A stretch of 61,968 nucleotides of DNA, from assembly GCA_017517865.1 (NCBI GenBank), contig JAFWYB010000028.1, positions 1 to 61,968 of the forward strand. Direction: 5' to 3'. The notes under the pieces are model-generated. The model saw nothing but the letters and a program-made list of their open reading frames with translations, searched no databases and was not told the origin of the DNA. This stretch comes from Clostridia bacterium. Lineage in GTDB: Bacteria > Bacillota > Clostridia > Oscillospirales > Acutalibacteraceae. How positions within the stretch are numbered: position 1 is the first letter of the stretch; every line of letters starts with the position of its first letter. Below are positions 1-61,968 of this stretch, piece by piece. Position numbers and translations under genes: made by a program.

Positions 1-43
1 AATCCCAAATGCACCACAACTCGAACATTTAAGATTCTTTGAA

Positions 44-149
44 GTTTAATGGGAGGAGATTTTTATTGTAGCAAGGCAAAAAGCGCAGGAAGGCTTGCGC
101 CTTTCAAGCCTTTTTAACGAAGCTACGGTGAAAATATACCCCATTAAAC
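44..149. ncRNA. Candidate structured RNA or DNA fold
   Basis: Four nested inverted repeats stack into one long imperfect rod. The outer 10-bp helix is 44-53 (GTTTAATGGG) with 140-149. Inside it are 68-72 with 122-126 (GTAGC/GCTAC), 73-77 with 108-112 (AAGGC/GCCTT), and 83-87 with 96-100 (GCGCA/TGCGC). Such nesting is unlikely in random intergenic DNA. I do not recognise the family. It could be a small RNA, an untranslated-region structure or the end of a mobile element. Strand is undetermined. Confidence 0.3.
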
Positions 150-211
150 CTTGTCATATCTACCCTTTGTCAGCTTGTGGTACTCCGAGAGGGCGAAAAA
201 AGGTCAAGTGC

Positions 212-250
212 AAAAGCTTAAGCGACACAACTTGATGTTGTGTCGCTTAA
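212..250 (-). terminator. Perfect 14-bp hairpin, possible terminator
   Basis: A perfect 14-bp inverted repeat (arms 218-231 and 237-250, 5-nt loop). Read on the minus strand it is followed by GCTTTT, so it could end minus-strand transcripts. The T-run is short, and the hairpin could instead be a mobile-element end. Confidence 0.4.
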
Positions 251-339
251 ATGTTGTGCATTAGTTTTGTAAAGCATATCAGCTATTATTTCTGATTTTC
301 TTCTTTTGCACGTTCTTGTGCGTTTATCGACAGTCTGAG

Positions 340-370
340 GCACCTTACTTTTCGGTAAGGTGCTATTTTA
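340..370. terminator. Hairpin just downstream of the DUF1893 gene
   Basis: Nine-bp stem (GCACCTTAC at 340-348 with 355-363) and a TTTTCG loop, directly after the stop codon of the minus-strand DUF1893 gene. The T-rich flank is on the plus-strand side, so on the minus strand it is only a weak terminator. Confidence 0.5.
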
Positions 371-811
371 TTTACCTTTCAGCTCACAAAGCTTATTTCT
401 GATTGCCCTGAGTGCTTCTTCGGGGGTATCAATATCAAGAACCGCACTTTCCATAGGGCAAAGTCCGGTGCCTGTTCTGTTTTTTATTGCGGGGACAGTG
501 TTTTCGCAGACATATTCAATGCCGTATTTTTCGAAAACCTTGATGGCGTGAAGGCTTGCCGTAACGGCAAAAACACTTTTTATACCAAGCAGTACGTAAA
601 TATAAGCGGCGGCCTTGCCTACGACCTTGTCTGCGGCACAGAAGCCGGAATAATCGTTTACGTCTTCAAAATATCTGAGCAGGGGAGCGACACCGCGTTC
701 CGTGCCGATAAAGACTTCGTTTTCCTTTTTAAGCACAACAGAAAGGTTTTTAGCTTTGAGAAAGAGGCTTGCCGTGAGAAGGTCATTATTGTTAAGAAGC
801 TTTATATCCAT
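368..811 (-). CDS. DUF1893 family protein
   Basis: About 147 residues. It matches the DUF1893 pattern: a central ADKVVGKAAA stretch with hydrophobic helices, then NRTGTGLCPMESAV near the end with a conserved cysteine. The family has a cytidine-deaminase-like fold as I recall, but no established reaction. I chose ATG 811 over the in-frame ATG at 835 because 811 has a GAGG ribosome site about 8 nt upstream and lies just after the stop of the aldo-keto reductase gene, whereas 835 would overlap that gene. The two genes are very probably co-transcribed. Confidence 0.8.
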   Translation of the reverse strand: MDIKLLNNNDLLTASLFLKAKNLSVVLKKENEVFIGTERGVAPLLRYFEDVNDYSGFCAADKVVGKAAAYIYVLLGIKSVFAVTASLHAIKVFEKYGIEYVCENTVPAIKNRTGTGLCPMESAVLDIDTPEEALRAIRNKLCELKGK

Positions 812-812
812 A

Positions 813-1934
813 TCAGAGCCTCGAGGTGAAATCATTCATCATTTCTGAAATTGCAATTTTCTGGGGGCATACATCCTCGCAGGCCTTACAGCCTATACAG
901 TCAGAAGGCTTAGAGCCGAGGGCGGAAATTTCAGAATCAACGGCTTCAGCAGAGAAGCAATGCTTGTTGTAAAGCTCTATTATGCGGGGAATTTCAAGCT
1001 GCTGAGGGCAGTATGTTACGCAGTAGCGGCAGGCAGTGCAGGGCAGAGCCTTCTTTTTCAGCATACCGTCGGCAATTGTCTGTAAGGTGTGCCATTCCTT
1101 TTTATTAAGGGGCTTTTCCTCACTGAAGGTGCGGATATTTTCTTCAAGCTGTCTGAAATCAGACATACCCGAAAGAGTAACTACAACCTCGGGGATTGAC
1201 TGAATGAATCTGAAGGCCCAGGCGGGTACGGTTTCGTCTTCGCGCAGCGCGGCGAGCGATTTTTCATATTTTTTATCGAGTGAAGCGAGCTTGCCTCCTC
1301 TTACGGGCTCCATAACCCACACGGGAATGTTATATTTTTTAAGTGCTTCAAGCTGACCCTTTGCATCCTGACCCTTCCAGTCAAGATAGTTAAGCTGTAC
1401 CTGGCAGAATTCCATATACTTTCCGTAAGCTTTTAGAAAACGGTTCAGGTCAGTCAGATTAGCGTGGGTGGAAAAGCCGAGATGTCTTATTCTGCCCTTT
1501 TCCTTCTGCTTTATGAGATATTCAACGTCGCCGTACTTTTTATCTGCATCAAGGTATGCGTCAATGTTTGAATCGCAGAGACTGTGAACGAGGTAAAAGT
1601 CAAAATAATCAGTCTGAAGCCGTTCAAGCTGTTTTTCAAAGATTTCCTCAGCCTTACCCATATTTTTTGCATCATAGCCGGGAAATTTTGTTGCAAGGTA
1701 AAAGGAGTCTCTGGGGTAATTGCTGAGTATCCTGCCCATAACAGGCTCAGATTTTCCGCTGTGGTAGCCCCAGGCGGTGTCAAAATAGTTTATGCCGTTG
1801 TCAAAGGCATACCTCACCATTTCGGCGGTTTTCTTTTCGTCAATTTTTGAGTCGATACCGAGTTTTGTCGGAAGTCGCATACAACCAAGACCGAGAGCCG
1901 AAAGCTTTTTACCCTTAAATTCCTTATAAATCAT
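813..1934 (-). CDS. Aldo/keto reductase with C-terminal 4Fe-4S domain
   Basis: 373 residues. The N-terminal ~280 form an aldo/keto reductase TIM barrel with the catalytic tetrad visible: Asp and Tyr in FDTAWGYH, Lys in LATKFP and His in LVHS. The last ~80 carry two Cys clusters, CTACRYCVTYCP and CIGCKACEDVCP, which would bind two [4Fe-4S] clusters. This architecture is common in anaerobes, where NAD(P)H or reduced clusters may drive carbonyl reduction; the substrate is unknown. Start ATG has GAGGTG upstream. The gene has its own sigma-A-like promoter overlapping the end of the phosphoesterase gene. Confidence 0.9.
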   Translation of the reverse strand: MIYKEFKGKKLSALGLGCMRLPTKLGIDSKIDEKKTAEMVRYAFDNGINYFDTAWGYHSGKSEPVMGRILSNYPRDSFYLATKFPGYDAKNMGKAEEIFEKQLERLQTDYFDFYLVHSLCDSNIDAYLDADKKYGDVEYLIKQKEKGRIRHLGFSTHANLTDLNRFLKAYGKYMEFCQVQLNYLDWKGQDAKGQLEALKKYNIPVWVMEPVRGGKLASLDKKYEKSLAALREDETVPAWAFRFIQSIPEVVVTLSGMSDFRQLEENIRTFSEEKPLNKKEWHTLQTIADGMLKKKALPCTACRYCVTYCPQQLEIPRIIELYNKHCFSAEAVDSEISALGSKPSDCIGCKACEDVCPQKIAISEMMNDFTSRL

Positions 1935-1967
1935 ATTTACACCTCAATAAAATTCTTTGTCAGAAAT

Positions 1968-1996
1968 ATTATACAACAAGCTATATTATAAATCAA
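1968..1996 (-). promoter_or_regulatory. Promoter of the aldo-keto reductase gene
   Basis: On the minus strand TTGATT, 17 nt, TATAAT. The -35 overlaps the last codons of the upstream phosphoesterase gene, so the reductase/DUF1893 pair can be transcribed independently. Confidence 0.7.
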
Positions 1997-2886
1997 GTCC
2001 CGTTCAGCACTGTCACAACAATCTCGGGTGTATTGAAAAGTCGGAACGGAATAACGCTGTTGCCGAGTCCTGCACTGACTATCATAACAGCTCCGTCCTC
2101 TTTGAACAGTCCCTTGTCGTACTCGGGAAACAAGCCCTGCCCGGGAGCAACAACCGCACCGATAAAGGGCAACCTTATCTGACCGGCGTGAGTGTGACCG
2201 CTGAGCACAAGACTGAAGCCGCATTCCATATAGTGTTCAAAATATTCGGGTCTGTGTGAAAGAAGAACAGTATAGGCTTTCTTTTCTGCCGAAAGCGTAT
2301 CAAGTGCAGAGAAAAACTCATTATCACCGCACATATCCGGGTCATCAACGCCGGCAAGAGTTATATGCTCATCACCGTGGAATATATCAACGCTTTGGTT
2401 TTCAAGTAAAACAGCACCCGAAGCCGCAAGACATTCTTTTAGCGTGAGATAATCACTTTCGTTAAGCCACGCCTCGTGATTACCGCTTACGTAATAAACG
2501 GGAGCAATTTCAACAGCACGGCGGACAAAATCTGTGGCTGTGTTGATATCTGTATGAGATGAATCAACAAGGTCACCGGTGATAACGATAATATCCGGCA
2601 GAGCCTTTTTCAGCCTTTCAATAAGCCTGCTGTTATTCTTGCCGAAGCGTGCATTATGTAAATCTGAAACCTGAGCAATACGAAATCCGTTGAAGCTTGT
2701 GGGCAGAGAATCAGCCGTAATGTTATATTCAGTGACCTTCAGCGAGGCAACACCGTGCAGAAGTACTGCAAAAAGAACAAGGAGAGTAACAGCACCGACC
2801 GAAAGAACAAGAACTCCCTTTTTCTTGGTTTTTCTGATATTTAAGGAAAATTTTCTGTGCTTTACCGGTAAATTATTGTCAGTCAT
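1993..2886 (-). CDS. Membrane-anchored metallophosphoesterase
   Basis: 297 residues. An N-terminal basic stretch is followed by one membrane segment (about residues 25-45), then a calcineurin-like phosphoesterase domain with all five metal-binding blocks: SDLH, GDLVD, GNHE, LSHRPE and GHTHAGQ. This matches the YkuE/YaeI-type membrane phosphoesterases, which face the outside or sit at the membrane. The substrate cannot be told from sequence; related proteins act on lipid or nucleotide phosphoesters. Start ATG follows GAGGTG, and a consensus promoter lies just upstream. Confidence 0.88.
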   Translation of the reverse strand: MTDNNLPVKHRKFSLNIRKTKKKGVLVLSVGAVTLLVLFAVLLHGVASLKVTEYNITADSLPTSFNGFRIAQVSDLHNARFGKNNSRLIERLKKALPDIIVITGDLVDSSHTDINTATDFVRRAVEIAPVYYVSGNHEAWLNESDYLTLKECLAASGAVLLENQSVDIFHGDEHITLAGVDDPDMCGDNEFFSALDTLSAEKKAYTVLLSHRPEYFEHYMECGFSLVLSGHTHAGQIRLPFIGAVVAPGQGLFPEYDKGLFKEDGAVMIVSAGLGNSVIPFRLFNTPEIVVTVLNGT

Positions 2887-2905
2887 AACATCACCTCACA
2901 AATAA

Positions 2906-2934
2906 AGTATAGCATAAACCAAGATGCTTTTCAA
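2906..2934 (-). promoter_or_regulatory. Promoter of the phosphoesterase gene
   Basis: Minus strand TTGAAA, 17 nt, TATACT, about 20 nt upstream of the start codon. Confidence 0.65.
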
Positions 2935-3198
2935 TCCTGGGGTGAATGAGGAGTACCAACCGGAAGTTGTCGCTTTGTTGTAAATGTTTGGTAAATATTC
3001 GTGTTTTATATGTTGCTTTTTAGAATTTAAGAGATTTATACAGTAAAGACCGAACTTTTACGGAAATAATGAAAAATAAGTTATTTACAAATAACAGTGA
3101 ACTGACCAAATAACACATTCAATGCTAAGGTTGCTTGTCTCCTCTAAAAGGAATCTTCTCTGTCAGGGGAGCCGTTTTGTGCCATCCTCACATCACAA
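2935..3198. other. AT-rich stretch, nothing recognised
   Basis: No ribosome site, RNA or convincing coding frame is visible. It separates the phosphoesterase promoter from the hairpin array and tRNA-derived repeats to its right. Confidence 0.5.
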
Positions 3199-3267
3199 GG
3201 CGAAGCCGTCATCACGCACTAAGTGCACACCACTACCGAAGGTAACATCACGTTTCGTTTGCGAAAC
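3199..3267. repeat. Array of four mini-hairpins with an 18-nt period
   Basis: Four short palindromes follow one another: GGC-GAA-GCC (3199-3207), GCAC-TAA-GTGC (3216-3226), TACC-GAA-GGTA (3234-3244) and GTTTCG-TTTG-CGAAAC (3252-3267). Their starts are 17, 18 and 18 nt apart. The spacers all resemble CATCAC (GTGATG on the other strand). Arm sequences differ while pairing is kept. The array abuts the tRNA-derived repeat at 3311. I do not know a named family for it. Confidence 0.6.
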
Positions 3268-3310
3268 ACATCGTTCCAAAAAATATCCTAGGAATTTTTT
3301 CCGAGGAATT

Positions 3311-3343
3311 TTTTGGTTGCGGAGACAGGATTTGAACCTGCAA
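3311..3343 (-). repeat. Duplicated 3' end of the initiator tRNA gene
   Basis: Thirty-three bases identical to 3527-3559, i.e. the T-arm, the 3' acceptor strand, CCA and four following A residues of the initiator tRNA gene. No 5' half of a tRNA accompanies it. It therefore forms a direct repeat with the real tRNA around an insert of about 183 bp, as an attachment-site or tandem-duplication footprint would. Confidence 0.8.
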
Positions 3344-3348
3344 AGGCC

Positions 3349-3445
3349 CTCTTGCGGTTCCCAAAATTTCTTTGTGCCTTGGAGCGGCACAGAAATTTTG
3401 ACCGCTGCGCCACAATCGCACTCCCTTCATCCGCCACCGGCGGCG
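3349..3445 (-). repeat. tRNA-linked hairpin element, copy A
   Basis: On the minus strand this 97-nt segment runs from CGCCGCCGGTGG to CCGCAAGAG and shares blocks with 18542-18635: CGCCGCCGGTGG, AGCGGTCAAAAT and ATTTTGGGAACCGCAAGAG. Positions 3354-3405 fold into a long hairpin: GCGGT/ACCGC, CAAAATTTCT/AGAAATTTTG, then GTGCC/GGCAC. The upper stem differs from copy B but stays paired. Function unknown; it lies between the complete initiator tRNA and the duplicated tRNA 3' end. Confidence 0.7.
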
Positions 3446-3494
3446 GTCGTGCTCTGCGCCCCGAGTTACACCCGTCGGTTGCAGTTATATGAAT

Positions 3495-3523
3495 AAAAAA
3501 GTACCCACCCTAAGGTGAGTACT
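3495..3523 (-). terminator. Terminator of the initiator tRNA gene
   Basis: Nine-bp stem (GTACTCACC pairing with GGTGGGTAC through one G-T) followed on the minus strand by six T residues, immediately after the tRNA. Confidence 0.85.
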
Positions 3524-3529
3524 TCGTTT

Positions 3530-3606
3530 TGGTTGCGGAGACAGGATTTGAACCTGCAACCTCCGGGTTATGAGCCCGACGAGCTACCGGGTTGCTCCAC
3601 TCCGCG
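3530..3606 (-). tRNA. Initiator tRNA-Met (CAT)
   Basis: A 77-nt cloverleaf with encoded CCA. The anticodon loop is CTCATAA (CAT). Initiator features are present: a C1-A72 mismatch at the end of the acceptor stem (CGCGGAG against CTCCGCA) and three consecutive G-C pairs next to the anticodon loop. A consensus promoter precedes it and a terminator follows. Confidence 0.95.
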
Positions 3607-3633
3607 ATATATCACTTTCTCAAGTGCTTAGTT

Positions 3634-3662
3634 ATTATACAACAAGCGCTCGAGAAAGTCAA
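3634..3662 (-). promoter_or_regulatory. Promoter of the initiator tRNA
   Basis: Minus strand TTGACT, 17 nt, TATAAT, with the -10 ending about 27 nt before the tRNA 5' end. Confidence 0.8.
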
Positions 3663-3689
3663 TATGTTTTTATAAAAAAGTTGAATTTT

Positions 3690-5684
3690 TTATTCGACAG
3701 CTTTTGCGGTTGTTTCAGCTTCAGAGGAGGGCTCTGTGCTTGGTTCGGTCGAAGGCTCAGTACTCGGCTCGGTCGAAGGCTCTGTGCTCGGCTGAGTTGT
3801 GGGCTCGGTTGAAGGCTCTGTACTCGGCTGAGTTGTCGGAGCTGTAGTTTCGGGCTCTGTAGTCTCAGGCTCTGTAGTTTCAGGTTCATCATAAACGTAA
3901 AGAATGATTTCGGTACCCTTTGAAGCGCCTGTGCCCGGCTCAATGCTCATATTTGATACTGTGTAACCGGTCTTGCCGTCGGGGTTGTCAATAATCTCCT
4001 TGCTGACACTGAAGCCTGCCTTTGTAAGTATTTTTACTGCCTCGTCATAGGGCTTACCGTATACGTCGGGCACGATTATTTCCGGCTGTCCCGTGCTTAC
4101 AGTCAGTATTATTCTTGTGTTGGCAATAACGCTTTCACCGGCGGTTATGCTCTGACGGATGATGCCGTTCTGTTCAACCTTTTCACTTGCCTCACTTCTG
4201 AATTCAATAATGAAGCTTTTGTTGAAATCCTCGTTGGCTTCAATTTCTTCTTTGGTGAATTTTGTGAAATCGGGTACTGTGATGTATTCGATACTGTTCT
4301 GAGGAAGACTGTTGTCGCCGGGCCCGGGGGTATTGCTTTCATCGTCGTCCGCGTTCATGGGAAGGAAGGTGATGGGGGCAAGTATGTCGTCAAGAAGAGG
4401 TACTTCGATTTTGCTGTGAAGCACAGTTGCATAAAGAACAACGAAAAGAATGAAGCATATAATCACAACTGCAAGACAGGTGAGTGCGCCGAGTGCAGGC
4501 AGGGGAAGGTTAAACTGTGAAAGACGTGATGCTTTTTCTTTTGCTTCACCGTATTCCTCATAGCCTTCGTAATCGGGCTCGTCTGCTGTATGTTCAATAT
4601 GAGCCTCATCGGTTTTGGCCGGTGACGGCGGGGGGGTAAAGGCGACCGTCTCCTCCTGCGAGGGCGCTGTTTTTGCTCTTGCCGCAGACCGTGATTTTGG
4701 GGCGGCTGCAGGTGTTGCAGGCCGTGTTGCCGTGCCGTTGCTTTTGATAAGTGACATAAGCTCGTCAACTCTGCCTATGCGGTCGGCAGGCTCAACTGCA
4801 AGTGAGCGTATAAAAGCCTCCTTAAGCTGTGCGGGTATAGTCTGGGCAACGGAAGAGGGTATTGAAAGCTTACTGTTTTCAACTCTTTCAGGAGCTCTTT
4901 TAAGCACCGTTCCCGTTACAGCGTAGTACATAACAGCCATTACCGAATATATGTCCGACTGTGCTCTTGCCGTACCTCCCTGATAGAGCTCAATGGGGGA
5001 GAAGCCTGATACGGGCTTCATGGCAAGCTCGGGAATATCCGAGCGGCACTGAGGTATTGAAAAACCGGTGAGATTGAGTCTGCCGTCTGCACCTACATGT
5101 ACGGTGGAGGGTGTGATGCTGCCGTGAATGATGCCTGCATTGTGCAGAAGCTTGAGAGCATTGAGCATAGGAGAGAAAGCGGATACGGCCTTTGCGGCTG
5201 AAAGAGGCTTTCTTGTCTTTGCAAAGTAGTCCTTTAACGCAACGGTATCCTTGTGGGTATATACTGCGTAAGCGGTGTTATTGTCGCTGAAAATATCGGT
5301 CACTTCAGGGATACAGCGGATATCGTCAAACATTCTGATTCCTCGCCAAAGGCTGAGGAAGCTCTCAAGACATCCTTCGTAAAGTGCCTCTTTTTCACTG
5401 TCATAAATAACCGTACCGAAATTATCTCTTGAAGCCATTTTAGCCGGATAGAATTCGCATATATTGACAGTCTGCTCCGTTTCCTTATCAAGGGCAATAT
5501 AAGTAACGCTGTCGTTAGCTGAGCTTATCGCCTTGCCGATAAGATATCTGTCTGCGATAAGAGTACCCTGGCTGATATATGAAGCCTTGTTATTTACACC
5601 GGTGCTGTAATGACAGTGAGGGCAGATGATTGCCTGGTCATCGAGGGGCTTCATACAGCCCATACAGTAACGTTTGTCAGACAT
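3690..5684 (-). CDS. Zinc-ribbon / PASTA protein with a degenerate kinase domain
   Basis: 664 residues. Order: N-terminal zinc ribbon (CMGC...CPHC, residues 8-24), a Ser/Thr-kinase-like domain (about 45-320), a low-complexity linker, one membrane segment (about 395-420), two extracellular PASTA-type repeats (about 465-600) and a Thr/Glu/Pro/Ser tail of repeated TEPS units. PASTA kinases sense cell-wall muropeptides or lipid II. Here the key kinase residues look replaced: VNICEFYP has no VAIK lysine, HGSITPSTV replaces the HRD loop, and LTGFS replaces DFG. It is therefore probably a pseudokinase or scaffold rather than an active enzyme. It has its own promoter. Confidence 0.8.
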   Translation of the reverse strand: MSDKRYCMGCMKPLDDQAIICPHCHYSTGVNNKASYISQGTLIADRYLIGKAISSANDSVTYIALDKETEQTVNICEFYPAKMASRDNFGTVIYDSEKEALYEGCLESFLSLWRGIRMFDDIRCIPEVTDIFSDNNTAYAVYTHKDTVALKDYFAKTRKPLSAAKAVSAFSPMLNALKLLHNAGIIHGSITPSTVHVGADGRLNLTGFSIPQCRSDIPELAMKPVSGFSPIELYQGGTARAQSDIYSVMAVMYYAVTGTVLKRAPERVENSKLSIPSSVAQTIPAQLKEAFIRSLAVEPADRIGRVDELMSLIKSNGTATRPATPAAAPKSRSAARAKTAPSQEETVAFTPPPSPAKTDEAHIEHTADEPDYEGYEEYGEAKEKASRLSQFNLPLPALGALTCLAVVIICFILFVVLYATVLHSKIEVPLLDDILAPITFLPMNADDDESNTPGPGDNSLPQNSIEYITVPDFTKFTKEEIEANEDFNKSFIIEFRSEASEKVEQNGIIRQSITAGESVIANTRIILTVSTGQPEIIVPDVYGKPYDEAVKILTKAGFSVSKEIIDNPDGKTGYTVSNMSIEPGTGASKGTEIILYVYDEPETTEPETTEPETTAPTTQPSTEPSTEPTTQPSTEPSTEPSTEPSTEPSTEPSSEAETTAKAVE

Positions 5685-5719
5685 TGAACATTCCTCCGTG
5701 TTGTTTATTTCGACAATAC

Positions 5720-5748
5720 ATTATATAAAAAAAGAGGATAAAAGTCAA
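5720..5748 (-). promoter_or_regulatory. Promoter of the PASTA pseudokinase gene
   Basis: Minus strand TTGACT, 17 nt, TATAAT, about 35 nt upstream of the ATG, which itself has GGAGGA. Confidence 0.75.
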
Positions 5749-5778
5749 GCAAAGCAGACTTTTGTCCTCTTACCGAGT

Positions 5779-6577
5779 TTATTTGCCCGAATAAAGCATA
5801 CCTACAACTCTGTTTCTTACCGAACAGGGGAAGGTTTTACACATAACGCTCAGAAGCTTGTATACACTGCCTATGGCATATACGGGCTTCACCTTCTTTT
5901 TCAGTGCTATTTTTGCTATGTAATCACCTGCGGTTTCCGGCTTCATACCTTTCTGCTCGTCTCTTTCCATACCGGCAACGCTTTTTGATATTCTTCCGCC
6001 GTAAACGTCGTCTCCCGCTGCAGACTTTTTTCGTGCACTTGTAAATTCCGTGCATATATCTCCGGGCTCAACGGCTGTAACGCTTATACCGAAGTGCCGT
6101 ACTTCGTTTGCAAGACAGCTTGTATAAGACTCCAGGGCGGCCTTTGATGCTGAGTAATATGTCTGAAACGGTATGTGAGCAACAGCGGCAACGGAGCTTA
6201 TATTTACAATTCTGCCGCTTTTGTTTTCTCTCATAAAGGGAAGAACTGCCTTGGTTGTGTTTGCTGCGCCGAAGAAGTTGACATCAAACTGTTTTTTTTG
6301 CATCGCAAAGCTCTGTAAATTCTACCGCCCCCGAAATGCCGAAGCCTGCACAGTTGATTAGAATATCAATTCTGCCCTCTGCATCAATAACCTGTGCCAC
6401 TGCAGTGCGCAGCTGAGCCTCGTCGGTAACATCGGCGGTTATGTGGGTAATTCCCTCGTTAGGTATATTTCTGCGGCTGAACTCGTATACTCTGCAGCCC
6501 TTGTCTTTCAGTGCAGTTGCGGCGTATCTTCCTATGCCTGAGCTGCCGCCCGTAACTATTGCAATTTTTTCTTTCAT
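5779..6577 (-). pseudogene. SDR-family oxidoreductase, frameshifted
   Basis: A classical short-chain dehydrogenase/reductase split in two frames. The 5' part (start ATG 6577, AAGGAG upstream) has the NAD(P) motif TGGSSGIG and NCAGFG. The 3' part has NISS, the YYSASK active site and a typical C-terminus. The break is in a run of eight A residues (6292-6299). With seven A residues the frame would read continuously AKKQFDVNFFGAANTTK, normal for the family. The first frame ends two codons past the run. It may be a sequencing error, a true pseudogene, or a site where slippage restores some full-length protein. Confidence 0.8.
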
Positions 6578-6600
6578 AGTCAATACACTCCTTTTCATCA

Positions 6601-6629
6601 ATTTTAGTCTAAATTTTAAATAAAGTCAA
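6601..6629 (-). promoter_or_regulatory. Promoter of the SDR gene
   Basis: Minus strand TTGACT, 17 nt, TAAAAT, about 24 nt upstream of the start codon. Confidence 0.7.
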
Positions 6630-6655
6630 ATATATGGAAAAAAAGTAATTCAATA

Positions 6656-6664
6656 TGATATAAT
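6656..6664 (+). promoter_or_regulatory. Extended -10 promoter of the Dabb gene
   Basis: TG-A-TATAAT, an extended -10, 22 nt before the start codon. No good -35 is visible, consistent with extended -10 use. Confidence 0.5.
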
Positions 6665-6686
6665 AAAAGCCGAAAGGGGTGTTTTT

Positions 6687-6989
6687 ATGATAAAACATAT
6701 AGTTTTGTGGAAATTCAAGGATTTTGCCGAGGGTAAAAGCAAACAGGAAAACATAATTAAAGTCAAATCTATGCTTGAAGCATTGCCTGAAAAAATTGAT
6801 TATATCCGACAAATGGAGGTTAAAATCAATGTTAACATAAAAGATGGAATGTATGATGCAATGCTTATAAGTGCGTTTGACAGTATAGAGGATGTCAACA
6901 GCTACAGAATACATCCGGAGCACAAAAAAATATCTGAATTTGTAGCGCTTATCAGAGAAAGCAGAGCAAGTGTGGATTACGAAGAATAA
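6687..6989 (+). CDS. Dabb (stress-responsive alpha/beta barrel) protein
   Basis: 100 residues, the usual length for this family. It begins MIKHIVLWKFK and contains the pattern of alternating strands and helices ending in HPEHKKISEFV typical of Dabb domains, which form dimeric alpha/beta barrels. Members range from plant stress proteins to small polyketide cyclases; bacterial single-domain forms have no assigned reaction. It is a single-gene unit, divergent from the SDR gene and convergent with the GDPD gene. Start ATG follows AAGGGG. Confidence 0.85.
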   Translation: MIKHIVLWKFKDFAEGKSKQENIIKVKSMLEALPEKIDYIRQMEVKINVNIKDGMYDAMLISAFDSIEDVNSYRIHPEHKKISEFVALIRESRASVDYEE

Positions 6990-6992
6990 AAT

Positions 6993-7026
6993 AAAGACCG
7001 CGGCTTATAAGCAAACCGCGGCCTTT
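6993..7026. terminator. Bidirectional terminator between Dabb and GDPD genes
   Basis: Inverted repeat AAAG-a-CCGCGG (6993-7003) with CCGCGG-c-CTTT (7016-7025) between two convergent genes; T-rich on both strands. Confidence 0.7.
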
Positions 7027-7031
7027 GTGAT

Positions 7032-7790
7032 TTATTCGTATCTTTTTTTCATTTTGCCCACAACGTCGGGGAGATTTGTTATGATGCCGTCAGCACCCCA
7101 TTTAATCATATTGTCTATGATCTCGGGAAGGTCAACGGTCCAGGGGTTAACCTTGATACCTGCTTCGTGAGCCTTCTTTATATACTTTTTATTAACAAAG
7201 ATAAAATGTGGATGAACAGCTTCACAGCCGAGAGATTTAACGTAAGAAAAGATTCTCCATGCAACAAATGGTGTTGTGGGACTGTTGGGACCGTAAAGAA
7301 AGCCGGTCCGGCAGTTTTTGTCAATCTGCTTTGCCTCTTTAAGAATATCAGGGCTGAAGGATGATATGAGAAGCTTATCGAAAAGACCGTGCTCCTTAAC
7401 GGCCTTGATGGTTTCTCTTACAATGGCGGTTTCCTTCTGCTTAGGCGGCTTGATTTCAATGTTAAGAATCTCAATATCTGTTTTTTCTATAAGAGAAAGG
7501 AACTCGTCGATAGTGGGGATTTTTGTTTCCTTGAATTCCTTGCTGAAATATGAGCCGAAGTCGTGGCTTTTAAGCTGCTCAAGGGTCATATCTGAAATTT
7601 TGCCTTCACCGTCAGATGTTTCGTCAATAGTGTAGTTGTGACAGATAACAACGTGACCGTCTTTGGTAATATGAAGGTCTGTTTCAAAGCCGTCAGTGCC
7701 AATTTCAAGGGCTGCTTCAAAAGCGGGGAGTGTATTTTGCGGGGCGTATTTATTAGCACCTCTGTGGCTGATTATAAGTGGAGCAGACAT
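7032..7790 (-). CDS. Glycerophosphodiester phosphodiesterase
   Basis: 252 residues, normal for the family. It hydrolyses glycerophosphodiesters to sn-glycerol-3-phosphate and an alcohol. Family motifs are clear: HRGANKYAPQNT near the N-terminus (catalytic His, and Arg-Gly for phosphate), ETDLHITKDG (metal Glu/Asp) and CHN (second His), with IEIKPPK and the late HPHF and WTVD segments. No signal peptide, so it acts in the cytosol. Start ATG follows AAGGTG. It has its own consensus promoter and stands alone. Confidence 0.93.
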   Translation of the reverse strand: MSAPLIISHRGANKYAPQNTLPAFEAALEIGTDGFETDLHITKDGHVVICHNYTIDETSDGEGKISDMTLEQLKSHDFGSYFSKEFKETKIPTIDEFLSLIEKTDIEILNIEIKPPKQKETAIVRETIKAVKEHGLFDKLLISSFSPDILKEAKQIDKNCRTGFLYGPNSPTTPFVAWRIFSYVKSLGCEAVHPHFIFVNKKYIKKAHEAGIKVNPWTVDLPEIIDNMIKWGADGIITNLPDVVGKMKKRYE

Positions 7791-7831
7791 TTGTAATTCA
7801 CCTTCCGTAATATTTTTAATGTATAAAAAAT

Positions 7832-7860
7832 ATTATATCATCCGTCAGAATAAAAATCAA
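7832..7860 (-). promoter_or_regulatory. Promoter of the GDPD gene
   Basis: Minus strand TTGATT, 17 nt, TATAAT, about 40 nt upstream of the start. Confidence 0.7.
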
Positions 7861-7964
7861 TAGTTGAGGAGCGTTCACAATAATTTAATATTAACAAATT
7901 GAAAAGCATCAATCGACAGTCACCTGTGCTAAAAAATCATCGTAAAAATCTGTAATATTGTACA

Positions 7965-7993
7965 TTGTTTTTTGTTGTCATTTTTGGTAAAAT
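7965..7993 (+). promoter_or_regulatory. Possible promoter of the transporter/LRR pair
   Basis: TTGTTT, 17 nt, TAAAAT, 30 nt before the TTG start. The -35 is imperfect. Confidence 0.45.
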
Positions 7994-8023
7994 ATTATAA
8001 ATATTTTTAAGGAGATGAATATT

Positions 8024-9775
8024 TTGGCTAATTTAGACAAGGTGAAAGCCTTAGCCACTGAAATCAAAACTCATTGGCACACACCTGCTGAAGGCAAATA
8101 TGTTCCCTACAAGGAATATAAGGACGTCTTTTTTGCAGTAGGCAGTAACTATGCAGGTGCAAAGACACTGGAGTATATAGGATTTGCCTCCGCTTGCTTC
8201 CTTATTATGCACCACTATCACATTCCGTACTTAACATTCTCCGTTATAGGTATTCTTAATATGCCTCTCGGTTACATCACAGCTCTTATGTGGTGGATTG
8301 TTTGTGATAACCTCGGATTTATCCCGAAGCGCACTGAAAGAAAATTCTACGGTGTTTACGTCGGTATGATGCTGTTCGGTATATCTACTCTCATATTCGA
8401 CTACTCCCTTCTGTTCAATCAGGACGGCGGCTTGATAAAGCTTCTCAACGGTCTTGAGGGTATGAATGCAACGGCTTGCTTCAAAACCTTCGGTACTCAT
8501 TTCCTGTATTCGGGCTGGGTTGGCGCAAGAAATATCTTCTGGCGTAAAAAGCTTCTTCCCAAGTACGGCAGATATAAGTATTCACTTTACTGCGACGTTA
8601 TTCCCAAGTGCGTAATGGTTGTACTTATCGGTTGGCTTCCCGTTTATAATATTGTTGATATGCCCACAAGAGTATGGGTTGCAAACCTTCTGTTTGCTGT
8701 TTACGGTGTGTTCGGCTTCGGTAACTGCCTTGAAGAGTGTACGAAGAGAATCAGTCCCAATCCCAAGGAAAGAATTTATGTACGTACATATCCCGTTAAG
8801 CTTTCACATTTCCTTCAGACAATTATGTTTGTTGTAATTTCTGCAGTTATAGGTGCTCTTCCCAATGAGTGGGCAAACATCAATGTATACAGATTTGTTA
8901 TCCCCATTTCCTTCATCTCACTTGCAGTAATTACAATGATATTTGCAGGCAAGACAAAGGAAAGAATTCCTCAGCCTCCCATCGAAGAGAAGCCTCAGAT
9001 CAAGTTCTGGGACGGTATGTTCGGTGTTCTGAGAAACAAATATCTTCTTATCAATACTGTTGTAGGACTTATAGATGCTCTCGGTAACGGTATGCTTCCT
9101 ATTGTTACTATCCTTTATTTCTATACCTTCCGACTGAGCGGTCTTCCTTACAGCCTTATCACAATTCTTATTTCCTTTGCAGGTACACCGCCTGATTTCT
9201 TCTCACCATATTTCCTCAAGAGATTCTCATACAAGCAGATTATGATTTTCTATCAGGTGACAAGAGCTCTCGGTAATGCTGCTATTGCTGCTGCAATGTG
9301 GTTCACAGGTGAAAACCTTATGCTCTGCGGTACAATCTGTATTGTTGTTCTCTTCCTTATGGAAATGACAAAGACTATTCCCACAACAGCAGGTCACGAT
9401 ATGGGCGTTAAGATTCACGACTATCAGATGTATCTTTCAGGCGAGCGTCTTGAAAACTTTGCCGGTCTCTTCGGCTGGTTTACAGGTCCCGTTACTTCAT
9501 TTGTCGGTATGATCATCCCCATTCTTCTTCTCAAGTGGGGCTTCAACAGTAACTGGGAAGTTCTCTTCCTTGACGATGTAAGAAAGAATATTATCGTAAT
9601 TCCCATTCTCGTTGACGTTATTGGCTTTACACTTATGACAATTCCCTACTTCTTCTGGGATTATGATGCCAAAAAGCAGAGTATGGTTATGGAAGTACTT
9701 AAACGCCGTGCCGAGGTAACCGAAAAGCAGGCTATCAAGGAAGGCAAAACAGTATCCGGCGGATTTGCAGGTTAA
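8024..9775 (+). CDS. Multi-spanning MFS/GPH-like transporter
   Basis: About 583 residues with roughly 11-12 hydrophobic helices. The C-terminal end (FWDYDAKKQ...VMEVLKRRAEV) resembles glycoside-pentoside-hexuronide:cation symporters of the major facilitator superfamily, which would suit sugar import next to a GH30 glycosidase. The central charged loop lies near residues 300-330. The substrate is not recognisable. I chose the TTG at 8024 because AAGGAG ends directly before the ATG at 8015 (no room) but is 9 nt from the TTG. It is followed after 13 bases by the LRR gene and probably co-expressed with it. Confidence 0.7.
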   Translation: MANLDKVKALATEIKTHWHTPAEGKYVPYKEYKDVFFAVGSNYAGAKTLEYIGFASACFLIMHHYHIPYLTFSVIGILNMPLGYITALMWWIVCDNLGFIPKRTERKFYGVYVGMMLFGISTLIFDYSLLFNQDGGLIKLLNGLEGMNATACFKTFGTHFLYSGWVGARNIFWRKKLLPKYGRYKYSLYCDVIPKCVMVVLIGWLPVYNIVDMPTRVWVANLLFAVYGVFGFGNCLEECTKRISPNPKERIYVRTYPVKLSHFLQTIMFVVISAVIGALPNEWANINVYRFVIPISFISLAVITMIFAGKTKERIPQPPIEEKPQIKFWDGMFGVLRNKYLLINTVVGLIDALGNGMLPIVTILYFYTFRLSGLPYSLITILISFAGTPPDFFSPYFLKRFSYKQIMIFYQVTRALGNAAIAAAMWFTGENLMLCGTICIVVLFLMEMTKTIPTTAGHDMGVKIHDYQMYLSGERLENFAGLFGWFTGPVTSFVGMIIPILLLKWGFNSNWEVLFLDDVRKNIIVIPILVDVIGFTLMTIPYFFWDYDAKKQSMVMEVLKRRAEVTEKQAIKEGKTVSGGFAG

Positions 9776-9788
9776 GGAGGGATGTATT

Positions 9789-11141
9789 ATGGCTAAAAAA
9801 GATAAGACAAAGACCAAGGTTTCTCAGCTTGACGTTGAGGTACATCTTGATATTCCTGATGATGAAATATGGACATATAAAATAGAAGGACTCGCTGAGC
9901 CTCATATCAATAAGCCCTTCAAAAAAGCAGCCTTAAAGAAGATAGCTCTTGTTATTACTATTATCGTTGCTGTTTCACTTTCAATGTTCTTCAGTATTTA
10001 CAGTGTTGTTCAGAGTACTGATACTGAATTTGAAGCAAACGGTAACGGCGGCTATACCATTACAAGATACAGCGATAAAGAAAAGGTGCCTCTCAGTGAG
10101 ATAGATATCAACTACACCTTTGAAATTAAAGACGGCAAGCAGGTTGATAACCTTGATCAGCCTATCACAAAAATCGGAGCGTTTGCTTTTAACGAAAGCC
10201 CTGTGAAGGTTGTAAAGATCGGTGCTAATGTTACAGAAATTGACGATAATGCATTCTATTCATGCTGGTCGCTTGAAAGAATCGAGGTTGACGAAAACAA
10301 TCCCAATTATTCAGATATTGACGGTGTTCTTTACAACAAGGATCAGACTGTTATTATTAACTATCCCTGCAATCACGACCAGTATCTTCGTGTGAAATAC
10401 GGTTATGATATCCCTGAAGAGGATAAAACCAATCCCGATGATTTTAAAGATAAAAACGAGAAGACTGAAGCTCAGAAAAAGAGGGACGCTGAAAATAAAA
10501 AGTACAGAGAGCCTTACAGAGTTGAAACTTCTGAAGAATATGCAGAGCGTCGCGGTGACGGCTTCACCCTTGAACAGTATGAAGTTGATATACAGACATA
10601 TGTTGTACCTTCAACTGTAGTTACTGTCAATGAGCTTGCATTTGCCTACACAAATCTTCGTGAAATTTATCTTCCCGAAGGACTTACAAATATAGAAACC
10701 TGCGGTTTCTTCAAGATTCATGAGCCCAATAATGAGTGGGGCAATACAGACTCTCTTAATAACATCTACACTTATAAAGCTGATTATACACCCGACGAAA
10801 GTGCAAGATATAATTCCAAGGCAGACCTTGAGGCAGAGCTCGGTGAAATTTACCCCTCTCTTCCCGAAGGCCTTACAACAATCGGCTCGGATGCATTCAG
10901 CTACAACAAGGAGCTCAGATATATCTATATTCCCGAAAGCGTAACAGAAATCGGTCACCACGCCTTCTATTGGGAATGCAGCGGTAACAACACAGAGCTT
11001 ATCTGTACTCCTTTATCAGAGGATGCCTTCAAGAACATTACCACCGGAGATCAGTGGAGACCTCAGTATGACAAGGTCCTTTTCAAGACCGGTGTAGGAA
11101 TCAAATACTCAGCTGAAAGAGTTGCGATGCCCGCTGAATAA
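9789..11141 (+). CDS. Membrane-anchored BspA-type leucine-rich repeat protein
   Basis: 450 residues. A short charged cytoplasmic N-terminus (MAKKDKTKTK), one membrane segment (about residues 47-70), then an extracellular part with LRR_5/BspA-like repeats. Each carries the pattern I-x-x-x-A-F-x-x-x-x-L-x-x-I-x-I/L-P, e.g. IGAFAFNESPVKVVKIG, IDDNAFYSCWSLERIEV and IGSDAFSYNKELRYIYIP. A Lys/Glu-rich insert sits near residues 210-260. BspA-like domains mediate adhesion or protein binding. Start ATG has AAGGAGGG upstream. It closely follows the transporter gene and ends at a strong terminator. Confidence 0.8.
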   Translation: MAKKDKTKTKVSQLDVEVHLDIPDDEIWTYKIEGLAEPHINKPFKKAALKKIALVITIIVAVSLSMFFSIYSVVQSTDTEFEANGNGGYTITRYSDKEKVPLSEIDINYTFEIKDGKQVDNLDQPITKIGAFAFNESPVKVVKIGANVTEIDDNAFYSCWSLERIEVDENNPNYSDIDGVLYNKDQTVIINYPCNHDQYLRVKYGYDIPEEDKTNPDDFKDKNEKTEAQKKRDAENKKYREPYRVETSEEYAERRGDGFTLEQYEVDIQTYVVPSTVVTVNELAFAYTNLREIYLPEGLTNIETCGFFKIHEPNNEWGNTDSLNNIYTYKADYTPDESARYNSKADLEAELGEIYPSLPEGLTTIGSDAFSYNKELRYIYIPESVTEIGHHAFYWECSGNNTELICTPLSEDAFKNITTGDQWRPQYDKVLFKTGVGIKYSAERVAMPAE

Positions 11142-11155
11142 CAAAAATATTTTAA

Positions 11156-11192
11156 ATCCGACAGTACATATGTGCTGTCGGATTGCTTTTTT
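11156..11192 (+). terminator. Terminator of the transporter/LRR operon
   Basis: Nine-bp stem ATCCGACAG/CTGTCGGAT, then GC and a run of six T residues. Confidence 0.9.
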
Positions 11193-11214
11193 ATCCCTTT
11201 TAGCAAAAAAACAG

Positions 11215-11244
11215 TTGACCTCTTGCTCGCTCTTATGTTAAAAT
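11215..11244 (+). promoter_or_regulatory. Promoter of the GH30/LysR unit
   Basis: TTGACC, 18 nt, TAAAAT; a TATAAT also occurs a few bases further on (about 11253). Confidence 0.55.
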
Positions 11245-11284
11245 AAATAATGTATAATAATCTCTCAGAAGGAGAATGATAAAA

Positions 11285-12814
11285 ATGTCAAGAGCAACCT
11301 ACCTTCAGAAAATCATACACCGTATGACCTGCTTTATCTTTGTGCTTGTAACAATAGCAGGCTGGTTCAATATCAAGGCAGATCACGTGTTTATGAAATT
11401 CAATACCCTTTCAAGGGAACAGGAAATCACCGGCTGGGGTACCTCCGCTGCATGGTGGGCTCAGATTGCAGGTGAAAGTGAAAATGCCGAAGAGCTTGCG
11501 AAGCTTCTCTATTCGGAAGAGGGTCTCGGCCTTAACATTTACCGCTACAATGTCGGCGGCGGTGAAAAGGATAATCCTGCAACAAGACTTCCCGGCAACG
11601 AGTGGAGAGCAACCGAAAGCTTTCTTGTTTATGATGAAGCAACGGGTGAATACAGCTATGACTGGTCAAAGGATGCTGCTGCTCAGAAAATGCTTGAGCT
11701 CAGTCTTGAACAGGGCTGCGTAGATACTGTTGTTCTTTTTGCCAACTCACCTCATTATACAATGACAGAGTCAGGCTCGGCTGCAGGCTCATATCAGGAT
11801 AACACCTGCAACCTTAAGGATGGATATGCCGATGATTTCGCAAAATATATGTGTGACGTTGCCGAATATTTTATCGGTAAGGGTGTACCCGTAAAATACA
11901 TAAGCCCCATCAACGAGCCTCAGTGGAGCTGGGGTGGCGGCTGGGTAGGTCAGGAAGGCTGTCACTACGAGCTCGAGGATATTATTGAGGTCGGTGAAGC
12001 CTTTGCCGCAGAAATCAAGGCGAGAGATCTTGACGTTAAGCTTTCACTTGCAGAAAGCGGATGTATAAGTGACGATACAATGAACTACATTGATGCTATT
12101 GCTGAAAACGAAGCAATTATGGATGTACTCGGCACCTATGCATATCATAGCTATTGGACAGACGACATAGCATATAAATATGCCTTCGGTAAGTATATGG
12201 AAAAGAACTATAAGAGCCTTGAGCTGGAAATGAGCGAATGGTGTGAGCTCCCCAACGAGCATAAGATTGACGAAATTGATGCGGCGATCATTATGGCACG
12301 TGAAATCAGTGAGGATGTTACACTTACAGGCGTAAACAGCTGGACCTCATGGGTTGCGGTAAACGACGGTCTTTACGATGCTGACAGTATGATAGGTGCA
12401 AACGGCGACTGCTCAGAGTATGTTATCGGTAAGCGTTATTATGCTATGGCACACTTTGCAAAGTTTGTACCCGCCGGAAGCCGTGCAGTAAACTTTGACA
12501 TCAGTGTTGCAGATATTTCTGCCGAAGAAGCCTGGTGGGATGACGTAGTTGACGAAAAGGCATACGACCATTACATTATAGAAAACAGAATGAATGTTTC
12601 AGCCTTCAGAACTCCCGAGGGCAATTACGTTGCAGTTATAGTAAATAACGGTGCAGAAAAGGAATTCACTTACGTTATGCCCGGCTACACAATGTCTGTT
12701 TATACAACGGATGCAGAACGTGACCTTGAGCTCACCGCTGACAAGTGGGCGGTAGGAAAGGTGCAGGTGCCCGAAAAGAGCCTTGTTACCGTTGTGTTTG
12801 AACCCGTAATCTGA
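11285..12814 (+). CDS. Glycoside hydrolase family 30 protein
   Basis: 509 residues. A basic N-terminus and a hydrophobic segment (about residues 12-32) look like a signal peptide or anchor, so the enzyme probably acts outside. The catalytic domain shows GH30 hallmarks: GWGTSAAWWA, the acid/base Glu in PINEPQWSWGGGW and the nucleophile Glu in LEMSEWC. A C-terminal beta-domain follows. GH30 enzymes cleave beta-linked glycans (xylan, beta-1,6-galactan, glucosylceramide); the subfamily cannot be fixed here. I chose ATG 11285 over 11276 because AAGGAG is correctly spaced only from the former. A LysR regulator follows 16 nt later. Confidence 0.85.
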   Translation: MSRATYLQKIIHRMTCFIFVLVTIAGWFNIKADHVFMKFNTLSREQEITGWGTSAAWWAQIAGESENAEELAKLLYSEEGLGLNIYRYNVGGGEKDNPATRLPGNEWRATESFLVYDEATGEYSYDWSKDAAAQKMLELSLEQGCVDTVVLFANSPHYTMTESGSAAGSYQDNTCNLKDGYADDFAKYMCDVAEYFIGKGVPVKYISPINEPQWSWGGGWVGQEGCHYELEDIIEVGEAFAAEIKARDLDVKLSLAESGCISDDTMNYIDAIAENEAIMDVLGTYAYHSYWTDDIAYKYAFGKYMEKNYKSLELEMSEWCELPNEHKIDEIDAAIIMAREISEDVTLTGVNSWTSWVAVNDGLYDADSMIGANGDCSEYVIGKRYYAMAHFAKFVPAGSRAVNFDISVADISAEEAWWDDVVDEKAYDHYIIENRMNVSAFRTPEGNYVAVIVNNGAEKEFTYVMPGYTMSVYTTDAERDLELTADKWAVGKVQVPEKSLVTVVFEPVI

Positions 12815-12830
12815 AAAGAAGGCGAATCGA

Positions 12831-13760
12831 ATGAATATACTGCATTTAAAATATGCAACTGAAATTGCGAAAACCAAGTCTATCAGCAAGGCTGCCGAAA
12901 GCCTTTATATGGGTCAGCCTAATCTGAGCCGGGCTATTAAGGAGCTTGAAGAGCATATAGGCATAACCATTTTCAAGCGTACCTCAAAGGGCATTACCGT
13001 AACGGACGACGGTGAAGAGTTTTTGCGCTATGCCCGCAGAATTATTGCTCAGGTTGAGCAGGTAGAGGACATTTACATAAACGGCAAAAGAAAGGTGCAG
13101 CAGTTTTCTGCAAGCGTACCCAGAGCAAGCTATATTGCCGAAGCATTTACCGAGTTTTCAAAATCAATCAGCACAAACGCTCCGGCTGAGCTTTTCTATA
13201 AGGAAACCAACTCCAACAAAACCCTTATAAATGTTCTGCACGAAGATTACAACATAGGCATTGTCAGATACAAGTCAACCTTTGATGAGCATTACAAAAT
13301 TATGTTCAGAGATAAAAAGCTTGTAAGTGAAACGATTACAGAGTTCTCATACGTGCTTGTAACCTCTGAAAACAGTCCTCTTGCAAGAATGGACAACATA
13401 ACCTCCGATGATCTTGCTGAGTTTATCGAGGTCTGCCACGCTGACCCTTATGTGCCCTCAATGCCCCTTATTGATGTAAAAAAGGCGGAGCTTTCCGAGG
13501 CAGTAGACAAGAGAATATACCTTTTTGAAAGAGCGAGTCAGATGGAGGTGCTCAGCCGAGTGCCCAACACCTTTATGTGGGTTTCACAAATTCCGGAAGA
13601 AACAATGAAAAAGTACGGCCTTGTTGAAATCAAGATTTCAGAAAGTGACAAGGTATATAAGGATGTTCTGATTTATAAACAGGGCTACAAGCTCACAGAG
13701 CTTGACAACAGATTTATTTCAGAGGTCAAAAAATCAAAAGAAAGATATATCGGAATTTAA
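12831..13760 (+). CDS. LysR-family transcriptional regulator
   Basis: 309 residues. N-terminal winged helix-turn-helix (MNILHLKYATEIAKTKSISKAAESL, read as two blocks; GQPNLSRAIKELEEHIG recognition region), then a long linker helix and a periplasmic-binding-like effector domain (about residues 90-300). LysR proteins bind DNA as tetramers and respond to a small ligand. It lies 16 nt after the GH30 gene, same strand, so it is likely co-transcribed with it. That is unusual for LysR genes, which are often divergent from their targets, so the true target may be elsewhere. The effector is unknown. Confidence 0.9.
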   Translation: MNILHLKYATEIAKTKSISKAAESLYMGQPNLSRAIKELEEHIGITIFKRTSKGITVTDDGEEFLRYARRIIAQVEQVEDIYINGKRKVQQFSASVPRASYIAEAFTEFSKSISTNAPAELFYKETNSNKTLINVLHEDYNIGIVRYKSTFDEHYKIMFRDKKLVSETITEFSYVLVTSENSPLARMDNITSDDLAEFIEVCHADPYVPSMPLIDVKKAELSEAVDKRIYLFERASQMEVLSRVPNTFMWVSQIPEETMKKYGLVEIKISESDKVYKDVLIYKQGYKLTELDNRFISEVKKSKERYIGI

Positions 13761-13768
13761 TAAAGATA

Positions 13769-13810
13769 AGCAGTACGGAAACGTTAACACTCCGTACTGC
13801 TTTTTGTTTT
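13769..13810. terminator. Bidirectional terminator
   Basis: Eleven-bp stem (13769-13779 with 13791-13801, AGCAGTACGGA) followed by TTTTG; it separates the LysR gene from the convergent aminopeptidase gene. Confidence 0.85.
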
Positions 13811-13811
13811 A

Positions 13812-15053
13812 TCAGAAGGCCCAGCCTCCGTCAATGAATATCGGGAAATTTTCACCGTTTTCCTTAATGCCCGTTATGCTCAGATCGTTTGTTCCTATCA
13901 TAAAATCAACGTGAATCGAAGAATCGTTGACTCCCATACCGTGAAGCTCCTTTTTACTGTAACGGAAGTAGTCGGTTACGGTGTTTGTGAAGCCCTCACC
14001 CAGAGCAAGGTGGCAGGCGGCGTTTTCATCGAAAAGTGTTTCATAAAACATAATTCCGCTTTGATTTATCGGTGAATCGTACGGGACAAAGGCACATTCA
14101 CCGAGCATTGATGCACCCTCATCCATAGAAATCATTTCGCGAAGAAGCTTTTCGTTTTTCTCGGCACTGCAGTCAACAGCCTTGCCGTCTCTGAAGGTAA
14201 TGGAAAAGCCGTCGATTATCTCACCGCGGTAGGAGAGGGGCATAGATGAATAAACGATGCCCTCGGCCTTGCCTGCAAAGGGAGTGGTAAAAATTTCTTC
14301 TGTGGGTATATTCGGGTTAAAATATTCTCCGCTGAGCGTGTGTTCTCCGCCGCCCAGGAAGTTGCCGTTTTTCATAAGACCGACCGTAAGGTCAGTGCCG
14401 TTTGATGCTTTGTAGTGAAGAGCGGTTAGGCCTGCCTCGTTGAGTATTTTACAACGCTTTTTGAAGCTCTCGCTATGCTTGTTCCACTCCTCAATGGGAT
14501 CAAGCCGGTTGCCTTCTTTATCAATTACTCTTGAGGTGTAAAGAATAGCACGCCAGAGCTTTTCAATAGCTGTACTTGTACGCTCTTCGGGATATACAGT
14601 CTTAGCCCATTCCTTGCCGGGTGCTGCGGCGATGCACCACTTATATTTGTTGTCCATCTCGTCGCGGTAGGGCTTTATAACCTTATAGCGTGACTGTATA
14701 GCCTGAGAATACTTACTTTGATTTATGCCCTTAAGACCGTTGGGATCCTCCGAAAGAATGTATATCATAACGGGGTTCTTTTCAAGTCTGTATTTGAGCA
14801 TAGCTTCTTCATAGCATTCAACTCTGCCAAGGGTTTCAGCCTTCATATGTCTTATGCCAAGCTTTTTTACAGGCTGATGGCTCCATTCAACAATTACACG
14901 TTCTGCACCGGCTTTATAGCATTCATCACAGAGCATTGTGATGAACTCAGGCTGGTCAAGAGCAGCCTGAATTATAACAGTATCCTTTTTCTTGACGGCA
15001 CCGCCTGTACGGGCTATGAGCCTTGCATAGTTTCTTAGTAGTGTTCTTTTCAT
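13812..15053 (-). CDS. Aminopeptidase, M29 family
   Basis: 413 residues, typical for M29 (thermophilic aminopeptidase T/AmpS) metallopeptidases, which remove N-terminal residues using two divalent metals. Family landmarks are the late metal-ligand blocks: GECAFVPYDSPI, FYETLFDENAACHLALGEG and NDSSIHVDFMIG, with conserved Glu, His and Asp. There is no signal peptide. ATG 15053 (AAGGTG upstream) is preferred to the in-frame GTG at 15062. The MBL-fold gene ends only 10 nt upstream, so the two are co-transcribed. Confidence 0.92.
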   Translation of the reverse strand: MKRTLLRNYARLIARTGGAVKKKDTVIIQAALDQPEFITMLCDECYKAGAERVIVEWSHQPVKKLGIRHMKAETLGRVECYEEAMLKYRLEKNPVMIYILSEDPNGLKGINQSKYSQAIQSRYKVIKPYRDEMDNKYKWCIAAAPGKEWAKTVYPEERTSTAIEKLWRAILYTSRVIDKEGNRLDPIEEWNKHSESFKKRCKILNEAGLTALHYKASNGTDLTVGLMKNGNFLGGGEHTLSGEYFNPNIPTEEIFTTPFAGKAEGIVYSSMPLSYRGEIIDGFSITFRDGKAVDCSAEKNEKLLREMISMDEGASMLGECAFVPYDSPINQSGIMFYETLFDENAACHLALGEGFTNTVTDYFRYSKKELHGMGVNDSSIHVDFMIGTNDLSITGIKENGENFPIFIDGGWAF

Positions 15054-15063
15054 TTGAATCACC

Positions 15064-15933
15064 TTATAAATTGAATTCTTTTCTTATTAGCTCAATCATT
15101 ATCGATGTGTTGAGCTCTGCTGCAGCTTTGGGGTAAGCTTTTTCAGTGAAGCTGCTGCGATAGGTTGAGATATATTCATCTATGATTTCTTTGTCAGACA
15201 TATCTCTTTTGAGTCTTTCTGCAATAAACCCGGCAGCTTTTACGGTTTCTCTTTTCATATTGGCAAGAAAATAAGCGGTTTTTTCCTCGTTGAGAAGTCC
15301 GTAATGAGGGGCGAGAATATTATTGATTATGAGCTTTTCAACTCTTTCAATGGATTTAACGGCATCACCGTATCCCACAAGAATCGAGGGTATAATTGTT
15401 TCTTCACCGTTATAAACGCCGAGAGTTTCGCACGAAAGCAGAAGCTTTCTTTCCTCACAGTAAAAAGCAACAGAGCATCTTGTGTGGCCGGGGAGGTTCA
15501 ACACTCTGAAAGACATATTACCGCACTTGATTGTATCGTTGTCGCTGACGGTGATGTCTGCTCTGAGTCTGTCTGCTTTGAATTCATAATCTGTCACACC
15601 GTAGGCAGAAGCGACTTTACTGTCAAGCTCTCTCATAACGGCCTGAGCACCTGCACGGGGGAATACCTTTGCTGCATATTCGCCTGCAACAATTTTGGCC
15701 TCGGGAAATCTTTCTGAAATATAGGCACTGCCCAGAGCGTGGTCATAGTGTGAATGGGTCAGAAAAATAAAATCAAGCTTTCTTTCACCCAGTATTCTTT
15801 TTATGTTGTCTGCTATATTATATCCGCTGAAGCCGAAGCCGGTATCGTAAAGTATTGCAGTATTTCCGTCATCAATAAGAAAAGCGGAATCTCCGGGGCA
15901 AAAGCGTACATCGTATATTTGAAGTTCTGTCAT
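15064..15933 (-). CDS. MBL-fold metallo-hydrolase
   Basis: 289 residues with the metallo-beta-lactamase fold: THSHYDHALG (HxHxDH metal site, about residues 59-64), LPGHTRCS (third His) and LAPHYG (last His). Such proteins hydrolyse thioesters, lactones or phosphoesters; the C-terminal helical segment gives no substrate clue. It sits 7 nt after the esterase gene and 10 nt before the M29 aminopeptidase gene, all minus strand, suggesting a three-gene unit. Confidence 0.88.
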   Translation of the reverse strand: MTELQIYDVRFCPGDSAFLIDDGNTAILYDTGFGFSGYNIADNIKRILGERKLDFIFLTHSHYDHALGSAYISERFPEAKIVAGEYAAKVFPRAGAQAVMRELDSKVASAYGVTDYEFKADRLRADITVSDNDTIKCGNMSFRVLNLPGHTRCSVAFYCEERKLLLSCETLGVYNGEETIIPSILVGYGDAVKSIERVEKLIINNILAPHYGLLNEEKTAYFLANMKRETVKAAGFIAERLKRDMSDKEIIDEYISTYRSSFTEKAYPKAAAELNTSIMIELIRKEFNL

Positions 15934-15940
15934 CGTATGC

Positions 15941-16921
15941 TCATTTTTTTATAAAATTCCAACCGTCTGCACTCTTTTCGAAATAGTCCGGCAAATAGGG
16001 GAGTGCAAAATCGAAGGTTTCATCAAGGCATATTCTTGCTTTTTTAAACATCGTTACTATGGTCCATGCGTGGTTGCCTATTGCACCGTCACCCTTGAAG
16101 GTCTTGTAGGCTACACCAAGCTCCTTGAACTTTTCAACAAGATCAAAGGTTTCAAAACGAAGAGGATCTCTTGAGCACCAGCAGAGGAATGAGGGTGGGA
16201 ATTTTTCGTCAAAGCATGGAGAAAGAAGCTGACCCTCCTTTGTTTTTACAAACTCTCTGAGTTCTTTTATGGTTTTGCCCGTAAAGGTTGTAATCATCAT
16301 TTTCATATCGGGATATTTCGACTGCTTCTTTTCGGGGTTCATAAGGTTTTCGAAAACAAAGGCACCGCTGTGAGAAACCATAACCTTTATGTTTATCTTG
16401 CCGATATTTTTGAATTCAATACCGAGCAAGTCGAGCTTTTCGGGGTTATTTATGCAGTCAATGATATATGAGATAAAATAGCCGCCGGCACTTTCACCTG
16501 CAATAACAACATTTTCGGTGTCAATGTTATATTCGTCTGCACGGTCAATAACGTGGTCGATAGCGGCAAAAAGCTCTTTTATGGCCTCGGGGAATATCTT
16601 CTGCGGAGCAAAGGAATAATTGAGCGACGAGGCGAAAAAGCCCTTCTGAGCCCACTTATAGATATATGGGCTTCTCATTTCAAGAAGACCTGAAACCCAA
16701 CCGCCGCCGTGAACGTAAATCAGAAGCGGTTTCTTGCGGTCCTTGAGGTCTTTTCTGCAATAGGTGTGCATATAATTGTTTTTTTCGTTTCCGTAGCGAA
16801 TATTTTTATTATATTCTATATCCTTAGGAGCAGGTCTGTAAGTAAGGGCAAGAGCAAGCAGCTCCGTTGCGTTATAGAAATAATTGGCGGCAACACCGCG
16901 GGCGTATAGTTTGTTATTCAT
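15941..16921 (-). CDS. Alpha/beta hydrolase (HSL/carboxylesterase type)
   Basis: 326 residues from ATG 16921, which has AGGAG upstream; the open frame extends further 5' but that part is antisense to the hemolysin III gene and is not credible. Motifs: oxyanion hole VHGGGW, nucleophile elbow GESAGG, acid in SRDPLR, and catalytic His in GNHAW. This is the hormone-sensitive-lipase-like esterase group, hydrolysing short-chain carboxyl esters in the cytosol. The substrate is unknown. It is the first gene of the esterase/MBL/aminopeptidase unit. Confidence 0.88.
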   Translation of the reverse strand: MNNKLYARGVAANYFYNATELLALALTYRPAPKDIEYNKNIRYGNEKNNYMHTYCRKDLKDRKKPLLIYVHGGGWVSGLLEMRSPYIYKWAQKGFFASSLNYSFAPQKIFPEAIKELFAAIDHVIDRADEYNIDTENVVIAGESAGGYFISYIIDCINNPEKLDLLGIEFKNIGKINIKVMVSHSGAFVFENLMNPEKKQSKYPDMKMMITTFTGKTIKELREFVKTKEGQLLSPCFDEKFPPSFLCWCSRDPLRFETFDLVEKFKELGVAYKTFKGDGAIGNHAWTIVTMFKKARICLDETFDFALPYLPDYFEKSADGWNFIKK

Positions 16922-17010
16922 ATTTTTTTCTCCTTTTCTATAATATGAATATTTTATCACATCATACACCGAGGGTACAAGGTTTTTTATAAATTTATAA
17001 ACAAAAACAT

Positions 17011-17040
17011 AAAAAACTGCAGTCCTTATCCGAACTGCAG
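17011..17040 (-). terminator. Terminator of the hemolysin III gene
   Basis: Minus strand CTGCAGT/ACTGCAG stem with a 10-nt loop followed by six T residues. Confidence 0.85.
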
Positions 17041-17046
17041 AATAAT

Positions 17047-17703
17047 TTATATAGATGTATATATGGAAACAAAGTGAAAGACTGTTCCCGCAAGGACAAA
17101 CAGGTGAAAGATAAAGTGAAAATAGCTTTTTTTCTTTCCTATTATATAGAAAATCATACCTGCTGAGTAAAACAATCCGCCTAAGCCGAGCAGAGAGATA
17201 AGCTTTAAGGGTTCGGCAGAGTGCTTGTAAAGGGGAAAAATAAGAATCGCAGAAATCCATCCGACCACCATATAAAGAATAAGCTGTACCTTTTTATATT
17301 TTTCCTGGTCTATAACAGTCAGCACCGTTCCTACCGTACTGAGAATGAAGCTCACCGAGCACATAATTGCCGCAAATAGCTTTGCATAAGGAAAAACGAA
17401 TATAACTGTTACTGCAATACTTGTACCCGTGATAAGAATAAATATAGTTGAGTGGTCAAGTATTCTCATAAGCTTTTTTGCATCTGACCTTTTCAGTGCA
17501 TGGTAAACGGTTGAGCAGGAATAAAGAATAACAACGGAAAAGGCAAAAATAACAGAACCGACAGCCGAGTGAACATCTGATGCTTTAATAAGGCACAGTA
17601 TACAGGAGACGATACCAAGAGGGATTCCGATACCGTGTGAGACTGCATTAAGTATTTCTTCTTTTTTGGTATATTGGGGCAGAGTTACCTTGGTCAGATT
17701 CAT
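17047..17703 (-). CDS. Hemolysin III / PAQR family membrane protein
   Basis: 218 residues, seven predicted membrane helices. PAQR signatures are present: EILNAVSHGIGIPLG near the N-terminus, STVYHAL, LDHSTIFILI and a late HLFVLAGTVFHF. The conserved His and Asp bind a metal in relatives. Despite the historic name, bacterial members are not established toxins and may act on lipids. Start ATG follows GGAGAAA. It is monocistronic, with a terminator right after the stop. Confidence 0.9.
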   Translation of the reverse strand: MNLTKVTLPQYTKKEEILNAVSHGIGIPLGIVSCILCLIKASDVHSAVGSVIFAFSVVILYSCSTVYHALKRSDAKKLMRILDHSTIFILITGTSIAVTVIFVFPYAKLFAAIMCSVSFILSTVGTVLTVIDQEKYKKVQLILYMVVGWISAILIFPLYKHSAEPLKLISLLGLGGLFYSAGMIFYIIGKKKSYFHFIFHLFVLAGTVFHFVSIYTSI

Positions 17704-17802
17704 AACATTTCTCCTTTTCTATAGTATCACATTTGTATTATATACAATTTTTATTCTGTTGTCACTATATGTGAAACAATTTTATAAGCGGATAAATCTT
17801 GT

Positions 17803-17842
17803 AAAATAAAAAAATAACAGCCCTTTGAAAAAAACTGTTATT
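17803..17842 (-). terminator. Terminator downstream of the 17848 gene
   Basis: Minus strand AATAACAG (from 17842) pairs with CTGTTATT (to 17813) around a T-rich loop, followed by a run of T residues. Confidence 0.75.
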
Positions 17843-17847
17843 GTGGC

Positions 17848-18333
17848 TTAAATTCCGTTTCTGTAAACTGATATTTTGTTGCCTTTAATTCCGGACGCTT
17901 CAGTTACAAGCACATCCAGCACAACACCTATAGTGAAATAGGTAACAACTTGTCTGATTGTTAATTTTTCACCGTTATATTCTATGTCAAGACGAATCTG
18001 AATATTGTGCCAATTATTCGTGTTGAAAAATCCGTATTCAATTTCGGTTTTATCTTTTAGTTTTATTATTCCGCGTATCTCACCGTAGTCAGAATTTATC
18101 TTATATCCGTTTTGAGAATTAAGACTCGGTAAATCACTTACAATAGAATATTCATTCGCAGGTTGAAGCGTACCGTTTACAAAAACAGTAAGATAAGCAA
18201 CCCCTGATTGGTTGGAATGTCGGATGTATTCCAAGCCGCCTGCTCCTATGAAGGAAATTGACAGCAAAAAAGAAACAATGACAACGACTGATATGACAAC
18301 AATTATAATTTTCCTTTTTTTAGTTTTTATCAT
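17848..18333 (-). CDS. Unrecognised membrane-anchored protein
   Basis: 161 residues. A basic start (MIKTKKRK) and one hydrophobic segment (about residues 8-30) are followed by an extracellular domain that looks beta-rich, with several Asn/Gly turns and alternating hydrophobic residues. There are no cysteines for a lipobox and no known domain that I can see. ATG 18333 is preferred to the TTG at 18342 because AGGGA is correctly spaced. It has its own terminator and stands alone upstream of the tRNA-Leu promoter. Function unknown. Confidence 0.6.
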   Translation of the reverse strand: MIKTKKRKIIIVVISVVVIVSFLLSISFIGAGGLEYIRHSNQSGVAYLTVFVNGTLQPANEYSIVSDLPSLNSQNGYKINSDYGEIRGIIKLKDKTEIEYGFFNTNNWHNIQIRLDIEYNGEKLTIRQVVTYFTIGVVLDVLVTEASGIKGNKISVYRNGI

Positions 18334-18466
18334 ATATAACAATCCCTTGCTTCTGTATTTATAAGGATTATAGCTTCATTAACCTCAATAGTCAATATGC
18401 ATAAAGATACATTAAGGAAAGCTTAAGAATTAAAATTAGAAAGTTTTATTGTGTAGAATCATTTAC

Positions 18467-18494
18467 TTGACATTTTAGACTTTTATGATATAAT
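18467..18494 (+). promoter_or_regulatory. Promoter feeding the tRNA-Leu locus
   Basis: TTGACA, 16 nt, TATAAT, a near-perfect sigma-A promoter. Transcription would start near 18501, right at the partial tRNA copy, about 160 nt before the intact tRNA. The insert was therefore placed between the promoter and its tRNA. Confidence 0.85.
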
Positions 18495-18502
18495 TCTAAT
18501 GC

Positions 18503-18527
18503 TATGCGGGTATGGTGGAATTGGCAG
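18503..18527 (+). repeat. Duplicated 5' end of the tRNA-Leu gene
   Basis: Twenty-five bases identical to 18660-18684: the three bases before the gene plus the 5' acceptor strand and D-arm start of tRNA-Leu. The rest of a tRNA does not follow. With the intact gene it forms a direct repeat, 157 bp apart, around the hairpin element. Confidence 0.8.
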
Positions 18528-18541
18528 CATCGTCGCTGAAG

Positions 18542-18635
18542 CGCCGCCGGTGGACGAAGAAGCAAGGGGAGGATGGCGTAGCGGTCAAAATCAACAGGCG
18601 CACCAAGCCGTTGGTGATTTTGGGAACCGCAAGAG
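18542..18635 (+). repeat. tRNA-linked hairpin element, copy B
   Basis: Ninety-four nt sharing ordered blocks with copy A at 3349-3445: CGCCGCCGGTGG, GGCG-AGCGGTCAAAAT and ATTTTGGGAACCGCAAGAG. Positions 18581-18630 fold as GCGGT/ACCGC and CAAAATCA/TGATTTTG, with a further variable apical stem. It would be part of the tRNA-Leu primary transcript. Function unknown. Confidence 0.7.
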
Positions 18636-18662
18636 TCACACGGAACGAAGAAAGTTTAATAT

Positions 18663-18747
18663 GCGGGTATGGTGGAATTGGCAGACACGCAAGATTTAGG
18701 ATCTTGTGCCCACAGGCGTGCAGGTTCGACCCCTGTTACCCGCACCA
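18663..18747 (+). tRNA. tRNA-Leu (TAG)
   Basis: 85 nt with encoded CCA, a class II tRNA with a short variable arm. The anticodon stem-loop CAAGA-TTTAGGA-TCTTG gives anticodon TAG (codon CTA). The acceptor stem GCGGGTA pairs with TACCCGC. It is preceded by a duplicated 5' fragment and the hairpin element. Confidence 0.95.
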
Positions 18748-18752
18748 TATAA

Positions 18753-18781
18753 GGTCCGCACCTCCGAAAGGAGTGCGGACC
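18753..18781 (+). terminator. Strong hairpin after tRNA-Leu
   Basis: GGTCCGCA plus CTCC pairs with GGAG plus TGCGGACC around a GAAA tetraloop, with one bulged C. There is no T-run, so it may be a 3' processing or stability hairpin rather than a full terminator. That would allow read-through into the cyclophilin gene 30 nt downstream. Confidence 0.5.
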
Positions 18782-18811
18782 GCGACAAATATGATTATAA
18801 GAGGTACAGTT

Positions 18812-19315
18812 ATGGCAAATTCAAAGGTTAAAGTTACTATGGAAAACGGCGGAGAGTTCACTATTGAGCTTTACCCCGAATATGCACCCGCAACGGTCGC
18901 TAATTTTGAAAAGCTTGTAAAGGCAGGTTTTTACGACGGTCTTACATTTCACAGAGTAGTTGATAACTTTATGTGTCAGGGCGGTGATCCCGAAGGAACA
19001 GGCTGCGGCGGCAGTGATGAAACAATTCCCGGCGAGTTTTCGGCTAACGGCTTCAGACAGAATACACTCTCACATTCAAGAGGCGTTATTTCAATGGCAA
19101 GAAGCCAGAATCCCGACTCAGCATCAAGCCAGTTCTTTATCTGCTACGGCGACTGTGCATTTCTTGACGGCAGTTATGCTGCATTCGGCAAGGTTATTGA
19201 AGGTATGGAGGTGTGTGATGCTTTCTGTCAGGTTGCAAGATACTATAATGCAATGGGAGAAAAGGCAGAACCCTGTGAGCCGATTATTATTAAATCAATG
19301 GTTGTTGTCGAGTAA
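18812..19315 (+). CDS. Cyclophilin-type peptidyl-prolyl isomerase
   Basis: 167 residues; catalyses cis-trans isomerisation of X-Pro bonds. Cyclophilin landmarks are FHRVV (catalytic Arg), MCQGGDPEGTGCGG, GVISMARSQNPDSASSQFFI and FGKVIEGM. There is no signal peptide, so it is cytosolic. Start ATG 18812 follows GAGG; upstream in-frame sequence runs through tRNA-Leu and is not coding. No other promoter is evident, so it may be expressed by read-through from the tRNA-Leu promoter. Confidence 0.95.
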   Translation: MANSKVKVTMENGGEFTIELYPEYAPATVANFEKLVKAGFYDGLTFHRVVDNFMCQGGDPEGTGCGGSDETIPGEFSANGFRQNTLSHSRGVISMARSQNPDSASSQFFICYGDCAFLDGSYAAFGKVIEGMEVCDAFCQVARYYNAMGEKAEPCEPIIIKSMVVVE

Positions 19316-19372
19316 AAAGACAGCAAGACTTTTACAGTGAAAAAAATTGTAAAAATTTGAAAAAAATATCAA

Positions 19373-19438
19373 AAAGCCCTTGACGGGTACTGTATTATGT
19401 GGTAAACTATCGGTACCTCTTGCAGAGGGCTTTATTTT
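19373..19438 (+). terminator. Large hairpin after the cyclophilin gene, overlapping the rpmG promoter
   Basis: AAAGCCCT (19373-19380) pairs with AGGGCTTT (19426-19433), and inside it GGTAC (19386-19390) pairs with GTACC (19413-19417). ATTTTTG follows. It could terminate cyclophilin transcripts although the loop is long. The rpmG promoter lies inside the hairpin. Confidence 0.4.
19380..19408 (+). promoter_or_regulatory. Promoter of the rpmG-secE-nusG operon
   Basis: TTGACG, 17 nt, TAAACT, about 120 nt upstream of the rpmG start. Confidence 0.7.
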
Positions 19439-19531
19439 TGTGCCCCGAAATAGAGGGAGGCCTTAATGAGTCGGATGAAAGAAGTGTTGCTTTTATCTGA
19501 CCGCAAATTTCCTATAATGGAGGTGCCGTTC

Positions 19532-19681
19532 ATGAGAGTAAAAATCACATTATCATGCACAGAGTGCAAGCAGCGTAACTACAACACAATGAAAAACAAG
19601 AAGAACAATCCTGATAGGTTGGAGATGAACAAGTACTGCAGATTCTGCAAGAAGCACACTCTCCACAAAGAAACAAAATAA
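19532..19681 (+). CDS. rpmG: Ribosomal protein bL33
   Basis: 49 residues, the normal length for bL33. The sequence starts [17 protein letters not shown] and has two CxxC pairs (CTEC and CRFC), the zinc-binding form. ATG 19532 follows GGAGGTG. An in-frame ATG at 19466, with its own GAGGGAGG site, would add 22 residues. That could be a short leader or an alternative start, but the standard start fits the family. First gene of the rpmG-secE-nusG order usual in Firmicutes. Confidence 0.95.
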
Positions 19682-19697
19682 TACGGGAGGTAGAATG

Positions 19698-20204
19698 ATG
19701 GCTGACAAAGAAAAGAAGGTTGCCCAGAATTCAGAGGTTGAAAAGGCCACAACCGAAGAAAGCAAAGCTGCTGAAAAGGTAGCTAAGGCTGCAAAGGGCA
19801 GCAAAAAAGACAAGCCGAATTTCTTCGCTCGTGCAGGTAAGAGTACAAAGCGTTTCTTCAAGGACTTCAAGGGTGAAACAAAGAAAATTGTTTGGCCCGA
19901 CGCAAGAACAGTTCTTAAGAACACCGGTATAGTTCTTGTTGTTGTTACTCTTGTTACAGCAGTTATCTTTGCTATCGACTTCGGTCTTGAAACCGGTATC
20001 GTAGCACTTAAGGAAGCTGCCATTTCAGCAGGAACAAACAACGATGCAGATGCAAATGCAAATGCAGTGAACACAAATACTGATGCCTCGGAAGAGGACA
20101 CAACTACGGAAGCAGACGAAACAGAGGAAACAACCTCAGATGAGGAAGAAACAACTGTTGCGGCTTCTGAAGATGATACTCAGGAGGATGAAAAAGCAGA
20201 ATAA
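19698..20204 (+). CDS. secE: Preprotein translocase subunit SecE with acidic tail
   Basis: 168 residues, about twice the usual length. The core has the SecE amphipathic helix (FFKDFKGETKKIVWPDARTVLKN, read as two parts) and one membrane segment (about residues 73-100). It clamps SecY in the Sec translocon. Unusually, a charged N-terminal extension (about 40 residues) precedes the core, and a ~60-residue tail rich in Asp, Glu and Thr follows the membrane helix. The tail would face outside. ATG 19698 is better spaced from GGGAGG than 19695. Confidence 0.93.
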   Translation: MADKEKKVAQNSEVEKATTEESKAAEKVAKAAKGSKKDKPNFFARAGKSTKRFFKDFKGETKKIVWPDARTVLKNTGIVLVVVTLVTAVIFAIDFGLETGIVALKEAAISAGTNNDADANANAVNTNTDASEEDTTTEADETEETTSDEEETTVAASEDDTQEDEKAE

Positions 20205-20261
20205 TTCTGCCGAGTAATCTTGCGGACCGTTCCGCAGCAGAAGATTTTTGGAGGTGTAACG

Positions 20262-20831
20262 ATGGCAGATAACGCCAGATGGTTTGTAGTACACACCTAT
20301 TCAGGCTATGAAAATAAAGTAGCCTCAAACATTTTGACGGTTGTTGAAAACCGTAAGATGCAGGATCAGATTTTTGAAGTACGTATTCCTACGGAAATGG
20401 TTACCGAAATCAAGGACGATAAGGTACGTGAGGTTGAGCGTAAGCTTTTCCCCGGCTATGTTATGGTAAAGGTTGCCTGTATCTATAAAAAGCGCAGTGA
20501 ATTTGAAGACGAAGAGCTGTCAATGACAGACGAAGCTTGGTATGTCATCAGAAACACAAGAGGCGTTACGGGATTTGTCGGTCCCGGAAGCAAGCCTGTT
20601 CCTCTTTCAGAGCAGGAGGTAATTAACCTCGGCATTGAAAAGAAGACAGTCGAGGTCAACTACAAGGTAGGCGACTTCGTAAACATCTTAAGCGGACCCT
20701 TCGACGGCTACAGCGGTGTTGTTGACAGCATCGACCTTGTTAAGGAAGTAGTCGTTGTAATGATTTCAATGCTCGGCAGAGAAACTCCTGTCGAACTCGG
20801 ACTCAATCAGATAGAGGTCGCTTTAGACTAA
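20262..20831 (+). CDS. nusG: Transcription termination/antitermination factor NusG
   Basis: 189 residues. The NGN domain begins ARWFVVHTYSGYENKVA and contains LFPGYVMVK; the C-terminal KOW domain has VGDFVNILSGPFDGYSG. NusG binds RNA polymerase and links it to Rho or ribosomes. An insert of about 15 residues (KKRSEFEDEELSMTDEAW) lies in the NGN domain. ATG 20262 follows GGAGGTG. It is part of the rpmG-secE-nusG-rplK-rplA series. Confidence 0.97.
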   Translation: MADNARWFVVHTYSGYENKVASNILTVVENRKMQDQIFEVRIPTEMVTEIKDDKVREVERKLFPGYVMVKVACIYKKRSEFEDEELSMTDEAWYVIRNTRGVTGFVGPGSKPVPLSEQEVINLGIEKKTVEVNYKVGDFVNILSGPFDGYSGVVDSIDLVKEVVVVMISMLGRETPVELGLNQIEVALD

Positions 20832-20882
20832 GACACGATAATTTACGGCGATGCCGTTTATTATGTAGGGAGTTTATCTCCC

Positions 20883-20927
20883 TGTGGGAGATTTGCTAAA
20901 TTTTAAAGCAAGTCGCCATCAACCACA
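20883..20927 (+). promoter_or_regulatory. Probable L1-binding leader upstream of rplK
   Basis: TGTGG (20883-20887) pairs with CCACA (20923-20927) and ATTTGC with GCAAGT inside. A GAG / CGCCATCAA internal loop separates the helices. This resembles the L1-binding mimic found before rplK-rplA in many bacteria, used for feedback control by ribosomal protein L1. Confidence 0.5.
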
Positions 20928-20947
20928 TAAATTTGGAGGTGCAAAAA

Positions 20948-21373
20948 ATGGCTCAAAAGGTTGTAGGTTTAATCAAGCTCCAGATTCCTGCAGGTAAAGC
21001 TACTCCGGCACCGCCTGTTGGTCCGGCTCTCGGTCAGCACGGTGTTAACATCATGGCTTTCACAAAGGAATTCAACGAGCGCACAAAGAATGACATCGGT
21101 CTTATCATTCCTGTTGTTATCACAGTTTATGCAGACCGTACATTCACATTCGTAACAAAGACACCGCCCGCAGCAGTTCTCATTAAGAAGGCTTGCGGAA
21201 TCGAAAGCGGTTCAGGCGTACCTAACAAGACTAAGGTCGCAACAATTACCGGTGAGCAGGTTAGAAAAATTGCTGAGCAGAAAATGCCGGACCTCAACGC
21301 AGCTTCAGTTGAAGCAGCTATGAGTATGATAGCCGGTACAGCTCGCTCAATGGGCATAGTAGTCGCTGACTAA
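20948..21373 (+). CDS. rplK: Ribosomal protein uL11
   Basis: 141 residues, full length. It has the Pro-rich N-terminal domain [20 protein letters not shown] and the RNA-binding C-terminal domain ending [15 protein letters not shown]. It binds the GTPase-associated region of 23S rRNA. ATG 20948 follows GGAGGTG. It is co-transcribed with rplA 56 nt downstream. Confidence 0.98.
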
Positions 21374-21429
21374 TGCTTCCGGGTGGGAGGAAAAATCCGA
21401 TTAACCACTCTATAGGAGGATGAAAGACA

Positions 21430-22146
21430 ATGAAACATGGTAAAAAGTATGTCGAAGGCGCAAAGCTTATCGACAAGACAAATCTTTATGATCCTGCGGA
21501 AGCACTCGAACTCGCATGCAAGACTGCTACCGCAAAATTCGATGAAACAATAGAAGCACACATCCGTCTCGGCGTTGACTCACGTCATGCTGACCAGCAG
21601 GTTCGTGGCGCTGTTGTTCTTCCCAACGGTACAGGTAAAACTGTTCGCGTTGCTGTTTTCGCAAAGGGTGACGAAGCTAAGGCTGCTGAAGCTGCAGGTG
21701 CAGAGGTAGTAGGCGCTGAAGATCTCGTTGCTAAGATCCAGGGCGAAGGCTGGATGGAATTCGATGTTGCTATCGCACATCCCAGCATGATGGGCCTTGT
21801 TGGTCGTCTCGGTAAGGTTCTCGGTCCCCGCGGACTTATGCCTTCACCCAAGGCAGGTACTGTTACTCCTAATGTTGCTCAGGCCGTTACAGAAGCTAAG
21901 GCAGGTAAGATTGAGTACCGTCTTGACAAAACAAACATTATTCACTGCCCCATCGGTAAGGCATCCTTCGGTGCAGAGAAGCTTATGGAAAACTTCACAA
22001 CTCTTCTCGACGCTGTTATCAAGGCTAAGCCCGCTGCTGCAAAGGGTCAGTATATCCGTTCCTGTGTAGTTACAGCTACAATGGGCCCCGGCGTTAAGAT
22101 CAACCCCAACAAGGTTGGTTCAGCTGCCGCTGCTGAAGTTAAGTAA
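21430..22146 (+). CDS. rplA: Ribosomal protein uL1
   Basis: 238 residues, full length. Motifs include [40 protein letters not shown] and [13 protein letters not shown]. It forms the L1 stalk that moves deacylated tRNA and usually represses its own operon by binding the leader. Start ATG follows AGGAGG. Last gene of the series from the rpmG promoter; rplJ has its own promoter. Confidence 0.98.
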
Positions 22147-22174
22147 TTTAACTTCAAAATATTTTAAATAATAC

Positions 22175-22203
22175 TTGACAAAGGGAAACCTTTGTGGTAT
22201 TAT
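22175..22203 (+). promoter_or_regulatory. Promoter of rplJ-rplL
   Basis: TTGACA, 17 nt, TATTAT, just downstream of rplA and upstream of the L10 leader. Confidence 0.85.
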
Positions 22204-22210
22204 ATTCAAG

Positions 22211-22345
22211 CTGTCCAGCCCTAAGACAGCAGGTGTAAGACTTAAAGGCTTATAGCCGCCTGCCGAGGAACGGAGCATATTTAATTAGATTTATCTATAT
22301 TAACTATGTTACCCTTTCTCTCGGTATGAGGGAAAGGGTTTTTAT
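22211..22345 (+). promoter_or_regulatory. Ribosomal protein L10 leader with attenuator
   Basis: Contains the conserved L10-leader landmarks: CTAAGACAGCAGGTG, then TAGCCGCCTGCCGAGG, where CAGCAGG-type and CCTGC-type arms pair. A terminator-like hairpin (ACCCTTTCTC at 22311-22320 with GAGGGAAAGGGT, then TTTTATTAT) follows. The L10-L12 complex binds such leaders and reduces expression of its own genes. Confidence 0.85.
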
Positions 22346-22392
22346 TATCTCTGACACCAAGGGTATCAAAATATTACAGGAGGTGAATTCAT

Positions 22393-22944
22393 TTGCCCAG
22401 CGCTAAAGTTTTAGAACAGAAAAAGGTTGTAGTTGCTGAACTTACAGAAAGACTCAACAATTCAGTTGCAGGTATCATCGTTGACTACAAGGGTATCAAT
22501 GTTGCTGACGATACAGCTCTTCGTAAGGAGCTTCGTGAAGCAGGTGTTGAATACACAGTTGTTAAGAATACTCTTCTCAAGCTTGCTATCGCAAACACTG
22601 AACTCAACGGTCTTGAAACAGTTCTTGACGGCACAACAGCTATCGCAACAAGTGCAGATGATTACGTTGCTGCAGCTCGCATTCTCAGCAAGTTCGCAGA
22701 CGGACACAAGAATTTCGAAATTAAGAACGGCTTCATCGACAAGGAAGTAATCGGCCTTGATAAGATTTCAGGTCTTGCAAAGCTTCCCTCAAGAGAAATC
22801 CTTCTTGCAAACGTACTCGGTGCATTCCAGGCACCCATCGCAGCATTTGCCCGTGTTATTCAGGCTATCGTTGATAAAGACGGTGAAGCTGCTCCTGCTG
22901 AGGCTCCCGCAGAGGAAGCTGCAGCACCTGCTGAAGAAGCATAA
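22393..22944 (+). CDS. rplJ: Ribosomal protein uL10
   Basis: 183 residues. N-terminal rRNA-binding domain (MPSAKVLEQKKVVVAEL, DYKGINVADDTALRKELREAG) and a C-terminal helix that recruits L7/L12 dimers, ending in an Ala/Glu/Pro-rich tail. The start codon is TTG, chosen because CAGGAGGTG is well spaced and no ATG lies nearby. Preceded by the L10 leader, so autoregulated. Confidence 0.97.
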   Translation: MPSAKVLEQKKVVVAELTERLNNSVAGIIVDYKGINVADDTALRKELREAGVEYTVVKNTLLKLAIANTELNGLETVLDGTTAIATSADDYVAAARILSKFADGHKNFEIKNGFIDKEVIGLDKISGLAKLPSREILLANVLGAFQAPIAAFARVIQAIVDKDGEAAPAEAPAEEAAAPAEEA

Positions 22945-22982
22945 TCAAAACTTAAATTTACATTATTTGGAGGTAAAATACC

Positions 22983-23360
22983 ATGGCATCAGAAAAAATT
23001 ACTGCTATTATTGAAGAACTTAAGACTCTCACAGTTCTTGAACTTTCAGAACTCGTACACGCTGTAGAAGACGAATTCGGCGTATCAGCTGCTGCTGCAG
23101 TTGCAGTTGCAGGCCCCGTAGCTACTGAAGCTGCTGCTGTTGAAGAGAAGACAGAATTCGACCTTGAACTTACAGAAGTTGGCGCTAACAAGATCGGCGT
23201 CATCAAGGTTGTTCGTGAAATCACAGGCCTTGGCCTCAAGGAAGCTAAGGAAGCTGTTGACGGCGCTCCCAAGGTTATCAAGGAAGCAATGTCAAAGGAC
23301 GATGCTGAAGCTGCTGCTAAGAAGCTTGAAGAAGCAGGCGCAAAGGCAACTCTTAAATAA
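22983..23360 (+). CDS. rplL: Ribosomal protein bL12 (L7/L12)
   Basis: 125 residues, full length. N-terminal dimerisation helices, an Ala-rich hinge ([10 protein letters not shown]), and a globular C-terminal domain with [20 protein letters not shown] that contacts translation GTPases. Start ATG follows GGAGG. A strong terminator follows directly; rpoB, the usual next gene, is absent here. Confidence 0.98.
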
Positions 23361-23388
23361 TTTCGATTATTTAACCTTTTGTAATGTA

Positions 23389-23420
23389 AAAGACCTACCG
23401 GTTTCGGTAGGTCTTTTTGT
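23389..23420. terminator. Terminator of rplJL, bidirectional
   Basis: Nine-bp stem GACCTACCG/CGGTAGGTC with GTTT loop, then five T residues. It also closes the convergent gene at 23422. Confidence 0.92.
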
Positions 23421-23421
23421 T

Positions 23422-23910
23422 TTAATGTTTTCTCAAATACTCATCCGCTTCTTCTCTGCTTCTGAAAACTACAATATCCTTTTCATCACTATATTTATCA
23501 AGCAATTCATATATGTAAGGAAGAGTATCCTTCGGGAACTCTTCTATAAACTTCCTGAATTCTTCGTCAAGCTCCGTTTCTATCCAAGGCAAGTCATAAC
23601 GACCTTTACCGATTCTGTCGGTTACACCTTGTATACAAACTGATGTCGTCAAATCAAAAAGAAAAACCGTGTCGCATTGTCTGAGTCTCATTTCTATTGT
23701 TCTTTTATAATTGCCGTCAATTATCCATTCTGATTCCTTGAATATCTCTGTTATTCTTTCGTCAAATTCTTCCATAGGAATATGCGTCTTATCAGGCTTA
23801 TGCCATATTGCATCTAGATAATAGAGCGGGAGCCCGGTGGATTTGCTCAGCTTTTCGGCAAAGGTTGTTTTGCCCGACCCGGGACAGCCTATAACTATAA
23901 CCTTTTTCAT
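23422..23910 (-). CDS. P-loop nucleotide kinase-like protein (FlaR/topology-modulation type)
   Basis: 162 residues. It starts with a Walker A motif (IGCPGSGKTTFAEKL) and has LYYLDAIWHKP and DGNYKRTIEMRL, typical of the adenylate-kinase-like 'DNA topology modulation protein FlaR' family. The fold predicts nucleotide or small-molecule phosphorylation; the historical topology name has weak experimental support. It lies 9 nt after the dehydrogenase gene on the same strand, so it is probably its operon partner. Confidence 0.82.
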   Translation of the reverse strand: MKKVIVIGCPGSGKTTFAEKLSKSTGLPLYYLDAIWHKPDKTHIPMEEFDERITEIFKESEWIIDGNYKRTIEMRLRQCDTVFLFDLTTSVCIQGVTDRIGKGRYDLPWIETELDEEFRKFIEEFPKDTLPYIYELLDKYSDEKDIVVFRSREEADEYLRKH

Positions 23911-23919
23911 AGCGTAAGC

Positions 23920-24783
23920 TTATTCGGCATCCCCGCGGACTATCTTATAGGTTTTTCTGTAATCTTCCTTAGCCCAGCCCTTTGCCATACCGCCGTCAAG
24001 AGCTGCTTTGGCGGCTTTCATACCGGGCATAGGGAAGCCCTCTCTTTCGGCAATTGCGGCGCATATAGAAATATCCTTGTGCATATTTTCCATGGAAAAG
24101 GCGGTTGACCAGTCTTCGTTTTTAAGCTTTTCTCTCTGAGCATTCATGTAGAAATTCTGCGCACCGCCTGCGGCAACTGCATCTGCAAAGTTGTCGATAG
24201 AAATACCGAGCTTCTGAGCGAGAATAAGAGTCTCGTTAACACCGTTCTGAATCTGAGCTACAAGAGTGTTGTGACAGATTTTGGCGGCAAGCCCTTTACC
24301 GTTTTCGCCCATATAAATAACTTTGCTTCCCATATATGAAAGTATGGGCTCAATTACATCAAAAAGCTCCTTATCACAACCTGCGAGTACACCAAGTGTA
24401 CCTGCGATAGCGTCAGCCTTTGAGCGTACGACGGGGCAGTCAGCAAACTGAACGCCTTTTTTCTTTAGCATTTGAGCAACCTCAACGGAAGCATCAGGCT
24501 CAATTGTGCTCATATCTATACAGATTTTACCTTCTTTAAGGTAGGGGAGCATCTCAGTGTATGCCTCTCTTACGTGTCTTGAGGTAGGAATCATTGTGAT
24601 GATAACATCTGCCTTTTCGGCTACCTCAATATTGGTTGCACAGCCTACCGCACCCATAGAAGCAAGCTTATCGATCTGACTTTGCTTGTGGTCGTTACAG
24701 TAAACGGTATCATTATGTTTTTTTACAATATTCTCGCACATGGATTCGCCCATAATGCCAAGACCTATAAAACCTATTTTCAT
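23920..24783 (-). CDS. 3-hydroxyacid dehydrogenase (HIBADH/GarR type)
   Basis: 287 residues. It has an N-terminal Rossmann fold with GFIGLGIMGESM, then the family block DCPVVRSKADAIAGTLGVLAGC and the catalytic Lys in GLAAKICHNTL. The family reduces or oxidises beta-hydroxyacids such as 3-hydroxyisobutyrate or tartronate semialdehyde with NAD(P). In a window with branched-chain acid metabolism, 3-hydroxyisobutyrate is a tempting substrate, but this is only inference. It is followed by the FlaR-like gene. Confidence 0.85.
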   Translation of the reverse strand: MKIGFIGLGIMGESMCENIVKKHNDTVYCNDHKQSQIDKLASMGAVGCATNIEVAEKADVIITMIPTSRHVREAYTEMLPYLKEGKICIDMSTIEPDASVEVAQMLKKKGVQFADCPVVRSKADAIAGTLGVLAGCDKELFDVIEPILSYMGSKVIYMGENGKGLAAKICHNTLVAQIQNGVNETLILAQKLGISIDNFADAVAAGGAQNFYMNAQREKLKNEDWSTAFSMENMHKDISICAAIAEREGFPMPGMKAAKAALDGGMAKGWAKEDYRKTYKIVRGDAE

Positions 24784-24857
24784 AATATTACCTCCGTAAT
24801 TTGTTTATAAAATTATACTATCAGCAATAAAACTTGTCAATAAAATAAGCTGACCGC

Positions 24858-24886
24858 TTTACATTAAATTATCTCTGTGCTAAAAT
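24858..24886 (+). promoter_or_regulatory. Promoter of the MATE/dipeptidase unit
   Basis: TTTACA, 17 nt, TAAAAT, 33 nt upstream of the MATE start. Confidence 0.6.
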
Positions 24887-24919
24887 TATAACAGATGAAA
24901 TGAAAGAAGGCGCTCGGAT

Positions 24920-26296
24920 ATGAGTGTTAGAAAGAAAAAGAGCTATAATATAGATATGTGTAACGGCTCGGTAAGCAAAAAAATGCTCATTTTTGCCGTG
25001 CCTCTTATGTTTTCGGGCATACTGCAGCTTTTGTTCAATGCGGCAGATATAATTGTAGTGGGTAACTTTGCAGGCGATAAATCCCTTGCGGCGGTCGGAG
25101 CAACTTCATCTGTGATAAACCTTCTTACAAATCTTTTTATCGGACTTTCTGTCGGTGCCAATGTGCTCGTCGCCAATTATATCGGCGCAAACGAAGAGGA
25201 TGACCTTAAAAAGACAGTACATACCGCTATGGCGACAAGTGTAATAAGCGGTGTGATTCTCACTGTTACAGGCATAGTATTTGCGCCCTTTATTCTCACC
25301 CTTATGCAGACTCCCGAAGAGGTAAAGGAGCTGTCAACGGTCTATCTGCGCTCATATTTTTTAGGTATGACGGCGGTTATGGTCTATAACTTCGGTGCGG
25401 GTATTTTGAGGGCAATCGGTGACACAAGACGCCCTCTTATTTATCTTTCTGTTGCCGGTGTTGTCAACGTCGTGCTTAACCTAATTTTTGTTGTTGTTTT
25501 CCGTCTTGACGTACTCGGTGTGGGTCTTGCAACCGCTATTTCCCAGGTTGTTTCAGCGTTGCTTACCGTGCGCTGCCTTATGAGAGAAAACAGCGGCATA
25601 AGGCTTATACTTAAGGAGCTGACCGTTGACAGGGCTAAGCTTTTAAGAATGATACAGATAGGACTTCCTGCGGGCTTTCAGGGTATGCTTTTCTCGCTTG
25701 CAAACACCTTTATACAGTCCTCGGTAAACTCCTTCGGCACAACGGTTATTGCGGGTAATTCAGCGTCCGCTAACATAGAGGGCTTTGCTTTTACGGCGAT
25801 GAATTCCTTTCATCAGGCATCGCTTTCTTTTACGGGTCAGAATGTTGGTGCAAGAAGGGAAGAGCGTCTTAATAAAATACTTTTTACCGCAATAGGCTAT
25901 GTGCTGGCTGTTGGACTGTTCTTTGCTCTGATTTACAATCTTTTCGGAACAACGCTTCTGGGTCTTTACACTAAAAGCCCCGAGGTTATTGAGGCGGGTA
26001 TGAAAAGGCTTGTCATAATTGCTACCTCTTATGCATTGTGCGGTATGATGGATGTTGTTGTAGGTTCTCTGAGAGGTATGGGTTATTCTCTTGTGCCTAT
26101 GTCTGTTTCGGTTCTGGGTATATGCGCTCTGAGACTTGTATGGCTTGCAACGGTATTTAAAATACCCGAATATCATACACCGGAGATGATATATTACACC
26201 TATCCGCTGAGCTGGATTGTAACTCTTGTTGCTCATCTCATATCATTTGCCGTTGTTAGAACAAGAATACATAAAAAATGGAAAAATACTCTTTGA
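24920..26296 (+). CDS. MATE family efflux transporter
   Basis: 458 residues with about 12 membrane helices in two similar halves. Family signatures: KKMLIFAVPLMFSGILQLLFNAADIIVVGNFAG (in pieces), LRAIGDTRRPL and the second-half GLPAGFQGMLFSLAN. MATE pumps export cationic drugs or metabolites driven by Na+ or H+ gradients. The substrate is unknown. The dipeptidase gene begins 13 nt downstream, so the pair shares a transcript. Confidence 0.93.
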   Translation: MSVRKKKSYNIDMCNGSVSKKMLIFAVPLMFSGILQLLFNAADIIVVGNFAGDKSLAAVGATSSVINLLTNLFIGLSVGANVLVANYIGANEEDDLKKTVHTAMATSVISGVILTVTGIVFAPFILTLMQTPEEVKELSTVYLRSYFLGMTAVMVYNFGAGILRAIGDTRRPLIYLSVAGVVNVVLNLIFVVVFRLDVLGVGLATAISQVVSALLTVRCLMRENSGIRLILKELTVDRAKLLRMIQIGLPAGFQGMLFSLANTFIQSSVNSFGTTVIAGNSASANIEGFAFTAMNSFHQASLSFTGQNVGARREERLNKILFTAIGYVLAVGLFFALIYNLFGTTLLGLYTKSPEVIEAGMKRLVIIATSYALCGMMDVVVGSLRGMGYSLVPMSVSVLGICALRLVWLATVFKIPEYHTPEMIYYTYPLSWIVTLVAHLISFAVVRTRIHKKWKNTL

Positions 26297-26309
26297 AAGG
26301 AAGAAACAT

Positions 26310-27758
26310 ATGACAGATATTACGGTTAACGGCCTTCTTGACGGTTGGATTGATAAAAACAGAGACAGAATACTTGAAAATTGGATGGAGCTTGCCCGGA
26401 TTCCGTCAATAAAATCAGCACCTGCAGATAACGCTCCCTACGGTGAAGAATGTGCGAAAGCTCTTGATTTTGCCGCAAAGCTTTTTATGAAAGAGGGCTT
26501 TAAAACAGAGATTGATACCGAGGGCGGTTATGCGTTGGCTTATTACGGTGAAAATGGCAGTAAAATAGGTCTTTTCAGCCACAGTGATGTTGTTCCCGTC
26601 GGCGAAGATTGGCTGTATACAGAGCCGTTTAACCCTATTATTAAAGAAGGAGCTCTCATAGGCAGGGGAGTAGAGGATAACAAATCCGGCATAATGCACG
26701 CATGGTGCGTATATAAATTCTTTAAGGACAGCGGTATCGCACTTAACAACACCCTTCAGACCTTTATCGGCTCTGATGAGGAATGCGGTATGGAGGATAT
26801 GGATGCTTATCTTAAGAAGCATCCGGTGCCCGAAATTTCCGTTGTACCTGATGCTGATTTCCCTTGCAGTGTCGGTGAAAAGGGTATATACCATTTCTGG
26901 GCAAAGAGTAAAAAGGCATTTGACGGAGTAACCGCATTTTTCGGCGGAGAAGCCTTTAACATTGTTTTGGACAGAGCAACAGTAAAGCTTAAATACAGCA
27001 GTGCTCTTGAAGAAGAAATCGCAAGACGTATAAGCGGCAGAAAAGAGTTTACTCTTTGCAGTGACGCCGAAGCTCTCACACTTTCCGCAAAGGGTATTGC
27101 AAAGCACGCAAGTATTCCCGAGGGGGCTGTTAATGCGGCGCATCTTGTTGCGGAGCTTTTGTGTGATTGTAAAGAGCTTTCAGAAAACGACAGAGTAATA
27201 TTTAAGGCAATTAAAAATATACTCAGTTCATTTTACGGCGGTGGTATAGGCTGCGAACACGCAGATGAAAAATTCGGAAAACTTACAAGTGTTAACGGTA
27301 TTGTAAAGCTGGAGGACGGCAGACCCTGCATCAGCTTTGATGTAAGATACGGCAGTAGTCTTTCAGCCTCTGAGCTCGAAGAAAAGACGGAAAAAGCTCT
27401 TTCGGATGCGGGCTTTACCGTTACAAAGGTAGAAAACAAGGCGGGCTTTGCTATTGATGATGACAGTAAAATGCCGGGAATATTTGAAGATATTTACGAA
27501 GAAATAACAGGTGAAAGACTGGAAAGAGTGATTATGGCAGGCGGTACCTATGCAAGAAGACTAAACAATGCTTTTTCCGTCGGTACCTATGCTTTCAGAA
27601 AGGGAGAAAGAGAAAAATCATTTGTTATGCCCGAAGGTCACGGCGGAGCGCATCAGTGTGATGAAATGATAGATATCGATGCCTTTTTCACAGCACTTAA
27701 AATAATAGTTAACTACATTCTTGCCTGCGACAGGGAAATATCAGACGAACACAAGTAA
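26310..27758 (+). CDS. Sapep-type Mn-dependent dipeptidase, M20 family
   Basis: 482 residues. M20 metal-site motifs are in order: SHSDVVPVGEDW, GRGVEDNKSG (bridging Asp), SDEECGMED (catalytic Glu-Glu) and the late HGGAHQCDE. This matches PepV/Sapep dipeptidases that release amino acids from dipeptides in the cytosol. ATG 26310 follows AAAGGAAG; upstream in-frame codons overlap the MATE gene. It is the last gene of its unit. Confidence 0.92.
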   Translation: MTDITVNGLLDGWIDKNRDRILENWMELARIPSIKSAPADNAPYGEECAKALDFAAKLFMKEGFKTEIDTEGGYALAYYGENGSKIGLFSHSDVVPVGEDWLYTEPFNPIIKEGALIGRGVEDNKSGIMHAWCVYKFFKDSGIALNNTLQTFIGSDEECGMEDMDAYLKKHPVPEISVVPDADFPCSVGEKGIYHFWAKSKKAFDGVTAFFGGEAFNIVLDRATVKLKYSSALEEEIARRISGRKEFTLCSDAEALTLSAKGIAKHASIPEGAVNAAHLVAELLCDCKELSENDRVIFKAIKNILSSFYGGGIGCEHADEKFGKLTSVNGIVKLEDGRPCISFDVRYGSSLSASELEEKTEKALSDAGFTVTKVENKAGFAIDDDSKMPGIFEDIYEEITGERLERVIMAGGTYARRLNNAFSVGTYAFRKGEREKSFVMPEGHGGAHQCDEMIDIDAFFTALKIIVNYILACDREISDEHK

Positions 27759-27784
27759 AAACAAGTTCTTTTCGGGTAAATATA

Positions 27785-27813
27785 TTGACTTTTAAAGCAG
27801 TGTGTGTTATTAT
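27785..27813 (+). promoter_or_regulatory. Promoter of the SCIFF operon
   Basis: TTGACT, 17 nt, TATTAT, about 50 nt upstream of the peptide gene. Confidence 0.8.
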
Positions 27814-27864
27814 TACTGCAAGATTTTATAGCAATATGCTTTAAATATTTAGGAGGATTATAAA

Positions 27865-28011
27865 ATGAGCAGAATCAAGACAATCGAAACAAGAGATATG
27901 AAAAAGTCAGTTGCTAACGGCGGTTGCGGCGAATGCCAGACATCTTGTCAGTCAGCTTGCAAGACATCATGCGGTGTTGCAAATCAGCAGTGTGAGAATA
28001 ACAACAAATAA
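27865..28011 (+). CDS. SCIFF peptide precursor (six cysteines in forty-five)
   Basis: 48 residues. Leader MSRIKTIETRDMKKSVANGG is followed by a core with six Cys at 21, 24, 28, 32, 36 and 43 (CGECQTSCQSACKTSC). SCIFF peptides are ranthipeptides found across Clostridia; a radical-SAM enzyme links a Cys sulfur to the side chain of another residue. Their role is not settled. The start has an ideal AGGAGG. Position 37 is Gly where, as I recall, the characterised peptide has the Thr acceptor; Thr34 or Thr26 could serve instead. The maturase follows directly. Confidence 0.95.
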   Translation: MSRIKTIETRDMKKSVANGGCGECQTSCQSACKTSCGVANQQCENNNK

Positions 28012-28025
28012 TTTCAGTTAAAATA

Positions 28026-28050
28026 AACGCTGCCTGCGGGCGGCGTTTTA
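28026..28050 (+). terminator. Attenuating hairpin between SCIFF and maturase
   Basis: AACGCTGCC (28026-28034) pairs with GGCGGCGTT (28039-28047) around TGCG, followed by TTTA. The short T-run suggests partial termination, giving more precursor peptide than enzyme. Confidence 0.65.
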
Positions 28051-28066
28051 CTTTGTGAGGATAATA

Positions 28067-29437
28067 ATGGTTCATCAGTATAAATTAAACGGATACAATA
28101 TAGTGCTTGACACCTGCAGCGGCTCTGTGCACGCTGTTGATGAGGTTGCCTACGATATAATCGCTATGTATGAAAACAGTGATTCTGAGCAGATAGTCAA
28201 AGCAATGCTGGAAAAATACGGAAACTTACCCGATGTAACAAGAGAAGAAATTCTCGAATGTATAGACGATGTTGCCGCTCTTAAGCAGCAGGGTAAGCTT
28301 TTCACTGCGGACGAATATGAAAATCTTGCATTTGATTATAAGAACAACAGTAAGGTAATAAAGGCAATGTGCCTTCATATAGCTCACACCTGCAATCTCA
28401 ACTGTTCATACTGCTTTGCAAGTCAGGGCAAGTATCAGGGCGACAGAGCACTAATGAGCTTTGAAACAGGTAAGCAGGCTTTTGATTTTCTTATTGCCAA
28501 CTCAGGCACAAGAAGAAATCTTGAGGTTGACTTTTTCGGCGGCGAGCCTCTTATGAATTTTGAGGTTGTAAAGCAGCTTGTTGAATATGCAAGAAGTGTT
28601 GAAAAAGAGCATAATAAAAATTTCCGCTTTACCCTTACAACCAACGGTGTGCTTCTTGACGATGATATTATAGAATATCTCAACAAAGAGATGAGCAATG
28701 TTGTTCTTTCTCTCGACGGCAGAAAGGAAATCCACGACCATTTCAGAGTGGATTATCACGGTAACGGCAGTTACGACAAGATTCTGCCTAAGTTCAAAGA
28801 GCTTGTAGAAAAGCGCGAGGGTAAAAACTACTATATGAGAGGTACCTTTACCCACAATAATACAGATTTTACAAAGGATATCTTCCATATGGCTGACCTT
28901 GGCTTCAGAGAGCTCAGTATGGAGCCGGTTGTATGTCCTCCTGAGGACCCCTATGCTCTTACCGAGGAAGATTTACCCGTACTTTTCGAACAGTACGAGA
29001 TTCTTGCAAAGGAAATGGTGCGCCGTAAGAAAGAAGGGGATGGCTTTACATTCTATCACTATATGCTTGACCTTGCAAACGGTCCTTGTATTTATAAGCG
29101 TATTACAGGCTGCGGTTCTGGTACGGAATATATGGCTGTCACTCCCTGGGGCGATCTTTATCCCTGCCATCAGTTTGTCGGTGATGAAAAATATCTTCTC
29201 GGAAATATATGGGACGGGGTTACAAACACTGCCGTTCAGGATGAATTCAGATATTGTAACGCTTATGCCAGAAGCGAGTGTAAGGACTGTTGGGCTAAGC
29301 TTTATTGCTCAGGCGGCTGTGCGGCAAACTCATATCACGCAACGGGCAGTGTAATGGGCGTATATAAATACGGCTGTGAGCTTTTTAAAAAGAGAATAGA
29401 GTGTGCGGTTATGATGAAGGTTGCGGAGGCAGAGTAA
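28067..29437 (+). CDS. SCIFF peptide maturase (radical SAM, thioether-forming)
   Basis: 456 residues. An N-terminal RiPP-recognition-like region (about 1-90) precedes the radical-SAM core with CNLNCSYC binding the S-adenosylmethionine [4Fe-4S] cluster and FFGGEPLMNF. A C-terminal SPASM region with many Cys (CGSG, PCHQF, CKDCWAKLYCSGGC) holds auxiliary clusters. It installs the thioether bond in the SCIFF peptide. ATG 28067 follows GTGAGG; the GTG at 28055 is less likely. Its stop overlaps the decarboxylase start by one base. Confidence 0.96.
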   Translation: MVHQYKLNGYNIVLDTCSGSVHAVDEVAYDIIAMYENSDSEQIVKAMLEKYGNLPDVTREEILECIDDVAALKQQGKLFTADEYENLAFDYKNNSKVIKAMCLHIAHTCNLNCSYCFASQGKYQGDRALMSFETGKQAFDFLIANSGTRRNLEVDFFGGEPLMNFEVVKQLVEYARSVEKEHNKNFRFTLTTNGVLLDDDIIEYLNKEMSNVVLSLDGRKEIHDHFRVDYHGNGSYDKILPKFKELVEKREGKNYYMRGTFTHNNTDFTKDIFHMADLGFRELSMEPVVCPPEDPYALTEEDLPVLFEQYEILAKEMVRRKKEGDGFTFYHYMLDLANGPCIYKRITGCGSGTEYMAVTPWGDLYPCHQFVGDEKYLLGNIWDGVTNTAVQDEFRYCNAYARSECKDCWAKLYCSGGCAANSYHATGSVMGVYKYGCELFKKRIECAVMMKVAEAE

Positions 29438-30780
29438 TGAATACTCCGATAAGAGATTTTGTTCTCAGTTACTGCGACGAAGCTCCTGCACGCTTTCATA
29501 TGCCCGGCCACAAGGGTAAGGGCTTGCTCGGCTTTGAAAAATACGACATAACCGAAATTGACGGTGCAGATGTGCTTTATTCTCCTTCGGGAATCATAAA
29601 AGAAAGTGAGAAAAACGCTTCAGAGCTTTTTTCGTCTTTTCGCACCTTCTATTCCTGCGAGGGCTCATCACTTTGCATAAAGGCGATGCTTGCCCTTATT
29701 GCCTCAAAAAGAAAAAATAAATGCAGAAAAACCAGAATTCTTGCTTCAAGAAATGTTCACAAGTCCTTCGTTTACGGCTGTGCAATTTGTGATATTGAGG
29801 TTGAATGGCTTTACGGCGCTGAATTCAATCATCTTTGTACCTGTGTTGTAGCACCGGATTTACTTGAAAAGAAGCTGGAAGAACTTAAGGGTGAGCTTGA
29901 TGCCGTTTATGTTACCTCGCCCGACTACCTCGGTCAGATGACGGATATAAAAGCTATTTCTGCTGTCTGTGACAGATATTCTCTTCCCTTGCTCGTAGAT
30001 AATGCCCACGGCGCATATCTTGCTTTTTTAAATGAATCTCTGCACCCCATAAATAACGGTGCATATATGTGCTGTGATTCGGCTCATAAAACCCTTCCCG
30101 TACTGACGGGCGGTGCTTATCTTCACCTTTCAGATAAAGCGGCAGATTTGTCCGAAAGTGCGGAAAATATGATGTCGCTTATGGGGTCAACAAGTCCCTC
30201 TTATCTTATACTTCAGTCGCTTGATGTGTGCAACAGATATATAGCGTTCTCTTACCGTGAAAAGCTTGATAAAGCTGTAAGGAACATTTCAGAGCTTAAA
30301 ACAAAGCTCAATGCAATGGGCTTTTATACCGTAAACTCAGAGCCGCTGAAGCTCGTACTTGATAATGCAGCATCTCATCTTTCAACGAAAAAAGCCGTTT
30401 TATCGCTAAGAAAAGCGGGCGTTGTGCCGGAATTTTACGATGATGACTATATCGTTTTTATGATTACTCCCGAAAATTCTTCTGAAGACCTTCAAAGGCT
30501 GTATGAGGCTATTGCGGCACTCGGCAAAGAAGAAACAGCTTCCTCGAAAAATACTCCCTATGCGCCCTCTGAACCGACAAAAGCAATGGACATAAGAGAA
30601 GCGTTTTTTTCGGAAAAGGAGCTTATTTCTACGAGAAATGCCGCGGGCAGAATATGTGCAAGCCCTATAGTTTCCTGCCCGCCTGCGATCCCCGTTGTTA
30701 TAAGCGGCGAGATAATCGGCAGAAATGAAATAGAGCTTATGCTGAGCTGCGGCACAGAAAAAATAGAAGTTGTCAAATAA
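29437..30780 (+). CDS. PLP-dependent Orn/Lys/Arg decarboxylase family protein
   Basis: 447 residues, the short Gram-positive form. N-terminal ARFHMPGHKGKG and DITEIDGADVL are family signatures. DNAHGAYLAF gives the PLP-binding Asp, and DSAHKTLPVLTGGAYLH holds the Schiff-base Lys. Members decarboxylate arginine, lysine or ornithine to polyamine precursors; the substrate is not resolvable here. Its ATG overlaps the maturase stop (TAATG), so the two are translationally coupled. A terminator follows. Confidence 0.9.
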   Translation: MNTPIRDFVLSYCDEAPARFHMPGHKGKGLLGFEKYDITEIDGADVLYSPSGIIKESEKNASELFSSFRTFYSCEGSSLCIKAMLALIASKRKNKCRKTRILASRNVHKSFVYGCAICDIEVEWLYGAEFNHLCTCVVAPDLLEKKLEELKGELDAVYVTSPDYLGQMTDIKAISAVCDRYSLPLLVDNAHGAYLAFLNESLHPINNGAYMCCDSAHKTLPVLTGGAYLHLSDKAADLSESAENMMSLMGSTSPSYLILQSLDVCNRYIAFSYREKLDKAVRNISELKTKLNAMGFYTVNSEPLKLVLDNAASHLSTKKAVLSLRKAGVVPEFYDDDYIVFMITPENSSEDLQRLYEAIAALGKEETASSKNTPYAPSEPTKAMDIREAFFSEKELISTRNAAGRICASPIVSCPPAIPVVISGEIIGRNEIELMLSCGTEKIEVVK

Positions 30781-30787
30781 AATAACT

Positions 30788-30825
30788 GCTCTCCCTTAAA
30801 AGCTAAAAGGGAGAGCAAAATTTTT
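30788..30825. terminator. Bidirectional terminator
   Basis: Ten-bp stem GCTCTCCCTT/AAGGGAGAGC, T-rich after it on the plus strand, between the decarboxylase and the convergent ABC transporter gene. Confidence 0.85.
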
Positions 30826-33712
30826 ATTCGCTTCTGAGTGCGGTTACGGGGTCCTTCTTTGATGCCTTTCTTGAGGGGATAAGACCGCCCACAAGAGTAA
30901 GAGTGACGCTCAGAGCAATCAGAATAATTGCACTTGTAAGAGGAAGCTCAGCGCTGACACTGACGTTGCCGGTCAGTGAATGGATAAGAGTGTTAATGGG
31001 TATAATTGTCAGCTCTGTGATTATTATACCGAGAGCACCCGAGCAAAGACCTATAATAAGGGTTTCTGCATTGAATACCTGAGATATATTTGCCTTCGAT
31101 GCACCGATTGAGCGGAGGATACCGATTTCCTTTGTTCTTTCAAGAACTGAAATGTAGGTAATAATACCTATCATAATTGATGAAACCACAAGCGAAACTG
31201 CAACAAAGGCAATAAGCACATAAGAAACAACGTCAACTATTGATGTTATGGAGTCTGTAATCATTGCAATAGTGTCGGTGTATACAATCTGAGAATCCTC
31301 TCCGACGGAGGCGTTATATGTGCTGATGCATTCTGTAACTGCTTCCTTTTCCTCAAAGCTGTCGGTGTAAATGCTGATGGCGCTGGGGTGGTCATAGCTG
31401 ATTTTACCGAAATCCGAAAGGTTAGATTCATAGGTGTAAATTCCGAGGTATTCGTCATAGATGTAAAGCAGAGTTTCGTTGTCTGCATCGTTTTCAAGCC
31501 ACTTATCAAGACCTTTGCCTGAAAGCATATCTGCAAATGAAAGAAAACTGCTTACATCCTTTAATAATCCGTCTTCAGAGAAGAGTTTACTTATGCCTAT
31601 AAGGTCAAGGAACTTTTCAGCGACAGACTTTTCCTCTTGCGTATTTGCAGAATCTTCTGCAGCATCACCGTCTGCATTGTCTGTGGAATTCTGAGCGGTG
31701 AGCATCATTATTAAGGTATACATTGTGGTTTTTTCCGCATCGGAAAGATTGGTAAGGTAATCTCTGACCTGAGCAATTTTCTCTTCATCACTTATAGGTC
31801 CGAAGGATGTGCCGGTAAGCACGTTTATATCGGGTGTTGCCTGCTGAGCCTTTACAACCTCACTGCTGTCTGCATAAGAAACAAGATAGTCTGTGAGCTT
31901 GGAGGTGTAAGCAACGGGGGTGAGGATAGTCGCGTTTGTTGCTTCGGGGTCAGGCTTTATGACACCGGTGATTTTAAGCTTTATTGCCGTTTCGAGAAGC
32001 TTTTGTCTGTTTTCGGTTGTATCCTCCATTAGGTTGAAGGTACCGTCCTCGTTTTTAACATATTTATTGCTTGAGGGTACAAGATAAAAGCTGTGATTGC
32101 AAAGTGTGGTATAATCCCAGTTGAGGGGAGCTACATTTTCTCCGCTTTCAATTCTTTTTGAAATGTCACGGTACTGCTCATCAGTTATCATACCAAGCTG
32201 GTAAAGAGCTGATACATCAATAGCATTGAAATAGTCAAGCACGAGAACAACCTCGTCGTGGTTTTCGGGCCACCTGCCGTGAAGCAGCTTATAGCTTTTC
32301 TTTACAACCTCGCTTACGGCTTCTCCGTTACTGCCGGGAAGAAGCTCTGAAAAGTTCTCTGCACCTGTAGAGGTTGTGCCCACAACACTCGAAATAAAAT
32401 CACGTAACATTGACATACTTGTGCTCATATCAAAGCCCATGCCTGCCATCATAGAAGCAGTTTCCGAATTCTGCATATAGTCGGCATCGGAACGGATGAT
32501 GTTTCCGTCGTTATCGTAGGAATACACGTCGAAGCTCATATTATAGCTGTAAACAATACCGTTCTGACCAACATGCTCTTTTACGCCGTTTGACGGGTTT
32601 TCTATATATTCCTTAAAGGCTGTCAGATCGTTTTCTTTGATTACGGAGTTCATCATAGCAGTTGCCTGAACTGTGCTGTAGCCTGCATAAATGCCGTTGT
32701 ATTCCTTTTCTGAATCGGTCAGTTCTCCCATCATTGCCATGGCAGCTGAGCTATCCTGCATAAGGGTGGTGTCCATAGTCTGACCGCTTATAGTTATGGG
32801 ATATGCTGTCATCATATCCTTCTGAAGACCTGAAATGTATGAGTTAACACCGGAGGAAAGAGCGAGAATCATTGCTATACCTATAATGCCAATTGAGCCT
32901 GCAAAAGAGGTGAGAAGAGTACGCGCAAGCTTGGTTTTCAGGTTGTTGAAGCTCAATGAGAGTGCGGTAAGGAAGGACATTGATGCTTTGCCGTTATTAT
33001 GCTCCTTAACCTCTGCAAAATCATCACGCGAAATATTGTATGGATTTGTATCCTCCACAATAGTGCCGTCCTTAAGCCTTACAATTCTGTTGGCATATTC
33101 CTCAGCAAGCTCGGGATTATGGGTAACCATAACAACAAGACGGTCCTTGGCAACCTCTTTGAGAAGCTCCATAACCTGAATGCTTGTGTCGCTGTCAAGA
33201 GCACCTGTAGGCTCGTCGGCAAGCAGTATATCAGGATTGTTTACAAGTGCACGTGCAATAGCGACTCTCTGCATCTGACCGCCGGACATCTGATTGGGCT
33301 TTTTGTGTATGTGATCTGCAAGACCTACCTGTTCAAGAGCTTTGATTGCCCTTTCTCTTCTTTCGGCTCGGGATACACCTGAAATAGTAAGTGCAAGCTC
33401 AACGTTTGAAAGCACACTCTGATGGGGAATAAGGTTATAGCTCTGGAAAACAAAGCCTATAGTATGATTTCTGTAAGAATCCCATTCCCTGTCTCCGTAA
33501 TGCTTTGTTGAAGCACCGTTGATAATAAGGTCTCCGCTGTCATATCGGTCAAGACCTCCGACAATATTGAGCAGTGTAGTCTTACCGGAGCCGCTGGGGC
33601 CTAGTATGGCAACAAACTCGTTATCTCTGAGTGAAAGGTTGAGATTGTTGAGAGCAGCCTGACTGGTGGAGCCGGTAACATAATGTTTGTTGATGTTATA
33701 AAGCTGAAGCAT
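30824..33712 (-). CDS. ABC transporter, fused ATPase and FtsX-type permease
   Basis: 962 residues. N-terminal ATPase of the MacB/LolD type (Walker A GPSGSGKTTLLN at about 38, signature MSGGQMQRVAIARAL, Walker B ILLADEPTGALD). A first membrane helix (about 265-290) is followed by a very long extracellular region (about 290-790) and then three C-terminal helices of the FtsX/MacB core (TKEIGILRSIGASK). Such single-chain Type VII-like transporters drive extracytoplasmic work or export peptides or antibiotics. A near-perfect palindrome sits in its upstream region. Confidence 0.92.
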   Translation of the reverse strand: MLQLYNINKHYVTGSTSQAALNNLNLSLRDNEFVAILGPSGSGKTTLLNIVGGLDRYDSGDLIINGASTKHYGDREWDSYRNHTIGFVFQSYNLIPHQSVLSNVELALTISGVSRAERRERAIKALEQVGLADHIHKKPNQMSGGQMQRVAIARALVNNPDILLADEPTGALDSDTSIQVMELLKEVAKDRLVVMVTHNPELAEEYANRIVRLKDGTIVEDTNPYNISRDDFAEVKEHNNGKASMSFLTALSLSFNNLKTKLARTLLTSFAGSIGIIGIAMILALSSGVNSYISGLQKDMMTAYPITISGQTMDTTLMQDSSAAMAMMGELTDSEKEYNGIYAGYSTVQATAMMNSVIKENDLTAFKEYIENPSNGVKEHVGQNGIVYSYNMSFDVYSYDNDGNIIRSDADYMQNSETASMMAGMGFDMSTSMSMLRDFISSVVGTTSTGAENFSELLPGSNGEAVSEVVKKSYKLLHGRWPENHDEVVLVLDYFNAIDVSALYQLGMITDEQYRDISKRIESGENVAPLNWDYTTLCNHSFYLVPSSNKYVKNEDGTFNLMEDTTENRQKLLETAIKLKITGVIKPDPEATNATILTPVAYTSKLTDYLVSYADSSEVVKAQQATPDINVLTGTSFGPISDEEKIAQVRDYLTNLSDAEKTTMYTLIMMLTAQNSTDNADGDAAEDSANTQEEKSVAEKFLDLIGISKLFSEDGLLKDVSSFLSFADMLSGKGLDKWLENDADNETLLYIYDEYLGIYTYESNLSDFGKISYDHPSAISIYTDSFEEKEAVTECISTYNASVGEDSQIVYTDTIAMITDSITSIVDVVSYVLIAFVAVSLVVSSIMIGIITYISVLERTKEIGILRSIGASKANISQVFNAETLIIGLCSGALGIIITELTIIPINTLIHSLTGNVSVSAELPLTSAIILIALSVTLTLVGGLIPSRKASKKDPVTALRSE

Positions 33713-33763
33713 CAGATCATCCCTTTTAAATTTTTAATATAAAAAGTATGCTAACATTTTTAA

Positions 33764-33778
33764 TTAAGTATTACTTAA
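33764..33778. promoter_or_regulatory. Palindrome, possible operator
   Basis: TTAAGTA-T-TACTTAA, a 7-bp perfect inverted repeat with one central base, 52 nt upstream of the ABC transporter start and within the promoter zone shared with the divergent SASP gene. Its size suits a small dimeric repressor. No regulator gene is adjacent. Confidence 0.4.
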
Positions 33779-33897
33779 AATTAGAAATATAATTATTTTT
33801 CGAAGGCTTATTCCAAATACTTACACTAATATAATTGACTGCAGAACACAAAATATATTTGCAAACGCAAAAAGTCAAGAAAAGGAGTGTGTACGTT

Positions 33898-34092
33898 ATG
33901 GCTAAGAATTCAAAGGGTATGGTACCCGAAGCAAGAAGTGCTCTTGATAAGTTCAAGATGGAAGCAGCTTCTGAGGTAGGTGTAAACCTTAAGAACGGTT
34001 ACAACGGTGACCTTACTTCACGTGAAGCTGGTTCCGTCGGCGGTCAGATGGTTAAGAAAATGATCGAATCATACGAAAAGAACATGAAATAA
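33898..34092 (+). CDS. Alpha/beta-type small acid-soluble spore protein
   Basis: 64 residues, typical size. It shows the SASP blocks EARSALDKFKMEAASEVGV and LTSREAGSVGGQMVKKMI, including the conserved Glu-x-Ala site region for the germination protease and the Gly-Gly helix junction. These proteins coat spore DNA and protect it from UV and heat. Start ATG 33898 follows AAGGAG. This is direct evidence that the organism makes endospores. It is monocistronic with its own terminator. Confidence 0.95.
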   Translation: MAKNSKGMVPEARSALDKFKMEAASEVGVNLKNGYNGDLTSREAGSVGGQMVKKMIESYEKNMK

Positions 34093-34106
34093 CATCGGAT
34101 TGCTTT

Positions 34107-34142
34107 AATAAGGGACTGTTAATTTACAGTCCCTTATTGTTT
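34107..34142. terminator. Bidirectional terminator
   Basis: Perfect 13-bp stem AATAAGGGACTGT/ACAGTCCCTTATT between the SASP gene and the convergent yfhO-like gene. Confidence 0.88.
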
Positions 34143-37062
34143 ATTTGCTTTCGGGCGGAGTGATTATTTCCCTTTCAATTTCCTTCGCGGGAGGCTTGAT
34201 AACTTCACGCTTAGGCAGCTCAGTTGACGATATACCGCTGATGTCAATAAGCTCAACAATTTTTTCCGGTTCACGCTCTTCGGTTATTTGTGTTTCTGAG
34301 GGAAGGAAAATATCGGTAGTAAAATCCTTTGTCAGGGGAGCAAATCTAATCGGCTTTTTCTTATGCTTTCTGCCGGAATAGCCGTATAGAATTTTAATAA
34401 GGTAGTAAGCGGCAATACATAAGGCTGTCATAACGCTTATGAGAAGTCCCGCATAAAGATAAGGCACCTCATATCTGAATTCGATATCGTGGTTGCCCTT
34501 CTCGGTGTATATCGCAAGAAGTGAGTCGCCAAGCGCAATAATTTTGCTTTCAGACACTGCTTCTCCGTCGATGAATACCTTCCAGCCTGTATCGTAGGGG
34601 ATAGATGTATAAACAAGCGAATTCTCGGTTGCAGTATATCTGCCCTTTATAACAGTGTCACTGAATTCCTCAATAAGCACCTGCTGATTTTTAAGCATTT
34701 CATAACCCATATCAAGAGTTTCCTCGTCGAGGGTATATGCAATAAAGTTTATTGTACCTGTTGCAGCCTCAAGCGGAAGATTAACAGTGATAACATCATT
34801 GGCATTGTGGTAACCCAGGTCAAGAATACAGCTCTGATCAACACTGTGCGCCGTAGTACCTAGGGGTGATGTTACCGTCAGACTTCTTGAAGCGGCCCCC
34901 TGTACATAGAAGTAGATGTATACATTGGTGTCTGTTTCGGGAATAAGTGTGAATATGGCATTGCCGTCGAGATTATCGTCTATTTTATCAAAATAGAATG
35001 ATGAATAGGTGAGACTTTCAGTGAAAGGATTGATGTTTGAATAGTCAATACTCGAGGGGTAAAGCCTTATAAAGGGACTTCCCATACCTCCGGTTGCAAG
35101 ATTGAAATAGTCACCTTGCAAAGCAAAGGGGTCGCTTGCAGTGTTTGAGCTCCACTTTGATATATATTCCTCACTTGCCCAGTCTGCAACAAGGGGATTT
35201 ACAAGATATGCAATCGGCAGGTAATAGTTGTTTTTATAAGCCGTATACTTATCGTGGGAATAAACACTGCTGTAATTCGGCGATGAAGTAAGAATGTCGG
35301 GAGTGGTGTTGTTTACAATATATTTCATTGAAAACATCATATTGTAAACAGGTGTCTGAGGATTATAGGTATAGCTGTTTATGGTGTTGCTCATCATACC
35401 GAGACGGTCCTGAAGCTGAGACATTTTTTTCGAAGCCATAGAGGAAAAAACTGAGGCACCGTTATAATAGAGCCAGGAGGGGTCCATTCTTGTTCTCAGG
35501 TCTGTCAGCTCCATACGGTAAAATTCATCCTTTTCAATCTTGTCAAGTGTGTCTTTTACTTCCTGAAATTCGTCATAACCTGAAACGAAGGAATCCTTTT
35601 TAACGGAAATGCTTATTGTGCTCGAGTCGCACATTACCGCTTCACTGCATACGCAGACAACAAGTAATGCGGCGACAGAGGCGGTCTGGAATTTCTTGTC
35701 GAGAAAAACAGACATAATTATCACATAAAGCACAAGAAGAAGTATTGTAAGAGTAACGGTGCTTGCGGTGACGTTCTTTGAAGTCATTTCCTGAACGAGC
35801 ATCACAAATATTATAAGCCCCGCGCCGACGCCTGCAAACTGCTTGGGTCTGAACTCTTTTGCTCTGATAAAGGTTTTGTAAGCCATTACAAGCAGCACAA
35901 AGGAGTAAATGAAAGACTGTCTGTAAGGCAGGTCGTTGGGGAAATGGAAGCCGTGCCAGATAAAGTTGAGATAATTTACGTTAAAGCTTAAAAGCAGGAA
36001 AGAAAGTAGGAAGAGAGTTGCAACCTTTTCCTTTCTTGAAATTGATTTTGTAAAGAAATATAAGGGCGCAAGAATAAGAGTAAGAACACCGCAGTAAACG
36101 TTGGGAAGAACATGGTCACCGCTGCTTCTTATGGTTGTTGTAAGGTTTGCAAAGTGGTTTGCGAAAAAGTCATAAAATGAAAAATACGAACTGAACTGTG
36201 TGGGGAAAAGGTCTGAGGTTGCTGAGCTTCCTTTGAGTATCTGATAAACGGGGAGCAGTACGCATGCCATAAGCCCGGCGGCTGTAAGTGAACCGAGTGC
36301 GAAAATCACACCGCTTCTGAGAAAACGCAGGTTTGTAATTCTTTTTTTATCGGCTTTTCTTGTGCTTACGCGGGCGAAAAGGCTGTATTCCTTGAAATAA
36401 TAGTATATGAAATATACAACCGAGAAAATGCAGAGCATGTATGACATATAATAATTTGAAAACATTGAAAGGGCAAGACCGATAACATAGGTTTTCATTT
36501 TGCCGTTTTCTATTATTCTTTCAATGCCGAGAAGTATAACGGGAAGAAGCACCATAGCATCAAGCCACATAACATTCCAATAATATGCCAGCATATATCC
36601 GCAGAAGGCATACATAACACCGAAGGCACTTGTAACAAAGCTTTGAGATTTGAGCGAGCCTCTTATGAAATAGGTGAAGGTTGCTGCTGAAAGAGCTGCC
36701 TTAAGAAGAATCATTGCAGCGATGGCTTCGGTAATACCCTTATGACCGAAAAAGAAAACAAGAAAGCCTAAGGGACTTGAAAGATAGTTGAAATAGTTAC
36801 CGAGGAAACAGCTGCCCAGACCGGTGGTCCAGGAGTAGAAAAGGCTGTCACCGTTTGCAATTCTTTCATAAAGCTCAGCAAAGAGAGGTCCGTACTGGTG
36901 GTACAGATCCATTCTGAGAACGGTTTTCTCACCGAAAGGTATAACACCGTTACAAAGATAAATAATAATCATTGTGGTGGCTGTTGCGAAAAAAGCAGTA
37001 AGTATATATTTATTATCGTTAAAAGCCTTCTTTAAAAAAGAGCTTGCCTCTTTGTTTTTCAT
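34141..37062 (-). CDS. YfhO family membrane protein
   Basis: 973 residues. A dozen or more membrane helices fill the first ~460 residues, then a large extracytoplasmic domain, one last helix (about 885-910) and a charged cytoplasmic tail. The N-terminus (LYHQYGPLFAELYERI, SWTTGLGSCFLGNYFNYLSSPL) is typical of YfhO, a GT-C-type glycosyltransferase family. In B. subtilis YfhO is implicated in glycosylating lipoteichoic acid. Single gene, no evident operon partner. Confidence 0.9.
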   Translation of the reverse strand: MKNKEASSFLKKAFNDNKYILTAFFATATTMIIIYLCNGVIPFGEKTVLRMDLYHQYGPLFAELYERIANGDSLFYSWTTGLGSCFLGNYFNYLSSPLGFLVFFFGHKGITEAIAAMILLKAALSAATFTYFIRGSLKSQSFVTSAFGVMYAFCGYMLAYYWNVMWLDAMVLLPVILLGIERIIENGKMKTYVIGLALSMFSNYYMSYMLCIFSVVYFIYYYFKEYSLFARVSTRKADKKRITNLRFLRSGVIFALGSLTAAGLMACVLLPVYQILKGSSATSDLFPTQFSSYFSFYDFFANHFANLTTTIRSSGDHVLPNVYCGVLTLILAPLYFFTKSISRKEKVATLFLLSFLLLSFNVNYLNFIWHGFHFPNDLPYRQSFIYSFVLLVMAYKTFIRAKEFRPKQFAGVGAGLIIFVMLVQEMTSKNVTASTVTLTILLLVLYVIIMSVFLDKKFQTASVAALLVVCVCSEAVMCDSSTISISVKKDSFVSGYDEFQEVKDTLDKIEKDEFYRMELTDLRTRMDPSWLYYNGASVFSSMASKKMSQLQDRLGMMSNTINSYTYNPQTPVYNMMFSMKYIVNNTTPDILTSSPNYSSVYSHDKYTAYKNNYYLPIAYLVNPLVADWASEEYISKWSSNTASDPFALQGDYFNLATGGMGSPFIRLYPSSIDYSNINPFTESLTYSSFYFDKIDDNLDGNAIFTLIPETDTNVYIYFYVQGAASRSLTVTSPLGTTAHSVDQSCILDLGYHNANDVITVNLPLEAATGTINFIAYTLDEETLDMGYEMLKNQQVLIEEFSDTVIKGRYTATENSLVYTSIPYDTGWKVFIDGEAVSESKIIALGDSLLAIYTEKGNHDIEFRYEVPYLYAGLLISVMTALCIAAYYLIKILYGYSGRKHKKKPIRFAPLTKDFTTDIFLPSETQITEEREPEKIVELIDISGISSTELPKREVIKPPAKEIEREIITPPESK

Positions 37063-37192
37063 TCATACAACCTTCTTTCTGTCATTTTACAGACTAATCA
37101 TACTAATAATACTATAAAATAAGTTAATCTTCAAGTGATTTCTTTAAGTTTATGTTTTTGCTCGGTTTTAATATATATTTTTAATCTTCACC

Positions 37193-37221
37193 TTGAAAGA
37201 TGGACTGTTTCGTGGTAAAAT
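37193..37221 (+). promoter_or_regulatory. Promoter of rnhA-upp
   Basis: TTGAAA, 17 nt, TAAAAT, 25 nt upstream of rnhA. Confidence 0.75.
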
Positions 37222-37246
37222 AAACAAAACAAACGGGAGATACATA

Positions 37247-37687
37247 ATGAAAAGCATAACAATATATACTGACGGAGCCTGCTCGGGTAACCCGGGGGCA
37301 GGCGGTTGGGGTACAATACTTGATTATAAAGGTATAAGAAAAGAGCTTTGCGGCGGAGAGGCTCACACAACCAATAACCGTATGGAGCTTACGGCGGTAA
37401 TTGAGGGCCTTAAGGCTCTTAAGGAGCCTTGTGAGGTTAAAATAATTACCGATTCACAATATGTTGTCAACGGTATAACTATGGGTTGGGCAAAATCCTG
37501 GAAGGCGAACAACTGGCGCAAGAAAGACAGAAAGCCTGCACTTAACCCCGAGCTGTGGGACGAGCTTCTTTCTCTTACCGAAAAGCACAGTGTATCCTTT
37601 GAATGGATAAAGGGTCATGCGGGCCATCCGGAAAATGAAAGATGTGACGAAATGGCAGTCAGCGAAAGCAAAAAATTCAGTGAATAA
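37247..37687 (+). CDS. rnhA: Ribonuclease HI
   Basis: 146 residues. It degrades RNA in RNA-DNA hybrids. All active-site blocks are present: [16 protein letters not shown] (first Asp), [12 protein letters not shown] (Glu), [11 protein letters not shown] (second Asp) and [15 protein letters not shown] (His and last Asp). The basic handle helix ([16 protein letters not shown]) is there, so it is the full bacterial type. ATG 37247 follows GGGAGA. upp begins 25 nt downstream. Confidence 0.97.
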
Positions 37688-37712
37688 AAGCATTACAGAA
37701 AGGAAGAAAAAT

Positions 37713-38345
37713 ATGTATAACAACGTAACAATTTTTGACCATCCTCTTATTCAGCATAAGCTTTCAATTCTCAGAGATAAGCGCACCAGCTCAAAGGATT
37801 TCAGAGCGCTTGTTTCGGAAATTGCAACCCTTATGTGTTATGAGGCAACACGCGACCTTCCCTTGGAGGAGATTGAAATCGAAACACCTATCTGCAAGAT
37901 GACAGGCAAGCATATCAGCGGTAAAAAGCTCGCTGTCGTACCTATTCTGCGTGCAGGCCTCGGTATGGTTGACGGTATAACAAATCTTGTACCCTCAAGC
38001 CGTATCGGTCATATCGGTCTTTACAGAGATGAGGAAACGCTTAAGCCGGTTGAATATTACTGTAAATTGCCTAAGGATATAGGTGAAAGAGATGTTTTCG
38101 TTGTTGACCCTATGCTTGCAACCGGCGGCTCTGCTATTGATGCTGTTTCACAGATAAAGCTCAGAGGTCCCAGAACAATACGCTTCCTTTGCATTATTGC
38201 CGCACCCGAGGGAATTGAAGCCTTTACAAAGGCTCATCCCGATGTGCATGTTTACTGCGCTGCACTTGATGAAAGGCTTAACGAAAGGGGCTATATCGTG
38301 CCCGGACTCGGAGATGCCGGTGACAGAATATTCGGCACAAAATAA
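37713..38345 (+). CDS. upp: Uracil phosphoribosyltransferase
   Basis: 210 residues, full length. It converts uracil and PRPP to UMP in pyrimidine salvage. Motifs: [34 protein letters not shown], the PRPP loop [11 protein letters not shown] and the C-terminal [17 protein letters not shown] that binds uracil. ATG 37713 follows AAAGGAAG. Transcribed with rnhA. Confidence 0.97.
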
Positions 38346-38370
38346 AATATAAATTTAAAGCATAAAAGTG

Positions 38371-38399
38371 TTGACATTTGTATGTCTTTATGCTAAAAT
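38371..38399 (+). promoter_or_regulatory. Promoter of the Leu T-box operon
   Basis: TTGACA, 17 nt, TAAAAT, just before the T-box leader. Confidence 0.85.
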
Positions 38400-38406
38400 A
38401 CATTCC

Positions 38407-38682
38407 AATATCATAAATGCGTTGACGAAATTATGGATTTTCACATCCTGCTTTCAGAGAGTCGGTGGTTGGTGCAAGCCGATACAGAGTGAATTTTCAG
38501 CCTCGTTTCCGAGCAGGGTTGCTGAAGGCCTCGGTGCTGTGTAGGTGACCACGGATGCCCCGTTATCATGGCTAAGGACTTGTCAGAGTCCCGAAAAGTG
38601 ACCGCTTATGCGGTAAACAAGGTGGTACCGCGGATTTATGTTCGTCCTTGAAATTACTGGTGTAATTTCAAGGACTTTTTTT
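38407..38682 (+). promoter_or_regulatory. T-box leader, leucine specifier (CTC)
   Basis: A complete T-box riboswitch: Stem I with AGAGAGTCGGTGG, the specifier region at 38502-38504 (CTC, followed by G), the T-box sequence GGTGGTACCGCGG at 38621-38633, and a 13-bp terminator (38644-38656 with 38663-38675) ending in a run of T residues. Uncharged tRNA-Leu(GAG) would pair with CTC and favour antitermination, so downstream genes are expressed when leucine is short. The specifier was placed by aligning with the second leader at 43580. Confidence 0.9.
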
Positions 38683-38713
38683 AGTTACAAATAACCGTAA
38701 AGGAGCTTTTCAG

Positions 38714-40126
38714 ATGGAAAGATTATCAATTGCAGACATTACATTAAAGCAGGCATCAAAGAAAAACGATTATGCGCTCTCCTTCCGTGAGAAAATTGAA
38801 ATTGCCAAGCTGCTTGATAAGGTTAACGTATCAGTTATTGAGCTGCCCGCAATCGTTAAAGAAAAAACAGACGTGCTTCTTATAAAGTCGATTGCTTCGT
38901 GCATTAAAAACAGTACGCTCTCAGTTACCGTTAATCTTGAAGAAAAGGACGTACAGAGAGTTGCGGCTGCTCTTAAAGATGCCAAAAATCCGAGAATTCA
39001 GATTGCCGTACCTACCTCAACCGTTCAGATGGAGTATATCTGCAAGAAGAAGCCTCCTATGGTGCTTGAAATGATCACCGAGCTTGTTTCTGAGGCTAAA
39101 AAGCTTTGTGATGACGTTGAGTTTGTTGCGGACGATGCTACAAGAAGTGATGTTGAGTTCCTTTACAGTGCTGTTTCAGCCGCAGTTGAAGCAGGCGCAA
39201 CTTCGGTTACGCTCTGTGATACAGCCGAGGCTATGCTTGCAGATGAAATTGCTACCTTTGTTGATGACGTATATGCGAATGTACCTGCACTTGAAAGCAT
39301 TCCCGTCGGAATTCAGTGCAGCGATAAAATGAGTATGGCAGCAGCTTGCTGTGTTTCTGCAATCAAGGCAGGCGTAAGAGAAATAAAGGTTACATCGGTG
39401 CCCGGCACAGAGGCAGCCTCTCTTGCTCCGGTCTGTCAGGCAGTCTGTGCCCATTCAGATGAATTAGGTCTTGAAATCGGTGTTAAAATGACCGAGTTCA
39501 ACAGAATTTCCAAGCAGATTGAATGGATTGCAAACGCTAAAAGAACAAAGAATTCTGTCTTCGATTCAGCCTTCGGCTCACTTAATAACGATTTTGTTCT
39601 TAACGAGCACGATGATATTACAGAGGTTTCAAAGGCTGTTAAAAATCTCGGCTATGAGCTTTCGTCAGACGACCTCACCAAGGTTTATGAGGAATTCAAG
39701 CGTATCAGCCGAAAAAAGCCCGTCGGTGCAAAAGAGCTTGATGCTATCGTTGCTTCTGCCGCACTTCAGGTTCCTACAACATATTTTCTTGAATCCTACG
39801 TTATCAACAGCGGTAATATTATTCCCGCAACAGCAAACATCACGATGACCAGGAACGGAGAAAAGGTCAACGGCCTTGCAGGCGGTGACGGCCCGATTGA
39901 CGCCGCGTTTCTTGCAATAGAGCAGATTGTGGGTCATCACTATGAGCTTGACGATTTTCAGATCCAGTCTGTTACCGAGGGACAGGAGGCTATGGGTTCA
40001 GCTCTTGTTAAGCTTCGCAACGACGGTAAGCTTTACTCAGGTAAGGGTATTTCTACCGACATTATCGGTGCAAGCATAAGAGCCTATCTCAATGCACTTA
40101 ACAAAATAGTATATGAGGAGGCATAA
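38714..40126 (+). CDS. Isopropylmalate-synthase homologue with lost active site
   Basis: 470 residues, similar in plan to LeuA: a TIM barrel (about 1-290), a linker, and an intact C-terminal LeuA allosteric domain (about 355-467, ANITMTRNGEKVNGLAGGDG). In LeuA that domain binds leucine. The catalytic residues are gone: DITLKQ (residues 8-13) replaces the DTTLRDG motif, and QCS at 201-203 replaces the metal-binding HxH. DDATRSD near 140 is kept. It is thus probably not a synthase; a leucine-sensing or scaffold role is inferred. It is the first gene after the Leu T-box, and the acyl-CoA synthetase fusion starts 2 nt after its stop. Confidence 0.8.
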   Translation: MERLSIADITLKQASKKNDYALSFREKIEIAKLLDKVNVSVIELPAIVKEKTDVLLIKSIASCIKNSTLSVTVNLEEKDVQRVAAALKDAKNPRIQIAVPTSTVQMEYICKKKPPMVLEMITELVSEAKKLCDDVEFVADDATRSDVEFLYSAVSAAVEAGATSVTLCDTAEAMLADEIATFVDDVYANVPALESIPVGIQCSDKMSMAAACCVSAIKAGVREIKVTSVPGTEAASLAPVCQAVCAHSDELGLEIGVKMTEFNRISKQIEWIANAKRTKNSVFDSAFGSLNNDFVLNEHDDITEVSKAVKNLGYELSSDDLTKVYEEFKRISRKKPVGAKELDAIVASAALQVPTTYFLESYVINSGNIIPATANITMTRNGEKVNGLAGGDGPIDAAFLAIEQIVGHHYELDDFQIQSVTEGQEAMGSALVKLRNDGKLYSGKGISTDIIGASIRAYLNALNKIVYEEA

Positions 40127-40128
40127 AA

Positions 40129-42648
40129 ATGATTAAGCTTTCTTTTTCAATTAACGGATGGAAGGATTACTCCTGGCAGGATTTCACTCAGCTCGCTTCT
40201 GAAATCGGCTTTAAGGGTATTGAGCTTCACAATGCTATGGAAAGCTCGCTGACAGAAAAGGACGGCCCTTTTCATAAGTATAATTCAGCTGCGACAATCC
40301 GTAAGCTTGCCGATGAGGGTATTTCAGTTCCCTGTGTTGACATAAGCAAGGATATATCAATGGAAAGCACTGCGAAAAACGCTGAATATATAAGAAAATA
40401 TATTGATTTTGCCGCAAGCATAAAGGTACCCTATGTAAGAGTATACGCATCAGGTGCAGGGGTTAACGCAAAGCAGAATGTTATCGATTGCCTCAGGCAG
40501 GTTGTTGATTATGCCGAAGAGAAAAGAGTAACGGTTCTTATCGAAACAGTCGGTATGTTCGCAGATACCCTTGAGCTCAGAAATGTTCTTATGGAGTTTG
40601 CCTGCGATAACCTTGCCGCTCTCTGGGATATATACCATACCTTCTGTGAGCAAAGGGAGGATACCGAAACTACCATCACCAACCTCGGTGCATATATAAG
40701 ACACGTTCATCTTAAGGACTCTGCCGAATCTGACGGCGGAAGAGAGTATTGCCTTATTGGTGAGGGTGAGGTGCCTGTTGATATCGTTATCAACGCTCTT
40801 TCATCGGTTAACTATAATGGCTTTATTTCACTTGAGTGGAATCCGGACTGGATGCCCGACCTTACTGAAATTGACGTTATTTTTGCTCATTTTGTTCAGT
40901 ATATGCATAAGTTCCAGGCTCCTTCAAGAAAGAAGAGCCATCTTTACAAAAACAAGAGAGGAACGGGCGAATACGTATGGAAAAAGGAGGCTCTTATTGA
41001 AAAGACCTTCTCACAGGTGCTCGACAAAATGGTTGAAGAATTTCCTGACCAGTATGCCTTCAAATACACAACCCTTGATTATACAAGAACCTATGCAGAA
41101 TTCCGTGACGATGTTGACGAATGCTGCAGAGCCTTCCTTGCTATGGGCGTAAAGCCCGGCTCACACATTGCTGTATGGGCTACAAATATTCCTCAGTGGT
41201 ATATTGCATTCTGGGCAGCTACTAAAATCGGTGCCGTTCTTGTGACGGTTAATACAGCTTATAAAATTCACGAGCTTGAGTACCTTCTCAAACAGTCGGA
41301 CACACATACGCTTATTCTTGTTGAGAGCTACCGTGATTCTCACTATTCAGACATCATAGGTGAGCTTTGCCCCGAGCTTGAAAGCACAAAGGCGGGCAGC
41401 CCTCTTCACTGCCGCAGACTTCCCTTCCTGAGAAACGTCATTACGGTCGGCTTCAGGAAAAAAGGCTGTCTTACCTGGGAGGAGGCAATTGAAAGAGCTG
41501 AAAATATACCTGTTGAAGAGGTTTACAGAATCGCTGCAGGTGTTGACCCCAACGATGTATGCAATATGCAGTATACTTCAGGTACTACCGGTTTCCCGAA
41601 GGGCGTTATGCTCACTCACTATAATGTTGTAAATAACGGTAAGTGTATCGGTGACAGAATGGACCTTTCCACCGCTGACCGTATGATGATTCAGGTTCCT
41701 ATGTTCCACTGCTTCGGTATGGTGCTTGCTATGACCGCTTCAATGACACACGGCGCAACACTTTATCCTCTTCCTTATTTTACACCCAAGCCTTCGCTTG
41801 CCTGCATAAATCAGGAAAAAATTACCGCATTCCACGGTGTTCCCACAATGTTTATCGCTATGCTTGAGCATCCCGATTTTGAAAAAACCGACTTCTCACA
41901 TATGAGAACAGGTATTATGGCAGGCTCACCCTGTCCTATTGCAACAATGAAGGATGTTGTTGAAAAGATGAATATGAAGGAGATAACCATCGTTTACGGT
42001 CAGACAGAGGCTTCACCCGGTTGTACTATGAGCTCGACAGACGATTCAATTGAGGTCCGTGTAGGTACTGTGGGCCGTGCACTTCCCGAAATTGAGTGTA
42101 AAATTGTTGATCCCGAAACAGGGGAGGATCTTCCCGTAGGTCAGATAGGCGAATTTGTTGCAAGAGGCTACAACATTATGAAGGGCTATTATAAAATGCC
42201 CAAGGCAACGTCGTCTGCAATTGATGCGGACGGCTGGCTTCACACCGGCGACCTCGCATGTAAGACCGAAGACGGTAATTACAAGATCACCGGCAGACTA
42301 AAGGATATGATTATCCGCGGCGGTGAAAATATCTATCCTAAGGAAATTGAAGAGTTCATCTACACTCATCCCAAGGTAAGCGACGTTCAGGTTATAGGCG
42401 TGCCTGATGAGCAGTACGGTGAAGAAATTGCAGCTTGTATCATTCTTAAAGAGGGTGAAACAATGACTGAGGCTGAAATGAAGAAGTTTGTGCTTGAGCA
42501 TATGGCTAAGCATAAGGTACCCAGATATGTTGATTTTGTTGACTCCTTCCCGATGAATGCAGCAGGTAAAATACTCAAGTATAAAATGAGAGAAAATGCA
42601 ATTGAGAAATACGGTCTTCAGAAGGCAGACTCGGTTGAAACCGCTTAA
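40129..42648 (+). CDS. Fusion of xylose-isomerase-like TIM barrel and acyl-CoA synthetase
   Basis: 839 residues. Residues 1-265 form a sugar-isomerase/AP-endonuclease-2-type TIM barrel (FKGIELHNAM, LIETVGM, ALWDIYHTF, HVHLKDS, SLEWNPDW) with plausible metal ligands Glu, Asp, His and Glu. Residues ~290-839 are a complete AMP-forming acyl-CoA synthetase: YTSGTTGFPKG (about 482), YGQTEASPG, GWLHTGD and the C-terminal catalytic Lys in NAAGKILKYK. The ligase part looks like a medium/short-chain FadD. Located after the Leu T-box, it could activate isovalerate for leucine synthesis (inference). The joined domains are an unusual pairing. Confidence 0.85.
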   Translation: MIKLSFSINGWKDYSWQDFTQLASEIGFKGIELHNAMESSLTEKDGPFHKYNSAATIRKLADEGISVPCVDISKDISMESTAKNAEYIRKYIDFAASIKVPYVRVYASGAGVNAKQNVIDCLRQVVDYAEEKRVTVLIETVGMFADTLELRNVLMEFACDNLAALWDIYHTFCEQREDTETTITNLGAYIRHVHLKDSAESDGGREYCLIGEGEVPVDIVINALSSVNYNGFISLEWNPDWMPDLTEIDVIFAHFVQYMHKFQAPSRKKSHLYKNKRGTGEYVWKKEALIEKTFSQVLDKMVEEFPDQYAFKYTTLDYTRTYAEFRDDVDECCRAFLAMGVKPGSHIAVWATNIPQWYIAFWAATKIGAVLVTVNTAYKIHELEYLLKQSDTHTLILVESYRDSHYSDIIGELCPELESTKAGSPLHCRRLPFLRNVITVGFRKKGCLTWEEAIERAENIPVEEVYRIAAGVDPNDVCNMQYTSGTTGFPKGVMLTHYNVVNNGKCIGDRMDLSTADRMMIQVPMFHCFGMVLAMTASMTHGATLYPLPYFTPKPSLACINQEKITAFHGVPTMFIAMLEHPDFEKTDFSHMRTGIMAGSPCPIATMKDVVEKMNMKEITIVYGQTEASPGCTMSSTDDSIEVRVGTVGRALPEIECKIVDPETGEDLPVGQIGEFVARGYNIMKGYYKMPKATSSAIDADGWLHTGDLACKTEDGNYKITGRLKDMIIRGGENIYPKEIEEFIYTHPKVSDVQVIGVPDEQYGEEIAACIILKEGETMTEAEMKKFVLEHMAKHKVPRYVDFVDSFPMNAAGKILKYKMRENAIEKYGLQKADSVETA

Positions 42649-42665
42649 AAATCAAATATATTTAA

Positions 42666-42692
42666 AGTGCTTCGCTTGTCGGGGCACTTTGC
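42666..42692 (+). terminator. Weak hairpin after the synthetase fusion gene
   Basis: AAGTGC and GGCACTT pair around an 11-12 nt loop, with GCTTTG after it. The T-run is poor, so partial read-through into the amidohydrolase gene is likely. Confidence 0.4.
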
Positions 42693-42710
42693 TTTGAAAA
42701 GAGTGATAAA

Positions 42711-43505
42711 ATGAATTGTCCTATTATAGACTGTCACTGTCATGTCTATCCCGAAAAAATTGCAGAAAAGGCAGTTGAAAGCATCGGAGCTTTTTATGAT
42801 ATTGAAATGACCTTTGACGGTAAATATTCTACCCTTATAAAAAGTATGGAAAAAAACGGTGTCAGCCACGGAATAGTTTTTTCTGTTGCAACAACGCCGC
42901 ATCAGGTTCATTCCATAAACAGTTTCATCGCTGAAACGGTGAGAAACAGCGGGGGAAAGCTCTCGGGGCTCGGTACGCTTCATCCGGATTCCGCGGATAT
43001 CGAAAAGGATGTCGAAGAGATAATTTCTCTCGGTCTGAAGGGCGTAAAGCTTCACCCGGATTTTCAGAAATTCAGAATTGATGCTCCCGAGTGCGAAAAA
43101 ATATATGCACTTTGCGAAGGCAGGCTTCCCGTTCTTCTTCATACGGGAGATACCAGATTCGATTTTTCAAATCCTGAAAACGTTGTGCCTGTGTTAGAAA
43201 AGTATAAAAATCTAACGGTTATTGGTGCCCATTTCGGCGGTTGGTCCTGCTGGAAAAAGGCGGCTCAAATGCTTCACGGATATGAAAATTTTTATGTTGA
43301 CTGTTCATCCACCTTTCATTGGCTGCCCTCTGAGCAGGTAAAAGAGCTTATAAGAATTTACGGTGCAGATAAGGTTCTTTTCGGCACAGACTTCCCTATG
43401 TGGAGCCACGAAAAGGAGCTTGAATCCTTTTTAAAAATGTATCTTACATCTGAAGAAGAAAAGAAAATATTATATGAGAATGCCGTAAAGCTTTTTTCTT
43501 TATAA
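42711..43505 (+). CDS. Amidohydrolase family protein
   Basis: 264 residues. A metal-dependent TIM-barrel hydrolase of the amidohydrolase_2 (ACMSD-like) group: DCHCHVYP near the N-terminus, GVKLHPDFQ, LLHTGD, GAHFGG and LFGTDFPMW hold the His and Asp metal ligands. Family members are hydrolases or decarboxylases of small carboxylic acids; the substrate is not clear. It is the last gene before the Ile T-box and may belong to the Leu T-box operon by read-through. The start ATG has a weak AAAGAG site. Confidence 0.85.
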   Translation: MNCPIIDCHCHVYPEKIAEKAVESIGAFYDIEMTFDGKYSTLIKSMEKNGVSHGIVFSVATTPHQVHSINSFIAETVRNSGGKLSGLGTLHPDSADIEKDVEEIISLGLKGVKLHPDFQKFRIDAPECEKIYALCEGRLPVLLHTGDTRFDFSNPENVVPVLEKYKNLTVIGAHFGGWSCWKKAAQMLHGYENFYVDCSSTFHWLPSEQVKELIRIYGADKVLFGTDFPMWSHEKELESFLKMYLTSEEEKKILYENAVKLFSL

Positions 43506-43531
43506 AATGTGTAATTTTTTATAAAAATCTA

Positions 43532-43560
43532 TTGACTTTACCTTCTTAAAGTGCTAAAAT
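43532..43560 (+). promoter_or_regulatory. Promoter of the Ile T-box operon
   Basis: TTGACT, 17 nt, TAAAAT. Confidence 0.85.
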
Positions 43561-43579
43561 AACCTCAATTTAATATTAA

Positions 43580-43853
43580 AGGCCGTGACGAAGACGGAAG
43601 AAGTCAGGTTTTCACAGAGAGTCGGCGGTGCTGTAAAGCCGATAAAACGAGATTTCATTTCCCATCACTTCCGAGCCGAAGGTCCGAAAGCTATATGGTT
43701 AGTAGATACCTTCCGTGATTGCTGCGTTAATGCATAGGGCTTGTCAGAGCTTGAGGTGGCAGATATTATCTGCAATTTGAGTGGTACCGCGGGTATTATA
43801 AACTTAGTTTATTGCTCGTCTCAAAGTTATCTTTGGGGCGAGTTATTTTTTTG
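43580..43853 (+). promoter_or_regulatory. T-box leader, isoleucine specifier (ATC)
   Basis: Stem I with AGAGAGTCGGCGG, specifier ATC at 43664-43666 followed by ACTTCCGAGC, the T-box sequence GTGGTACCGCGG at 43781-43792, and a terminator (CTCGTCTCAAAG at 43815-43826 with 43831-43842, then TTATTTTTTT). Uncharged tRNA-Ile(GAT) would promote read-through when isoleucine is short. The alignment with the first leader is good on both sides of the specifier. Confidence 0.9.
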
Positions 43854-43887
43854 ATTAAAATCTTGTAAAGACAGGAGGCAAAAAGCA

Positions 43888-46161
43888 ATGGAAATGAACA
43901 GAATCGACAGCGAACTCAGAGAGGTGGCCTTCCGAATTAAGGAAATGCGAGAAATTGCAGGCTATACACCTGAAGAAATGGCAGAAAAGGTTGATCTGAG
44001 TGTTGAGGAATACATTTCATACGAATCGGGTGCTGACGATTTACCTTTCTCCTTTATTCATAAGTGTGCGAAAGTTTTCGGCATAGGCAAAACCGACCTT
44101 CTTGAGGGCCGAAGCAGTAATCTTTCATCCTATACCGTTACAAGAAAGGGCCAGGGCAAGGTTATTTCTAAAGATGATGAAGAAGGTATAGAAATCAATC
44201 ATCTTGCTCTTCTTTTCAGAAATAAGCTCGCTGAGCCGTATCTTGCAAAATATGAATACAAGCAGGAACTTCAGAATAAAGAAATTGCTACGGTAACACA
44301 TAACGGTCAGGAATTTGACTATGTTATTTCCGGTAAGCTCAAGGTACGTGTAGGTAAGCACACAGAAATACTTGAAGCGGGCGACAGCATTTATTACAGA
44401 AGCTCAACACCCCACGGTATGATTGCCGTTGACGGTGAGGACTGCAACTTCCTTGCGGTTGTTATCGCCGGTGAGGATACCGTTGAAAAACAGGATATCA
44501 GGGAAAGCAAGGTTACGAAAACAACGCACAACCTGGTTGTTGAAAAATTTGTTGAAACAACCGAGGACGAAAACGGCTCACTTCAGGAAATCAGCTTTAA
44601 AAATGAAGATAAGTTTAACTTTGCATATGACGTTGTTGATGTTATTGCGGATAAATATCCCGATAAGCTTGCTATGCTCCACATTTCAAACGATATGACA
44701 GAGAGACGCTTTACCTTCAAGGATATCAAGAAGGAGTCTGCCCGTGCAGCCAACTATTTCAAGAGTCTTGGTATTGAAAAGGGCGACAGAGTTATGCTTG
44801 TTCTTAAACGTCATTATCAGTTCTGGATCTGTGCTCTTGCTCTTCATAAGCTCGGCGCGGTTATTATTCCTGCAACAAATCAGCTTGTTGTTCACGATTT
44901 TGAATACCGCTTCGAGGCTGCCGGGGTTAAGGCTATTGTCTGCACTTCAGACGGTGAAACCGCAAATCAGGTTGACGAAGCCTGCAAGAAGTACGACGGA
45001 CTCAGGGTTAAGGTTATTGTCAACGGTGAAAAAGAGGGTTGGCACAGCTTTGACAAGGAATATAAGCTCTTCAGAAGCATATTTGACAGAGAAGAGGACA
45101 GTGCCTGCGGTGATGACTCAATGCTTATGTTCTTCACATCGGGAACAACGGGCTATCCCAAAATTGCCTGCCACTCCTTCAAGTATGCCCTCGGCCACTT
45201 TATTACCGCTAAATATTGGCACAACGTTCAGCCTACCGATTTACACCTTACTATTTCCGATACGGGCTGGGGCAAGGCTCTCTGGGGCAAGTTCTACGGT
45301 CAGTGGATGAGCGAGGGTGCAGTGTTCACCTATGACTTTGACCGCTTTGATGCATCTAAGATTCTTCCTATGTTTGCTAAATATAACATCACTACATTCT
45401 GTGCACCTCCTACAATGTACAGAATGCTTATCAAGGAAGATCTTTCCAAGTATGATCTTTCTTCAATCAGATATGCAACAACTGCAGGCGAAGCACTCAA
45501 CCCCGAGGTGTTCTATCAGTTCCAGAAAGCTACGGGTCTTGTAATTATGGAGGGCTTCGGTCAGACAGAAACAACTCTCACAATCGGTAATCTTATCGGT
45601 ACTACTCCCAAGCCCGGAGCTATGGGTAAGCCTATTCCCGGCTATGATATTGCTATTGTTGACCCTGACGGAAAACCGTGTCCCGTTGGCGAAACCGGCG
45701 AAATTGTTGTAAGAACCGATAAAAAGATTCCCTGCGGTCTCTTTAAAGGCTATTTCCGCGATGAAGAGAAAACAGCAGAAGTCTGGTATGACGGAATGTA
45801 TCATACAGGTGATACCGCATGGTGCGATGAAGACGGATATTATTGGTATGTAAGCCGTATTGATGATGTTATCAAGTCATCAGGCTACCGTATCGGTCCC
45901 TTCGAAATTGAAAACGTTATAATGGAGCTTCCTTATGTTCTCGAGTGCGGTGTTTCTGCCGCTCCCGATGAAATGAGAGGTCAGGTTGTAAAGGCAAGTG
46001 TTGTCCTAACTAAGGGCACAGAGCCGACTGAAGAGCTTAAGAAAGAAATTCAGAACTATGTTAAGAAAAACACAGCTCCCTATAAATACCCGAGAATTGT
46101 TGTATTCAGAGATGAGCTTCCCAAGACAATCAGCGGAAAAATTCAGAGAAACAAGCTTTGA
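43888..46161 (+). CDS. Fusion of HTH, cupin and acyl-CoA synthetase
   Basis: 757 residues. Residues ~10-67 are an XRE-type helix-turn-helix (AFRIKEMREIAGYTPEEMAEKV); ~110-195 a cupin (YVISGKLKVRVG, LEAGDSIYYRSSTPHG), the layout of XRE-cupin regulators. From ~205 to the end is an acyl-CoA synthetase of the medium-chain (ACSM) type: FFTSGTTGYPK, GFGQTET, YHTGDTAW and the catalytic Lys in TISGKIQRNKL. The product could activate 2-methylbutyrate for isoleucine synthesis (inference) and may also bind DNA or sense an acyl ligand. Located right after the Ile T-box; AGGAGG before the ATG. Confidence 0.88.
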   Translation: MEMNRIDSELREVAFRIKEMREIAGYTPEEMAEKVDLSVEEYISYESGADDLPFSFIHKCAKVFGIGKTDLLEGRSSNLSSYTVTRKGQGKVISKDDEEGIEINHLALLFRNKLAEPYLAKYEYKQELQNKEIATVTHNGQEFDYVISGKLKVRVGKHTEILEAGDSIYYRSSTPHGMIAVDGEDCNFLAVVIAGEDTVEKQDIRESKVTKTTHNLVVEKFVETTEDENGSLQEISFKNEDKFNFAYDVVDVIADKYPDKLAMLHISNDMTERRFTFKDIKKESARAANYFKSLGIEKGDRVMLVLKRHYQFWICALALHKLGAVIIPATNQLVVHDFEYRFEAAGVKAIVCTSDGETANQVDEACKKYDGLRVKVIVNGEKEGWHSFDKEYKLFRSIFDREEDSACGDDSMLMFFTSGTTGYPKIACHSFKYALGHFITAKYWHNVQPTDLHLTISDTGWGKALWGKFYGQWMSEGAVFTYDFDRFDASKILPMFAKYNITTFCAPPTMYRMLIKEDLSKYDLSSIRYATTAGEALNPEVFYQFQKATGLVIMEGFGQTETTLTIGNLIGTTPKPGAMGKPIPGYDIAIVDPDGKPCPVGETGEIVVRTDKKIPCGLFKGYFRDEEKTAEVWYDGMYHTGDTAWCDEDGYYWYVSRIDDVIKSSGYRIGPFEIENVIMELPYVLECGVSAAPDEMRGQVVKASVVLTKGTEPTEELKKEIQNYVKKNTAPYKYPRIVVFRDELPKTISGKIQRNKL

Positions 46162-46233
46162 TATTATAGTCAAAATAAACAAAGTAAAATGATATAAAAG
46201 CACTAATTTCTGCGAAAATAAAACGGATTTCTG

Positions 46234-46262
46234 TTGAAAAAAAGAGAATAGTGTTTTATAAT
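46234..46262 (+). promoter_or_regulatory. Promoter before the ATPase/vor/ilvE genes
   Basis: TTGAAA, 17 nt, TATAAT, 30 nt upstream of the ATPase gene. No terminator precedes it, so the downstream genes may be read both from here and from the Ile T-box. Confidence 0.75.
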
Positions 46263-46291
46263 TAAAGGAACGGAAAAACGGAGGTGTGCTT

Positions 46292-46954
46292 ATGGCTGAA
46301 AAGCGAATAACTCTTTTTGCAGGCCATTACGGCAGCGGAAAAACCAACATAGCCGTAAACTACGCCTTCCGTTTAAAAAAAGCGGGTTATCCTACAGTTA
46401 TTGCCGACCTTGATATTGTCAATCCCTATTTCCGCACCAAAGATAGTGAGCTTGAGCTTAAAGAACAGGGGATAGACCTTATCTGCTCTGAGTTTGCAAA
46501 CACAAATCTCGATATTCCGTCGCTTCCTCAGACAACGTACCGTGTTGTCCACGATAAAAGCACATACGCTGTTATGGATATAGGCGGCGACGATGCCGGC
46601 GCGGTTGCTCTCGGTAGGTTTGCTGATGCGATTGCGGCCGAAGACAATTATGAAATGCTTTTTGTGCTCAATTTTTTCAGACCGCTTACGAGAACCGCTG
46701 AGGAAGCCTACACCGTACTTAAAGAAATCGAGTACGCTTCAAAGCTTAAGTTCACAGGTATTGTAAATAACTCAAATCTCGGTGAGCTTACTACGGCTGA
46801 AGATGTTGTTTCTACATTTGCTGAAGCTGACAGACTCTGCAAAATGAGCGGTCTGCCTTTGAAATTTGTCAGCGCTGAAAAAAGTGTGTGCGAAATGCTC
46901 GCCGACAGGTCGGAAAACATTTTCCCGCTGGAGCTTCAAAAGAAATATTATTAA
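46292..46954 (+). CDS. P-loop ATPase of the MinD/ParA-like superfamily
   Basis: 220 residues. It starts with a P-loop (LFAGHYGSGKTNIAVNYA) and a Walker-like DLDIVNPYFRTKD, then MDIGGDDAGA, the layout of small SIMIBI ATPases. Relatives assemble or insert metal centres or position proteins. No partner is fixed, but it precedes four genes for a ferredoxin-linked oxidoreductase by 15 nt, so a maturation or regulation role for that enzyme is possible. ATG 46292 follows GGAGGTG. Confidence 0.75.
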   Translation: MAEKRITLFAGHYGSGKTNIAVNYAFRLKKAGYPTVIADLDIVNPYFRTKDSELELKEQGIDLICSEFANTNLDIPSLPQTTYRVVHDKSTYAVMDIGGDDAGAVALGRFADAIAAEDNYEMLFVLNFFRPLTRTAEEAYTVLKEIEYASKLKFTGIVNNSNLGELTTAEDVVSTFAEADRLCKMSGLPLKFVSAEKSVCEMLADRSENIFPLELQKKYY

Positions 46955-46969
46955 ATTGGAGGTATGTTT

Positions 46970-47176
46970 ATGCCAAAGGTTACGTTTAATACGGATATGT
47001 GTAAGGGCTGCGGACTTTGTGTTATCGCCTGCCCGAAGAAAATCCTTGTTATCGCAAAGGATAAAATCAATGCAAAGGGTCATTCACCTGCAGAAATGAC
47101 AGATGCTGAAAAGTGTATCGGTTGTGCTTTCTGTGCAACGATGTGCCCCGACTGCATAATCAAGGTTGAAAAGTGA
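46970..47176 (+). CDS. 2-oxoacid:ferredoxin oxidoreductase, ferredoxin subunit
   Basis: 68 residues with two [4Fe-4S] motifs, CKGCGLCVIACP and CIGCAFCATMCP, as in the delta (VorD/KorD) subunit. It passes electrons between the catalytic subunits and cellular ferredoxin. ATG 46970 is better spaced from GGAGG than 46964. The alpha subunit gene begins 10 nt downstream. Confidence 0.93.
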   Translation: MPKVTFNTDMCKGCGLCVIACPKKILVIAKDKINAKGHSPAEMTDAEKCIGCAFCATMCPDCIIKVEK

Positions 47177-47186
47177 GGTAATGAAA

Positions 47187-48251
47187 ATGGCTGAAAAAGT
47201 ACTTATGAAGGGTAATGAGGCTATTGCAGAGGCTGCTATTCTCGCAGGCTGCCGTCATTACTTCGGTTATCCCATCACTCCGCAGACTGAAATTGCCGCT
47301 TATATGGCAAAGAAGATGCCTAAAATCGGCGGATGCTTCCTTCAGGCTGAAAGTGAGGTTGCAGCAATCAATATGGTTTACGGCGTTGCATCAACAGGTA
47401 AAAGGGTTATGACATCATCCTCAAGCCCCGGAATTTCACTTAAGGCAGAGGGTCTCTCATACCTTGCCGGCAGTGATCTTCCCGCGCTCGTTGTCAACGT
47501 ACAGCGTGGCGGTCCCGGTCTCGGCGGTATCCAGCCCTCACAGGCTGACTACTTCCAGGCAACAAAGGGTTGCGGTCACGGTGACTACAGAATGATTGTT
47601 CTTGCACCTTCATCAGTTCAGGAAATGGCAAGCCTTACGGTCAAGGGCTTTGATCTTGCCGATAAATACAGAATGACTTCGATGATTCTTGCTGACGGTA
47701 CAATGGGTCAGATGATGGAGCCCGTTTCTCTTGAAGAGGCAGTTGTCGGCACTTATGACAAGTCCTGGGCTGTTACAGGCACAAAGTGCGAAAGAAAGAA
47801 AAACATCATTAACTCACTTTCACTTGTTCCTGAGGAGCTTGAAAAGCTTAACTTCGAAAGATTTGAAAGATACAAGGCCATCGAAGAGAATGAGGTTATG
47901 TGTGAAGAATATATGATGGACGATGCTGAAATCTGCGTTGCCGCTTTCGGTATTGCCGCACGTGTTGCCAAGAATGCAATCGTGAAGGCAAGAGAAGAGG
48001 GCATTAAGGTTGGTATGATTCGTCCCATCACACTCTGGCCCTTCCCCAAGAAGGTGTTTGAGGAAGCTGCCGATAAGGTTAAGAGCTTTATTTCCGTTGA
48101 GCTTTCAATGGGTCAGATGATTGAAGATATCAGACTTTATACGAAGTCAAAGAAGCCTATTACTCTTTGCAACAGAGTGGGCGGTATGATTCCTTCACCC
48201 GAGCAGGTGCTTGAATCAATCAGAAAAGCAAATGAAGGAGGTAACGAATAA
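47187..48251 (+). CDS. vorB: 2-oxoacid:ferredoxin oxidoreductase, alpha subunit (VorB-type)
   Basis: 354 residues. N-terminal pyrimidine-binding domain (MKGNEAIAEAAILAGCRHYFGYPITPQTEI), then a transketolase C-terminal-like domain (VAAFGIAARVAKNAI). Length and motifs match the alpha subunit of branched-chain (valerate-type) or 2-oxoglutarate oxidoreductases. With subunits beta, gamma and delta it interconverts acyl-CoA, CO2 and reduced ferredoxin with a 2-oxoacid. The branched-chain assignment rests on the neighbouring ilvE and Ile T-box. ATG 47187 follows GAGG. It overlaps the next gene by one base. Confidence 0.9.
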   Translation: MAEKVLMKGNEAIAEAAILAGCRHYFGYPITPQTEIAAYMAKKMPKIGGCFLQAESEVAAINMVYGVASTGKRVMTSSSSPGISLKAEGLSYLAGSDLPALVVNVQRGGPGLGGIQPSQADYFQATKGCGHGDYRMIVLAPSSVQEMASLTVKGFDLADKYRMTSMILADGTMGQMMEPVSLEEAVVGTYDKSWAVTGTKCERKKNIINSLSLVPEELEKLNFERFERYKAIEENEVMCEEYMMDDAEICVAAFGIAARVAKNAIVKAREEGIKVGMIRPITLWPFPKKVFEEAADKVKSFISVELSMGQMIEDIRLYTKSKKPITLCNRVGGMIPSPEQVLESIRKANEGGNE

Positions 48252-49006
48252 TGGTAGTATTTGACAAACCCAAGTCACTTTGCGATGTACCCTTCCATTA
48301 CTGCCCCGGCTGTACTCACGGTATTATTCACCGCCTTGTTGCTGAGGTTATCGATGAGCTCGGCATTGAGGGTAAAACAATCGGTGTTGCCCCCGTTGGC
48401 TGCTCTGTACTTGCATATAACTATTTTGCCTGCGATATGGTAGAAGCTGCTCACGGACGAGCTCCTGCCGTTGCAACAGGTCTCAAGCGTTCCGATCCGG
48501 ATAATCACATCGTCTTTACATATCAGGGTGACGGTGACCTTGCTTCAATCGGTACTGCTGAAACAGTGCATGCAGCAGCAAGAAACGAAAACATCACCAT
48601 TATTTTCGTAAACAATGCTATTTACGGTATGACGGGCGGTCAGATGGCTCCCACATCACTTCCCGGTCAGGTTACACAGACCTCACCCTACGGCAGAGAC
48701 ACAAGTCACTGCGGCTTCCCAGTAAAGGTTTCAGAAATGCTTTCACAGCTTGACGGTGCAGGCTATATCGAAAGAGTTGCCGTTAACAACGTCAAGAATG
48801 TCAGAAACGCCAAGAAAGCAATCAAAAAGGCTTTTCAGAATCAGATTGACAAGAAGGGCTTTTCACTTGTTGAGGTTATTTCCACCTGTCCCACAAACTG
48901 GGGTATGACTCCCGAAAAAGCTCTCGAGTGGGTTGATGAAAAGATGATTCCTTACTATCCTCTCGGTGTATATAAGGACAGAGACGCTGAAAAGGAGGCA
49001 GAATAA
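48251..49006 (+). CDS. vorA: 2-oxoacid:ferredoxin oxidoreductase, beta subunit (TPP-binding)
   Basis: 251 residues. It binds thiamine diphosphate: HYCPGCTHGIIHRLVAE near the N-terminus, GVAPVGCSV, and the TPP/Mg motif GDGDLASIG with NNAIYGMTGGQMAPTS. Together with the alpha subunit it forms the active site. It starts on the last base of the alpha subunit gene and the gamma gene starts on its last base, so the three are translationally coupled. Confidence 0.93.
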   Translation: MVVFDKPKSLCDVPFHYCPGCTHGIIHRLVAEVIDELGIEGKTIGVAPVGCSVLAYNYFACDMVEAAHGRAPAVATGLKRSDPDNHIVFTYQGDGDLASIGTAETVHAAARNENITIIFVNNAIYGMTGGQMAPTSLPGQVTQTSPYGRDTSHCGFPVKVSEMLSQLDGAGYIERVAVNNVKNVRNAKKAIKKAFQNQIDKKGFSLVEVISTCPTNWGMTPEKALEWVDEKMIPYYPLGVYKDRDAEKEAE

Positions 49007-49542
49007 TGAGCACTACACAGATTCTTATTGCAGGCTTCGGCGGTCAGGGCGTACTTTTTGCAGGTAAGCTTCTTGCATATAAGGGCCTTCTTGCCGATAA
49101 GCAGGTTTCATGGCTTCCCTCCTACGGTCCCGAAATGCGCGGCGGCACAGCTAACTGCAGCGTTATAATCAGCGACGAGCCTGTTGGTTCACCCATCGTT
49201 TCCAATCCCGATGTTCTTGTTGCGATGAATCTTCCCTCACTTGAAAAGTATGAGAAGGACGTTGTTTCGGGCGGTATTATCATCGTTGATTCAACACTCA
49301 TCGGCAAAAAAGTTGAAAGAGACGACGTAACAACTTATTACGTACCTGCAACAAAAATGGCTAAGGACGAAGGCTTTGCCACTCTCGCAAATATGATTCT
49401 TATGGGTAAGCTTATGAAAGCTTGCGACGCTCTTTCCTTCGACGGAATTGAAGCAACCGTACAGAAGGTTGTGCCTCCCAAAAAGGCAAATCTTATTGAT
49501 ATCAATATCAAAGCAATTAAAACCGGTTACGATTTTGAATAA
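49006..49542 (+). CDS. vorC: 2-oxoacid:ferredoxin oxidoreductase, gamma subunit
   Basis: 178 residues. A typical gamma domain ([50 protein letters not shown]) that helps bind CoA. Full length. It is followed 19 nt later by the aminotransferase gene. The a-b-g-d set is complete, so the enzyme should be functional. Confidence 0.93.
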
Positions 49543-49561
49543 TATTTAAGAGGTGTTATTT

Positions 49562-50629
49562 ATGGAAATAAAGATTACAAAAACAACTGCACCCAAGGCT
49601 AAGCCCGCTAAGGGAGAAAAGCTCGGCTTCGGTCACATTTTCACAGACCATATGTTCGTAATGAACTATACAGAGGGCAAGGGCTGGCACGATGCAAGAA
49701 TCGAGCCCTATCAGAACCTTTCACTTGCACCCAGTGCAATGGTTTTCCATTACGGTCAGGAAATGTTTGAGGGCCTTAAGGCATACAGAGGCGCAGACGA
49801 TAAGATTTATCTTTTCCGTCCCGATATGAACGCCAAGAGAGCTAATGCTTCAAACGAAAGACTCTGCATCCCCGAAATTCCCGAGGAGATGTTTGTTGAA
49901 GCTGTTAAGGCTGTTGTTGACATTGACAGAGATTGGGTACCCGCTGACGAAGGTACATCTCTTTACATCCGCCCCTTTGTAATTGCAACCGATGAATTCC
50001 TCGGTGTTGCTCCCTCAAAGACATATCTCTTCATCGTTATTCTTTCACCCTCAGGTGCATATTATGAGAGCGGTCTTGCTCCCGTCGGTATCTGGATTGA
50101 GGATGACTATGTAAGAGCTGTAAAGGGCGGTATGGGCTTTGCTAAGACCGGCGGTAACTATGCTGCTTCTCTTATTGCACAGGTTAAAGCTCACGATGCA
50201 GGCTATTCACAGGTTCTCTGGCTTGACGGTGTTGAAAGAAAGTATATCGAAGAAGTCGGTGCCATGAACATTATGTTCAAGATTAACGGCAAGGTTATCA
50301 CTCCCGCTCTTAACGGCAGCATCCTTCCCGGTATCACACGTAACTCCATTATCAACGTATGCAAGGCATGGGGCTACGAGGTTGAGGAAAGAAGAATCTC
50401 TGTTGACGAGCTTGTTGAGGCTGCAAAGAACGGCACTCTCGAGGAAGTGTGGGGTACAGGTACGGCAGCTGTTGTTTCACCCGTCGGTAAGCTTCGTTAT
50501 ATGGACGATGTTATGACAATCGGTGACGGCGGTATCGGCGAACTCACGCAGAAGCTTTATGATGAGCTTACAGGCATCCAGTGGGGTAAGAGAGAAGATC
50601 CCTACGGCTGGAGAGTTGAAGTTAAATAA
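49562..50629 (+). CDS. ilvE: Branched-chain amino acid aminotransferase
   Basis: 355 residues. A fold-type IV PLP enzyme: FHYGQEMFEGLKAYRG, LYIRPFVIATDEFLGV, FAKTGGNYAASL, QVLWLDGVERKYIEEVGAMN (Lys forms the Schiff base with PLP) and the late GTAAVVSPVG. It transfers amino groups between glutamate and the 2-oxoacids of Val, Leu and Ile. Coming last after the vor genes, it would complete the route from acyl-CoA to amino acid. ATG 49562 follows GAGGTG; a strong terminator follows. Confidence 0.95.
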   Translation: MEIKITKTTAPKAKPAKGEKLGFGHIFTDHMFVMNYTEGKGWHDARIEPYQNLSLAPSAMVFHYGQEMFEGLKAYRGADDKIYLFRPDMNAKRANASNERLCIPEIPEEMFVEAVKAVVDIDRDWVPADEGTSLYIRPFVIATDEFLGVAPSKTYLFIVILSPSGAYYESGLAPVGIWIEDDYVRAVKGGMGFAKTGGNYAASLIAQVKAHDAGYSQVLWLDGVERKYIEEVGAMNIMFKINGKVITPALNGSILPGITRNSIINVCKAWGYEVEERRISVDELVEAAKNGTLEEVWGTGTAAVVSPVGKLRYMDDVMTIGDGGIGELTQKLYDELTGIQWGKREDPYGWRVEVK

Positions 50630-50637
50630 TTGGTTTT

Positions 50638-50680
50638 GCAACACATCTGTAAAAACAGACAGATGTGTTGCATTTGCTTT
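50638..50680 (+). terminator. Terminator after ilvE
   Basis: Perfect 13-bp stem GCAACACATCTGT/ACAGATGTGTTGC, then ATTTGCTTTT. Confidence 0.88.
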
Positions 50681-50748
50681 TATTGACAAAACAATTTGCT
50701 GAAGTTATAATTAAAATATAGAAATCTGAACATAGGAAGGTGAAAAGA

Positions 50749-51420
50749 GTGATAAATATTTTGGTTGTTGAGGATGATAAAAACCTTAATCAGATTATAT
50801 GTTCATTTCTTTCAAAAAACGGTTACTGCTCAACGGGATGCCTTAATCCGCTTGAGGCTTATGAACTCCTTTCTGCCAGGATTTATGACCTTGTTATAAC
50901 TGATATAATGATGCCTAAGCTGAACGGATATGATTTTGTTGAAGAGGTCCGCAGCAAAAAACCAATGATGCCGATACTGTTTATAACTGCGCTGGACGAT
51001 TTCGGTTCTAAGCAGAAAGGCTTTTCTGTCGGTGCTGACGACTATATGGTTAAACCGGTTGATATGAATGAAATGGTTTTAAGAGTTGGTGCTTTATTGA
51101 GAAGAGCAAAGATAATAAGTGAAAACCGTTTGGAAATAGGGGAGCTTTTGCTTGTGAGGGATGAAATGGCTGTTTATTTGAACGGTCGGGAGCTTTCTGT
51201 TTCTCCCAGAGAATTTAATGTTCTTTACAAGCTTTTGTCACATCCCAAAAGGATTTTTACAAGAAGCGAGCTTATGGATGAATATTGGGGTATGAGCAAC
51301 GACACGGGACTTCGCACGGTTGACGTTTATATTGCCAGACTTCGCAGAGAATTGGCAGAGTGTAAAAATATTGAAATAATTACCGTTCAAGGCTTCGGAT
51401 ATAAGGCGGTGCTGAAATGA
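50749..51420 (+). CDS. OmpR-family response regulator
   Basis: 223 residues. Receiver domain (VVEDDKN, phosphorylated Asp in VITDIMMP, signalling Thr in FITALDD, Lys in VKPVD) and a winged-helix DNA-binding domain (SPREFNVLYKLL, RTVDVYIARLRREL, TVQGFGYKA). The GTG at 50749 is better spaced from AGGAAGG than the GTG at 50740. Its stop overlaps the kinase start by four bases (ATGA), so the pair is translationally coupled. The signal sensed is unknown. Confidence 0.92.
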   Translation: MINILVVEDDKNLNQIICSFLSKNGYCSTGCLNPLEAYELLSARIYDLVITDIMMPKLNGYDFVEEVRSKKPMMPILFITALDDFGSKQKGFSVGADDYMVKPVDMNEMVLRVGALLRRAKIISENRLEIGELLLVRDEMAVYLNGRELSVSPREFNVLYKLLSHPKRIFTRSELMDEYWGMSNDTGLRTVDVYIARLRRELAECKNIEIITVQGFGYKAVLK

Positions 51421-52478
51421 AAAATAAGCTTAAGAAAAAGAGCGGCAGAGAAGAAAATATAGGCGCTCTGATTTCCTGGCAGGTAACCCTTGTGCTGTTT
51501 GTTATTATGTGCTTGTTTGTTGTTGCACAATATTACATAGTTACATCTTATTTCAACCAACCCTTTGCTCTTGTCGGTACACTTTCTTATTATATCGTAG
51601 GCAGCTGCTTGTTGCTTGCGCTTGTTATCGGTGCCGTTTGGCGCTTTTGGGTAATCAGACCTCTTAAAAGGGTAACATCAGCTGCAAGAAAGGTTGCATC
51701 CGGTGATTTCAGCGTTAAAATTGAACCGTTTAAAGGAAAAAGAAAAAAGAACGAGCTCGACATTTTAATCGATGATTTTAACATTATGACGCGTGAGCTT
51801 GCTAATAACGAGATGCTGAAAAGTGATTTTATTTCTAATGTTTCGCACGAAATAAAGACACCGCTTTCCGTAATTCAGAGCTATAGTCAGGCTTTAAAAG
51901 AGCCGGATATTGATGAGGAAACCTATAACCGATATGTTGATATTATTATTTCGGTAACAAATAACCTTACTTCTATGATAAGCAACATACTTAAGCTGAA
52001 CAAGCTTGAAAATCAGCAGATTTTTCATAACTCCTCTCCATATCAGTTGGGTGAACAGCTCAGAAGGTGTGCCCTTGATTTTGTTGAGCTTTGGCAAGCA
52101 AAAAATATTGATTTTATTATTGAGGCAGAGGATTTAATTATTGACTATGATGAGTCTTTACTTGAACTTGTGTGGAAAAATCTTATTTCAAACGCTATAA
52201 AATATACTCCGGAGGGTGGAAGCATACAGATATCTTCGAAAAAAACGGGCAATGCTGTTGAGATTGTTATCAGTGACAACGGTTGCGGAATAAGTGAGCA
52301 GGCGCAGAAAAGAATCTTTGATAAATTCTATCAGTGTGATACATCACATTCCTCAGAGGGCAACGGACTCGGACTGGCTATTGTGAAAAAAGTGCTTGAA
52401 ATAGTAAACGGAAGAATATCTGTTGAAAGCGAGGTCGGAGTTGGGACAAGCTTCAAGGTTTCACTTTTAATTAACTGA
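51417..52478 (+). CDS. Sensor histidine kinase
   Basis: 353 residues. Two membrane helices (about 20-43 and 58-80) with only a short loop between, a HAMP linker (about 80-130), the H-box NVSHEIKTPLSVI, and the ATPase boxes NLISNAIKYTPEGG, DNGCGI and GNGLGLAIV. The very short extracellular loop suggests it senses the membrane or a partner protein rather than a soluble ligand. It phosphorylates the regulator encoded just before it. Confidence 0.93.
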   Translation: MKNKLKKKSGREENIGALISWQVTLVLFVIMCLFVVAQYYIVTSYFNQPFALVGTLSYYIVGSCLLLALVIGAVWRFWVIRPLKRVTSAARKVASGDFSVKIEPFKGKRKKNELDILIDDFNIMTRELANNEMLKSDFISNVSHEIKTPLSVIQSYSQALKEPDIDEETYNRYVDIIISVTNNLTSMISNILKLNKLENQQIFHNSSPYQLGEQLRRCALDFVELWQAKNIDFIIEAEDLIIDYDESLLELVWKNLISNAIKYTPEGGSIQISSKKTGNAVEIVISDNGCGISEQAQKRIFDKFYQCDTSHSSEGNGLGLAIVKKVLEIVNGRISVESEVGVGTSFKVSLLIN

Positions 52479-52566
52479 AATTAATATCTCATTAACAAAA
52501 AAACTGAGTCTAAAAATATCTTCTTATTATAATAAGTTTAGTGATTTGGAATAAGGAGGTATTTAT

Positions 52567-53571
52567 ATGAAGAAACTATATATTATAACGGGAGCGGCAG
52601 GACATCTCGCGAGTACAATTATCAGATATTTGCGCAAGGAAAACTGTGACATACGAGGCTTGATTCTGCCTTCAGAAAATGCCGAAAGCGACGGAAATGT
52701 AACTTATTTTAAGGGCGATATAACAGATTTATCCTCGCTGACAGAGATTTTTTCCGGACTTGAAGGCAGAGAGACTGTTGTAATTCATGCAGCGGGAATA
52801 ATCAGCATTGCAGAAAAGGTTACGCCGGAGCTGCAGAAGGTCAATGTAGGGGGAACAGAGAACATCATTACCAAAAGCATTGAAAGCGGGGTAAAAAGAC
52901 TTGTATACGTAAGCTCTGTTCATGCGATTCCCGAAAAAACCGATAATACAACCATTGAAGAGGTCAATTCTTTTTCCAAGGAGTTGGTTGTTGGGGCTTA
53001 CGCTTCAACGAAGGCTGAAGCAACGAAAAAGGTGCTTGAGGCATCAGAAAAAGGTTTGGATACGGTGGTTGTTCATCCTTCCGGGATTATCGGTCCCTAT
53101 GACTCAGGCAATAACCATATGGTACAGCTTATAGATATGTATGTATCGGGCAGGCTTCCTGCCGGTGTCATCGGCGGTTATGATTTTGTGGATGTCCGCG
53201 ACGTTGCAAAAGGATGCATTGCAGCAGCAGAAAAGGGTAAGAGGGGAAATTGTTATATTTTATCAAACCGTTACTTTACCGTAAAGGAACTGCTTGATTG
53301 TATGCGAAGAATTTCAGGCGGAAAGAAAAAGGTCTGCCTTCCTCTTTCGTTGGCAGGTGCGTTTGTTCCGATGTTTGAATGGATTGCCGAGAAAACAAAA
53401 ACAAGGCCGCTTTATACAAGGTACGCTTTATATACTCTTTCAAGTAACGGGCATTTTTCTCACGATAAAGCAACGGCCGAGCTCGGCTATAAGCCGAGAG
53501 ATATGGCTTTAACCTTAAATGATACGATTCAGTATCTGAGAGGTAAAAAGGTGCCTTTAGAGGCTGCATAA
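52567..53571 (+). CDS. NAD-dependent epimerase/dehydratase family protein
   Basis: 334 residues, extended SDR. N-terminal nucleotide-binding motif GAAGHLAS (variant of GxxGxxG), active-site YASTKAEATK, and HPSGIIGPYDSG, as in 3-beta-hydroxysteroid dehydrogenase/dihydroflavonol reductase-like enzymes. The substrate cannot be told. AAGGAGG before the ATG. It starts 88 nt after the histidine kinase gene on the same strand and may be controlled by it (inference). Confidence 0.85.
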   Translation: MKKLYIITGAAGHLASTIIRYLRKENCDIRGLILPSENAESDGNVTYFKGDITDLSSLTEIFSGLEGRETVVIHAAGIISIAEKVTPELQKVNVGGTENIITKSIESGVKRLVYVSSVHAIPEKTDNTTIEEVNSFSKELVVGAYASTKAEATKKVLEASEKGLDTVVVHPSGIIGPYDSGNNHMVQLIDMYVSGRLPAGVIGGYDFVDVRDVAKGCIAAAEKGKRGNCYILSNRYFTVKELLDCMRRISGGKKKVCLPLSLAGAFVPMFEWIAEKTKTRPLYTRYALYTLSSNGHFSHDKATAELGYKPRDMALTLNDTIQYLRGKKVPLEAA

Positions 53572-53591
53572 ACATAAATCAGCTAAATTTA

Positions 53592-53640
53592 AACTGCTCC
53601 GAATTGTACAAACAGTACAATTCGGAGCAGTTCTCTTTTA
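53592..53640. terminator. Bidirectional terminator
   Basis: Perfect 18-bp stem (53592-53609 with 53615-53632) and 5-nt loop, then CTCTTTTATT, between the convergent epimerase and tcdA genes. Confidence 0.9.
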
Positions 53641-53693
53641 TTCTGCCGTAAAAGGCTCTTTTCTATTGTCAGCTTCTGTTCAAATCACAGCGC

Positions 53694-54401
53694 TCATTTT
53701 TTTATCAGATCCTTTATTACCTCGCCTGCAATTATCATTCCCGCAACCGGAGGAACAAAAGAAACACTTCCGGGAACGGCCTTGCCTCTGTCTGTCGTTT
53801 CAGTGATAGCCGGTTTAAGCGGCTCTTCCTTTGAGTAAAGCACCTTGAGCCTTTTAATTCCCCGCTTTTTCATTTCAAGTCTCATCACACGGGCAAGGGG
53901 ACATACGCTTGTTTTATAAATATCTGTTATTTCAAACTGCGTAGGGTCGAGCTTGTTGCCTGTACCCATTGATGAAATAACCGGAATGCCGAGCTCATTA
54001 CATTTTTCAATAATTGCAATTTTTCCCGATACAGTGTCGATTGCATCTATAACGTAATCGTAGGGTGTAAAGTCAAAGCCGTCAATGCTGTCGGGTAATA
54101 TAAAGGTGTTAAAGGTGTTAACCCTACAATCGGGATTTATTTCAAGAATTCTGTTTTTCGCCGCCTCTGTTTTAAGCATACCCACAGTGTTGCTGGTTGC
54201 TATCAGCTGGCGGTTTATATTGCTTACACTGACCTTATCGTTATCTATAATATCTATTCTGCCTATGCCGCCTCTTACAAGAGCCTCAACTGCACCGCCG
54301 CCTACACCGCCTGCACCGAAAACCGCAACAGCAGAAGCTCCGAGCTTATTTAAAGCCTCGGAGCCTAAAAGCATTTCGGTTCTTTTGAATATCTCAGACA
54401 T
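53694..54401 (-). CDS. tcdA: tRNA threonylcarbamoyladenosine dehydratase
   Basis: 235 residues. An E1/ThiF-like enzyme: VAVFGAGGVGGGAVEALVRGG (ATP-binding), DNDKVSVSNINRQL, DAIDTVSGK and MGTGNKLDP. It cyclises t6A at position 37 of tRNAs that read ANN codons, using ATP. Start ATG follows AAGGAA. It begins 3 nt after the dgkA stop, making it the last gene of the yqfC-to-tcdA cluster. Confidence 0.93.
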   Translation of the reverse strand: MSEIFKRTEMLLGSEALNKLGASAVAVFGAGGVGGGAVEALVRGGIGRIDIIDNDKVSVSNINRQLIATSNTVGMLKTEAAKNRILEINPDCRVNTFNTFILPDSIDGFDFTPYDYVIDAIDTVSGKIAIIEKCNELGIPVISSMGTGNKLDPTQFEITDIYKTSVCPLARVMRLEMKKRGIKRLKVLYSKEEPLKPAITETTDRGKAVPGSVSFVPPVAGMIIAGEVIKDLIKK

Positions 54402-54404
54402 AAA

Positions 54405-54887
54405 TCATTTCCTTCTTCTGAAATCAAAGCCGTAAAAGATAAACACAGTTGCCACGGCAAGACTGATAATTACAACGAGTATCATAATCGGGTTAGCGAT
54501 AAAATACTGCGCCATTTTAATGAACGCCTGCGGCTGGAACATAATTATAATTCCTACAATAACAGAAATTATTGCACATATGAGCACTGCACCTGCAGCT
54601 GCGTCCTTGGCTATTTTTCCGTTTTCCGTTCTTTTTTCTCCGTAAAGGTTAACTGAATTTTCGATTGCGGTATTGAAGGTTTCTGCAGCAAGAACAAGTG
54701 CGGAGGTAAGAAGCAGTAAAACGTACTCGGTTTTGCTTATAACGAACCAGTCACTGAATATAAGTATAGAAAACATATAAATGAGGCAGGTGATATGTAT
54801 TCGCATATTTCTTTCGGTGCGAATCATATATCCTATACCTCTGAATGCATAGACGAAGCTCATCAGAAGATTTTTTATATTTTCCAT
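54405..54887 (-). CDS. dgkA: Diacylglycerol/undecaprenol kinase
   Basis: 160 residues with three to four membrane helices. The family core AETFNTAIENSVNLYGEK and KDAAAGAVLICAI is present. In Gram-positive bacteria this protein phosphorylates undecaprenol to recycle the cell-wall lipid carrier. Its start lies 1 nt after the ybeY stop. The hydrophobic C-terminal extension is a little longer than in the shortest homologues. Confidence 0.93.
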   Translation of the reverse strand: MENIKNLLMSFVYAFRGIGYMIRTERNMRIHITCLIYMFSILIFSDWFVISKTEYVLLLLTSALVLAAETFNTAIENSVNLYGEKRTENGKIAKDAAAGAVLICAIISVIVGIIIMFQPQAFIKMAQYFIANPIMILVVIISLAVATVFIFYGFDFRRRK

Positions 54888-54888
54888 T

Positions 54889-55395
54889 TTATTCCTCTAC
54901 CGTATAATAACTGCCGTTTCTTACGAGGCCGAGCTGTGTCAGAACGGCTTCTTCCTTTTCTCTCATTTTAACAAGCTCCATACCGCCGGGCTCGTGGTCG
55001 TAGCCGAGAAGATGAAGCATCGAATGCACTGTAAGGAATGCAACCTCTCTGTCGAGTGAGTGACCGTAAAGGTCTGCCTGCTTGATAGCGGTTTCAATTG
55101 AAATCACAATATCACCGAGCATCTGTGCTCCTGTGTCGTTATTAAGGTCGTAAACGCCGTCAACACCGAGCGGGAAGGATAGTACATCAGTTGAACGGTC
55201 AATGCCTCTGTGCTGTAAATTAAGTGCGTGAATAGCCTCATCGTCAACAATTACAACGCTTATTTCGGCAGAGCCCTTGAAGCCTTCGTTAACAAGCACC
55301 GCATTACAGCAACGTCTTATGAGCATTCTTATACCTGTAGGAATTTTTACGGTGTTCTGACTGTTGGTGATAATTACCTTTATTCTGTCCTTCAT
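54889..55395 (-). CDS. ybeY: Endoribonuclease YbeY
   Basis: 168 residues. Zinc-binding motif HSMLHLLGYDH (three His), preceded by the conserved RGIDRSTDVLSFPLG. YbeY acts in 16S rRNA maturation and ribosome quality control. Its ATG overlaps the phoH stop by four bases. The phoH-ybeY-dgkA order is conserved in Firmicutes. Confidence 0.97.
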   Translation of the reverse strand: MKDRIKVIITNSQNTVKIPTGIRMLIRRCCNAVLVNEGFKGSAEISVVIVDDEAIHALNLQHRGIDRSTDVLSFPLGVDGVYDLNNDTGAQMLGDIVISIETAIKQADLYGHSLDREVAFLTVHSMLHLLGYDHEPGGMELVKMREKEEAVLTQLGLVRNGSYYTVEE

Positions 55396-56357
55396 TTTTT
55401 CTTCTTTGCCTCCTCATATTTTTCATAGGCTTTGATAATATCCTGCACAAGCTTATGGCGGACAACGTCCTTTTCAGAAAACCTGACAGTGCGGATATCA
55501 TCGAGGTTTTTAAGAATTTTTATTACTTCAACCAGTCCGGATTTTTTCCCGTCGGGCAGGTCTATCTGTGTAATGTCACCGGTAACAACTATTTTTGAGC
55601 CGAAACCGAGTCTGGTAAGAAACATCTTCATCTGCTCCGGGGTAGTGTTCTGAGCCTCGTCAAGGATAATGAAGCTGTCATCAAGAGTACGTCCTCTCAT
55701 ATAAGCGAGAGGGGCAACCTCTATACATCCGCGTTCCTGATACTTCTGAAAATTTTCCGGTCCGAGCATATCGAAAAGAGCATCGTAAAGGGGTCTCAGA
55801 TAAGGGTCAACCTTCTGTTGAAGGTCACCCGGAAGAAAGCCCAGCTTTTCGCCTGCTTCAACTGCGGGGCGGGTGAGAATTATACGGCTGATTTCCTTGG
55901 CACGGAAGGCGCTTACAGCCATAGCTACGGCAAGATAGGTTTTACCTGTACCTGCCGGTCCGACACCGATAACAACGGTGTTTTCTTTTATAGCTTCAAT
56001 ATATTTTTTCTGTCCGAGAGTTTTCGCCTTTATAGGCTTACCCTTTGCGCTTATGCAGATGCAATCTGTGCCGATGGAGCTTAGCTTATCGTCGTTACCG
56101 TCCTTAACAAGACCTATTACATAGCGAAGATTATGCTCCGAAAGATTCTCGCCTCTGTTTATTATGTGCAGAAGATGACCGATGGTTCTTTTTGCCTTGT
56201 CAACCTGTTCGTCATCACCACAGACCTTCATTTCGCTGCCTCTGACTATTATATTTACGCTGAATTCTTTTTCAATGAGCCTTACGTTTTCGTCAAAAGA
56301 GCCGAAAAGGCTGACGGCTTGCTCCATACGGTCAATATTTATAATCTGTTCTGCCAA
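55392..56357 (-). CDS. phoH: PhoH family ATPase
   Basis: 321 residues. A KH-like N-terminal part (about 1-110), then a P-loop ATPase with GVGPAGTGKTYLAVAMA (Walker A), FIILDEAQNTTPEQMKMFLTRLG (Walker B) and VTGDITQIDLP. PhoH-like proteins are RNA-associated ATPases/helicases and typically sit beside ybeY. It has a lysine-rich C-terminal end. It overlaps ybeY by four bases; the yqfD gene ends 125 nt upstream. Confidence 0.95.
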   Translation of the reverse strand: MAEQIINIDRMEQAVSLFGSFDENVRLIEKEFSVNIIVRGSEMKVCGDDEQVDKAKRTIGHLLHIINRGENLSEHNLRYVIGLVKDGNDDKLSSIGTDCICISAKGKPIKAKTLGQKKYIEAIKENTVVIGVGPAGTGKTYLAVAMAVSAFRAKEISRIILTRPAVEAGEKLGFLPGDLQQKVDPYLRPLYDALFDMLGPENFQKYQERGCIEVAPLAYMRGRTLDDSFIILDEAQNTTPEQMKMFLTRLGFGSKIVVTGDITQIDLPDGKKSGLVEVIKILKNLDDIRTVRFSEKDVVRHKLVQDIIKAYEKYEEAKKKK

Positions 56358-56482
56358 AAGTACAGCACCTCATTCTTTTCTTTAAGAATATTACACATAA
56401 AAACACGTTATTTACGATAAATTTTAGCACATTTTTTTAAAAAAGTGAATACTTTTGAAGAAAAAATATAGATTTTTATATA

Positions 56483-57637
56483 TTATTCTTTATCAATGTA
56501 TATAGGACTTTTAATTCCGATGAAATCAATACAGTTCATTTCCGAGGTAATAATGCATTCTGTGCCCTTCAGCGATATCTTCGTATCGCTTGAAAGTATG
56601 TTTGTGTTTGCAAAGTCCCGATAAAATTCAGCCGTATAGCTGTCGATGGCAGTCAGTATTGCATAATCACAGACCTCGTTGTCTGTATATTCTTTTTTTG
56701 TAGCTGCGGTTATCCCGAAGGGCAGCACCGTGTTTTTGATTTCAAGAAATTCATTGTAGCTGAAGTATTTATCCGACTTCGGAAAAGTCAGCCACAGAAA
56801 ATTTACACCGTGTGTTTTTTTGCTGTCAGAAAGTCTCTTGAAGCTACTGTCCGCCGCAGAATAAGCTTTCTGTCTGCTTACGGTGTGCAGAGCGGTTATT
56901 CTGCCTCTTGCCTCAAGGTAAGAGGCAGAAAAGTCTGTGTTTTCAACAACACCGCTTATTAACAGGTCACCCTTTTTTACCGCGTTTCCCGCGCGGACTA
57001 TGCGCACACCGTTGAAAGCCTCAACGCTCAGAACAGTTGCGTCAAAATCGGCTACAATGTTGCAGGGCTCCTTATATGTTGCATCCTCGTGCTCGTCTAC
57101 ATAGTCACGTACCTCAATTACTGCTTTACTGCCTTTAATATTAACAGACATCCACATAAGCCTGCCGTTAAAGCTGTTTACACCCTCTCTGTTGAGTAAA
57201 TCTGTGTCTACAGCCTTTGAGTATACCCCTTTTTTAAGTCCGTACTGCTCGAGAGTGCTTATTATCCGTGCATGACTTACTGTGTCCGTGCCCTCAACAT
57301 CTATAAACCACACAAACTGATTCATAGCAATCACTGTAAATATATAGATAAATACACCTGCAAAAAGAAAAGCTCTGTTTCTGTGCCTTTTCATAAAAAA
57401 AGGAAGACCACATTTTTTGTTCACGGTAAGCCTGACTCCGCTTTTTCTTGCAACTGCTCTGAGTCTGAAAAAATCTTTAGCCGAAACACAGCCTTCAAGC
57501 TTTTTTATATGCGGTGTAAGTGACCACAGATGTATACCTCTTGACGCACACAGATTTATAAAGCGCTCGGGAAAGCCTCCCTCAGCGGTAAAGTGTACGT
57601 AGCCCCGAATACAGCGTAATATATCAAGAAGATTCAT
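56483..57637 (-). CDS. yqfD: Sporulation protein YqfD
   Basis: 384 residues. Cytoplasmic N-terminus, one membrane helix (about 92-112) and a large extracytoplasmic part, as in the sporulation-specific YqfD family under mother-cell control in Bacillus. Characteristic are the opening GYVHFTAEGGFPERFINLC and the membrane-proximal WFIDVEGTDTVSHARI. The exact role is not established. It starts 9 nt after the yqfC stop. Start ATG follows AGGGTGG. Confidence 0.93.
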   Translation of the reverse strand: MNLLDILRCIRGYVHFTAEGGFPERFINLCASRGIHLWSLTPHIKKLEGCVSAKDFFRLRAVARKSGVRLTVNKKCGLPFFMKRHRNRAFLFAGVFIYIFTVIAMNQFVWFIDVEGTDTVSHARIISTLEQYGLKKGVYSKAVDTDLLNREGVNSFNGRLMWMSVNIKGSKAVIEVRDYVDEHEDATYKEPCNIVADFDATVLSVEAFNGVRIVRAGNAVKKGDLLISGVVENTDFSASYLEARGRITALHTVSRQKAYSAADSSFKRLSDSKKTHGVNFLWLTFPKSDKYFSYNEFLEIKNTVLPFGITAATKKEYTDNEVCDYAILTAIDSYTAEFYRDFANTNILSSDTKISLKGTECIITSEMNCIDFIGIKSPIYIDKE

Positions 57638-57646
57638 ATACCCACC

Positions 57647-57919
57647 CTAACAGCTGCAGAAATCTAAGCTTGTAATAAGCCCTTTGATGTTAACCTCTTC
57701 TATTGAAAGGGCAACCATAGTAAGCCCGGAGCCCTTTATAGTAAGAATCAGGTGGCCGCAGTTCAGTTTTATCAGATCGGGACAGTATTCAATTATTCCC
57801 TTTGTGCCGAATATATTTGCCTCTCTGTTTGAAATTATGCTTATGTCGGGTATTTCGAGAATTGCAGAAGATAGAGGTGCCCTGGCTTTATTATTTGCCT
57901 TTTTTGTCAAATGAATCAC
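57647..57919 (-). CDS. yqfC: Sporulation protein YqfC
   Basis: 90 residues, full length for the YqfC family. It has the conserved centre ISNREANIFGTKGIIEY and the closing IKGLITSLDF. It is paired with yqfD in almost all spore formers; the molecular function is unknown. The start appears to be GTG at 57919, with a weak AGAAAG site. It opens the cluster yqfC-yqfD-phoH-ybeY-dgkA-tcdA. Confidence 0.9.
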   Translation of the reverse strand: MIHLTKKANNKARAPLSSAILEIPDISIISNREANIFGTKGIIEYCPDLIKLNCGHLILTIKGSGLTMVALSIEEVNIKGLITSLDFCSC

Positions 57920-58004
57920 AGCTTTCTATGTTTTTTTCATTTTAACAGTTATAAAATAATATGCACGGCAGGCAACGAATATAATTTATCAGGGGAGTGA
58001 GATT

Positions 58005-59105
58005 ATGCAAAGACAAAAAGAATACTATCTGAAGCAGAGTGTAGCCGTTTTTACTTATTTTTTTACACTGTGCTTTATTTTTACAGCGGGTTTTATGCTT
58101 TTACGCTTTCCTGAAGATGCAGGCAGGGGAGTCACAAATGGAATTGATCTGTGTATTGAAACGCTCATTCCGTCTATGTTTCCGTTTATGTTTCTGAGCA
58201 CATTTATAATAAATTCGGGAATAATTAACAGACTTGAAAGGACCGTGGGCCCGCTTACTCAAAAAGTTTTCAGGCTTCCCGGAATATGCGCAGCAGTAAT
58301 TGCATTTTCGATGACCGGCGGTTTACCAATAGGTCCAAAAATGACATCTGATTTATATTCAAAGGGCTATATAACGGCTTTACAAGGTCGGCGAATGCTG
58401 TTTTTCTGTATGAATCCCGGCCCGGCATTTGTTATTTCTGCTGTGGGGCATTATATGCTCGGCTCTGAAAAAATCGGAGTTATCTTATACACATCTGTAG
58501 TTTTATCTTCACTTTTAATAGGCTTTTTTTCTGCACGTGTCTGTGAAGATTGCTTTAATATAACCGTTAACGCCGACACAGCAAAGGTAAAAGCGGAGCT
58601 TCATACAGCATTACAGCAATCAGTTGTGCAAAGCTGCAGAAGTATGCTTACGGTTTGTGCCTGGGTTATACTTTTTTCTTGTTTTATTGAGCTTGTTGCA
58701 ATTTTGCCGCTTACCGACGGAACAAAAGCTTTTTTATATGCAACGCTTGAAATGACTAACGGTTGCAAGGTGCTGTCTGCAAGCTTTCCCGTACCGCTTT
58801 TAGCGGGAATAATCGGTTTCGGCGGAATCTGTGCTCATATGCAGGTTATGTCATCTGTTTTAAAGCTGAGACTGAAGGTGAAATATTTTATATGTGCCCG
58901 CGTGCTTAACGGCGGTCTTTCCGTACTGATATCTATGTTTCTGCTTGAACTGTTTCCCGTTGCTGCAGAGACCTTCTCAATGGGCACTGTGCCTGAGAAA
59001 GTTGAGAATGTGTTTTCGTTGCCCATTTGTATAAGTGTTATGGTGATGTGCTTTTTGCTCTTGCTTGGAGATAATTTCAGATTAAACAGAGTTTCAGATA
59101 AATAA
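58005..59105 (+). CDS. SpoVV/YlbJ-type nucleoside-recognition membrane protein
   Basis: 366 residues with about nine membrane helices and two gate-like segments (IPSMFPFMFLSTFIINSG and PVPLLAGIIGFGGICAHMQV). This is the YlbJ (SpoVV) group, reported in B. subtilis to move dipicolinic acid into the forespore. The SMTGGLPIGPKM and MNPGPAFVISAVG blocks are typical. Start ATG follows GGGGAG. It is divergent from yqfC and stands alone. Confidence 0.85.
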   Translation: MQRQKEYYLKQSVAVFTYFFTLCFIFTAGFMLLRFPEDAGRGVTNGIDLCIETLIPSMFPFMFLSTFIINSGIINRLERTVGPLTQKVFRLPGICAAVIAFSMTGGLPIGPKMTSDLYSKGYITALQGRRMLFFCMNPGPAFVISAVGHYMLGSEKIGVILYTSVVLSSLLIGFFSARVCEDCFNITVNADTAKVKAELHTALQQSVVQSCRSMLTVCAWVILFSCFIELVAILPLTDGTKAFLYATLEMTNGCKVLSASFPVPLLAGIIGFGGICAHMQVMSSVLKLRLKVKYFICARVLNGGLSVLISMFLLELFPVAAETFSMGTVPEKVENVFSLPICISVMVMCFLLLLGDNFRLNRVSDK

Positions 59106-59138
59106 TATAAAATTTTTACATTTTTTTATAAAAAGGTA

Positions 59139-59167
59139 TTGACTTTTAAGGCTAATGCAGATATAAT
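59139..59167 (+). promoter_or_regulatory. Promoter of tRNA-Pro
   Basis: TTGACT, 17 nt, TATAAT, 25 nt before the tRNA. Confidence 0.85.
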
Positions 59168-59192
59168 ATCAAAGTCGTCTGAAAACAGACAT

Positions 59193-59269
59193 CCGGGTGT
59201 GGCGCAGCTTGGTAGCGCGCTTGACTGGGGGTCAAGAGGCCGCAGGTTCAAGTCCTGTCACTCGGACCA
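59193..59269 (+). tRNA. tRNA-Pro (GGG)
   Basis: 77 nt with encoded CCA. Anticodon stem-loop TTGA-CTGGGGG-TCAA gives anticodon GGG (codon CCC). The acceptor stem CCGGGTG pairs with CACTCGG, including one G-T pair. A mobile element's recombinase gene lies about 100 nt downstream. Confidence 0.95.
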
Positions 59270-59270
59270 G

Positions 59271-59314
59271 AGTGAGTATTCATAACACAAGTGAATACTC
59301 ACTTTTCTTTTTTA
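59271..59314 (+). terminator. Terminator of tRNA-Pro
   Basis: Eleven-bp stem AGTGAGTATTC/GAATACTCACT followed by TTTCTTTTTT. Confidence 0.9.
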
Positions 59315-59345
59315 TATTTCCTCTAAGTTTAAATGGTTATGTATC

Positions 59346-59371
59346 GAGCAGGTTTTAGCCTGCTCTTTTTT
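59346..59371. terminator. Terminator next to the recombinase gene
   Basis: Stem GAGCAGG/CCTGCTC with TTTTAG loop and six T residues on the plus strand, right after the recombinase stop. It would block plus-strand transcription entering the element; on the minus strand it lacks a T-run. Confidence 0.7.
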
Positions 59372-59372
59372 G

Positions 59373-61049
59373 TTATGCCGTGAGATATTCTACGGCTACG
59401 CCTTGTCTTGCTTCAAGGACTATATTCTCCACTTTAACAGGATTTTCAATAACCCCGATAAAACGGTAGTGAATAACAATCCTCTGTGTTTTGTTCTTAC
59501 CTTTGCCCTCAATAGAATGAACCTCAATTTTCTCGATCAGCTCATTCAAGAGTGCAGGTGTTAGTGTTTCCATCTGCATAAACTTACGGACCGCAAAAGT
59601 AAACTGCTCTTTGCTGGTACGAAGGTTTTCGATTTCTGAAAGCTCTTCTTGGTATTGCCTGATTTTTAGTTTCAGCTCGTCACGCTCAGTTTCGTATTTC
59701 TGTGAGAGCTGCATAAAGCTTTCTTCGTTGACAATTCCGTTGATGTGCTTCTCAAAGAGTTTTTCATACATTACGGCAACTTCCTTTGTTCTTGCTGTTG
59801 CTTTATCAATACTGCTTTCAAGAAACTTCTGCTGATTGAGGATACTTTTGTTGGTCTTTGCTTCAAGAATATCGGCGAAAGCATCTTCATCCTCAATGAG
59901 AAAACTTGCAAGACTTCTCAGTTCAAGCATCACAATCTGCTCCAAAGAATCGGCTCTGACATAATGCGTGCCCTCACAAGTGCCTCTGCGACCCTTGTAG
60001 TTAGAACACATAAAATACTTGATGTCAGTATTAGGATGATTGACATTGAACCATAACGGACTTCCGCAATCGGCACAGTATAACAAACCGCAAAACATAT
60101 TCTTTTCGGCATGTTCGGGATTTGGTGCTCTGCGTTTGCCTTTTGCTTTCATCTTCTGAACAGTTTCAAAGGTGTTTCTGTCAATTATCGGTTCGTGAAC
60201 ATTTTTGAATATCTTCCAGTTTTCTTCGGGATTCTGAAGTCTTTTCTTGTTCTTGAAATTCTTTGAGTAAGTTTTGAAATTGATAACATCACCACAGTAT
60301 TCTTGCTGTGCAAGAATTTTCTGTACTGTTGTCTTACACCATTTATACGGGTCAGGCTGAGTTTTCTTACCGCCCTTGTTAAGACCTTTACTCTGCCAAT
60401 ATGCCATCGGTATCATCACTTTGTTTTCCTGTAAGATACGGGCAATAGTTTCATTGCCTTTACCCTCGATACACATTGCAAAGATACTCTTGACAACTTC
60501 TGCTGCCTCGGTATCAATAATCCACTTCTTTTTGTTCTGCGGGTCTTTCATATACCCGTAAGGCGGTTGAGATAACGGTTCACCGAGATTTCCTCTTATG
60601 TGGTGAGAACTCCTGACTTTCCTTGAAATATCCCTTGCATACATCTCATTCATAATATTTTTGAATGGTGCAATTTCATTATCGCCGTCATTACTGTCAA
60701 CCAAATCATTGACAGCTATGAACCTGATGTTGTGCTCAGGAAAGAAGTTGTCCGTATAGTGGCCAACTGAAACATAATCTCTGCCGAGACGGGATAAGTC
60801 TTTTACCATTACGGTTGTTACATATCCCATTTCAATATCTTCAAGCATCGCCTGAAAACCGGGTCTGTTAAAATTCGTACCCGTATAACCGTCATCAACA
60901 TAATACTTTGTGTTGGTGAGTTTCAATTCTTTTGCTTTTTGTGACAGCAACTTTTTCTGATTACCTATTGAGTTACTTTCGCTGTCTGTGCCGTCATCAC
61001 GGGACAAACGGCAATAGATGGCTGTTATGCCAAAATTATCTGACTGCAT
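59373..61049 (-). CDS. Large serine recombinase
   Basis: 558 residues. N-terminal resolvase domain with the catalytic Ser in AIYCRLSRDDG and DLSRLGRDY; a recombinase domain (GNLGEPLSQPPYGY, AEVVKSIFAMCIEGKGNETIARIL); a zinc ribbon with CADC and CSNYKGRRGTC; and a coiled-coil region (about 405-490). This type (TnpX/SpoIVCA-like) cuts and joins attachment sites of integrative elements. Start ATG follows AAGGGAGG. It sits at the left end of an element that extends beyond the window. Its start overlaps the end of the gene at 61036 by 14 nt. Confidence 0.95.
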   Translation of the reverse strand: MQSDNFGITAIYCRLSRDDGTDSESNSIGNQKKLLSQKAKELKLTNTKYYVDDGYTGTNFNRPGFQAMLEDIEMGYVTTVMVKDLSRLGRDYVSVGHYTDNFFPEHNIRFIAVNDLVDSNDGDNEIAPFKNIMNEMYARDISRKVRSSHHIRGNLGEPLSQPPYGYMKDPQNKKKWIIDTEAAEVVKSIFAMCIEGKGNETIARILQENKVMIPMAYWQSKGLNKGGKKTQPDPYKWCKTTVQKILAQQEYCGDVINFKTYSKNFKNKKRLQNPEENWKIFKNVHEPIIDRNTFETVQKMKAKGKRRAPNPEHAEKNMFCGLLYCADCGSPLWFNVNHPNTDIKYFMCSNYKGRRGTCEGTHYVRADSLEQIVMLELRSLASFLIEDEDAFADILEAKTNKSILNQQKFLESSIDKATARTKEVAVMYEKLFEKHINGIVNEESFMQLSQKYETERDELKLKIRQYQEELSEIENLRTSKEQFTFAVRKFMQMETLTPALLNELIEKIEVHSIEGKGKNKTQRIVIHYRFIGVIENPVKVENIVLEARQGVAVEYLTA

Positions 61050-61347
61050 TTATCCTCCCTTCTCCGGCAGTCGAATTTACATATTCTGTATTAAGTGTAT
61101 TTATATCATCGGCATTTGTCAAATGTGCAAAATCGCTTCCGATAAAAGCTGATATTTTTTCTTTCATTGTTTTGTTTTCTGTTTTGCTGAATTTTTGGGT
61201 AACAATATATCTGACACCGTTGATTTCATATTCTTCGGTTTCAGGTTTTTCTATTTTACCTAATACGCATTCTGCACGAGTACCGCTCAGCACAGATAAG
61301 CTTCTGAGTTTCACATACTCCCAAAAGGATACAATCTTTTCTGTCAT
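61036..61347 (-). CDS. Unrecognised small mobile-element protein
   Basis: 103 residues, no domain that I recognise. It has a compact alpha/beta look (EKIVSFWEYVKLRSL, then EEYEINGVRYIVTQKFS) and no Cys motifs. It starts on the last base of the ParB-like gene (TAATG) and overlaps the recombinase start, so all three are translationally coupled. The location suggests a role in element maintenance or recombinase control (inference). Confidence 0.65.
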   Translation of the reverse strand: MTEKIVSFWEYVKLRSLSVLSGTRAECVLGKIEKPETEEYEINGVRYIVTQKFSKTENKTMKEKISAFIGSDFAHLTNADDINTLNTEYVNSTAGEGRINAVR

Positions 61348-61968
61348 TATCTCGCACCTCTGTCTTTCTGCCTCATAAGATGCTTACCGTAATACTCAAC
61401 AGCCTTTGCAAGGAAATCTTCTTTCTCCTTTATCGTAGCTGTTGGCTTGAGATATTTACTGATTTTATCATCGGGGATTTTAACTGTCAGCACTTGATTA
61501 GCTTTGGGCTGTTTCATAATGGAAGATATTTCCTCTGCATTAAGCTTTCCGTCCTGAGATAACTTTTTCAGCTTCTGTGCTTGTGAAAGTGAAGGTGTAC
61601 AAAGCTCTTTCTCAATAAATCTAAACAAATCAGTTTGCTCTGTTTTTGTGAGATACGAAAGTTCAACGCCCACAGAGAAAGAGATTTTATTCTCATCTAC
61701 CATATTAAGAAGTTTAGGGATAAGTTTCGTAAGGCGGATATATCTTTTCACTTGAGATGCACTATCTTCATTCGAGATTTCCTTTGCAGATAACTTCGGT
61801 CCGACTTGGTCCGAAGTTAAATCCGTACGTTTACCTTGCTTTTTAAGGGCATCCATTTTCATCTTGTAGGCAAAGGCTTTTTCCGAGTGTAGAATGTGCT
61901 CACGGTGCAGATTGCTGTCAACGAGGATAATATCCGCTTCTTCCTTTGTGATATCCAATACAACAACG
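61347..61968 (-). CDS. ParB-like protein, N-terminus beyond the window
   Basis: At least 206 residues; the frame is open to the right edge, so the 5' end is missing. What remains matches the central and C-terminal part of ParB/RepB/Spo0J proteins from mobile elements: a helix-rich HTH region (ADIILVDSNLHREHILHSEKA, KRYIRLTKLIPKLLNMVDENKISFSVGVELSYL). The ParB nuclease/CTPase domain would lie further right. It likely regulates or partitions the element. Confidence 0.8.
   Translation of the reverse strand, partial: VVVLDITKEEADIILVDSNLHREHILHSEKAFAYKMKMDALKKQGKRTDLTSDQVGPKLSAKEISNEDSASQVKRYIRLTKLIPKLLNMVDENKISFSVGVELSYLTKTEQTDLFRFIEKELCTPSLSQAQKLKKLSQDGKLNAEEISSIMKQPKANQVLTVKIPDDKISKYLKPTATIKEKEDFLAKAVEYYGKHLMRQKDRGAR

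Follow-up and report, generated by a model that had tools for sequence, protein, structure and literature searches.

The locus analysed here raises the question of why two acyl-CoA ligases should each stand under a T-box leader for a different branched-chain amino acid, upstream of a 2-oxoacid:ferredoxin oxidoreductase (Vor) and an aminotransferase (IlvE). It lies in a window of 61,968 nucleotides, the whole stretch of DNA that was analysed, from a Clostridia bacterium, and all features described below are on its + strand. We find that the cluster very probably serves this gut bacterium to make leucine and isoleucine from isoacids.

The leucine operon opens with a promoter-like site (38371..38399; TTGACA-17-TAAAAT, 11 of 12 consensus positions), followed by T-box leader 1 (38413..38652; Rfam RF00230, 106.7 bits, above the gathering score of 93) and an intrinsic terminator of 14 pairs and a T run (38644..38675). 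The isoleucine operon has a promoter-like site at 43532..43560 (TTGACT-17-TAAAAT), T-box leader 2 at 43576..43826 and an intrinsic terminator from the promoter/terminator scan at 43814..43843; its leader is matched over the full length at 82.8 bits (E 1.3e-18), which is less than the gathering score. When the base helix of stem I is used to fix the register, the specifiers are CTC (CUC, Leu) at 38502-38504 and ATC (AUC, Ile) at 43664-43666. Both specifiers had been called in the first-pass annotation, and both calls stand, as does its second acyl-CoA synthetase behind leader 2 (here XCup-ACS). Behind leader 1 it had placed a ligase fusion; the operon's first gene is in fact a LeuA-like gene, pLeuA, which was overlooked and which precedes that fusion. 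The promoter that had been assigned to the vor-ilvE genes is recovered as a promoter-like site at 46234..46262 (TTGAAA-17-TATAAT, 11 of 12 positions), and the same scan places a terminator 3' of ilvE (50637..50672). Since the scan totals are near the shuffle expectation (29 promoter-like sites vs 20.6 expected; 14 terminators vs 11.8), these promoter and terminator claims rest on position and quality, not on number.

Ten further T-boxes in the host genome were used as a control of the specifier reading. Nine precede a diagnostic gene (valS, cysS, pheS, hisS-aspS, metG, thrS, trpS, alaS and trpB), and the specifier agrees in 9/9 in a by-eye alignment reading that was not blind and in which several specifiers fit only after the frame is moved by one base, with the helix as guide. 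An automatic script read both window leaders and agreed with three of the nine controls (valS, hisS-aspS and thrS). The tenth T-box has a Phe specifier upstream of a phenylacetate-CoA ligase-like gene. The Leu, Ile and Val labels are conserved across many relatives: the Leu specifier is kept upstream of orthologues of the leader 1 operon, and the Ile specifier of leader 2 is likewise kept. After removal of identical upstreams, the leader scan returned 81 Leu, 8 other and 52 none for pLeuA (n=141), 35 Ile, 19 Val, 4 other and 14 none for XCup-ACS (n=72), and 11 hits among 1112 for other genes of these loci. The scan is imperfect, as the calls for another amino acid (8/141 and 4/72) indicate; some of these are register slips by eye, and four 'Ser' calls are CTC shifted by one base.

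The first gene of the leucine operon, pLeuA (38714..40126, 470 aa), matches Pfam HMGL-like (133.7 bits) and LeuA_dimer (106.9 bits) and lies far below the cut-off of all NCBIfam LeuA models. The TLRDG, HxH/HxHND and FAHEAGIHQHG motifs, which serve metal binding and catalysis in LeuA, are absent in 16/16 aligned pLeuA rows and present, as such or as a variant, in eight LeuA-family rows of the same alignment. The metal ligands and the acetyl-CoA region are lost in all 16 rows. We therefore set aside a working LeuA as the first gene behind leader 1. The leucine-binding, allosteric domain is kept (PF08502, 106.9 bits vs 24.9), and 35 of the 51 columns invariant among the 16 aligned sequences fall within 339-470. 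We infer that pLeuA is a dead 2-isopropylmalate synthase and most likely a leucine-sensing partner of the ligase. In Geobacter, LeuA is described under a Leu T-box, with a GAG-anticodon leucine tRNA (passages in PMC2494555 and PMC2700814); the window shares the LeuA fold with LeuA_dimer as the first gene after a Leu T-box and the use of the same GAG-anticodon leucine tRNA, but pLeuA is without the catalytic motifs and is followed by a ligase, not by leuBCD.

That ligase, TIM-ACS (40129..42648, 839 aa), combines a TIM barrel and an AMP-forming acyl-CoA ligase in a single fusion protein (Pfam AP_endonuc_2, AMP-binding and AMP-binding_C), and we propose that it is an isovaleryl-CoA synthetase. 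It is followed by an Amidohydro_2 family protein (42711..43505; Pfam) that neighbour comparison finds often kept at the same place in relatives. The first-pass annotation made no mention of pLeuA, of this amidohydrolase (42711-43505) or of a P-loop NTPase further downstream (46286-46954). In neighbour comparisons, TIM-ACS adjoins pLeuA wherever the contig continues, and the amidohydrolase is often next, an arrangement that could also reflect a novel pathway making a leucine precursor de novo, in which the LeuA fold and the TIM domain still act as catalysts on an intermediate activated by CoA and the cell does not depend on isovalerate from outside. Such a route would agree with the operon standing in LeuC's place and with the TIM domain, whose four presumed metal residues are all intact in 63/159 sequences. 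However, at least one of the four is changed in the other 96/159, all with pLeuA in the locus (36 by a single E to K), and we weighed these changes against the TIM domain as a required enzyme; the losses in pLeuA also count against the de novo route. Moreover, the Ile and Val ligases have the same layout and Vor-IlvE partners without such extra enzymes, and Leu leaders also stand before relatives without pLeuA (7/23 scored). We consider the de novo route unlikely.

XCup-ACS (43888..46161, 757 aa) is an HTH-cupin-acyl-CoA ligase fusion by Pfam and a proposed 2-methylbutyryl-CoA synthetase. Its best PDB match is 3etc (642.5 bits), MacsMa, for which a passage in PMC10455477 gives 2-methylbutyrate as the preferred acid. 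The MbcS model NF047394 scores 453 bits, under its cut-off of 850, and marks a relative only. According to a passage in PMC10026030, MbcS accepts 2-methylbutyrate and isobutyrate and takes isovalerate poorly, which fits the Leu label sitting on a different ligase family. The ligase part of XCup-ACS is thus related to both enzymes, but differs in its HTH-cupin fusion, its Ile/Val T-boxes and its clustering with Vor and IlvE.

Related clusters add a third ligase, under a Val leader. In a quick tree, with labels set by hand for three ligases (L040 and L106 Ile; L146 Val), the ligases with a Val label fall into a single clade (24 Val, 13 unlabelled, 0 Ile; SH-aLRT 95) nested in Ile-labelled rows, with one Val-labelled ligase (L135) as a distant outlier. 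If unlabelled rows are treated as their own group, the Val label must change 10 times on the tree and the Ile label 6 times. A Gly-to-Ala change adjoining the DTGW motif (the Gly being G462 in the Ile ligase) separates the Ile and Val ligases (39/39 vs 24/24), and IlvC is absent from 11/11 genomes seen with a Val-clade ligase.

The genes downstream of XCup-ACS begin with the P-loop NTPase (46286..46954; weak CbiA match), which neighbour comparison finds kept at the head of vor in relatives. They continue with VorD, a ferredoxin recognized by two CxxCxxC motifs (46970..47176), the alpha subunit VorB (47181..48251; ORF listed from 47166, ATG 47181; NF005507 542 bits, cut-off 399), the TPP-binding beta subunit (48251..49006; TPP_enzyme_C), the gamma subunit (49006..49542; POR 134.8 bits) and IlvE, a branched-chain aminotransferase (49562..50629; ORF listed from 49553, ATG 49562; NF009897 512 bits, cut-off 307). 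Profile matches and motifs thus bear out the complete Vor set (VorD, B, A and C) with IlvE that had been claimed behind the second ligase. As in known Vor enzymes, all subunits are present and VorB exceeds the curated cut-off, but the window's Vor accompanies IlvE in a seemingly biosynthetic, not peptide-fermenting, setting. We propose that Vor would act on branched 2-oxoacids and would run toward carboxylation in the cell. Both Vor and IlvE can catalyse either direction, and the cluster could be catabolic, with IlvE and Vor oxidising amino acids to acyl-CoA and the ligases working in reverse. However, T-boxes turn genes on at amino acid scarcity, opposite to a degradative need, AMP-forming ligases run toward CoA esters, and the gaps in the host genome would be left unaccounted for; we give a catabolic role a next to negligible probability.

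These gaps lie in the classical pathways. In the host genome (95.6% complete), no profile match to LeuC was found, the aconitase family being represented only by a 774-aa frame. The HMGL family comprises only pLeuA and an oxaloacetate-decarboxylase-like protein, and hence no true LeuA or CimA; the PALP family comprises only two cysK, trpB and thrC, and hence no PALP-type threonine dehydratase (IlvA). In contrast, ilvBNCD are present. The whole-genome check on leuBCD, ilvC and ilvD that the first-pass annotation had suggested is thereby covered for LeuC out of the leuBCD set, which was not found, and for ilvC and ilvD, which were. As ilvC and ilvD are present, valine is probably made classically here. 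The amino acids seemingly not made classically are therefore the two whose leaders control the ligases, and the host seems to have given up the standard routes to leucine and isoleucine and to make both from environmental branched acids.

Across 297 genomes of the order, the leucine operon and LeuC are nearly mutually exclusive. LeuC is found in 4/61 genomes with pLeuA vs 175/236 without, where an only match of E 1e-76 to 1e-95 was scored as aconitase (41 genomes) and one of 1e-116 or better as LeuC, and where a fragment ambiguous with true LeuA (G141:C7) was left out of the pLeuA count. Vor is present in 58/61 pLeuA genomes vs 122/236 others. IlvC occurs in 8/61 pLeuA genomes, and 53/61 have neither LeuC nor IlvC. 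Because the Fisher tests draw on genomes that share ancestry, their p-values overstate independence. Because the pattern recurs over the 297 genomes, we rejected an assembly gap as the explanation for the loss of LeuC. We note that 55/297 genomes have none of pLeuA, LeuC and IlvC, and thus loss of LeuC alone does not demand the pLeuA system.

Carriers of pLeuA include a named, cultured isolate, Bittarella massiliensis GD6 (L207). There are exceptions to the pattern. Both pLeuA and LeuC are present in G101, G173, G217 and G304 of the order-wide set and in G003 of the window's genus; G013 of the relatives set, with a 75-bit aconitase-family fragment in a 393-aa frame, may be a second LeuC exception within the genus. 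In an Eggerthellaceae contig (L250), pLeuA stands beside leuBCD, and G008 has kept the Ile ligase and Vor despite a classical operon. TIM-ACS relatives without pLeuA exist in LeuC-positive genomes. Three pLeuA genomes are without Vor. Two of them (G074 and G230, of one genus) carry a PFOR-type protein adjoining TIM-ACS (TIGR02176, about 1700 bits), the single PFOR seen in G230, and with this neighbour in both we set aside the notion that the Leu operon can do without Vor. In G153 (85% complete), pLeuA is present and no Vor match was found.

The ligases might instead salvage branched acids as primers of branched-chain membrane lipids, with Vor and IlvE doing no more than converting branched acyl-CoA and amino acids into each other. 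In Staphylococcus aureus, MbcS, to which the nearest NCBIfam model belongs, works in the synthesis of branched fatty acids (PMC10026030). A lipid role would predict neither that LeuC, LeuA and IlvA are missing from the host genome nor that the operon excludes LeuC and IlvC, nor would it predict that separate ligases stand under leaders specific for Leu, Ile and Val; it is highly improbable.

In sum, the genes, leaders, specifiers, genome gaps and co-occurrence read from the sequence suggest an isoacid-based module in which the substrates, the flux direction and the roles of pLeuA and the TIM domain are putative: (I) TIM-ACS would convert isovalerate and XCup-ACS 2-methylbutyrate to their CoA esters, (II) Vor, carboxylating with reduced ferredoxin and CO2, would yield 2-oxoisocaproate and 2-oxo-3-methylvalerate, and (III) IlvE would transaminate both 2-oxoacids to leucine and isoleucine. 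Each ligase would be turned on by the uncharged tRNA of its own product through its Leu or Ile leader, while Vor and IlvE, common to both arms, would be expressed from their own promoter. In relatives also without ilvC, a second XCup-ACS under a Val leader would add valine from isobutyrate. The earlier proposal of one ligase for leucine and one for isoleucine thus gains support from the leaders, the genome gaps, the LeuC exclusion over 297 genomes, the conserved labels and the 3ETC kinship, with the substrates predicted. More tentatively, and with slightly less than even confidence, we suggest a T-box code in which every branched-chain amino acid has its own acid-activating ligase and all of them share one carboxylase driven by ferredoxin; this system would take the place of leuABCD and, in most carriers, also of ilvC. 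Leucine synthesis would then be under two controls: tRNA would act on the RNA, and the dead isopropylmalate synthase, retained solely as a leucine sensor, would restrain the ligase. Given the Phe-specifier T-box in the host genome, the same logic may extend to phenylalanine.

The requirement of rumen bacteria for branched volatile acids has been known since the 1960s, and tracer work links these acids to leucine, isoleucine and valine. Carboxylation of isovalerate and 2-methylbutyrate in rumen bacteria goes back to Allison and co-workers, 1962-1969 (as cited in PMC7356843). The overall chemistry that we propose is the same, with a branched acid being carboxylated and aminated to an amino acid by bacteria of the ruminant gut. 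That work consisted of whole-cell studies, whereas the present case adds candidate genes, a separate ligase for each amino acid, control through tRNA sensing and a genome in which classical genes have been lost. As late as 2020, a Prevotella paper regards the reverse reaction, which would lead from branched acids to the three amino acids, as not proven (PMC7709123). The chemistry is old; in the literature searched we met neither the gene set nor the regulatory code nor the dead LeuA.

The ligase pairs suit a clean study of specificity, and pLeuA is a pseudo-enzyme with a testable function. If the proposal is true, it would provide genes for the rumen growth requirement described in the 1960s, together with an RNA label that can be read for every one of the amino acids, and the requirement for branched acids would become predictable from the genome. 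It would also mean that bacteria of this kind may wrongly be called auxotrophs where annotation looks at the classical genes alone, leuABCD and the ilv genes being those listed in a gut reconstruction (PMC9026213).

The segment at 38371-50672 divides into three transcription units, and both a promoter-like site and a terminator-like hairpin were identified for each. Unit 1 holds a Leu T-box (leader 1, 38413-38652), a LeuA-like protein (pLeuA, 38714-40126), a TIM barrel-acyl-CoA ligase fusion (TIM-ACS, 40129-42648) and an amidohydrolase; unit 2 an Ile T-box (leader 2, 43576-43826) and an HTH-cupin-acyl-CoA ligase fusion (XCup-ACS, 43888-46161); and unit 3 an NTPase, VorD, VorB, the TPP and gamma subunits of the 2-oxoacid:ferredoxin oxidoreductase (Vor) and the branched-chain aminotransferase IlvE. 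The separate promoter and full Vor/IlvE set proposed in the first-pass annotation are therefore borne out, the promoter as a promoter-like site. We note that the Amidohydro_2 protein (42711-43505) frequently lies downstream of TIM-ACS and is missing from many carriers, and that the small P-loop NTPase (46286-46954), with weak ParA/CbiA matches, heads Vor operons across families.

Leader 1 matches RF00230 at 106.7 bits; leader 2, with the full model covered, reaches 82.8 bits (E 1.3e-18), under the curated threshold of 93. The stem I base helix sets the specifiers as CUC followed by G in leader 1 and AUC followed by A in leader 2, in agreement with the Leu and Ile assignments originally made. 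The genome carries 12 T-boxes, and in the ten others, read by eye on alignments, the specifier fits the downstream gene in 9/9 diagnostic cases, two of which have the matching gene second after the leader (cysS; aspS behind hisS). Since this reading was not blind, and an automatic script was in accord for just 3/9 diagnostic cases, we place the main weight on specifier conservation among relatives.

Relatives of pLeuA number at least 587 confirmed stretches, 80 of which were kept; those listed come mainly from ruminant and other gut metagenome assemblies, and the matches listed also include Bittarella massiliensis and a small number of bins assigned by name to other groups. pLeuA adjoins TIM-ACS in 54/54 pLeuA-holding loci of the first set and in 78/80 named-contig loci, the contig ending there in the remaining two. 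A first leader scan of 69 loci gave Leu in 49 (CTC in 46), another specifier in 8 and none in 12. In the final scan, which counted each distinct upstream once, pLeuA upstreams (n=141) read Leu 81, other 8 and none 52; XCup-ACS upstreams (n=72) Ile 35, Val 19, other 4 and none 14; and upstreams of TIM-ACS without pLeuA (n=23) Leu 7, other 1 and none 15. Remaining genes of the same loci gave 11 assorted matches among 1112, and the 44 upstreams of IlvE or the NTPase no leader. Many clusters contain two XCup-ACS genes, the first under an Ile leader and the second under a Val leader.

The product of the first gene in unit 1, pLeuA, matches HMGL-like (133.7 bits) and LeuA_dimer (106.9 bits). All 16 of the 16 aligned pLeuA rows, drawn from the window's kin, have lost the TLRDG and HxH motifs and lack the FAHEAGIHQHG region, whereas eight LeuA-family proteins aligned alongside retain these motifs, which in LeuA serve metal binding and catalysis, or close variants. 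The C-terminal domain carries 35/51 invariant columns in a 16-row alignment, and we infer that pLeuA is a pseudo-enzyme retaining leucine sensing. The TIM domain of TIM-ACS retains all four residues that we take, by eye, to bind metal (E139, D167, H194, E236) in 63/159 sequences: 38/134 with pLeuA in the locus versus 25/25 without. E139 to K is the sole change in 36 of the 96 altered sequences. The TIM-ACS relatives without pLeuA (L048, L049, L153-L174) occur in LeuC-positive and LeuC-negative genomes, sometimes with a Leu leader.

In the window's genome, IlvB, N, C and D lie together at one place, and valine synthesis looks classical. A LeuC profile search found no match, and the aconitase family gave one, a 774-aa frame. 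HMGL-family matches are pLeuA and an oxaloacetate-decarboxylase-like protein, and PALP-family matches are two cysteine synthases, TrpB and threonine synthase, with no threonine dehydratase among them. Thus no LeuA, LeuC or usual 2-oxobutyrate source (IlvA, CimA) was found in searches covering the aconitase, HMGL and PALP families and the LeuC profile in an assembly 95.6% complete. Of the classical genes that the first-pass annotation proposed to look for, LeuC is accordingly not found, while ilvC and ilvD are present.

Across 297 genomes of the order (completeness >=85%), pLeuA is present in 61, from 13 families, and true LeuC in 179. LeuC occurs in 175/236 pLeuA-free genomes versus 4/61 carriers (G101, G173, G217, G304; Fisher p 5e-23, uncorrected for kinship), and Vor in 58/61 carriers versus 122/236 others. 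Carriers of pLeuA have IlvC in 8/61 cases and neither LeuC nor IlvC in 53/61; four, including the window's genome, carry IlvC but not LeuC. Two members of the window's genus, G006 and G008, carry the classical operon and lack TIM-ACS, and a third, G003, has both. Three carriers lack a Vor match: G153 (85% complete) and the congeneric G074 and G230, in which a PFOR-type protein (TIGR02176, 1699 and 1695 bits) immediately follows TIM-ACS. Contrary to the usual exclusion, pLeuA and TIM-ACS adjoin ilvBN and a leuBCD set on a single contig of an Eggerthellaceae bin (L250).

In a quick-method XCup-ACS tree (89 rows: 38 Ile, 25 Val and 26 unlabelled by leader specifier), all Val rows but one fall within a single 37-row clade with zero Ile rows (SH-aLRT 95); treating the unlabelled rows as a separate state raises the number of label changes needed (Val 10, Ile 6). 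The one exception, a distant acyl-CoA ligase beside pLeuA in G075 (L135:4816-6576, minus strand) with a Val-specifier leader, is a long-branch outlier that falls outside the XCup-ACS family. Residue 462, directly after DTGW, is Gly in 39/39 Ile rows and Ala in 24/24 Val rows. Presumably this segment lines the acyl pocket, and judged from sequence Ala would tighten it to suit the smaller isobutyrate. The Val-clade ligase was seen in 11 pLeuA genomes (8 labelled, 3 by tree place), and IlvC is missing from 11/11. The best match of the XCup-ACS ligase part is 3etc (642.5 bits), whose enzyme, according to excerpts of PMC10455477, prefers 2-methylbutyrate; MbcS accepts 2-methylbutyrate and isobutyrate, and isovalerate poorly (PMC10026030, likewise in excerpt). 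The Ile/Val-labelled family is therefore the one known for 2-methylbutyrate and isobutyrate, and the Leu-labelled ligases belong to another family.

The physiology is already described in the literature, as far as excerpts show; in the portions of the open-licence literature searched we found no such gene set, T-box on such ligases or dead LeuA. GapMind covers isoleucine from propionate, its main text, as excerpted, being without the word "leucine" as such. Elsewhere in the window's genome, a second AMP-ligase (555 aa) cluster (L280:5085-9416, minus strand) has POR-type alpha and gamma subunits with a 247-aa protein between them, and none of the 12 T-boxes. Another contig (L092) bears a T-box (6098-6347, minus strand) with a Phe specifier, UUC after a one-base shift, above a phenylacetate-CoA ligase-like gene (4694-6010, minus strand; TIGR02155 535 bits versus a cut-off of 646), and also encodes a TPP enzyme that matches IorA in size (616 aa). 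These features suggest that phenylalanine may be made from phenylacetate via the same logic.
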